The notes under the pieces were generated by a model. The model had not been told where the DNA came from, made no database searches, and was given only the letters and a program-made list of their open reading frames with translations. 32,734 nt of DNA. It comes from a virus. The position numbers and the translations under genes were made by a program. Location: the IMG/VR virus record IMGVR_UViG_3300037574_000223, positions 1 through 32,734 of that record. One strand, written 5' to 3'. Positions 1-32,734 of this stretch are shown piece after piece (position 1 is the first letter of the stretch; every line of letters starts with the position of its first letter).

Positions 1-2
1 GG

Positions 3-413
3 ATTACATACTCAACAACAGATGTCACAGGCTGCACTGTAAGGACGGGGGCGTTGTCCAAGTTGCTCGGGGCAGCGTCAGGTAAATTTTTCAAGGAAGG
101 TTACAAGGGGGCTGACGGCAAGACTGCAAAACACCACGGCCCGAATGCCTTTGGCTCACCCGGGATGGGCGGGTTCGTTTGGGACGGCCTTAGGCCGTAT
201 GGGGCTGCGTCAGCAACGACCGTTGCAGAGCAGGGAGACGGAGTTACCCGGCCCGGTGTCTCGTTTGATTTAAACGCCCCGGGCAGCGGAGGGTCAGGGT
301 CAAAAGGAAGCTCGGTTGAGACAGACTCCAAGAACTGTATAGGTGGGCACGCGATGGCAGGCTGTGCGTGGGTTACCTATGCGCCAACTGCGAACGCCTA
401 CGACAAGTTCTAA
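3..413 (+). CDS. 3' end of an unidentified, probably virion-associated gene (partial)
   Basis: The frame is open from the left edge of the window to a TAA at 411-413, so only the last 136 codons are seen and the start lies outside. A TTG at 54 could serve as a start, but the codons before it read through cleanly, so truncation is more likely. The visible part is rich in Gly, Ala, Ser and Thr, with a Gly/Ser run near codon 115 and four cysteines. I do not recognise the family. The TAA overlaps the ATG of the next gene (TAATG), so the two are probably translationally coupled. Position next to structural-type genes suggests a virion protein; that is inference only. Confidence 0.6.
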   Translation: MTYSTTDVTGCTVRTGALSKLLGAASGKFFKEGYKGADGKTAKHHGPNAFGSPGMGGFVWDGLRPYGAASATTVAEQGDGVTRPGVSFDLNAPGSGGSGSKGSSVETDSKNCIGGHAMAGCAWVTYAPTANAYDKF

Positions 414-2404
414 TGCACATCCCACCCAAAGCGAAGTTGTACGAGATGCGTCCACTGAGCGGGCCATTAGACCCGCAATCGTCGCCTGACAGCGTGGCTG
501 CGGGGGCTCATCGCTGGGTACAGAACTTTAGGGTGAACAAGGACGGAAACCTGCAACGATCCGAGGGGTTCCGCAGGTTTATGTTTGCTGACAACAACGT
601 TAACGCAGACCTTCACAATCAGTTTCCATTAAATGACGCATCAACTCCTGCGGCAGTCGCCACAGGGACAGCGGAAGACATTACGATGCTCTTTGAGGCG
701 ACAAGCACCAACGGTGAAACAAGGCTGCTGTCAGGTGGAGCCAAAAGGTCTTATGTATTTAACCAGAAGACAGGAAACCACAGGGTAATACGCAACTCGT
801 CCACAGGTAGCGGCAAGTGGAAGGCTGCGCAGCTTGATGACGATGTTGTGTTTGTTAACGACAGCGCGAAGCCTCACTACTGGAAGATTGACCAACCAGC
901 AGAAAACTCAACCACGGACTCCATAAAGGAAATCAAGAGTTTCACTGAGATGGGGCTGAACCGGGTTCGTTATATACAGGAGTGGCGTGGCCTCATGTTT
1001 TACGGGAACGTGCACGAGGGCAACGAATGGATACCAGACCGCCTTATATGGTCTGATTTTAAAAAGCCTTTTAGAATAGCCCCGGGCGATGAGTCACTGG
1101 CTGGCTACCAAGACCTTGGGCACGGTGAGGAGATTGTAGGCATGGGGCCGCTGGGAAATGCCCTGCTTGTCTACACGACAAAGGGTGTGTGGCAGTTTGA
1201 GGTTTCAGGTGGGACAGGAACAGAGGTGTTATCGTTCAGGAAGCGATACACGGATGATGACAATGGGAACACGATCCCGGCATACCCAAACACGATCATA
1301 AGTGCGGCTGACAACCATTTCTACTTGGGCCGCGATGGAATTTACTACTACAACATTTACAGGGCAGCACCAGATAAGCCGCCTTGGTTGCATGACGCAT
1401 CGAGCGTGATCTTTGACGATATAAACTCGTCAGAGTGTGAGGCCCCGATTGCATCGTTCAACGCTAAGACGGACGAGGTGTGGATTAGTTGGCCCGTGAA
1501 GGGTCAGACGAAGAACTCAAAGACCCTGATCATAAACGTGAAGCATCAGCATGTAAGCTACATGGACGCAGGCTTCGGCGCGTTCACGAACTTTACAAAG
1601 AAGGACTACACCAGCATTGGTGACTGGCTTACCACGTCCAACTACGTTTGCAGTCCAGCGGCTATCTCAGGATTCAGGGATAGTACAGAGGGCTCAACCG
1701 TTTGCACTGGGGTGGCCACGTTTAGCAGCGCGGTAAGCTCTCCAGCGTTAACGAACATATACTCCACGACAAACCTCGCAGTGTCGGATGTTGGTTTTTC
1801 AAATGATAATCTTACCACAGAGGACTGGACAGCCGCTGGTGCATCCTCGCTCAGCCTATATGGGAATCTGGGTAGCCAGACGTTTGCTGACATCTGTGTC
1901 CAAGGATGCCCTGATGACATTAGGTTCGTGATGGCTTATACAAACGATAACTGCCTAAAGGAAGACGGAAGCGGGCACTACAGGGAAACCTGTACCAACA
2001 CCGCTGGCTGTGGAACCTACGACAAGGACTATAACTACAAGAGTATCCTGAGATCGCCCGCCCTTAGGTTTAATGATCCGAAGAACAGCAAGCTGCTTCG
2101 CGCATTGACCGTGGAGTTCGAGCACGCCAGCCCAACAGGGAAGATGGCTCTGAGAATAGGTAACGCCGCACAGGCCGTTGACCCGAACAAATCGGGGTGC
2201 GGTTTAACGTGGAACGAGCAGAAGCCAAAGGATGTAAAGTGCGTCACCGATCTAAACACAACTGGAACACGAGCCACGGCAGAACTGACATGGCCATTGT
2301 ACGAGCAGGGTAGGAACCTATACTACGAGTTGACCGTCACGGGAACCGAGGGGAAGTTCGAGACCTCAGCCATAAGACTCTATGCCGAAACTAAAACGTC
2401 GTAG
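413..2404 (+). CDS. Phage DNA-stabilisation / tail-hub-like structural protein (P22 gp10-like, tentative)
   Basis: This 663-aa protein begins at the ATG in the TAATG overlap with the upstream gene. A GTG at 368 in the same frame would lengthen it, but it lies inside the previous gene and lacks support. The N-terminus has the pattern seen in many phage head-tail or stabilisation proteins: a 'MRPLSGPLD' stretch, then a 'QNFRVNKDGNLQRSEGF' segment in which a list of sites is read into an array with a rough, Gly/Arg-rich first repeat. The middle (about residues 230-330) contains repeated short beta-type segments such as GVWQFEVSG and FYLGRDGIYYYN, which suggest a beta-propeller. The family assignment to P22 gp10-like proteins rests on this look and on position; it was not tested. 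It probably closes the portal/tail channel. It overlaps the next gene by 23 bases. Confidence 0.5.
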   Translation: MHIPPKAKLYEMRPLSGPLDPQSSPDSVAAGAHRWVQNFRVNKDGNLQRSEGFRRFMFADNNVNADLHNQFPLNDASTPAAVATGTAEDITMLFEATSTNGETRLLSGGAKRSYVFNQKTGNHRVIRNSSTGSGKWKAAQLDDDVVFVNDSAKPHYWKIDQPAENSTTDSIKEIKSFTEMGLNRVRYIQEWRGLMFYGNVHEGNEWIPDRLIWSDFKKPFRIAPGDESLAGYQDLGHGEEIVGMGPLGNALLVYTTKGVWQFEVSGGTGTEVLSFRKRYTDDDNGNTIPAYPNTIISAADNHFYLGRDGIYYYNIYRAAPDKPPWLHDASSVIFDDINSSECEAPIASFNAKTDEVWISWPVKGQTKNSKTLIINVKHQHVSYMDAGFGAFTNFTKKDYTSIGDWLTTSNYVCSPAAISGFRDSTEGSTVCTGVATFSSAVSSPALTNIYSTTNLAVSDVGFSNDNLTTEDWTAAGASSLSLYGNLGSQTFADICVQGCPDDIRFVMAYTNDNCLKEDGSGHYRETCTNTAGCGTYDKDYNYKSILRSPALRFNDPKNSKLLRALTVEFEHASPTGKMALRIGNAAQAVDPNKSGCGLTWNEQKPKDVKCVTDLNTTGTRATAELTWPLYEQGRNLYYELTVTGTEGKFETSAIRLYAETKTS

Positions 2405-2840
2405 CGATGAGGACGGGGAAAGAGTAGACGCTTTACTCGCCAAGGCTAAAACTAGTGTCCTAACACCTGATGAACTGAAGGAGGTTATATGGATTCTTGC
2501 ACCTGTAACCGACTCGCCTGCGTTCTATCACGATGGTGAACAGTTTTATTTTGACCAAATATCTGGAGAGTTGTACTCAACTAGAGACGGTGAAAGGCTT
2601 TACGTCGGGCTTATACCTGACACACTGTCCTCACTGCTTGGCGGCAAGGGAGGCAACCGAGGTGGTGGCTTGTTTGCTAGGCTCGCCCCAAGATCGAGAA
2701 GCCTGAACATTCCCTTGCCTCCGTTCCCGAAGATACCGCCAAACGTAAAGGCAAAGTTCCCTGAGCTAACAGAAAGCTGGAACAAGTGGGAAAAATCCGT
2801 GGAGCAGTGGGTGCAGTATGTTCAACAACAGCTTTCCTAG
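2382..2840 (+). CDS. Hypothetical 152-aa virion-cluster protein
   Basis: The ATG lies 23 bases inside the end of the upstream gene, and there is no clear Shine-Dalgarno site, so translation probably depends on coupling. The N-terminal third is charged. The centre (about residues 90-100) is very Gly-rich, followed by a Pro-rich stretch (residues 109-121) and a C-terminal amphipathic helix with several Trp and Gln residues (about 128-152). The next gene ends in a similar Pro-containing segment plus a short helix ending Q-L, which may mean the two C-termini bind the same partner. The family is not recognised. Conserved position between tail-type genes suggests a minor structural or assembly role. 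Confidence 0.55.
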   Translation: MPKLKRRSDEDGERVDALLAKAKTSVLTPDELKEVIWILAPVTDSPAFYHDGEQFYFDQISGELYSTRDGERLYVGLIPDTLSSLLGGKGGNRGGGLFARLAPRSRSLNIPLPPFPKIPPNVKAKFPELTESWNKWEKSVEQWVQYVQQQLS

Positions 2841-3443
2841 ATGCCATATACCCCACAGGAAGACGAACTGATCACCTATATGGAGACAGGGTTGGGCTCT
2901 TCTTCGCCACTTGTAGCCACCCGCTTCAGGGAACTCAGGCTCACGGGGTGGACAGAAAAGGATGAGAGATCGGTGACTCCACCCCTTGGGAGTGACTGGA
3001 CTTCTGTGTGGATTGGGCAATACCCGGGCAATGTTGTTGGCCACTGGCAGGCGATGGCTGCCCTGACGTTTTCCCTGAGGCGACCCCTTGAAGAGGATGT
3101 TCGCGTGGTGGGGTTATGGTGGAGCGAGTACAAGGACGGGGATTACTACACATATTATGATGGAGACAGGAGGTACTCACATGCTATCTACCTAGACCCG
3201 TCCGAGGTAATTGGAGAAACCCCTAATATACTCAGGCTTGGAGGAACAAAAAGCTCCCAAGGGTTATCAGCCGACCTGACGGTTGAGGTTACAAAACCGA
3301 GGCACATTCCGCTGTTCCCACAATGGGACGATAAAATACTAAAGCGTTTCTATAGGTCAGATGACCCGGAGATGCGTAGCTACACCAAAGCGGTGGATGA
3401 TTGGTCGGCGTTAATGAACAATGCCATTAGCCAATTGGCCTAA
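2841..3443 (+). CDS. Hypothetical 200-aa virion-cluster protein
   Basis: The start ATG follows directly on the TAG of the upstream gene, with no gap and no Shine-Dalgarno site. The protein is rich in aromatics (many Trp and Tyr), for example WWSEYKDGDYYTYYDGDRRY at about residues 93-112, and looks mainly beta-structured up to residue 155. The last 45 residues contain a Pro-rich piece and a helix resembling the end of the preceding protein. No enzymatic motif is visible. The family is not recognised. A receptor-, tail- or portal-associated accessory role would fit the context but cannot be shown from sequence. Confidence 0.55.
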   Translation: MPYTPQEDELITYMETGLGSSSPLVATRFRELRLTGWTEKDERSVTPPLGSDWTSVWIGQYPGNVVGHWQAMAALTFSLRRPLEEDVRVVGLWWSEYKDGDYYTYYDGDRRYSHAIYLDPSEVIGETPNILRLGGTKSSQGLSADLTVEVTKPRHIPLFPQWDDKILKRFYRSDDPEMRSYTKAVDDWSALMNNAISQLA

Positions 3444-3474
3444 AACGGCCTCCGTGTGATAAAATGCAGGTGTT

Positions 3475-4446
3475 ATGCCTGTATTTGACAGACTAAAAGA
3501 AAACAAACGAACCAGCCTCGGTCTACCTGTTCACTCATACCCACAGGCAGGCGGCTTTGGGCTCCCATTTTCAACTGCGACTGGACAGAACTCTCCCGCC
3601 CAAGAGGTTAAAAACCCCTATCAAGTATTGGAGAACACCCGTTCGGGTGAGCTTGCCGACAGGATCAAGAGCATCCTTGGGTCTGCTGACAAGCAGCAGA
3701 AGCAGGCAGATAAGGCGATAGGTAAATATGAGTCCGCTTTAAAAAACGCCCCCAATAAGGGGTTCGCTGATCAGGAGAGCAACTACCTGTCTAGGTTTTT
3801 TGATTCTCGCGCCCAGAGTGACATGGAGGGGATGCGTACACGGCAGGCTGAGGCCCTCAGGAGAGCAGGCGATCTGGCACGGGGAAACCTTAGGCGCGAT
3901 CTAAAGGCATCAGGGTTCGCAAGGGGAGGGGGAAGCTCCAGTCGGCTGGATCGAATGGCTTTGGATCGCAACCAAGCAATTGAATCAGACATAGCCAACC
4001 GCATGTCGGCGGCAGAGCGAGGCGATTATGATTACCTCAACCGAATGCGTGGCGCAGCCCTCGGGCAGCGTGGCTCCATGTACGACAGGCTCGCTGGCAG
4101 GGAACTGCTTCCATTACAGGCGAGGCAGCAGCAACTCCAGTCACAAATGGGATTGCTCGGCAACGTGGGCCAGCATCAGCGTGCCAACTCGGTTTACCAT
4201 TTGGCCGAGAGCCCCGAGTACGCGCAGCAACGAGAATATCAAGCGATGCTCGCGCAGCAGGGCATGGCCCCCATGAATATACCCGGGACTAACTACTCAA
4301 TGGACATGGCTCAGACCGAGCCGTTTGCAAGATTCCCGAAGGCTCCGTTTACGGGCTACGGGGTTAACCCGATGAACAATCTTTACGGCTACCAGTATGC
4401 TGCCCCACAATACTCATCATACCCTAACGTTTTGCGACAAATATAA
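3475..4446 (+). CDS. Helix-rich internal-virion / ejection-like protein, 323 aa
   Basis: The ATG at 3475 is preceded by AGGTG about five bases upstream, one of the few Shine-Dalgarno-like sites in the left block, after a 31-base gap. Residues about 60-225 are strongly helical and coiled-coil-like, rich in Ala, Arg, Gln, Asp and Met with almost no Cys. The C-terminal 80 residues are Pro, Tyr, Met and Asn-rich and probably disordered. This composition and the position just before an even longer helix-rich gene and a giant gene resemble the ejection-protein cassettes of short-tailed phages (P22 gp7/gp20/gp16, T7 gp14/15/16). That comparison is by architecture, not by recognised homology. It ends in TAATG with the next gene. 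Confidence 0.5.
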   Translation: MPVFDRLKENKRTSLGLPVHSYPQAGGFGLPFSTATGQNSPAQEVKNPYQVLENTRSGELADRIKSILGSADKQQKQADKAIGKYESALKNAPNKGFADQESNYLSRFFDSRAQSDMEGMRTRQAEALRRAGDLARGNLRRDLKASGFARGGGSSSRLDRMALDRNQAIESDIANRMSAAERGDYDYLNRMRGAALGQRGSMYDRLAGRELLPLQARQQQLQSQMGLLGNVGQHQRANSVYHLAESPEYAQQREYQAMLAQQGMAPMNIPGTNYSMDMAQTEPFARFPKAPFTGYGVNPMNNLYGYQYAAPQYSSYPNVLRQI

Positions 4447-6539
4447 TGGCTTATCTTACAATAGACGAACAACTGAGGCGTTCCGCGTATAAGCGTCCGT
4501 GGATGAAGAACTACCGAGGCGGTATAGGCCGAGGTGGCTCTGCCGAGCAGGAAAGATTGGCTGGTTTAATGGCAGGGAAAACAACCTACCTTGACCCGGC
4601 TGCTCCGCGCCCATCCGTGGACTACTTCTCAGAGAGCACTCCCGGAGTAAAGTACCAATCGTTTGAGGAGGCTCTTGCCGTTGGCAAGGAGGCCAGAGAG
4701 GTGCAGGACATGGAGGATTACAGACGCTTCACCACTGCAACCGGGCTTCCAGAAACCAAGGAGGGCTACGTTGGTTACCGCAAGGAGAAGGGAGCGCAAC
4801 GTGAGGTTGAAAAGCAGAAGGCAGAAAAGAACGCTGCCATAGCTCGGCAGATGTTTGAAAAAGACCGGGCCTTCCGTGCGTCGAGGATAGACAGGGCGAT
4901 GGCAAACCGACAAGAGGCAGCCAAGGTGGCAAACTATAGGCAGCGAACTGAAGCAAGTTCACGAGATCGAGAGTTGGCCCGTCAGGCAACAGCGTCAGGC
5001 ACAAGGCGCACATCACAGCGGACAGCCAAGGATGATTTTCTTAAACAGTTTCACGAGAACATAGCCAAGGGTTACATCCCCGAGGGGGAGATTCCGATGC
5101 ACTTAAAAGGCATGGGCATAAATCCCGGTGACCTTGATTACTATCAAGCAATGGGTGCGGGTGGGGCTTACGCTGAGGGCGTTCAGGATAAGGACATTGA
5201 AAGCAGAATTAAGGCAGTCAGAGATATTATAGAAGCTGGCGACCTAAGGCCGCTGAACAGGATAGACACGACAGATATTCCATACAACTCGCAGGAAACC
5301 CTCCATTCCGAAATACAAACAGCACGGTCAAATATTATAACTGAGAGAGAACAGGCTAAGTCTCTTAGGGCTGCTTGGGATGAAGAGAAAAAAGATCATG
5401 CGGGCCAAGGTCTTGACGCAAGCGACAAAGAGCTTGAGTTCAGCAATTTTATCAGGGCCAACGGAGCTAGTGCTGTCATGCGCGGTTCCTACGATCACCC
5501 CGTGTTCGTCGAGCACGCAGAAGGCATAGAAGGTAAGTCGCTTGAAGAGGTCAGCCCGTTCTCACCGTGGATCAGCCCAATGGCAGACTCGGGAGTCGAT
5601 CAGAGCGGCTTCCTAACCTCTCCCGCCCGAGTCAATGATTCCTATGATGTGGACTTACCCCCCGGTTCGATAGCAGAAGAAGTTTGGGGGCCCGTAGTAG
5701 CAGAGGAGTGGGAGGACGCCCCGATCCCCGAGGGCGTTCCCCTCAGTGAAGCTGAGGCGGCAAAGAGAGCAGCAGCCGAAGCCGATTATCAGGCAGCGAT
5801 GGAAGATGCGCGGATTCGACGAGAGAACCCGCACGTTGAGGGTTATGTAAAATCTTTACAAGAGGTTCCAAATAAATTTAGTGAGGCTCTGGTTGGAGCA
5901 TGGAAGCAAGCTAAGGAGAGATACGAAGACCACGCATTCGAGAAGGCAAAAGAGGAGGCCGAGATGGCCGAAGCACTGGCCTATGAAAGAGACTGGGAAG
6001 CTAACGCTGCTAAAGAAGTGGATGCTGTTCCTCCGAAGTTCGTTGGCAAGAATACCATGTTTACAGACCCGACTGGCGTGACGGATTTCGGGTCACTGGC
6101 AAGGGGTTCGTCCGTTGAAAGACCTTGGTATGGCGACATGGGTTCCATGCCCGGGCAGGTTGCTTCCCTCGCACCCGAGATGATCAACGCAGCGGGTCAG
6201 ATGCTCAATGTGTTTCCTAGTATTTTAGGGGTGGGTTCAGGTGACCACTATGAGGGGCCGCTTCCAACTACTCGCACGAAGACAGTTGAAACCCCCATGT
6301 TGTCCCCGCTTGAGTACACGGGGGGCAAGAAGCCTGTAGTGTCAGTTGAATACGCTAACCGTGAACTGCTCCCGAGGTATCTCGACGCCTTAAAAAAAGC
6401 GAGGGCCAAGGACGGCAGGGGATTAGACGTTAACGAGGAGGATGCTTTAAGGCGATACGCAATGGCTCAACTTTTAGAAAACTACGAGCTACCAAAGAAT
6501 TATCAACACTACAGCCAAACTCCACTTGGTTTTAATTAA
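4446..6539 (+). CDS. Long charged coiled-coil internal-virion-like protein, 697 aa
   Basis: Starts at the ATG of a TAATG overlap with the upstream gene and has no separate ribosome-binding site. Residues about 85-200 form a highly charged, Arg/Lys/Glu/Ala-rich predicted coiled coil, and a second such region lies at about 430-530. Between them are acidic and Pro-containing segments. A short hydrophobic stretch near residues 555-590 could touch membrane. No catalytic motif is visible. With the neighbours on both sides it forms a three-gene set (323, 697 and 4176 aa) that fits proteins packaged in the head and ejected with the DNA. Function is inferred from order and composition. Confidence 0.5.
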   Translation: MAYLTIDEQLRRSAYKRPWMKNYRGGIGRGGSAEQERLAGLMAGKTTYLDPAAPRPSVDYFSESTPGVKYQSFEEALAVGKEAREVQDMEDYRRFTTATGLPETKEGYVGYRKEKGAQREVEKQKAEKNAAIARQMFEKDRAFRASRIDRAMANRQEAAKVANYRQRTEASSRDRELARQATASGTRRTSQRTAKDDFLKQFHENIAKGYIPEGEIPMHLKGMGINPGDLDYYQAMGAGGAYAEGVQDKDIESRIKAVRDIIEAGDLRPLNRIDTTDIPYNSQETLHSEIQTARSNIITEREQAKSLRAAWDEEKKDHAGQGLDASDKELEFSNFIRANGASAVMRGSYDHPVFVEHAEGIEGKSLEEVSPFSPWISPMADSGVDQSGFLTSPARVNDSYDVDLPPGSIAEEVWGPVVAEEWEDAPIPEGVPLSEAEAAKRAAAEADYQAAMEDARIRRENPHVEGYVKSLQEVPNKFSEALVGAWKQAKERYEDHAFEKAKEEAEMAEALAYERDWEANAAKEVDAVPPKFVGKNTMFTDPTGVTDFGSLARGSSVERPWYGDMGSMPGQVASLAPEMINAAGQMLNVFPSILGVGSGDHYEGPLPTTRTKTVETPMLSPLEYTGGKKPVVSVEYANRELLPRYLDALKKARAKDGRGLDVNEEDALRRYAMAQLLENYELPKNYQHYSQTPLGFN

Positions 6540-6541
6540 AC

Positions 6542-9500
6542 ATGCCATACAGTTCAATTCCAGCATTACGCACGCTAGGAGGGATCAGTAGTGCGTACAA
6601 GAGGGCGATAAAAGGCCCGTCACCTGTATTAAGAGATAGACTACCTGATGGCTTCGATACGTTTGAGGAGTACGACACCTACCTAAAAGGGTTAAGGGAT
6701 TACGAGGAGGAAAAACGTCGCCTCGACCAGCGCGTCATTGATGACCCTGAATACCGAAAACTGTTATCCGAACAGTACGGGGCTATCACGGAAATGACTG
6801 AGGACTCTCCTGCAACAGTTGCACTAAATGTAAGGGAAGGCATCTTGGGTGCACCGGGGGCACTAAAGAAAACAGGGCAAGAAATTGTTGAACTTGGTGC
6901 TGAAATATTCGGAGCGAGTGATGAGTTCAAAGAGGGGGCGCGTCTAGCCAGAGAAGAGGTATCCAAGGAGGTTGAAGAAGAGAAAGCCGATGCCCTAAGG
7001 GGGACAGGCGGTGGCGGCGGGAGCGAGTTCGCTTACGAGCTCGGCCAAGCGGGGGCTACTGAGCTTCCGTTCATGGCGGCATCAGGCGGCTCGGCTGCGG
7101 CGATAAAGCTGGCGGCTCGGAGGGGCTTAAAGAAAACAATAACCAAGCGTGTCGGAGAGGAGGCGGCAGAAGGTGTGCTTAAACACAGCTTGGGGAAGAA
7201 GCTCATTGAGGACAAGTTGGATAAGATCACAACCAGCGCGGCTATGGGCGTGATGACGGGGGTTCACACACCCAGAAGCGCATCAGGTGGGTGGACTCAG
7301 GCTGTCGAGCACCTGCACCCACAGTACGTCAAGGCGTTGCAGGCCCAGAACCGTGACAACCAGTGGTCGCCAGAGGAGATCGACAAGATGGCCTACGAGC
7401 AGGCGCGTGAAAGCGCGGTTGCCCCTGCTATCGCCAGCGGCGTTATCACGGGAGCATTGATCACAGCGTTTGGGGCTACAGGTGTGGAGCGGATGTTTGC
7501 CAACCCGAAAGTGTTTAAGCCTGCGCTCCGGGACTTGGCTGAACAGTTTGGATTTGAGGCTACTGAGGAAGGGCTTGACCAGTATATGCAGGGGGTGATG
7601 GAGAAATATTCCTACAACCCTGACAAGCCCTTTGAGGAGATCATGTCGGAAACGTGGCACGCTATGATTCTGGGCGGTCTGATTGGCGCGAAGATGTCGG
7701 CCCCCTCCATAGCTATAGGCAAGCTCAGGGAGCAAAGGGGTGAATACGAGAGCCTTGACCAAAGGTGGGCGGCGTGGATGGACGAGCGGCGTGGCAACCA
7801 CCCCAAGGACAAGGCAGGTCTTCGTAAATGGGTTGAGGATCACACCCCGGCTACAGGTGAACAAGCCGAGGAAATCATCGAGCTTCTTTCTGCCGTTGAC
7901 CAGATGAAGCGCATTCTCGCGTTGCAGGCTGAAGGGGCCACAAAGGAGGAGGCCGAGTCTGAGGCGATAGAAGAGCAGAAGGTATCTGAAGAGGAGCTTA
8001 ACGAACTTGAGGATCAAGGGCACGACACCGCTGACCAACGAAAGAAGAATGAGGGCCTCGCGACATTCAGGTCACGTGGTGTTGCCTCGGGAGAGGCAGA
8101 GAATGAGAACGCTCTCGACGAGGCAGAGAAAATAGAGGCTGAAGAAGGGATCGAGGCGGCAGAGGAATACATAGAGGGCTTCAACTCTGTTGCTGAGCAG
8201 AATGAGATGAACCAGTCCGTGTCGCTGGACGCAGTTGAGCAGAAGGTGAGCAAAGGCGAACAACTGGACGAGGGAGACTTGGAGATGATCACCTTCGCCG
8301 CTGATCTAATTAAGACAGCCCCGCAGACAAATTTAGGACGGAAACTTTATAAGACACTGGACAGTATTGGCCGCAAGATAAGCGGTGGACAGTACGACAC
8401 TGCCAGCGAACAGCGTGTACGAAGTGAATTGTCCGACCTGCCACAGGATTTCTACGACACATTCCCTGAGGCTCCAGCCGATGCGCCAGCCTCGGACTAC
8501 GACGAGTTCGGAACATTTCAAGGCTCTCAGGTCGAGCAACCCGTCGAGGGTGGGGAAGCCTTCGATGAGCTCGGTGTCTTTCAGGGTGCAGAAACAGTAG
8601 CTGAGGAGGAGTCCACAGTTATTGAGCAGGCCGAAAGGGAGTCAGAAATGGGCGTAACAAATGAAACGCTCGCGCAGAAGCTGTATGACATAAAGGAAAG
8701 AATATATACAGCAGGCGAAGATTTAAGCGACCTTACCGTGGGGGACATGGTTGCTGCTGCCAAACGTTTCTGGACTGTCGCAAAGGATGGCCGCCGTCAG
8801 TCTTATAAAACGCCAGCCGGGGTAGACAAAGCTGTGCTTGGTGAGGCGATAACGCAAAAAGTCGATGGACATGAGTTACTTGTTGAAAGGGCGTATGAAA
8901 TACTTGTTAGAGACAATCCAGAGCTAGGAAGAATTGCACTTAACCCAGAGCAGACGGGCTCGATGAGGTGGGGGCAGAAGGAGGACATTGTTCTGGGAGC
9001 CCTGTCTGACTACCCCGTAGCGGATATTGAATATTTCACCTCTGCTGAAAGAATAGAGGAGTATAATAAACAGGGAGAGCGTGACCCCAAGATTGACCAA
9101 GGCATTGGGCGCGTCATAGCCCCGGAGGCAAGAGAAAGGCTGGATTGGACAAGGCGACCAGCGTGGGCTCCAGCCGACACCCTTCCTGAGGAAGACCCCG
9201 ACCAAGGAGACTTCGTTGGCTTGATGACCACCAAGCTCGATGACGCCACCGATACGGATGAGCTTACCGACACGGCCTTGGATTTGTTTGACCCAAGCCG
9301 ACCACCGGGTGTTGAGCCTGAGGCTGTCCCTGCACCCGAGCAGACACCGATCCCGTGGGAGGGGGCCGAGTATGATGCAGAGGAAGGCGGCTTTGTTCCG
9401 ACTAGCGGCACATCACCAGTGGTCAGCCTTGATGGGCGAATGATAACCATCGTCGATGTCAATGGGGTGAAGGTTCCCTTCTACCTGTCCACTGGCAGGG

Positions 9501-12500
9501 CTGGTAAGAGGGACGTAATTGCCGGGAAGTGGTATCCATTTTTCGGCATCGGCAACGACGGCTGGCTAAACAAGGGGAGCCAGTCAGAGATAAACAGTTA
9601 CTATAATAGCCCCACCTTGAGAGGGGCGGCACAGCGGTTGGATGATTCCATTGGTGATGTAAGGAAAGACCCCAATGTCCCAGTTGCCACAAAGAAACGA
9701 AAGGGAGGTCAACTGGTAAGCCCGTCCATTGAATTTATAAACGAAACCGTTGGCCTTCCCGGGTTAACCCACGACGAGGTGACAAGTAACAAGGCTGGGT
9801 TGGATTCCAACATAGCGGAGGTCATCGCACAGTTTGAGGGCCGAAGAGAGGTTGCTGTCCCGGGTGAGTTGGGTATTCCAGCACTGGCCCCGGGCGAAGA
9901 ACGTGGGCGCGTTGAGCTTCCTGAAGTTGTCCCTGAGCCGCAGCAGGATTTACAGGAGGGTGAGGAAGCAGAGGTTGATCTGGGCGCACCACGGGTGGAG
10001 TACGAGAACCCGGATGACAACACGTTTGTGATCAGCATCGACCGTGGGGCAAGGGCTCCAAGAAGACATTACAACTCGGTAGAACAATTTTATGCTGAGC
10101 CTGAGTCACACATCGGGGTGGTCTACCACTCGGCAGGCAGAGCAGATGTTATCGTTAAGCACAACGGCAAGACGGGTGACATAAACCTTGGCTACATTGA
10201 TGAGATTGGACGGTTTCGGCCCACTCATAAACTGAAACACTATGCCAAGGTGAAGAAGGGCTTTGGTCGTAACCCCGGAGCCACGAAATCGGGGACAACT
10301 CACCGTGGTTGGATCATCCCGAAGAACGTGGTGTCAGGGAAATCTCTTACAGACGAGAACATCTGGGAGCCGCTGCCCGGAACGTCCACCTATAACAGGT
10401 TTCTGAAGGCCAAGCACGCCGGGATGGGTGAAACCCGGATGATCAATCTCGTGATCAGCGAGATGAAGAATGTTGCCAAGCCTGCGTTGTCCCAGATGAT
10501 GCGCCAATTACAGGACGTCGGCGCACTGGGCATGGAGTCCGTATCCGCCACCATATTGGCAGCCAATAACTACCGAACAAAAGGGAAAGTTTACCCGCGC
10601 ACACTGGTGGAGAATGGCAACGTCAAGCGGCTGGCAAAAGAATTTGAGAAGGCTCTTACAATTCTCTCTAAGGCGGATCGCTTCTACGCCGTGATGCGCG
10701 ACGAGTCCGTTGGGTTTGACATGCAGGGCACAAGCGAGGAGGCTGAACTAGCAAGGGAACAAGCCGCATCTCGTCAGGCTGCGCTGTTGAACTTGCTCCA
10801 CGCCAATCTTGCCCCACCAACCAAACTCACCTTTAGAGATTTCAAGGTATGGGACGTGGGTAGACAACCCGGAACGCGAACGGTCGCAGAGTTTCCCAAC
10901 ACTAACCGGGGAGCCGTTGCGGGTTACAGGGCAGCGTCGAAGCAGGCGAACAAAAGGAAGAAGTCGCCAAGGGAACTTGTCCTTGCCCCGATTGTTACCG
11001 AGGTGGACTCAAAAACCAAGGGAGAGCTTCACGAGTTAAGGGTCGAAGAGGGTTACAAGCGGTACGGGCTTGAGGTTAGAGATGCGGATCGCATACCTCT
11101 GGACAAGTTGATTTCTGCACTCAAGGAGATTTACCCCGGCAAGAAATTTGAGATTGAGATACGACCACTCAAGTCGGACACGGAAACCTCGGTTCACGAA
11201 GCCAAGGCTGGGCTTCAGGGCACGCGCAAAAAAATAGATGGGCGTTCCGTGCATGTCACCCCGGGAGGTGTGATACCAATGCGTGACCCGGCTACCGGGG
11301 ACACGGTGATGGGTAGCCCCGACGTGATTGCCAAAGCTCCTCGTCGGCAGGTGAATAGGGCAACACTTGATATTAGTGGGCCTGAGGCTGCTCTTGATCC
11401 TGAGTTTGTTGACATGGTTCGGGCCATTGTGAAGTCGCTGAGCAACGAGGCCAAGAAGGCTCCGATTGATGAGAAGTACAACAAGGTACACAACAAGGAG
11501 CTAAAGCTGGAGGCGGCGAAGGCGAAGAGAGCGTTCATCAACAAGGCAAAAGAGGAGATAAAGAAGAAACTGCTCCATAAGCAAGGCCCCCTAGCAGGGA
11601 AAAGGCTACGGGAAGACGACGAGATGCCGCCGCCGTTGACCACGGCAGAGGCTAAGACACTCAAGGTCGGCCTAACAAAGAACGACAAGGCGATACTAGC
11701 CAAGGGGTCAGTCGTTAGCGAATGGTGGAATAAAATAATGAAGCCTTCGAGTCTGATCAAAAAGGGGTCAGCCGTGGTGAGCAGGCTATACGATGAAGGT
11801 CAAACGAGAGATTGGCAACCCGAGCTTGTCCCCTTTAGATCAGTAACCCCATCCGACCCGAAGCCAAAGTTTAGAACCGAAGAGTATGAGCGCGGCCAAC
11901 TGCCGAGCGACGTAATCGAGTACAGGGTTGGAGGCAGGAAGGTTTTTGTAGCTCAAGCCATAGACCCAGTAACAGGGGAGAAACTCAAGGAGTTCGAGTA
12001 CATGCTGGAGCGGGTTGACAATACCCCGGTAGCACTCCCGGCTGCCAAGAACATGAGGCAAGCCAAGAACGCCGTGGCTGATCTCATTAACATGGAGAAC
12101 AGTTCCCTTAACCTTGCCGCCGTTGGCAAGCTAATGGCCAGACTGCGCGACCTGAAGGGACAGGAGACACAGCAGGCCGTCGGGCTTGAGGCACTGGACA
12201 CAGCGAAAAAGATTTCAAGGGCTAGGAGATCACCGCTTACCGAGGACGGAGTCGAGGAGGATGCCAAGGAGGGCGCGGCTTTCGTTGAGGACGCACCGCT
12301 TACCGAGGAAGAGCTTGAGAAGCGTGCAATCGTTCGCTTCCGGGATAAGCCTCCCACATCCGATCCGATGCCACCGAAGAACCCTCTGTTAAAGAAGCAG
12401 ACAGAGGGCGCACCCCAGCGCAAGAAGATTGGCAAGCGCAACTACGAACAGACACCAACCGGGAAGTGGGTTTATGTGCCTGTCAGGTTTGAACATAACA

Positions 12501-15500
12501 ACGACTGGAGAACCAGCCACGACCTGTACCCTGTAGAGAAGATAGACGGCAAGTGGAACGAGATGAGGCCATCGAAGCCCATTGAGTTGAGCCGGGAACA
12601 GCAAGACCCTAACCTTCTTAACGTTGAGTCAGAGCAGACAACCAAGCAGCTTGAGAACCTTGAGGGCTGGCTAGATAAAACGCCTGCCGAGGCAACCGAG
12701 AAGGAGAAGGTTGACGCTGCTAAATTCTCCGACATCCCGGCGACGGATGACACAACAGAATTTAACATTGAGCTTACCGATGGTCAGTTCAGCCTAGTTA
12801 AAGGGATCGTTGAGTCGCACGGGGGAATCAAAGGGTTCCTGAATCATATTGAGAGTGCGATTGAAGGCAATGAGGAGCATGGCGGGTTGATGTTTACCTT
12901 GCTGAAGAAGTTCGTTGAGGAAAATAGGAAAGGGAGACAGAAGGTAATAAATGATCTAAGGGAAAGGGCGCAAAAGATCACTGAGGTAACTGGCCCGTTT
13001 ACCGAGGGGCAGAACAAGGCGGCTCTGGAAGAGAGGCTAAGGCTACTCAGGGAGGCAGATTTCATTGAGAGACAGGGGCCGTCCGACTTCAAGCGTAGCT
13101 TGAATAAACACGGCAAGAACGCCCTTCGCAGGTGGGCCAAGTGGGTTAGCCCGAACGAGTGGATGGCGGTGATGGAGTATGCCGAGGAGATTTACAGGCA
13201 CGTCACACCGAACAAGAAGCTGAGGGCGAAGTCAAAGAAGGCTGAGAAGATCGCCCTTCAGGTTCCGTCTGACATACCTGTAGCCAAGGGAGCGGTAGCT
13301 CTCAAGGAGTTGGTCAGTAGAAGCGACAACGGGTTAAGCCCGGAGGAGCGCATCACCACCATGCGCCTGTTGGACTCCATTGCCCCTGAGTTATTGGAGA
13401 AACTCTCTCTGAAGATAGGGGCTGAGTTAAATTCCGATGGCGACACCGAGGTGGAATACCTTGGTGAGTTCAACTCGCTACAGAACCTGATCACCCTTGC
13501 CGGGGACTCAAGTACCGACCCGGATGCGCTGCTTGAGGAGATCGCCCACTTCACGGCGAAGCTGCTGCCAGACGACCTGAGGCAACAGGCGGTCAAGCTG
13601 CACACCAAGGCGGTGGACAAGGCTATAACCAAGGCTGAGAACGAAATAAAAACAGCGACGGGTGATGATCGGCTTGCGTTGTCCAGCAAGCTGGGCGTCC
13701 TGAGAACCATCAAGGAACGGGGTCAGTTAACCAGTAACGAGTTCAGGGGTATCCTACCCAAGTCAGCAGAGGTTGGGGCAGATGTCTTTGATTCAATCAT
13801 CAAGGACACATACCACCTCTCCAATGCGGACGAGTTTTACGCCAACGCAATGGTCACCCGTGTGGGTGACTCCGAGTTTGGGCGGGCACGTCAGTTCCTT
13901 AATAACATACTTGATGCCATCAAGGCTGTCTTCGGGAACGCCAACGCACAGGTAAATCAATTTATAGGTAGAGCCAAGAAGTCTCTGGCTGATCCGAACA
14001 AGGCCAACAAGAATATGCGCGGCATGCTCATGCGGGAGAACGTGATCGCCAAGAGCCTCAAGACTCTAGTGACACCCAGCAAGCTCGCAGGCTCAGTGGC
14101 TACATCAATGCTACAGGCTGAAGGCGCATCCGAACTTGGTCAGCACGAGGAGGCAGCCAAGATGCGGCAGACGGCAGATGACAGAGTGTCCCAAGCGGGG
14201 GCTGTGGTCAGCGTCTACGAGTCCGTCCTGAGAAGGGTTCTCCCCGGGTTGCACCCGCACAGCGATGTGGCAAAGTATCTTAAAGCGAACGACATGGATT
14301 ACATCCTGTCAATGCTGGACGGGTTGCCCACTAGCTCTGACTACAAGCAGACATACAATAGGTTTATTGAGGAGGGCCGACCCGAGCTTGCTCAAACAAC
14401 CGCACTGTATGCCTTCCATTATATCAGGCAGATGGAGGTTCAGGCTGAACAACTTAGAGAGAGGGCTGACCAAGCGAAAGCAGAGGTAAGCAGCGATGTG
14501 TTCATTAACCGCGTCAAGCGGGCGGCGAAGAAAGAGAAATCCGTGGAGGCTGACCTTGAGAACGGGATAAGAGCTTCGCTTGAGATGGCCAGAACTCTTC
14601 TCGGAAAGAGCACTGACCCGGGGAGCAGGGCCAACGCTCTAACGAAAACCGTGGGCCTTGAGGAAATCAACACCGCATTAGCTGAGGTGGCTGCATTGGC
14701 TGAGGCTACAAAGAAACTAGCAAACATTCTCAGTGCAACACCTGAGGGGCTGGAACTGTTCAACCGTCCAGACATACGCGAAGCAGCCGAAGCAACCGAG
14801 GGCGACAGCAAGGACTACATGACAGGCGAGGAGATCGCCAAGCTGGCGGGGGAGGTTTACAACTACGTAACCCGACTCGGCGTAAACAAGAAGGACGAGA
14901 ACATGTGGAGGATCGCGTCCACCTTGTTTGTCGCAAACAACGGACTCAGGAAGAACGCTGTGATTCTGTCGATGCCCTTCTTTGAGGCCAAGGCAGCGGG
15001 TGAGCGACGTGTTGCCGAGTTGTTTAAGGTTCTAAGCTCCACTGACAAGGATGTCAGGATGAAGAAGCTCGACGAGCTTTTCACGGAGGTGATTGACTTG
15101 TCCTCTAAACAGGGACGAGAGAGGTATGTGGCCAAGCAGATGATGGCCAGCGTAAATACTGACCTTCAAAGGGCTGCCGATCTTGACCGTGCAGCCACGG
15201 CTGCCGAGAAAGTAATGGCTGACCCTGAGTTTTTGGAGTACCGCCAAATGGTTGGCGAACAGGCCGCCGTGGATGACGTTCCCAGCGGGGCAAGAAAACT
15301 TCACAAGGGGGAAAAAGGGGAAGTTGTAGTAACCGGGCAGCCAACGTTCTACGAAGATTTGGTCAACAACACACTCTATATTCCCAAGCCGCCAGACAAG
15401 CATGGCCCCGACAAGAAGAACAACGTTGTAAAGATACAGTTCTTTTCTGGGCAGCCGGGGATCGAGAACCTCAAGCTGGCTCACGAGGCGGCGGTGAACA

Positions 15501-18500
15501 TCCATAACTGGTTGATGGCCAACATGGACAATGAAACCGGGAAGCCGACCAGCCCTCATTGGAACTACTACTGGAACACTCTCCAGCAGTTGCAGGCCAC
15601 CTACACACACGAGTTGGTTTGGAATCTTCCAACAAACCAGAGAACGATAATGAGGGACACGTTCATGGGTGTGATGAAACATCTCGTTCACAACACTCCA
15701 ACCCGAGCGGCCCAGTTGGCGAAACGGTACATCGACAAGCATGAGATGTACTACACGTTTTTCGATCAATGGAAGGACAAGAGAAAAGCGAAGTGGACAA
15801 ACCTCTTGATCCGGGCAGCGAAGTCGCGCCCCGGGGAGTTTGCCAACGATACCGTTTTTAAAATAAAAGAAAGCAAGGAGCACCAAAAAACTGTCGGCAT
15901 AGCCAAGTGGGAGAAGAGGGTGGGCCGATACCTTCGGGACTCTTGGCAGGAAGGCGGCATGCGCTACGACGTGGGTGAGTTTATGCCCAACGGGGAACAG
16001 GTTACCAAGGAGGACATGGAGCTCATAAGGTATGAGTCAGAGATCACTGAGCAGGTATATGAATTTAACAGAAGGATAGCGGAGAAGGATGAAAGCGCAC
16101 AGCCACTAAGGGTAACCGACATCCTCAACATCAGGCGGCTCCCGATGAAGCGCGGCCCAATGATGATGCCAAGGAGGTTCAGCCGGGATGGCCGTGATCT
16201 TGTTAAAGCCTATGCGAAAGCAAAGGAGAGGTTTGTCGGTGCAGCCCTGTACAACGAAATCTTTACCGGGTCTGACGGGGAGCAGGCTATTATTTCGTTC
16301 CTGTCCGACCGCGACCCAGAATGGGTAACCTCCACTGGGGTGGACGGCAGCGGGTGGGACGATGTTTACGGAGTGATAACCGCCGAGATAAGGGACGGCT
16401 CCATGAAGGAGTTAGGCTACTCAACCGACCCAAGCGGGGTGGCGCAAAGGCTGTCTGACTTAACGGGAGTTCCTGTTCCAGAAGTAAAGGAGCAGTTGAT
16501 CAAGGAGCTCGACCCAGTGATGGACAATCTCTTCGGGATGCAGAATCCCAGCGGGACAGTGGACTCACCCACCTTAAAGATTCAGTCCCTCGATGCCCCG
16601 ACATCCCTGACGGAGGCCAGACTGGACAAGGTTGCACCGAGTTTTTTCTACACATTAGGTTTCAACAACGACCCAGACTTTCAGGCGTTTGTGGCTCAAG
16701 GCCAGATGCCAGCAGCCCTGAATGTTATCAAAGCATTGAAGTCAACCATCGTGGAGATGGAGGGGACAATGGCTGAACTCGGTAAAAAGTTTGAAGACAA
16801 ACAGAGGGAGTTGGGCAAGGGTAAACTTTCTAAAGAGGTGCAGAACGCTGTTGCCGAGGAACTAGGCATCGAGTTGAGAGGCCCCGCCTCACTGGAGGTG
16901 CTGCTTGAAGACAGGATCGAGATACTGAGAAAGTACACCTCGGACTTTGAAGGCTTGTACGGGACTACCGGGGAGACGAGCGCATACGCAATTGAAGATG
17001 TGCCCAAGGTCTACCAGCGGGCCTACGGTGCAACCATTGGGGGGCTCTTGGTTTCCCCCCTTGTCGCCCTGCGAAACAACACGGAGTCTGCGCTTCACGG
17101 CGCGATAACGATGAACCAGTTAACGGGGCAAACAGGGGCTGTCAACTTTGCTTACACGCTCATACGGATGTTGATGACCAATGTTATCAAAATGGGTGGC
17201 TCGTTCATCCTGTCCACAGGCAAGGTAGCCCTGTACAAGTTACCAGTTATCGGTACGTGGAAAATGGCCCAGAGGTTGACGGGGATGGACGGCCACCCGC
17301 GTCGGATTGCAGGGGCAATAGTGGCACTGCTTGCCCCGTCCGTTCAGGAGTACGCCGAGGTGATGCCAAGAAGGCTAAGGGAGCACAAAATTCTTGATGA
17401 TCAGAACCTCGGCATGGCAACCACTCCAGAGGAGACAGCGTTAAACTTTGCTGAGTTTATGGAGACGGGCGGCAGGGTTATGAGGCCAGAGGAAACGCAG
17501 AGAACCTCTACCAGTACGTGGGGTATTGTGGCGTTAGTTAAACGCTTGTTTATGAACGGGCTCGGGCAGGCTGAACAGGGGTTGGCTGTTCTTGGTAGGC
17601 CCCTGCTACAACGACTTGGTGATGTCAACGCCAACAACCTTCTGGCTAACCTAGCCCAGAACGTTGGGCACACATGGCAGCGCAAGGCAAAGGTGGCTTA
17701 CGCCAGACGGATCAAGACAGGGTCAGACCTTGGCGCACCCGCCAGCCTTGAAGAGGTGGCTGGAAATTACCTTGGAATTTTTAAGGCGAACAAGCTGAGC
17801 GTAGGGGAGGTAAGAGAGTTCTTTGCAGCTTCGGGTGTTCCAAACTTTGAAGCAGCAATCGAGGATTACTGGCGCAGGCTCGACGCCGCACCAAATAAGA
17901 AGGCACAGAAACAGGAGAAACTCTTCTCACAGGAGCAATTGGATCGCATGGCGGCTGTCATGGTGATGCAGAACAACACGGCGACCCCCCATAACCGACC
18001 GATGTGGATGAAAAAGAGCCGTGTGATGAACATGTTCTTTGCCTTGATGGGCTGGTCGTTTAACCAGAGCCAGAACTGGGTGAAGATGACTCACAAGACA
18101 TCCAGCACCAGCGAAAAGGACAAAAACCTACTCCGATTGCAGAAGGCGATAATGATCGCAGGTGCTATTGGGTTTCAAATCCCCATGAATGCCCTGCTTG
18201 AGATGCTCTCACGGAGTGTAGTCGAGGGGATGTACGGGCAGAAGAGGATCACGCGGCTGCCGTGGGAGACAACCGGGGGAACCGACGAAGCCTATGCGTG
18301 GTTGAGTTTGGGAAGCCAGTCCATCCCGCTGATCGGTTCAAGCATAAACGCATTGTGGCTGGACGCTCCCGGCAGGCCGCAACACATGCCGGGAAACCTC
18401 ATTATCAAGCAGTCGATGGCTCTCATTAACATTGGCACGGGCATCATGGACACGCGCAACTTGGAACATAGTATGATCAATGGCATTAACCAGTTACTGC

Positions 18501-19072
18501 CAATCAGTCGTACAGTAACCTACAGAATAAGCGAGTGGCAGCAGGATAAGACTAAGAACGACAATGCGTTCAGAAGGCTCCGCGCCATTTACGGTGATCC
18601 CAAGATGCGGAAGGGCATCATTGCCGGGACAATGCTTGGGGGCAAAAAGTTCAGCGAGTTCACTCCATACAGAGAATATTTTGCAGCCGCTGTTGCGGGG
18701 AACAAGTGGAAGAAGGCCAAGAAACTGTATGATGAGGCCATAATTGTTTATAGGCACGTCAGGGAGACATCGACAGGGAAGCGACCCAGCTACGCGGCTG
18801 CCGAACAGGCGGTCAGGTCTTCATTTGGGGCCATGAACCCCGTGTCCCGTGCGCTGAGGATTAAGCCGACAAGTAAGCAGTTTTATGAAAACATCTCTCA
18901 CGCTACTGAGTCCGACCACAAGGCCATCACCGCCTCGGTCGATAGCTGGAAGGAGGCTTATGCTAAGTTTCAACTCGGAAGGTCTTTCTGGGCTATGCCG
19001 TCAGAAGGGAGAGGCCGTCCGTCTCGCTCAAGGTGGAGGCAGTCATCCGGGCCGAAGGCGGTGGTGAGATAA
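6542..19072 (+). CDS. Giant 4176-aa polyvalent-type virion protein
   Basis: A single uninterrupted frame of 12.5 kb starts two bases after the upstream stop, without a Shine-Dalgarno site. Visible layout: charged N-terminus; Gly/Ala and hydrophobic segments at about 60-240 and 290-319; a segment around 331-382 with the FGFEATEEGLDQY pattern followed by a hydrophobic Gly-rich stretch; long acidic linkers (about 450-730) with two copies of a D-E-[FL]-G-x-F-Q-G motif; a compact aromatic/Gly block near 965-1040 (VPFYLSTG, WYPFFGIG); long charged helical regions; a metallopeptidase-like region with E-E-I-A-H at 2332-2336 and ADEFYA at 2429-2434; and a C-terminal region from about 3500 with hydrophobic segments near 3537-3575 and 3865-3895. 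This fits large 'polyvalent' phage proteins delivered into the host with DNA (Iyer/Aravind description), including the LPD38-like C-terminal type. The domain names are my reading, not a search result. The last 26 residues overlap the integrase gene. Confidence 0.75.
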   Translation: MPYSSIPALRTLGGISSAYKRAIKGPSPVLRDRLPDGFDTFEEYDTYLKGLRDYEEEKRRLDQRVIDDPEYRKLLSEQYGAITEMTEDSPATVALNVREGILGAPGALKKTGQEIVELGAEIFGASDEFKEGARLAREEVSKEVEEEKADALRGTGGGGGSEFAYELGQAGATELPFMAASGGSAAAIKLAARRGLKKTITKRVGEEAAEGVLKHSLGKKLIEDKLDKITTSAAMGVMTGVHTPRSASGGWTQAVEHLHPQYVKALQAQNRDNQWSPEEIDKMAYEQARESAVAPAIASGVITGALITAFGATGVERMFANPKVFKPALRDLAEQFGFEATEEGLDQYMQGVMEKYSYNPDKPFEEIMSETWHAMILGGLIGAKMSAPSIAIGKLREQRGEYESLDQRWAAWMDERRGNHPKDKAGLRKWVEDHTPATGEQAEEIIELLSAVDQMKRILALQAEGATKEEAESEAIEEQKVSEEELNELEDQGHDTADQRKKNEGLATFRSRGVASGEAENENALDEAEKIEAEEGIEAAEEYIEGFNSVAEQNEMNQSVSLDAVEQKVSKGEQLDEGDLEMITFAADLIKTAPQTNLGRKLYKTLDSIGRKISGGQYDTASEQRVRSELSDLPQDFYDTFPEAPADAPASDYDEFGTFQGSQVEQPVEGGEAFDELGVFQGAETVAEEESTVIEQAERESEMGVTNETLAQKLYDIKERIYTAGEDLSDLTVGDMVAAAKRFWTVAKDGRRQSYKTPAGVDKAVLGEAITQKVDGHELLVERAYEILVRDNPELGRIALNPEQTGSMRWGQKEDIVLGALSDYPVADIEYFTSAERIEEYNKQGERDPKIDQGIGRVIAPEARERLDWTRRPAWAPADTLPEEDPDQGDFVGLMTTKLDDATDTDELTDTALDLFDPSRPPGVEPEAVPAPEQTPIPWEGAEYDAEEGGFVPTSGTSPVVSLDGRMITIVDVNGVKVPFYLSTGRAGKRDVIAGKWYPFFGIGNDGWLNKGSQSEINSYYNSPTLRGAAQRLDDSIGDVRKDPNVPVATKKRKGGQLVSPSIEFINETVGLPGLTHDEVTSNKAGLDSNIAEVIAQFEGRREVAVPGELGIPALAPGEERGRVELPEVVPEPQQDLQEGEEAEVDLGAPRVEYENPDDNTFVISIDRGARAPRRHYNSVEQFYAEPESHIGVVYHSAGRADVIVKHNGKTGDINLGYIDEIGRFRPTHKLKHYAKVKKGFGRNPGATKSGTTHRGWIIPKNVVSGKSLTDENIWEPLPGTSTYNRFLKAKHAGMGETRMINLVISEMKNVAKPALSQMMRQLQDVGALGMESVSATILAANNYRTKGKVYPRTLVENGNVKRLAKEFEKALTILSKADRFYAVMRDESVGFDMQGTSEEAELAREQAASRQAALLNLLHANLAPPTKLTFRDFKVWDVGRQPGTRTVAEFPNTNRGAVAGYRAASKQANKRKKSPRELVLAPIVTEVDSKTKGELHELRVEEGYKRYGLEVRDADRIPLDKLISALKEIYPGKKFEIEIRPLKSDTETSVHEAKAGLQGTRKKIDGRSVHVTPGGVIPMRDPATGDTVMGSPDVIAKAPRRQVNRATLDISGPEAALDPEFVDMVRAIVKSLSNEAKKAPIDEKYNKVHNKELKLEAAKAKRAFINKAKEEIKKKLLHKQGPLAGKRLREDDEMPPPLTTAEAKTLKVGLTKNDKAILAKGSVVSEWWNKIMKPSSLIKKGSAVVSRLYDEGQTRDWQPELVPFRSVTPSDPKPKFRTEEYERGQLPSDVIEYRVGGRKVFVAQAIDPVTGEKLKEFEYMLERVDNTPVALPAAKNMRQAKNAVADLINMENSSLNLAAVGKLMARLRDLKGQETQQAVGLEALDTAKKISRARRSPLTEDGVEEDAKEGAAFVEDAPLTEEELEKRAIVRFRDKPPTSDPMPPKNPLLKKQTEGAPQRKKIGKRNYEQTPTGKWVYVPVRFEHNNDWRTSHDLYPVEKIDGKWNEMRPSKPIELSREQQDPNLLNVESEQTTKQLENLEGWLDKTPAEATEKEKVDAAKFSDIPATDDTTEFNIELTDGQFSLVKGIVESHGGIKGFLNHIESAIEGNEEHGGLMFTLLKKFVEENRKGRQKVINDLRERAQKITEVTGPFTEGQNKAALEERLRLLREADFIERQGPSDFKRSLNKHGKNALRRWAKWVSPNEWMAVMEYAEEIYRHVTPNKKLRAKSKKAEKIALQVPSDIPVAKGAVALKELVSRSDNGLSPEERITTMRLLDSIAPELLEKLSLKIGAELNSDGDTEVEYLGEFNSLQNLITLAGDSSTDPDALLEEIAHFTAKLLPDDLRQQAVKLHTKAVDKAITKAENEIKTATGDDRLALSSKLGVLRTIKERGQLTSNEFRGILPKSAEVGADVFDSIIKDTYHLSNADEFYANAMVTRVGDSEFGRARQFLNNILDAIKAVFGNANAQVNQFIGRAKKSLADPNKANKNMRGMLMRENVIAKSLKTLVTPSKLAGSVATSMLQAEGASELGQHEEAAKMRQTADDRVSQAGAVVSVYESVLRRVLPGLHPHSDVAKYLKANDMDYILSMLDGLPTSSDYKQTYNRFIEEGRPELAQTTALYAFHYIRQMEVQAEQLRERADQAKAEVSSDVFINRVKRAAKKEKSVEADLENGIRASLEMARTLLGKSTDPGSRANALTKTVGLEEINTALAEVAALAEATKKLANILSATPEGLELFNRPDIREAAEATEGDSKDYMTGEEIAKLAGEVYNYVTRLGVNKKDENMWRIASTLFVANNGLRKNAVILSMPFFEAKAAGERRVAELFKVLSSTDKDVRMKKLDELFTEVIDLSSKQGRERYVAKQMMASVNTDLQRAADLDRAATAAEKVMADPEFLEYRQMVGEQAAVDDVPSGARKLHKGEKGEVVVTGQPTFYEDLVNNTLYIPKPPDKHGPDKKNNVVKIQFFSGQPGIENLKLAHEAAVNIHNWLMANMDNETGKPTSPHWNYYWNTLQQLQATYTHELVWNLPTNQRTIMRDTFMGVMKHLVHNTPTRAAQLAKRYIDKHEMYYTFFDQWKDKRKAKWTNLLIRAAKSRPGEFANDTVFKIKESKEHQKTVGIAKWEKRVGRYLRDSWQEGGMRYDVGEFMPNGEQVTKEDMELIRYESEITEQVYEFNRRIAEKDESAQPLRVTDILNIRRLPMKRGPMMMPRRFSRDGRDLVKAYAKAKERFVGAALYNEIFTGSDGEQAIISFLSDRDPEWVTSTGVDGSGWDDVYGVITAEIRDGSMKELGYSTDPSGVAQRLSDLTGVPVPEVKEQLIKELDPVMDNLFGMQNPSGTVDSPTLKIQSLDAPTSLTEARLDKVAPSFFYTLGFNNDPDFQAFVAQGQMPAALNVIKALKSTIVEMEGTMAELGKKFEDKQRELGKGKLSKEVQNAVAEELGIELRGPASLEVLLEDRIEILRKYTSDFEGLYGTTGETSAYAIEDVPKVYQRAYGATIGGLLVSPLVALRNNTESALHGAITMNQLTGQTGAVNFAYTLIRMLMTNVIKMGGSFILSTGKVALYKLPVIGTWKMAQRLTGMDGHPRRIAGAIVALLAPSVQEYAEVMPRRLREHKILDDQNLGMATTPEETALNFAEFMETGGRVMRPEETQRTSTSTWGIVALVKRLFMNGLGQAEQGLAVLGRPLLQRLGDVNANNLLANLAQNVGHTWQRKAKVAYARRIKTGSDLGAPASLEEVAGNYLGIFKANKLSVGEVREFFAASGVPNFEAAIEDYWRRLDAAPNKKAQKQEKLFSQEQLDRMAAVMVMQNNTATPHNRPMWMKKSRVMNMFFALMGWSFNQSQNWVKMTHKTSSTSEKDKNLLRLQKAIMIAGAIGFQIPMNALLEMLSRSVVEGMYGQKRITRLPWETTGGTDEAYAWLSLGSQSIPLIGSSINALWLDAPGRPQHMPGNLIIKQSMALINIGTGIMDTRNLEHSMINGINQLLPISRTVTYRISEWQQDKTKNDNAFRRLRAIYGDPKMRKGIIAGTMLGGKKFSEFTPYREYFAAAVAGNKWKKAKKLYDEAIIVYRHVRETSTGKRPSYAAAEQAVRSSFGAMNPVSRALRIKPTSKQFYENISHATESDHKAITASVDSWKEAYAKFQLGRSFWAMPSEGRGRPSRSRWRQSSGPKAVVR
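8501..8587 (+). repeat. Two-copy motif inside the giant protein's acidic linker
   Basis: The giant protein carries D-E-F-G-T-F-Q-G at residues 654-661 and D-E-L-G-V-F-Q-G at 675-682, exactly 21 residues apart and joined by an acidic Val/Glu/Gly linker. Sequence of this kind in a disordered acidic region is typical of short linear binding motifs. The partner is unknown. Confidence 0.6.
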
Positions 19073-19931
19073 CCGAGCCCCCCGTCTTCAGCTTGGAAAG
19101 TTCCTTCTCGTCCGTATCAAGATAACGCTGGAGCATGGCGGTGCTAGACCAGCCTATGATCTCAACGATACTCGTCAGAGCTATCCCCATTTTGATCATG
19201 TTGGTTGCCGCCCCGTGCCTGAGACAGTGGAAGGTCATCTGATCTGGTATGCCCGCCCCCCTGACAATCGCTTTGAACTCACTGGAGAGGGTGTTACTGT
19301 GGTAACGCTCGGCAGCTAACGAGAAGTAGTGATCATTGCTGACATCCAGAGGCAGCAGAGCCTTGGCCAGATCGTCGTGTAACGGGAGCTCGATTTCCCT
19401 GCGGCTCTGCTTCTGCGGCATGAAGATGAATTTGCTTCGCTTCCAATCGATTGTGGAGGAGAACTCAGCACAGTCCTGCAACCTCATCCCGTAGTGCCAG
19501 CCGAGTAGGATCATGGGATACCAGTAGGCGCGAGATTCGTCGGCCCCCGATGAGACAACCAATTGTTTCACCTCATCCTCGGTGAACCCCCTTACGTGTG
19601 CCGCCTCAGGGGGTAGCTTGGGTATCAGCTTGGCGGGGTTCTTGATGAAGTAATCCATCTGGATGCCCCACTCGAAGAACGACCTCAGCCGTGCGACGTA
19701 GGTGTTAATGGTTATTCCCTTAACTCTAACCCCCTTGAGGGGAGCACGCAGGTTGCCAACCCACTTGTTGGCTGATGCTGGCTCAAGCGGGGCAAGCTGA
19801 CGGTCGTAGCAGAAGTGTGCGTAAAGTTCCAGCGTCTCCCTGTACACACGAATGGTGTTATCGGCAGCCGTTACCGCCTTCCAGTCGCAGAACTCATGGA
19901 TCAGCGACGGCAGGGTTCTTGTCTTTTTCAT
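18993..19931 (-). CDS. int: Tyrosine recombinase / phage integrase
   Basis: A 312-aa site-specific recombinase of the tyrosine family, which would join phage and host DNA by strand exchange at att sites. Residues 1-100 form the SAM-like core-binding domain. The catalytic set is complete: Arg150 (in GMRLQD), probable Lys174, His235-x-x-Arg238 (HCLRHG), Trp261 in the place where most relatives have His (IIGWSS), and nucleophile Tyr270 (QRYLD). It is the last gene of the replication operon and starts at the ATG of an ATGA overlap with the HTH gene upstream. About 26 C-terminal residues after the catalytic core are encoded in the 80-base convergent overlap with the giant gene. Its presence suggests temperate capability, though some lytic phages keep such genes. 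No att site was identified. Confidence 0.93.
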   Translation of the reverse strand: MKKTRTLPSLIHEFCDWKAVTAADNTIRVYRETLELYAHFCYDRQLAPLEPASANKWVGNLRAPLKGVRVKGITINTYVARLRSFFEWGIQMDYFIKNPAKLIPKLPPEAAHVRGFTEDEVKQLVVSSGADESRAYWYPMILLGWHYGMRLQDCAEFSSTIDWKRSKFIFMPQKQSRREIELPLHDDLAKALLPLDVSNDHYFSLAAERYHSNTLSSEFKAIVRGAGIPDQMTFHCLRHGAATNMIKMGIALTSIVEIIGWSSTAMLQRYLDTDEKELSKLKTGGSVISPPPSARMTASTLSETDGLSLLTA

Positions 19932-20278
19932 TTTACGTTGAGTAGCTCGGTGAGGTATCGCTTATTTGGGCTGACCTTAATGTGGCCCATCATGCAGCCC
20001 TCGTTCCTTAGAAGATACTTCCTGACTTGTCCTTGGTTAACGAGGTCAACCCCACAGGCGGCAGCGAAAGCCGAGGCGTGATTCACATCGACCTTGGCCC
20101 ATGTGGTTAACCGTGATATTTCCCCCACCCGCTTGAGAGTGAGGCCAGATGCCTCTGAAATCTCCTGATTAGTCTTAGCCAAGCGGCCATTACGGGCGAG
20201 AACCCGACAGAGGTTGGGAGGTATTTTGTCCATGCGAGCAACTAAACTGTTTGGCTTAGCTGTCGCGTTGTCCATCAA
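19928..20278 (-). CDS. Small helix-turn-helix protein next to integrase
   Basis: A 116-aa protein with a likely helix-turn-helix at residues 36-58 (TNQEISEASGLTLKRVGEIS), where a first helix ends in a Ser-Gly turn and a recognition helix follows. The C-terminal third is basic. It overlaps the upstream gene by ATGA and the integrase by ATGA, so the three are co-translated. A small DNA-binding protein directly before an integrase could be a directionality factor (excisionase) or a transcriptional regulator; the sequence does not decide between these. Confidence 0.65.
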   Translation of the reverse strand: MMDNATAKPNSLVARMDKIPPNLCRVLARNGRLAKTNQEISEASGLTLKRVGEISRLTTWAKVDVNHASAFAAACGVDLVNQGQVRKYLLRNEGCMMGHIKVSPNKRYLTELLNVK

Positions 20279-20754
20279 ATATCCTTCGTCTTTTCTATGG
20301 CCTGCGCTGCCTCCATTGCTGCTTCCTGTTCTGGGGAATCCACGCTTTCAGCCCGGGCCAGTGCCTCAGTAGCGAACCTGACTGACTCATGGTCGGCAGA
20401 CTCATCCTTGATGCTGTAAAGAGTGTCGGACAGGATTTTGTACATAAGGCAAAGCCTCGTCAGGGTTCCCGGCATTGGGCTACTGATTGCTGTTCTTGCC
20501 GCCTTAATGAGAATAATGGCCCGCTCCTCCTCTATCCCCAACTCCTTGGCTACGACATCAGAGCCCACACCTTTCGCCCCTGACTCCTTTGAGAGTACAC
20601 TCACTGCATAAAGAGCCTTGAACGCAGCGTCAAGCTGCCACGGCATCAACATGCTATCCAGTTCCTTGACCTTTGCCGGGTCTGTCTCGGCCACGGACAG
20701 GTCTTTGTTCTCGATGTTGCTCTCCACTATGTTTTCATCGCTCATAAATGTCAT
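20275..20754 (-). CDS. Hypothetical 159-aa operon protein
   Basis: The start at 20754 overlaps the stop of the DnaA-like gene by ATGA; a second ATG three codons later is possible. The first 35 residues are acidic and probably disordered. A helical middle (about 38-120) includes a segment SDVVAKELGIEEERAIILIK that could form a helix-turn-helix, and the C-terminus is Glu/Ala-rich. The family is not recognised. Its place between a DnaA-domain protein and an HTH protein suggests a role in replication control or DNA binding, but there is no direct evidence. Confidence 0.6.
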   Translation of the reverse strand: MTFMSDENIVESNIENKDLSVAETDPAKVKELDSMLMPWQLDAAFKALYAVSVLSKESGAKGVGSDVVAKELGIEEERAIILIKAARTAISSPMPGTLTRLCLMYKILSDTLYSIKDESADHESVRFATEALARAESVDSPEQEAAMEAAQAIEKTKDI

Positions 20755-21050
20755 GTTTTCTTAGCCATATGCCCCCCAGCAAAACGCATAAACGCCTTGA
20801 GCTCCTTCATCGCCTTGGCGTCCACGTTGATATTCCTGCCCACAATTTTTTGTCCGTAATAGACAGCAGTTCGATCAACGTTCCAGTACCTCGCCACAAC
20901 TGGCTTGGTGTAGCCAGCGTCGAGCGCAACCCACTGGCAGATGTGCCTTGGCTTGGTGTAGATGGCCTCCCGGGATTTCCCTTTTAAGACCTCAAATGAA
21001 ACGTCAAAGTAATCGGCAGCGGCCTCGGCTAGTTGGTTCAGCTTGCTCAT
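20751..21050 (-). CDS. Stand-alone DnaA domain-IV-like DNA-binding protein
   Basis: Only 99 residues, yet residues 11-70 follow the C-terminal DNA-binding domain of the replication initiator DnaA: a helix AADYFDVSFEVLKGKSR, then KPRHICQWVALDAGY, then VVARYWNVDRTAVYY matching the DnaA signature region (usual form has R-D-H-S/T-T-V). The AAA+ ATPase domain of DnaA is absent. The gene sits directly downstream of dnaB and overlaps it by ATGA (20751-20754 and 21047-21050 on its two sides). It probably recognises DnaA-box-like sites in the phage origin or blocks host DnaA; both ideas are inference. Confidence 0.8.
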   Translation of the reverse strand: MSKLNQLAEAAADYFDVSFEVLKGKSREAIYTKPRHICQWVALDAGYTKPVVARYWNVDRTAVYYGQKIVGRNINVDAKAMKELKAFMRFAGGHMAKKT

Positions 21051-22354
21051 TGGTAAATCTTTGCCTCCTTGAACTGTGTCAAGTTTCGCAGGAACAGGAA
21101 GTCAATCTTTACTCCGCTCATGCCGTCACGGTTCTTATCCACGGACAACTTGATGGGTAACACCTTGTCATCGTCGTTGACAACGTACTCAGGGTCACGC
21201 CACAACATGCAACAAATGTCGCAGTCCTGCTCCAAGGAACCAGAATCGCGAAGATCCGATAATTTTGGGGGCCTCATATCCTTGTCCGCACTTCTGCTCA
21301 ACTGGCTTATCAGTATGATTGGTATGTTCAACTCCTTGGCCAGCGACTTGCAGCCGTTGCTGATCTCGGTAACCTCGTCATTCCTGCTGCCCCTGTCCCT
21401 CGTGCTCCGTATCAGTTGGAGGTAGTCAATCACCAGTAGCTCGATCCGATGCTGGTGCAGCATCCGTCTGGCTGCCGCTGTTATCTGCTGGATGGACAGG
21501 CCGCTCCTGTCGTCAATGTGAAACGGTGCGCTGGAAATCTGGTTGGCTGCCTCGTTAATCTGGGTCAGGTGTCCCAGTGCCCTGTCTCTTCCTATCTCTG
21601 CCTGCATGTGGATGAGCCGCGCAACAAGGGCTGAGGCTGACATCTCCAGCGAGAAGATTCCAACAGGCCGCTTCTGGTTGACAGCTACCTCTTTGGCGAT
21701 GCAAAGGGCGAAGGATGTCTTCCCGACAGAGGGGCGAGCAGCGAGGATGATAATCTCAGCGGGCTTGAGGCCACCAAGGACATTGTCGAGGCTGTTGTAC
21801 TTGGTGAGGATACCTTTCATGGCGTTCGGGTCATTCACCGACGCCGCCAGCTTGGCACAATACTCCGTAGCCAGTGCTGTGGTATCCTTCTCTCCCGCCT
21901 TGGAGTGCTCCTGCGCCACGGCAAGTATCTCCTTCTGCACCCTGTCCAGTGCCTTTTCGGCCTCGGGCTCCTGCCCAACCCGAGCAATGGTGTCGCTGCA
22001 AATGGTCAGCAACCGCCGCTTGATGTAGTAGCCCATCAGTTCCTTGGCGTAGCTCTTCCAGTTGTACGAGGACGGCGTCTTGTCTGTCAGTTCTGTTACG
22101 AACAATACCCCACCCGCCGCCTCCATGCCGTCGCTCTTCTTAATCTCGTTCATCAGAAACATGTGCTCAATCTTTCTGTTGGAGTCGAAGAGGTTGAGCA
22201 TGTTGTTGAAGATGACCTTGCAGCGCACGTCATGAAAATAATCCCGGATGCAGGAGTGCTCACTCACTATCGCAGGGAGAACACTCCCGTCGGTGTCCAG
22301 CAGGATGCACCCGAGTAGTGCCTGCTCCATGTCGCTGTTGTTCGGTACTATCAT
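21047..22354 (-). CDS. dnaB: Replicative DNA helicase, DnaB family
   Basis: A hexameric 5'-3' helicase that would drive phage fork movement. The frame is open further upstream to an ATG at 22432, but the ATG at 22354 is chosen because it forms an ATGA overlap with the upstream gene stop and has AAGGAG at a good distance; this gives 435 aa. From that start: N-terminal DnaB domain at about 7-95; RecA core with Walker A ARPSVGKTS at 206-214; Walker B LLVID at 306-310; SQLSR at 350-354; and the DLRDSGSLEQDCD motif at 367-379 with its arginine finger region. All family motifs look intact. No primase or helicase loader is seen in the window, so host factors may be used. Confidence 0.94.
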   Translation of the reverse strand: MIVPNNSDMEQALLGCILLDTDGSVLPAIVSEHSCIRDYFHDVRCKVIFNNMLNLFDSNRKIEHMFLMNEIKKSDGMEAAGGVLFVTELTDKTPSSYNWKSYAKELMGYYIKRRLLTICSDTIARVGQEPEAEKALDRVQKEILAVAQEHSKAGEKDTTALATEYCAKLAASVNDPNAMKGILTKYNSLDNVLGGLKPAEIIILAARPSVGKTSFALCIAKEVAVNQKRPVGIFSLEMSASALVARLIHMQAEIGRDRALGHLTQINEAANQISSAPFHIDDRSGLSIQQITAAARRMLHQHRIELLVIDYLQLIRSTRDRGSRNDEVTEISNGCKSLAKELNIPIILISQLSRSADKDMRPPKLSDLRDSGSLEQDCDICCMLWRDPEYVVNDDDKVLPIKLSVDKNRDGMSGVKIDFLFLRNLTQFKEAKIYQ

Positions 22355-22737
22355 TCCTTGCTCCTTAACCACTCGGCGGGTAGCTGCCTGCATAGCTCGA
22401 AGAAGTCCTCTAGGCTGATGCACACAATCCAATCGGCATGGTTCTTCTTGAAACCCACTATGGGAATTTGCCCGGGCATTGCATCCCTTGCAGCCTGCTC
22501 AAGGGCAGACCTTGGTGTTCCCCTTTCCCTAAACTTGATCTCCCAGTGGAGCCTTGCCATCAAGGGGACGATGATGTCAGGGGCTGCGGTTCCACCAACG
22601 CCTCGGCCAGCGTTCTGGCATCCACGTATCGTGGCATCCTCCCCTTCGCCGTGCCACCCAGCGGCGCGTAGCTCGTCTCGGAACATGCGCTCGCCACGGG
22701 CTCCCTTCTGGCGTGAATTTATATTTAAAGTTCCCAT
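22351..22737 (-). CDS. PD-(D/E)XK nuclease, Holliday-junction-resolvase-like
   Basis: A 128-aa protein with the compact layout of phage Hjc/VRR-NUC-type nucleases. Visible residues: Glu16 in the KGARGERMF helix, Asp54 in APDIIVP, and Glu66-Ile-Lys68 in HWEIKFR, followed by a QAARDA helix (81-86) where Gln often completes the site. These form the E...D...ExK set. It would cut branched recombination or replication intermediates, which fits its place before DnaB and after recombination genes. It overlaps the upstream gene by 13 bases and dnaB by ATGA. Confidence 0.75.
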   Translation of the reverse strand: MGTLNINSRQKGARGERMFRDELRAAGWHGEGEDATIRGCQNAGRGVGGTAAPDIIVPLMARLHWEIKFRERGTPRSALEQAARDAMPGQIPIVGFKKNHADWIVCISLEDFFELCRQLPAEWLRSKE

Positions 22738-23300
22738 GTCAGCTTTGGCAGCGGGTGAAGCTCTGAATACCCCACGACATGTGCCCCACTAAAGAGCCCT
22801 GACGTTTGCATTCTGCCCTCCAACTCATCGTCACTTGCCCAGCCCATGATGTGGCAGTAGGCCATAGCTTGCCTTACATCCACGACGACCAAACAATACG
22901 TCCAGTCAGGCTTCCGTTCCTTTGGCCTTACGGGCAGCACATAATTGGTTGGCTGTAATCCCGGTCGTAGCCTCGACCCCTTCCAGTCGAGGCACAGCCC
23001 CGGGATGTCGTAACCCCCGTCGCCACGGTCGGGCGTCTGCATACAGTTCCACCGCTGGATTCGGTACATCTGGTCGCTGCCCGTCATATAAACTGTTCCC
23101 GCAAGCTGGGCCAACTGGCCTGTCAACTGATCTTCCTCCATTCGCTGCAACCTTTTCTCCACTCCCTGTATTTGGGAGCCGCTGCGCTGCCGTTCAACGA
23201 CCTTTGGCTTGAAGTGCTCCACCAATTCCACTGCCTTTGCGTGGGCCAACTCGTACAGTCGGCTGTCAATCGTGATGGTGGGGTAGGCTGGGTGGTTCAT
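22725..23300 (-). CDS. Second PD-(D/E)XK endonuclease-like protein, 191 aa
   Basis: The core is at residues 92-107: RGDGGYDIPG, then LDWKG, giving Asp94, Asp98 and Asp105-Trp-Lys107, the order expected of a PD-(D/E)XK active site of the GDGG-type seen in many phage hypothetical proteins. An N-terminal helical region (about 16-70) contains the usual place for a preceding acidic residue. A hydrophobic strand (TYCLVVVDVR, 134-143) and a GWASDDEL segment follow the core, as is common in that group. The start forms an ATGA overlap with the Cas4-like gene. It may nick or degrade DNA; substrate unknown. Confidence 0.65.
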   Translation of the reverse strand: MNHPAYPTITIDSRLYELAHAKAVELVEHFKPKVVERQRSGSQIQGVEKRLQRMEEDQLTGQLAQLAGTVYMTGSDQMYRIQRWNCMQTPDRGDGGYDIPGLCLDWKGSRLRPGLQPTNYVLPVRPKERKPDWTYCLVVVDVRQAMAYCHIMGWASDDELEGRMQTSGLFSGAHVVGYSELHPLPKLTWEL

Positions 23301-24388
23301 TTCTTGATGATGCTTCCCATCGTTCGAGATGTGGATATAGCTCCATCAAGTTTGTCTTCCACCATTTTGGAATCCCCAAACAAGCCCTTCAGCTTGGTCA
23401 GGCTAATTGAGCAGGAACCGAAAAAGTCCTTCTCTGACACGCCCCTTTCCATTGCCGCATTGTAGGCACGCAGAACATCGTTCACCTTGGAAATTGTCCT
23501 TCCCTGACGAAGGCCCCACCCCGGGATACCCCCGGAGTTCTTCTCCAGTAACACGCGAGCCTCGACCTTGCGCTGTTCCCAAATGGACTTGGACAAAGTA
23601 AAGGCAGCCTCCTGTCTGCTAAGCACAGCCGACCTGTTCGCCGTGGACATTTTACTTAGTGGTTTATTGCCATCACCGCTGGCGTCTTCCACTCTCCAGT
23701 TTGCGGCAGGACAAATGCTAACGCCCTTGCACCAGCGGCAAGCGGAATCACTTGGCATCAGCGGAGGGTTGTCAGCCTTGGATTGGTGGAGGGCAGAAAG
23801 AATCTGCTTTTCAAACGCAGCCAAATCATCCTCGGTGAACGTGCCTGTCTTGACTTTACCGTGGGGCGACTCAGGTTGGTTGAATGAGTACACTACATCC
23901 TTGCCCTCAGTGCCAAACATCCTATGGAACAGGAGTGCCTCGGCCATAGCCTGCCAGTTGCCCTCGACTTTCTCCTGACCTTGGCCTGTCTTGTAGTTAA
24001 CGAGCACCGTGTTCCCGGTTACCTTGTCGATGCCGCCAACGTCGATCTTCCCGCTGAACATTCGCTCGCTATCCGACCACTCGTACCACATGCGTACCTC
24101 CCGGATGAGTTCCTCGCAGTCGAGCAGGACGTTGTCGTAGTCCATCATCTCCTTAGCCACCAACTCCTCCTCAGGTGAGAGCTCTACGTCGAGCCCCTCC
24201 ATGAGCGCGTGAATGCGTGTTCCCCGTTCGGCAGCAGGGGAGGAGGAGTCAGCCACCTCGGACTTACTCTCCATCTGGAAGGAGCCGGGGCAGGCTGCCA
24301 CCCGCGCCAGACCGCTCGCTGATGGTAGCCCACCTCTTTCATCTACCCCGGGTTCTGCTTTACCTATTGTAATCTTACCTTTAATCAT
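23297..24388 (-). CDS. Cas4/RecB-like nuclease with Fe-S cysteines and an altered active site
   Basis: A 363-aa protein of the Cas4/AddB/DUF2800-like exonuclease group. Residues: a first Cys at 33 (AACPGS) and a C-x2-C-x5-C cluster at 217, 220 and 226, the four ligands expected for a 4Fe-4S cluster; His60 and Glu64 (RGTRIHALMEG); Asp116 (FSGKIDVG); and Gln146 in the position of the QxxxY-type motif. The third acidic residue, normally Asp or Glu in D/E-x-K, is Asn131 (VLVNYKTG), so catalysis may be lost or altered. The start has no Shine-Dalgarno site and follows the structured 108-base element, unlike the coupled genes around it. It would work with the Sak4-like ATPase in recombination. Confidence 0.8.
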   Translation of the reverse strand: MIKGKITIGKAEPGVDERGGLPSASGLARVAACPGSFQMESKSEVADSSSPAAERGTRIHALMEGLDVELSPEEELVAKEMMDYDNVLLDCEELIREVRMWYEWSDSERMFSGKIDVGGIDKVTGNTVLVNYKTGQGQEKVEGNWQAMAEALLFHRMFGTEGKDVVYSFNQPESPHGKVKTGTFTEDDLAAFEKQILSALHQSKADNPPLMPSDSACRWCKGVSICPAANWRVEDASGDGNKPLSKMSTANRSAVLSRQEAAFTLSKSIWEQRKVEARVLLEKNSGGIPGWGLRQGRTISKVNDVLRAYNAAMERGVSEKDFFGSCSISLTKLKGLFGDSKMVEDKLDGAISTSRTMGSIIKK

Positions 24389-24403
24389 AACTAAAATTTA
24401 GTA

Positions 24404-24511
24404 ACCAGAGGGGTGCAGCACAGCGGAAATGAATGGAAACCGCTGCGGGTGATGCTGCTTTTGTTTTTTCCCGTTACAACAACCATGCTGTTCACCCGAA
24501 ACCCCTCTGGT
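24404..24511 (-). other. 108-base structured element between Sak4-like and Cas4-like genes
   Basis: The only long untranslated gap in this operon. A perfect 11-bp inverted repeat (24404-24414 ACCAGAGGGGT with 24501-24511 ACCCCTCTGGT) closes the element. Inside, CAGCGG (24421-24426) pairs with CCGCTG (24440-24445), and CGGGTGA (24446-24452) pairs with TCACCCG (24492-24498), giving a closed multibranch fold. GCAGCA at 24415-24420 can also pair with TGCTGC at 24453-24458, which would be an alternative or pseudoknot. The element starts three bases after the Sak4 stop and ends 15 bases before the Cas4-like start. It could be a leader RNA, a processing site or a small RNA. A short ORF crossing it on the same strand has no coding signal. 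Confidence 0.55.
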
Positions 24512-24514
24512 AAA

Positions 24515-25444
24515 TTATTTAATATGAGACATTGCCGTGGAGATGAACACGTCTGGCTTGTCCAAAATCGAATCAGCGTATGACGGCGTGATCGCCTGCC
24601 ATGTTTCACCATCCTTGATTTGGCCGCGCATAACCATGAACTTCTGCACCACTATCTCCTTGCCAACAAACAACTCGCTGAGCTTGTTGCGAATGACCTC
24701 GTTAAGGCTGGGGCTGGGCTTACCATTCGCCTTGGGTTCTGGCTCGGGCTCAGGCTGCTCAAACTTAACAGGCTCTACTGGCTCACCAGTCTCCAGCCAA
24801 CCCAACAACTCTTTGGCCAGTTCCTCGCCGGGGCGAGCATACATCTGACCAGTCAGCGATGGGCATCGGGACTTCTCAATGGTCATGTTGTTCATGGTGT
24901 CCATGCTCCCGAACACATCAAACTCGAAGTCAATTCCGTCCCGCTGTACTGTGGCGAGCCCGACCTTGGTCACGCTGATCTTGCCCTTGTCGTCCTTCTC
25001 TTGAGCGTAAGACTGCTTCTGCCGCATCGTGCTGATAACGTGCCCCGGGTATCCCAGCATGGTATCGAGCAACTTGTCCTGCAATGGTGTGACCTTGCCC
25101 CAAGCGTTGAAGCTCTTGCCGTACTTGCTCACGAGGTCAAGTGCCCCGTCCTTCCCGATCCACGCATGGCTCAGGCTGTCTATGATCAGAGTGTTGTAGC
25201 CCCCCTCTGCTGCCCGATTGATGGCGTCGATGTAGTTCTGGGGGTGGTGATTGTCCAGTTGGGCCACATCGAACTCGTACTCGGCGGAATAAATCTCCGC
25301 TGAACTGCGCTCGGTGTCGATTAGTGCGGTACTGTTTCCCAGATAGCTGGCTAGTTTCAGTGCCGTGTATGTTTTTCCACCGCCGCTTACCCCGGCGATG
25401 GCCATCCTTAGATTGCGGTTGCTCCGCTTGGCTTTTTTAAACAT
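24515..25444 (-). CDS. Sak4-like RecA-fold single-strand annealing ATPase with C-terminal extension
   Basis: A 309-aa P-loop ATPase of the phage Sak4/AAA_24 group, which helps anneal DNA strands in recombination. Walker A is at residues 18-25 (GVSGGGKT), Walker B at 85-90 (TLIIDS), and a sensor-like STMRQKQSYAQ lies at about 140-150. After about residue 213 an acidic and Pro-rich linker (PEPEPEPK) leads to a separate basic C-terminal domain ending at 309. The start follows the RHH gene stop by nine bases, with no obvious Shine-Dalgarno site. It is the second gene of the operon. Confidence 0.82.
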   Translation of the reverse strand: MFKKAKRSNRNLRMAIAGVSGGGKTYTALKLASYLGNSTALIDTERSSAEIYSAEYEFDVAQLDNHHPQNYIDAINRAAEGGYNTLIIDSLSHAWIGKDGALDLVSKYGKSFNAWGKVTPLQDKLLDTMLGYPGHVISTMRQKQSYAQEKDDKGKISVTKVGLATVQRDGIDFEFDVFGSMDTMNNMTIEKSRCPSLTGQMYARPGEELAKELLGWLETGEPVEPVKFEQPEPEPEPKANGKPSPSLNEVIRNKLSELFVGKEIVVQKFMVMRGQIKDGETWQAITPSYADSILDKPDVFISTAMSHIK

Positions 25445-25453
25445 AAGTTAATT

Positions 25454-25618
25454 TTAGTCGTTTATTTTCTGTTCGCATCTCTTCAGCTTTATTCCTTCAG
25501 TTATGAACAGCGATGCTGCTGCACCCTTTTTCATTCCTGTTTTCTTGCACCACCTTGACAGGACTCGATGAACCCTTGGCTCAATGGCTACCACTGTTAA
25601 TCTCTTCGCGTCTTCCAT
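25454..25618 (-). CDS. 54-aa ribbon-helix-helix (CopG/Arc-like) regulator
   Basis: An ATG-to-TAA frame of 55 codons not apparent as a long ORF. The translation has a short beta-strand (KRLTVVAIEP, residues 5-14), a helix (RVHRVLSRWCKKTG, 15-28), then a Lys/Ala-rich second helix (KKGAAASLFITEGIKL, 30-45). This is the length and layout of ribbon-helix-helix repressors of the CopG/Arc type. It is the first gene of the - strand replication operon and lies directly downstream of a 10-bp tandem repeat, so it may repress its own operon. The assignment is by pattern, not by search. Confidence 0.7.
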   Translation of the reverse strand: MEDAKRLTVVAIEPRVHRVLSRWCKKTGMKKGAAASLFITEGIKLKRCEQKIND

Positions 25619-25710
25619 GTTAACAAGAAGAGGGTGGCCAGTCGCCCCTGATGCGTCAACAATTATTTTGAATTATTTTGAAAAAGTTTTCAGCACGAGA
25701 TGGGGAGGAG
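25619..25710 (-). promoter_or_regulatory. Probable promoter and operator region of the replication operon
   Basis: The gap upstream of the 54-aa regulator is AT-rich near 25661-25690 and holds two AATAAT hexamers on the - strand (5 of 6 against the usual -10 box). TTGACG at 25653-25658 on the - strand is a good -35-like box but has no well-spaced -10. No convincing complete promoter was found. Confidence 0.3.
25661..25680. repeat. Perfect tandem repeat of a 10-base unit, possible operator
   Basis: AATTATTTTG occurs twice with no gap (25661-25670 and 25671-25680), one DNA turn apart, about 43 bases upstream of the ribbon-helix-helix regulator gene. RHH repressors often bind direct or inverted repeats at this spacing. 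Its role as operator is inferred from position. Confidence 0.5.
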
Positions 25711-25712
25711 AT

Positions 25713-25737
25713 AAAAAACGAGGGGGCCGAAGCCCCC
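25713..25737 (-). terminator. Intrinsic terminator ending the right-hand operon
   Basis: On the - strand a perfect 6-bp G/C stem (GGGGGC with GCCCCC, + strand 25722-25727 and 25732-25737) is closed by a UUCG tetraloop with the favoured C-G closing pair, followed after three bases by six T (25713-25718). It lies 46 bases downstream of the last gene of the right operon (stop at 25783) and before the promoter region of the replication operon, so it separates the two. Confidence 0.9.
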
Positions 25738-25782
25738 CCGCCACAAGTAAACATAAACAGGTACTGACATAACAGAAGCCCG

Positions 25783-26034
25783 TCAGGGAGAAGAATGCCT
25801 CGCCCTGTGGGATGGGTCAAGCCTGACCGGGCAACCAATGCTTTGGGTCACCGCCTCGGCAAATTCCACCACCTGTTCATAGCTCTCAAGCTGTTGCATG
25901 GTATCGTGAACAACCTTCCGATCCTCATCTCGATACCCGAGAGCACTCATCACCCCGCCTACCGTAGCCGCTAGGCTGTACCTGTTGTGGTGGGACAGGG
26001 GAATCCGAACGAACCCTTTGCTTACATCAATCAA
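25783..26034 (-). CDS. Hypothetical 83-aa protein, last gene of the right operon
   Basis: The frame is open to 26133, but that would lie inside the upstream gene. A TTG at 26034 overlaps the stop of that gene by eight bases and has AAAGGT just upstream, so it is preferred; an ATG 33 codons further on is a shorter alternative. The C-terminal half is helical and acidic with a Tyr/Glu/Val segment. No family is recognised. Ends before the UUCG terminator. Confidence 0.45.
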   Translation of the reverse strand: MIDVSKGFVRIPLSHHNRYSLAATVGGVMSALGYRDEDRKVVHDTMQQLESYEQVVEFAEAVTQSIGCPVRLDPSHRARHSSP

Positions 26035-26557
26035 TTCCTTGCACCTTTCTACAACGGAGGATGTACTCCCATATTTCAAGCAACTCGTAGCGTGCATAAT
26101 CGGCGCATACAACCCCCGTCTCGTCAGCACCAAGCAGCAGCCCGAAGTTTTCTATTGCCTCATCAAGTTTCGCCTCTACCCCCTCTAGTATTCCCGAGTC
26201 TGTCTTCTTCCATTCCGGGTTGTGTTTTTCCTGTAAGCGAACCCAAGCGTCGGTGTAAACCTTCACCCACTTGTCCCGCTTGGCCTTATCCCATAGCCGC
26301 ATGTCAAACTCTGGCCTGTCATCAACAACCTGAGGGAAGTCAACGCACCTGATACGCTGAGCTCGGCTTGGGCTGCACCTAATGTGCTTGTCTCGCATGA
26401 TAAACCTGATGGGTTTTTCCCGGCAGTCCACATTCTCTATACCGTCAAGCTCACCAGTCAGTACGCCAAACCCGATAGCTGAGTCATACTCCTCAACGTG
26501 TTCGCCACAAACGCTACAGTTTATTGTGTATGCTTTGGATTCGTTCTCTTCGCTCAT
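26027..26557 (-). CDS. Hypothetical 176-aa protein with a likely zinc site
   Basis: The start is an ATGA overlap with the upstream gene and has a strong AAGGAGGAG site. Near the N-terminus Cys14-x2-Cys17 and later His58-x2-Cys61 could bind one zinc ion, with Cys45 between them. The C-terminal half (about 90-170) is helical and charged. Proteins of this layout are common but unnamed in phage early regions. No enzymatic function is evident. Confidence 0.65.
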   Translation of the reverse strand: MSEENESKAYTINCSVCGEHVEEYDSAIGFGVLTGELDGIENVDCREKPIRFIMRDKHIRCSPSRAQRIRCVDFPQVVDDRPEFDMRLWDKAKRDKWVKVYTDAWVRLQEKHNPEWKKTDSGILEGVEAKLDEAIENFGLLLGADETGVVCADYARYELLEIWEYILRCRKVQGID

Positions 26558-26862
26558 GCTGTCTCCTCCTTGCTTATATCGTAACCTATTGCAGCGATTT
26601 GTCTTTTCGTTAGGTAGGTTAAGTCCTGCGATGTAAGCAGCACCTTGCCGCCAAACACTACGGCGTCATGCCTGTGCAATACTTGGCCCACCTTTCGCAC
26701 CGAGTCAACGGCACTGTAGAAGTCCTCAAACTTGGAGCCCTTAAATAACTCTCTCCACTTGGAGTAGTTCATCACAGGCTTACCTGATCTTGTTCTGTGT
26801 ATCCTTCCGTTCTTTGTCGTTATCCCGGAAGATGTCCTGTACTTGTGATAATAATATTTCAT
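26554..26862 (-). CDS. Hypothetical basic 102-aa protein
   Basis: The ATG at 26862 lies two bases after the stop of the upstream gene and is preferred over an ATG at 26883 that would overlap it by 19 bases. Neither has a good Shine-Dalgarno site. The protein is basic and rich in Tyr, Lys and Ser at its N-terminus (KYYYHKYRTSSG), with a helical C-terminus. It overlaps the next gene by ATGA. The family is not recognised. Confidence 0.55.
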   Translation of the reverse strand: MKYYYHKYRTSSGITTKNGRIHRTRSGKPVMNYSKWRELFKGSKFEDFYSAVDSVRKVGQVLHRHDAVVFGGKVLLTSQDLTYLTKRQIAAIGYDISKEETA

Positions 26863-26864
26863 GT

Positions 26865-27086
26865 TCAATAAAGACCAGCACATATCTGGCTGACTTCTCT
26901 AGCGTTTTTTGTGTAACTTTTGTCCAAGAACCACCCGCGATACCGACGTTGGATCACCGCTATTCGGCGCGGGTTACCCAAAACTTTGAAAGTTTCTAGG
27001 TATTTAGTTCCAGCCCCCCTTACCCCGCAAAGCGTCTGCCAGACATCTGGCCCGCGACCGCCTGATCCGTGGTTGTAGTCAATCAT
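26865..27086 (-). CDS. Hypothetical basic 73-aa protein
   Basis: Starts at an ATGA overlap with the upstream gene and has a strong AAGGAGG site. The N-terminus is Gly-rich (HGSGGRGPD) and the centre is basic (NPRRIAVIQRRYRGW). No family is recognised. The strong start signal and tight fit between neighbours support it as a real gene. Confidence 0.6.
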   Translation of the reverse strand: MIDYNHGSGGRGPDVWQTLCGVRGAGTKYLETFKVLGNPRRIAVIQRRYRGWFLDKSYTKNAREVSQICAGLY

Positions 27087-27313
27087 GCTGTTGCCTCCTT
27101 GTACCGTGCGACTGGTTCCACGCTAGTGATGTAGTCTTGGTACTCGCCAATGTGGGACTTGTCGTTGATCTCGTCGCCGTAGTCCTCTCGGCAATCGAGT
27201 GATGTGCCAACCACGCGCTGTTCAACCAGTCTTCGCGCTTGGTTCCTGTTCTTTGCCTCGACCTCATAGTGTCGGGTGTCCTTACGTCTTAGTGTTACCA
27301 TGAACTTACTCAT
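27083..27313 (-). CDS. DpnD/PcfM-like small protein, 76 aa
   Basis: Residues 1-40 have the form seen in the DpnD/PcfM-like family: a beta-strand (MVTLRRKDTRHYEVEA), then a helix with N-x-x-Q-A-R (NRNQARRLVEQRV). The family function is not established. It overlaps its upstream neighbour by eight bases and its downstream neighbour by ATGA. The assignment is from remembered pattern and not searched. Confidence 0.55.
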   Translation of the reverse strand: MSKFMVTLRRKDTRHYEVEAKNRNQARRLVEQRVVGTSLDCREDYGDEINDKSHIGEYQDYITSVEPVARYKEATA

Positions 27314-27494
27314 TTACTTCTTCTCCTTTCGCCTTGTCTATCGCCTCTATTATCTTTGCTGCTGTCTCCTCTGCGAACTGTGTTTCAAGAACCGATCCGC
27401 ATGTGAAGCGGGGATCTAACATGTCCAGCAGCTTCTTCGCATCCTCCAACGCATCCAGCAGTAGAGGTGCGCTCTCGGTGAGAGAGTTGCTCAT
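27306..27494 (-). CDS. Hypothetical helical 62-aa protein
   Basis: The ATG at 27494 is chosen over in-frame starts at 27554 and 27521 because it has AAAGGAGG seven bases upstream and overlaps the stop of a 53-aa gene by ATGA. The protein is mainly helical and acidic (ALEDAKKLLDMLD; TAAKIIEAIDKAK) and may form a helical hairpin. The family is not recognised. Confidence 0.65.
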   Translation of the reverse strand: MSNSLTESAPLLLDALEDAKKLLDMLDPRFTCGSVLETQFAEETAAKIIEAIDKAKGEEVNE

Positions 27495-27652
27495 TCTTCG
27501 TCCTCCTTTATCCATCGCCATGTGGGCTTCATTTTTTTCTGTTTGATTTTCCATTTCTCATATCCTTCATCGAACTCCTTCTTGCCCCCAATTTGTATTG
27601 AGTCAGGGCAGGCGTCCGTTACGTCGTATTCGTCTGTATGTTTTAGGTGCAT
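27491..27652 (-). CDS. Small 53-aa protein with C-terminal Trp/Lys-rich tail
   Basis: An ATG-to-TGA frame of 54 codons. The C-terminal part is Lys, Trp and Glu-rich (EKWKIKQKKMKPTWRWIKE) and ends in acidic residues. Its stop overlaps the next start by ATGA, and the next gene's Shine-Dalgarno lies inside this gene, which supports it as real. Its own start has no Shine-Dalgarno site but follows a copy of the ACAACAAGTAACACA leader at 27658-27672. The family is not recognised. Confidence 0.65.
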   Translation of the reverse strand: MHLKHTDEYDVTDACPDSIQIGGKKEFDEGYEKWKIKQKKMKPTWRWIKEDEE

Positions 27653-27657
27653 GTTAT

Positions 27658-27672
27658 TGTGTTACTTGTTGT
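27658..27672 (-). promoter_or_regulatory. Leader motif copy 1 (ACAACAAGTAACACA)
   Basis: A 15-base unit on the - strand lies between the stop at 27680 and the start at 27652, five bases before the ATG. It is identical to the copy at 30513-30527. No Shine-Dalgarno site is present here. Confidence 0.6.
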
Positions 27673-27679
27673 GTGTTAT

Positions 27680-28003
27680 TCAGTTGTTTGAGTGTGGTGG
27701 GAGCATCTCAAGGAGCTTGCGCCTCCTTTCCCCGTTCCCGTGAAGAAACATCTGGTTTGCCATAGACATAGATGTCTTGGCAACGGTGTCCGGGTTGGCT
27801 CCAATTTCTTTAAGCCTCAGGGACACATCATCCCTGACAAGAAACCTTTGCAGGTATTTTGCAAAGTAAGGTAACTCACCCTTTGGGCTTGATCCCTCTG
27901 CGTCCTTGGCTTCCTCGCTGTCGGGATACTCCGTCACCCATTGTGTGAAAGCATCGGCGTGTTCACCGAGAATTTCCTCTATCGTCATTTGTTTTTCCGA
28001 CAT
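27680..28003 (-). CDS. Hypothetical acidic 107-aa protein
   Basis: The start overlaps the upstream stop as TAATG. An acidic helical N-terminus (TIEEILGEHADAFTQWV) is followed by a mixed region and a basic helix (GERRRKLLEML) before the stop. No family is recognised. The gene is part of the small-gene early operon. Confidence 0.6.
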   Translation of the reverse strand: MSEKQMTIEEILGEHADAFTQWVTEYPDSEEAKDAEGSSPKGELPYFAKYLQRFLVRDDVSLRLKEIGANPDTVAKTSMSMANQMFLHGNGERRRKLLEMLPPHSNN

Positions 28004-28266
28004 TAGTTGGCGTCCTCCATAAACTGACTAACTCCACCGTGGTAGTGGACTTGCACTGCTCGGATTATTATAAGCGGATTCATCTCCATAATATCCTCGG
28101 CGTCAACGTCTCTCCACTCGCACTCCGTAAGCCAATTGGTCGCCTGCTTCACAAGCTCTTTATCCTTGGCGTACTTCCTAAAGTGAACAGGGTAGGAGAA
28201 CTCGTTCTTAAACCAGTCACTCGTTGTTTCGGTGCGGGAGCAATCATCGTATAATGGCGCATTCAT
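28003..28266 (-). CDS. Hypothetical 87-aa protein
   Basis: The ATG lies in an ATGA overlap with the 251-aa gene. It contains a short acidic segment (DVDAEDIMEMNP) and a basic/aromatic N-terminal half. No motif is recognised. Its stop overlaps the next ATG (TAATG), which supports the reading. Confidence 0.6.
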   Translation of the reverse strand: MNAPLYDDCSRTETTSDWFKNEFSYPVHFRKYAKDKELVKQATNWLTECEWRDVDAEDIMEMNPLIIIRAVQVHYHGGVSQFMEDAN

Positions 28267-29018
28267 AGCTCACCATCCTTTCCTGCGAGCTCCTTCATGT
28301 ACTCAATGATCTTGATGGCGTTGTCTGCCTTGATGCTTCTCAGCTTGAGTGTGATGTTTCCGCTAAGGTGCAGGTGGAAGTCGAGTAACTTTAACCCTTC
28401 AACCGTGAACGATTCCTCACAGTGAGGGCTCCACTTAACCCCGAGCTTGTCCTCCAGTAGCTTGCGCTTGGCCATGTAGGCGTTGTGGTTCTTGTCCTTG
28501 GCATCTCTTATCTCAACGGACTTGGGCCACTGCTCCATGTACTTGTCCATGAACCTGCCCTTGATCTCCTTGGCAATCTTGTCAGGTGTTTTCTTTTCAC
28601 TGATGTTGATCCCGCACTTCCATTCTCGTTGGTTGTACCCGAGGATGTTTGACCATGTGATTGCATCGTGTTCCCATTTCATTTCCCCGGGGTGGTAGTC
28701 TCTGATTGAACAGTTCCCTCCCTCCCAGCGCAGCCTTGATTTTGTCTTGGGCTGGGCAGGTGCTCCGCTAATGCGAATCATTCCCTTGGGTGTCATCCAC
28801 TGTGAATACGAGTGTGGCGTTATGTCCACACATCGACCGTCTGGCCAGTAGATACTGTGATGATCCACTTCTCCACCGCGCATATTGGTGGCTGGCTTAA
28901 CCTTTACTGGCTCGTTAATGGTCATCAACTCAATGGCTATGGTGTTGATAAACGAGTTGTTTATTTTAGTTGCAAGGGCCACATCATTGGTGGCTTGCAG
29001 TTGTTCTATATGTTTCAT
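28263..29018 (-). CDS. Hypothetical 251-aa protein
   Basis: Mixed alpha/beta protein. The first 45 residues are helical, followed by a region rich in Trp, His and Gly (HHSIYWPDGRCVD), and the C-terminal 60 residues are helical with FHLHLSG and repeated Lys/Ile segments. No active-site pattern is clear and the family is not recognised. Its start has no close Shine-Dalgarno site and lies next to a copy of the leader motif at 29018-29032. Confidence 0.6.
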   Translation of the reverse strand: MKHIEQLQATNDVALATKINNSFINTIAIELMTINEPVKVKPATNMRGGEVDHHSIYWPDGRCVDITPHSYSQWMTPKGMIRISGAPAQPKTKSRLRWEGGNCSIRDYHPGEMKWEHDAITWSNILGYNQREWKCGINISEKKTPDKIAKEIKGRFMDKYMEQWPKSVEIRDAKDKNHNAYMAKRKLLEDKLGVKWSPHCEESFTVEGLKLLDFHLHLSGNITLKLRSIKADNAIKIIEYMKELAGKDGEL

Positions 29019-29032
29019 GTTTACTTATTGTT
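29018..29032 (-). promoter_or_regulatory. Leader motif copy 2 (diverged: AACAATAAGTAAACA)
   Basis: Shares the form AACAAyAAGTAAmACA with the other copies. It overlaps the end of the 77-aa gene and the ATG at 29018, so part may be chance. An AGGA lies about 16 bases upstream. Confidence 0.4.
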
Positions 29033-29254
29033 ATCCTGCAACTGTTCCTCAGTTACCAAGGGCCACGTTCCATCGAAGTCGAATGTGGCCAACTCCTTAT
29101 ACTTCCCTTTGCCATGCAACTGTTGGAGGTAGGTCACCCTTCCCGGGCTACCCTTCAAACAGTCCATGTCCTTGAGCGGCTGCAATGCAAACCGCTTGGT
29201 TCCCTCGAACACTGTGTCGAGCCTAACGTGCGTGGTTTTTCGTGGTGGCTTCAT
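29021..29254 (-). CDS. Hypothetical 77-aa protein
   Basis: Has a strong CAAGGAGGAG site upstream, so the start at 29254 is well supported although it overlaps the upstream gene by 32 bases. Basic N-terminus; a centre with KGSPGRVTYLQQLHG; C-terminus acidic and Gln-rich. The family is not recognised. Confidence 0.65.
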   Translation of the reverse strand: MKPPRKTTHVRLDTVFEGTKRFALQPLKDMDCLKGSPGRVTYLQQLHGKGKYKELATFDFDGTWPLVTEEQLQDNNK

Positions 29255-29501
29255 GTATTCCTAACTCCTCCTTGTGCTCTTCCGTGTACCCCCAGTCATC
29301 CTCGTCCAGCGCATACCATCTCTGATATTCTGCCTCCATGTTGAACGCGAAGTCTCTAATGGTTGTGTCGTCTGCAAGCTGATCGTGCTTACCAATGTAT
29401 TCACCTAGTGCCTCAGCTATTATCTTCAACCTAAGGGGATCGGTTTGTAGCTTCATGTGGTGCTCCCGCACCACGATTGGTCTTTGTTCTATCTTAGCCA
29501 T
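29223..29501 (-). CDS. Hypothetical 92-aa protein
   Basis: A helical, acidic protein (ADDTTIRDFAFNMEAEY; EEHKEEL). It overlaps the upstream gene by 13 bases and the downstream gene by 32 bases. Its start has only a weak GAAAG. No known family. Confidence 0.55.
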   Translation of the reverse strand: MAKIEQRPIVVREHHMKLQTDPLRLKIIAEALGEYIGKHDQLADDTTIRDFAFNMEAEYQRWYALDEDDWGYTEEHKEELGIHEATTKNHAR

Positions 29502-29698
29502 AGTGTTTGTCTTTCGTCTTCGTTGTGAGGGAGCGGTGTCACGTTATTCTGTTCACAAACCTGCTCAATTATTTGAGAGATGGTGTGCGTCCAGTATGGG
29601 TGACCGTCTGCCTCAGCTTTAACTAGCCAACGCTGCAATCCTTTGGCTTGGAGGCTGTCCCTCATCCTTGGTGTTAGTTTAACTGTGTACTCGTCCAT
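29489..29698 (-). CDS. Hypothetical 69-aa protein, possible RHH-like
   Basis: A GTG at 29713 would add five codons, but the ATG at 29698 has AAGGG at good distance and follows the upstream stop closely, so it is preferred. Residues 1-15 resemble a beta-strand (DEYTVKLTP) and the later THTISQIIEQVCEQ helix is like the second helix of ribbon-helix-helix proteins, but the spacing between them is longer than usual. Assignment uncertain. Confidence 0.5.
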   Translation of the reverse strand: MDEYTVKLTPRMRDSLQAKGLQRWLVKAEADGHPYWTHTISQIIEQVCEQNNVTPLPHNEDERQTLWLR

Positions 29699-29700
29699 GA

Positions 29701-30504
29701 TTATCCCTTCCACCTGAGCATGTGCTTCAGAAAGGCTGTCGCTCTGCCCTTCGGAACTGTAACTGAGTCCAGTCCAACGCTGCCATTGGAGTCATAGTCC
29801 ATCTGCACCATGATCTCCCCAAGGTTGTCCGTCTTGTAGCTGCGAGATACCTTGTCGCCATATGTTTGTGAGTGGGTGTGGCTACCCTTGAACACCTTCT
29901 CCATACCGCTGATGTACCCCTTCATCTTCTTAGCCTCCGACTCCATTAGGTTGGCCTTAGCCTTGTGCACTCTGAACATCCGAGTGTACTGATCCCACAC
30001 ACCCTCAATGTACTTGACCCCCTTGGTCACGTCCGTGATTGGGCTTGGGTTGTCAGACGCTCGCAGGTATCGGCGTCCCTTCACGATGTTCTTCATCACG
30101 GTGTCATCCCACACCTCAAGGAGTTTCTCGCAGGTGTTCTTTGAGTCCTTGGCGCAGAATGTCCCGTCATTGAAGTAGTCCATTCGGTAATGGCCATCCC
30201 CAAGGCTGATGGCATCACCGTCGATGTCCTTGAACTGAGGGAAACTGAACAGTATGAAAAAGGTATCGTCACCGGGTAAGTACATAGCTTCGATCTCTCT
30301 TCCATCTGTCAACTTACACTCATGCTCGATGGTAAACTTTGCGCCGTACCGTGTGTCTGAACTATACGGTTCCTGCTTGGTTACCATGAACCCTCTTACA
30401 TCCAGCAGCATACCAACCTTGTTGGCTATGGTCTTTGCTGCTGATGCCTTTGCGTTTGCGTTGGCACTCTCGCCAACCATGCTTCCTGTTATGTTATCAC
30501 TCAT
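29701..30504 (-). CDS. Hypothetical 267-aa protein
   Basis: The N-terminus is Ala/Ser/Asn-rich. A central region with several beta-strands (FFILFSFPQF) and aromatic/Asp residues gives way to a helical, Lys-rich stretch (about 170-205) and a beta-rich tail (GEIMVQMDYDSNG). No catalytic signature is recognised. The start has no Shine-Dalgarno site; it lies eight bases after a full copy of the leader motif. Confidence 0.6.
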   Translation of the reverse strand: MSDNITGSMVGESANANAKASAAKTIANKVGMLLDVRGFMVTKQEPYSSDTRYGAKFTIEHECKLTDGREIEAMYLPGDDTFFILFSFPQFKDIDGDAISLGDGHYRMDYFNDGTFCAKDSKNTCEKLLEVWDDTVMKNIVKGRRYLRASDNPSPITDVTKGVKYIEGVWDQYTRMFRVHKAKANLMESEAKKMKGYISGMEKVFKGSHTHSQTYGDKVSRSYKTDNLGEIMVQMDYDSNGSVGLDSVTVPKGRATAFLKHMLRWKG

Positions 30505-30512
30505 GTTATTAC

Positions 30513-30527
30513 TGTGTTACTTGTTGT
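30513..30527 (-). promoter_or_regulatory. Leader motif copy 3 (ACAACAAGTAACACA)
   Basis: Fifteen bases identical to the copy at 27658-27672. It lies between the stop of the 70-aa gene (30531) and the ATG at 30504. The surrounding bases also resemble each other (TAATAAC just before the ATG). Confidence 0.6.
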
Positions 30528-30530
30528 TGG

Positions 30531-30743
30531 TTATCTTATCCTAATGGGAAACCCTAGCTCTGATCTTACTCCCATTATGCTGTGCCCCTTGGCTTGGGGA
30601 AACGATTCGGCTATCTGCTTAACAGCATCACAAAAGGTTAGAACCCTTGTGCTCCCGCTGCCTGTCACATCGTGGCAAAGGTCGTAGCTCCCATTGCTGG
30701 GCCTAGCTGTCTTAACTGTTATCTTGTATTTTATTTTCATCAT
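30531..30743 (-). CDS. Hypothetical 70-aa protein
   Basis: Small basic protein with beta-type segments (KIKYKITVKTA) and a helix (FCDAVKQIAESFPQAKG). No family is recognised. Its start has no Shine-Dalgarno site and lies five bases after a copy of the leader motif. Confidence 0.6.
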   Translation of the reverse strand: MMKIKYKITVKTARPSNGSYDLCHDVTGSGSTRVLTFCDAVKQIAESFPQAKGHSIMGVRSELGFPIRIR

Positions 30744-30748
30744 CTTAC

Positions 30749-30763
30749 TGTGTTACTTGTTAT
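30749..30763 (-). promoter_or_regulatory. Leader motif copy 4 (ATAACAAGTAACACA)
   Basis: Thirteen of the fifteen bases match copies 1 and 3 exactly (AACAAGTAACACA). It lies between the stop of the VWA-protein gene (30770) and the ATG at 30743. Confidence 0.6.
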
Positions 30764-30769
30764 GTGTTG

Positions 30770-32194
30770 TTACTCCACGATTACGGGGATGTAATCGTAT
30801 GATCTCTGTGGCATGACGATGTCGTGGCTTGCGTTCACCCCTACAAAGAATGTGGGGACGCCGCTCTCTGTCAGCGCACCCCAACTGAATCCCATGTCGG
30901 TGATGAAGATTGCCCAGTCGAACTCATGCCTCCGCTTGGCCAACCAATCGACCCCGGGCTGCATCTCCGTGCCTCCACGGCCCAACCACTCACGCGGAAT
31001 CCGCAGCGGCAGGTCGTTGTAGTCGTAGGTCTTGACCGCCCTGTCGTGGATGATTGAGTCGCACTGGATCATGGTAACCACAGCCTTCGGCCATTCCCTC
31101 AACAGGCCAGACAACTGGACGAATGCCTCATCCATTTCATGTGTGCCCATACTGCCAGAGGTGTCCACCACTATAGCACCAGCGGTCTTACCCTTGGACT
31201 TGTTGCTCGGTAGTATAATGTCACCGTTGCTGCGCCTCCGATGCGGTCGCTTGTAGTAGCGGCCCCCGATGGAGAGCTTGGTGATCTTCTCGCGCAGCTT
31301 GCGCCAGTCATTGACTGCCTTCTTCTCGATGATGTCCTCGATCATGGACACACCGAACCCAGCACCCTTGCCCTGTTCCTTCATCATCACCACGGCTTGG
31401 GTTGCTGTCTGCTCATACTCTTGCTCGGCTGCGTCCTTGCCCTCCTCCTCAATGGTCGGGCTGTCCTCAACGTCACCGATGGTGTTTGATCGCTCGGCTA
31501 TCTCGTTGAGCTTGTCATCCAGCGCACTCCCTGAACTGGCATCACCCTCCTCGGTGCTGTCAGGGCTGGGGTTGGCATCATCTTCCTCGGCATCGCCTTG
31601 GCTCTCTCCTTCACCGGGCTCACCCTCTTCGCCTCCCTCTCCGTCCTCACATGGCTCACCTTTACCCGTGGGTTGGTCGTCGGTTATCTCGTCGAGGGCA
31701 TCCTGCTCAATGCGGCGATAGTAATACTCGGATGACTCACCTTCTTTCATCTTGGTGTACTCACCCATGCGCGGCATGAGACACCCAAGCTCCTTGAAGA
31801 GCTCATCGAACACACCCAACTGAATGGCGTACTCCTTGATCAGCCAGTTGATAGCGAGATCACCCGCAACGTTCCATGCCTTGGTGTGTCGGTGTCCCCT
31901 GCGAACATGGTGTCCCAGCAGCAGGTGCATGGCCTCGTGAAGGATGATCCACTTGACCGCACCCAATGATCGCTCAGCAGTGAAGTCAGGGTTATACCTG
32001 AGTTGCTTGCCGTTCGTGCACATGGTCGGGATGTTCTTGTCCTCAACCACCTTCCACTTGGCCACCCATATCACACCGATGGGATGGAACTCCCAGATGT
32101 AATCGTGGCCGAACTTAATCTTCAGCCGCGCCTTCTCGCGAAGGTCAGCGAAGTCTTGGTCAACGTCCTTTAATATATCAGGTGTTATTTTCAT
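30770..32194 (-). CDS. Metallopeptidase-like plus VWA domain protein (DUF2201-type)
   Basis: A 474-aa protein in three parts. The N-terminal part (about 1-165) carries HEAMHLLLGHH (His86-Glu87-x2-His90, then His95-His96) and a WNVAGDLAIN segment (107-116), which is the zinc-metallopeptidase-like signature of the DUF2201 N-terminal region. Residues about 172-260 form a very acidic Glu/Asp/Gly/Ser linker. The C-terminal part (about 335-474) is a VWA-like domain with a metal-ion-dependent adhesion site: DTSGS at 344-348, GGTE at 407-410 and Asp433 in ITDMG. Such proteins usually work with a MoxR-type AAA+ ATPase; none is complete here. In cobalt chelatase the CobT subunit also has an acidic region then VWA, so a chelatase-like role is an alternative. 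Function in the phage is unknown. Confidence 0.85.
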   Translation of the reverse strand: MKITPDILKDVDQDFADLREKARLKIKFGHDYIWEFHPIGVIWVAKWKVVEDKNIPTMCTNGKQLRYNPDFTAERSLGAVKWIILHEAMHLLLGHHVRRGHRHTKAWNVAGDLAINWLIKEYAIQLGVFDELFKELGCLMPRMGEYTKMKEGESSEYYYRRIEQDALDEITDDQPTGKGEPCEDGEGGEEGEPGEGESQGDAEEDDANPSPDSTEEGDASSGSALDDKLNEIAERSNTIGDVEDSPTIEEEGKDAAEQEYEQTATQAVVMMKEQGKGAGFGVSMIEDIIEKKAVNDWRKLREKITKLSIGGRYYKRPHRRRSNGDIILPSNKSKGKTAGAIVVDTSGSMGTHEMDEAFVQLSGLLREWPKAVVTMIQCDSIIHDRAVKTYDYNDLPLRIPREWLGRGGTEMQPGVDWLAKRRHEFDWAIFITDMGFSWGALTESGVPTFFVGVNASHDIVMPQRSYDYIPVIVE

Positions 32195-32212
32195 AATACT
32201 TGTGAGTATAGC

Positions 32213-32226
32213 TGTGTACTTGTTGT
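32213..32226 (-). promoter_or_regulatory. Leader motif copy 5 (ACAACAAGTACACA)
   Basis: Same motif with one A missing (ACAACAAGT-ACACA). It lies between the stop at 32230 and the ATG at 32194, 18 bases before the start. Confidence 0.5.
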
Positions 32227-32229
32227 TCG

Positions 32230-32734
32230 TTAGTCAGTCTTGATGAACCCAATGTCCTGCATATCTTTCAGCATGGACTTGGATGCGTTGATCGCCTCCT
32301 TGCGGAGCTTCGGGTCTTTCTTCACGTTGTCTCCCGTGAACTTCTCGAAGACTTTACCCATGCGCTTGCCGATAGCCTCGATGTCGGGGTTGCTGGTGGT
32401 GTTCACCATGTCCATCACTTGCACCAACTCCTTCACGTTCTCAATGGAGTGGCCGTTGTTACGCACCCGATGCTTCTTGCGTTCTTCCTGTATCTCCTTG
32501 ATGCGAACTCTTGCCTCGCCTTTCTTCTTGGCCGTAGCCTTGGAAGCCTTGTTGTTGATGAGCCTCTTGAGCTTCTTCTCTTCCTCGGCTAGAGGCTTGA
32601 GCTTCTTCTGCCCCTCGTCGAACGGTTCAAGGGTTTCGATGGCTGTCTTGCATACGGCCTGCATTCTGCCAGCCACCTCGGAGACGGCCTTCTTCCCCGC
32701 CTCGGCAACGTTGGAGTCCATCTCTTCTTGGATG
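32230..32734 (-). CDS. C-terminal part of a Lys/Glu-rich coiled-coil protein (partial)
   Basis: The frame is open to the right edge of the window. An ATG at 32721 could start a 163-aa protein, but four more codons run on before the edge, so a longer protein is equally possible. Visible part: helical, highly charged with Lys and Glu runs (about 40-85), then a helical C-terminus (NPDIEAIGKRMGKVFEKF). No ATPase motif is seen. As the gene just before the VWA/metallopeptidase, it could be the tail of its expected AAA+ partner or a separate protein; the missing upstream sequence would decide. Confidence 0.6.
   Translation of the reverse strand, partial: IQEEMDSNVAEAGKKAVSEVAGRMQAVCKTAIETLEPFDEGQKKLKPLAEEEKKLKRLINNKASKATAKKKGEARVRIKEIQEERKKHRVRNNGHSIENVKELVQVMDMVNTTSNPDIEAIGKRMGKVFEKFTGDNVKKDPKLRKEAINASKSMLKDMQDIGFIKTD

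Follow-up and report, generated by a model that had tools for sequence, protein, structure and literature searches.

A giant phage frame encoding a probable ejection protein, with a predicted modular chassis and a domain found in unrelated phages

Injection into the host has been predicted for phage polyvalent proteins, whose genes stand among those for virion proteins; MPTases have been proposed to process them, and variable inserts have been noted between the two MPTase helices (Iyer et al. 2017, PMC5512222). Giant virion proteins are also known from podoviruses. The DarB-like giants JC1 gp69 and Bcep22 gp75 come from podoviruses with an integrase, and gp69 (4515 aa), encoded at the end of the virion module, was identified by 51 unique peptides in CsCl-purified virions (PMC9144972). 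The N4-type virion RNA polymerase (vRNAP) of Schitoviridae, about 3,500 aa long, is ejected with two other proteins and holds a zincin-type MPTase (PMC12633501). In P22 and T7, gp16 is the last and largest of a helix-rich set behind a tail-completion gene and has hydrophobic segments (PMC8954989). Lastly, the T4 internal proteins (IPI and others) are diverse counter-defence proteins that have only a capsid-targeting sequence in common (PMC3012670).

Here we analyze a giant frame in a linear IMG/VR virus record of 32,734 bp, taken whole (the window). No end repeats are listed for the record, so it may be a fragment. The phage group to which the window and its relatives belong is known from metagenomes alone, and we found no published work on this giant-protein lineage in the literature searched. 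The genes that concern us are as follows.

368..2404, plus strand: virion structural/phage stabilization (P22 gp10-like) protein, phrog_3287 (PHROG E 1.2e-24)
2382..3443, plus strand: two small conserved genes between the structural gene and the ejection-type genes (comparison of related contigs)
3475..4446, plus strand: 323-aa helix-rich gene, conserved in 11 related contigs
4446..6539, plus strand: 697-aa helix-rich gene, fast-evolving (comparison of related contigs)
6542..19072, plus strand: giant ORF of 4176 aa, ejection/polyvalent-type, with an ATG start, one terminal stop and none internal
18993..19931, minus strand: tyrosine integrase (Pfam E 2.8e-19), convergent with the giant and overlapping its 3' end by 80 bp

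An earlier note, made from this DNA alone, had described a single uninterrupted frame of 4176 residues taking up 38% of the window behind two helix-rich genes, and our analysis agrees on each point. When the window was resampled 40 times with a first-order Markov model, no open frame exceeded 300 codons, against about 4178 observed. An orthologous frame is uninterrupted, and in an equivalent position, in each of nine related phage contigs (3732, 4414, 3166, 3164, 4853, 3581, 3829, 3591 and 3477 aa; range 3164-4853 aa), with 24-46% identity to the window protein. The note had also raised the prospect that the frame would map to several separate proteins or prove to be a sequencing artefact; at the DNA level, the intact frame in nine orthologues contradicts both. 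The giant frame is therefore one real protein-coding gene.

The giant is encoded among late/virion genes. A scan with the upstream structural gene gave 15 related viral contigs, and the order structural-C-D-E-F-giant-integrase is seen in all that have enough sequence, with C and D small, E of ~320 aa, F of ~600-800 aa and the integrase again convergent behind the giant. In the window, the giant starts 2 nt past the end of the second helix-rich gene. Besides its PHROG match, the structural gene product matches a "phage stabilization protein" of MW202710 (tblastn E 4e-5). P22-type phages keep their ejection genes downstream of the phage-stabilization region, and by analogy with P22 gene order the giant would be the last gene of a putative ejection set behind a tail-completion gene, the podoviral ejection position. 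Neither the helix-rich genes E and F nor the giant has a PHROG or Pfam match to a known ejection family. None of six gene starts checked (368, 2382, 2841, 3475, 4446 and 6542) has a clear Shine-Dalgarno (SD) motif, which may reflect a host with SD-poor initiation. In two related contigs, G029 (L089) and G022 (L092), the head/packaging genes upstream of the structural gene have no head-family match in PHROG (L089) or Pfam (L092), and among the genes of the structural operon are one for a calcineurin-like phosphoesterase (E 1.4e-11) and one for a VWA-domain protein (E 3.8e-9). A further giant frame of G029 (L090:6844-14652; 2602 aa) lies beside a tail-fibre-like gene, and its C-terminus matches PHROGs of unknown function.

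How does the giant compare with the podoviral precedents? Like the JC1 and Bcep22 proteins (about 4,500 aa), it ends the virion module of a phage with an integrase. The methylase-helicase, LT and LPD38 domains, by contrast, are theirs, and phage tblastn finds no sequence similarity between them and the window protein. By analogy, JC1 gp69, proven in virions, is the nearest such precedent for the packaging of a giant of this kind. The N4-type vRNAP is of similar scale; its T7-like RNAP module was not found in the window protein. The giant shares its position in the gene set with P22 gp16 and T7 gp16, yet it is 3 to 7 times larger, with no detectable sequence relationship to them and no transglycosylase domain. 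The earlier note had called the protein far longer than usual ejection proteins; its size is as stated, but JC1 gp69 and the N4 vRNAP are podoviral precedents for it.

Comparison of the ten orthologues divides the giant into conserved regions and variable sites (all on the plus strand).

6632..8215: N-terminal region conserved among orthologues, aa 31-558; its Gly-rich hydrophobic helices include aa 292-310 (BLAST, hydropathy)
8216..9931: acidic variable cargo site 1, aa 559-1130 (BLAST/alignment of orthologues)
9350..9766: "block" domain, ~110 aa, within aa ~937-1075 (viral and cellular loci, alignments, AF2)
9932..10696: second conserved region, aa 1131-1385 (BLAST/alignment)
13253..13981: zincin (MPTase)-like domain, aa 2238-2480, with a degenerate metal motif (hhalign; AF2 pLDDT 88.8)
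13535..13549: EEIAH motif, aa 2332-2336 (HEIAH in orthologue L086)
13745..13777: cargo site 2, aa ~2402-2412, empty in the window protein (ART-like inserts in L084-L088)
13829..13843: DEFYA glutamate-helix motif, aa 2430-2434 (invariant D2430, E2431, Y2433 and A2434)
15239..19021: conserved C-terminal core, aa 2900-4160 (1261 residues; mean column identity 45% over 10 orthologues)

BLAST matches the N-terminal region in each of the nine orthologues, over aa ~100-390 for the most distant one, and residues E174, P176, H242, R245, E339, E342, E343 and D346 are invariant. Cargo site 1 holds the block in the window protein and L081 only; other orthologues are short or different there. These patterns are best explained if the N-terminal region and C-terminal core form a chassis that carries cargo at two variable sites. 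An acidic linker seen earlier by eye is real (net charge -13.6 per 100 aa over aa 400-950). The reported hydrophobic segments reduce to aa 292-310, the sole stretch of the window protein above Kyte-Doolittle 1.5; those placed in the C-terminal region do not reach this value in the window protein, although orthologues do at 0.90-0.93 of their length.

Searches of the window protein with Pfam, PHROG and NCBIfam gave no domain above threshold, so the "several activities" proposed in the note are seen mainly in relatives. Two candidates were rejected. The first is a C-terminal LPD38: when LPD38 regions of five giants were compared by hhalign with the C-terminus of the window protein, the scores did not rise above noise. 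The second is a Pfam match to MMS19_C at aa 2746-2864, which scores 20.2 bits where the cut-off is 32.9, is helix-rich and was judged to be chance. For C-terminal pieces, single-sequence scans found nothing, whereas a profile scan did find relatives. Of 57 pattern matches to the C-terminal core in 84,980 cellular genomes, 0 were confirmed; thus, although an integrase adjoins the giant in relatives, no prophage with this core was confirmed in that set.

The cargo at site 1 recurs in very different phages. The earlier note had pointed to an aromatic/Gly block near residues 965-1040, which we find to be a conserved domain at about 937-1075. Its motif is VPFYxS(T/S)GxGGK..V..GKWYPFFGI...GW.NK...YYGS..L...A..LD..IGD.R, and the VPFY.S.G..K and KWYPFFG...W.NK cores are both present in the window. 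Sixteen columns are invariant in 29 sequences (R12, P25, Y27, S29, G31, K35, W43, Y44, P45, F47, G48, W54, N56, K57, Y67 and L79). A scan with aa 955-1076 found the block at 50 viral loci, and it occurs at 7 loci from cellular genome records, in giants of about 1,900-4,700 aa and in stand-alone proteins of 180-320 aa. It has no Pfam or PHROG family of its own; the sole PHROG match is to profile phrog_32390 (1957 positions), and there only to its C-terminal part. The clearest of the cellular loci encodes a 3479-aa protein of Stenotrophomonas (L111) in which the block accompanies InPase, LPD5, LPD1, ART-PolyVal, MuF_C and LPD39. This places the block among polyvalent domains, and it is also found in other giants bearing LPD38, ART-PolyVal or SLT. 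In Cellulophaga phage phi4:1, the block lies near the C-terminus of gp038 (1957 aa), a protein detected in virions by MS/MS and annotated from that proteomics. The block alone is common to gp038 and the window giant; likewise, phi4:1, the Stenotrophomonas protein and T4-like phages have the block and not the chassis.

Stand-alone block proteins suggest another delivery route. Gp23 and Peptidase_S77 both exceed their cut-offs in two of their contigs, and Gp23 was found in two others. The proteins start MKHLKTYKIFES, MRVHEIISEG or MRAKEFLSEG (MK..Y..F.E-type leaders), and unrelated neighbour genes share such leaders (MKSYKEFVLENKTE, MKHLKTYKIFESSEED), against a background of 1/155 genes in other phages. 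Because the leader regex was derived from the block proteins, the evidence is confined to the non-block neighbours with a leader and the 1/155 background. We take these leaders to resemble the T4 capsid-targeting sequence, and treat the resemblance as a lead. In this respect the stand-alone proteins of T4-like contigs are similar to T4 internal proteins, while the giant itself has no such leader.

The AlphaFold model of the block is predicted with confidence (pLDDT 88.6, pTM 0.84), and against the PDB it has no match above chance (Foldseek best E 0.93; VIA best Z 2.7 for 1i2h, 83 aligned, rmsd 4.5). Its BFVD matches are other phage proteins with the block, including phi4:1 and phi14:2 structural proteins. 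The block may possibly adopt a new fold, a suggestion from modelling for which an absent PDB match does not establish novelty. We propose that the block probably serves as an effector aimed at the host or as a counter-defence factor.

Another predicted domain resembles the peptidases of polyvalent proteins. The orthologues share (E/H)EIAH..TA(K/R)..LP and N(A/P/T)DE(F/Y)YA within a zincin-like region conserved over about aa 2160-2480, and block-bearing giants of other phages have HExxH and a downstream EEF(I/V)A-type motif, equally arranged. An hhalign comparison of the domain with the MPTases of these giants gave probabilities of 78% and 95% in the two directions (0.5% for the reversed control) and put both motifs in register, with DE(F/Y)YA aligned to EEF(I/V)A. 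The window protein has EEIAH and so lacks the HExxH metal/catalytic motif; the first His is Glu in 9/10 aligned members and in a distant relative (L108), and HEIAH is found in L086 only. The model of the core is confident, with two strands predicted before the motif helix, and has no match above chance in the PDB (Foldseek best E 0.05; VIA best Z 6.5, on helical rows and uninformative). Judging from these motifs, the EExxH domain may be a processing peptidase that has decayed or become altered. The two motifs flank cargo site 2. No insert occupies this site in the window protein, L080 or L082/L083 and almost none in L081, whereas L084-L088 have inserts of several hundred or more residues. ART-PolyVal matches occur in 5/10 members, those of L084 and L086 scoring 23-26 bits, below the Pfam cut-off of 31.2, and L084 has a DUF7178 match above cut-off. 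After the ART-like segment of L084:884-15382 (4833 aa) comes a stretch that resembles, by eye, a SAM-dependent methyltransferase (LDVGASEGALN...).

Taken together, the giant combines the block, the zincin-like domain (both predicted) and a conserved chassis in a single polypeptide. Like polyvalent proteins, it would be a giant multidomain chain encoded among late virion genes, with a block and a zincin-like domain, and its relatives add ART-PolyVal and DUF7178. Unlike them, the window lineage has a distinct chassis, its zincin motif is degenerate and every named Pfam polyvalent domain is below threshold in the window protein, where no LPD, ART or MPTase family exceeds its cut-off (such families are common, not strictly required, in polyvalent proteins).

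Based on these data, we consider it likely that the product of the frame is a giant ejection protein of the polyvalent type, packaged in virions. The virion role with several injected activities suggested earlier is supported as the best reading by the gene order, by the block shared with polyvalent and MS/MS-detected virion proteins, and by the ART-like cargo of five orthologues. In this model, the giant would be a late product, expressed along with the structural genes, and would enter the head together with the two helix-rich proteins encoded before it. It would exit on infection, with or before the DNA, the C-terminal core and hydrophobic N-terminal region serving as a delivery chassis across the envelope. 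Modules at the variable sites would then act in the host within the first minutes, before phage gene expression. In the window phage the visible module would be the block; the second site, in the zincin-like domain, is empty here, whereas several relatives have ART-like inserts in it.

Other readings have to be weighed against an injected protein. Conservation is highest in the N-terminal region and C-terminal core, no intact enzyme is visible in the window member and HExxH is degenerate in nearly all members, all of which would suit a structural chassis only, that is, an outsized part of the inner core or tail, needed for assembly or for the passage of DNA, whose block and zincin remnant are inert, with no host activity. 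We regard this as unlikely, since the block is present in 2/10 orthologues yet spread between unrelated phages and leader-bearing stand-alone proteins, and orthologues carry ART-like cargo at the splice site. It is also improbable that the frame yields several separate proteins, by internal starts or proteolysis, instead of acting as one chain. Many polyvalent proteins contain an MPTase that is presumed to cleave them, P1 DdrB is processed (PMC5512222) and L086 retains an intact HEIAH; against this, ten orthologous frames have no stop, HExxH is lost in most members, and virions do contain giant chains in the cases of the N4 vRNAP and JC1 gp69. The frame has nine internal SD-like ATG/GTG sites, which carry little weight because a clear SD is absent from both the giant and the genes upstream of it.

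An N4-type vRNAP diverged beyond recognition would fit the size and the late position in a structural operon, and the block-bearing giant L005 matches a PHROG "virion RNA polymerase" profile. This sole hint turned out to span a metallopeptidase segment only (LLHEYLHA...EEFIATFF). The earlier note saw no RNA-polymerase motif, and we too find no RNAP match for the window protein among PHROG, Pfam or NCBIfam profiles or PDB chains; we therefore reject this identity as very improbable. For a sequencing or assembly artefact we found no supporting point, and nine independent contigs with uninterrupted frames make it negligible.

Going beyond ejection itself, we lean somewhat towards a broader proposal, in which the block is an undescribed effector domain, possibly of new fold, delivered by unrelated phages through giant ejection/polyvalent proteins, Cellulophaga virion proteins and T4-like leader-tagged internal proteins, with the giant as a chassis that has two insertion sites, one of them within a self-processing peptidase domain that has decayed. 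Polyvalent proteins and giant virion proteins of podoviruses were known before; new, as far as we searched, are a lineage with a comparable chassis, two cargo sites and a conserved EExxH, and the block domain together with its spread over delivery routes. If the proposal is true, this is a lineage of giant injected proteins in which chassis and cargo are separable by orthologue comparison, and the block is a small, well-predicted domain common to very different phages and probably active in the first minutes of infection. The block is suited to separate expression and host-target testing, which turns a vague "giant ejection protein" into a defined question, with the block and its target as the part of interest. 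Two further block proteins are of unusual composition: a 3686-aa giant (L043:7436-18493) has two block copies about 220 residues apart, and a 2008-aa protein of Endozoicomonas ascidiicola (L115:5547-11570) combines a divergent block with a protein kinase domain.
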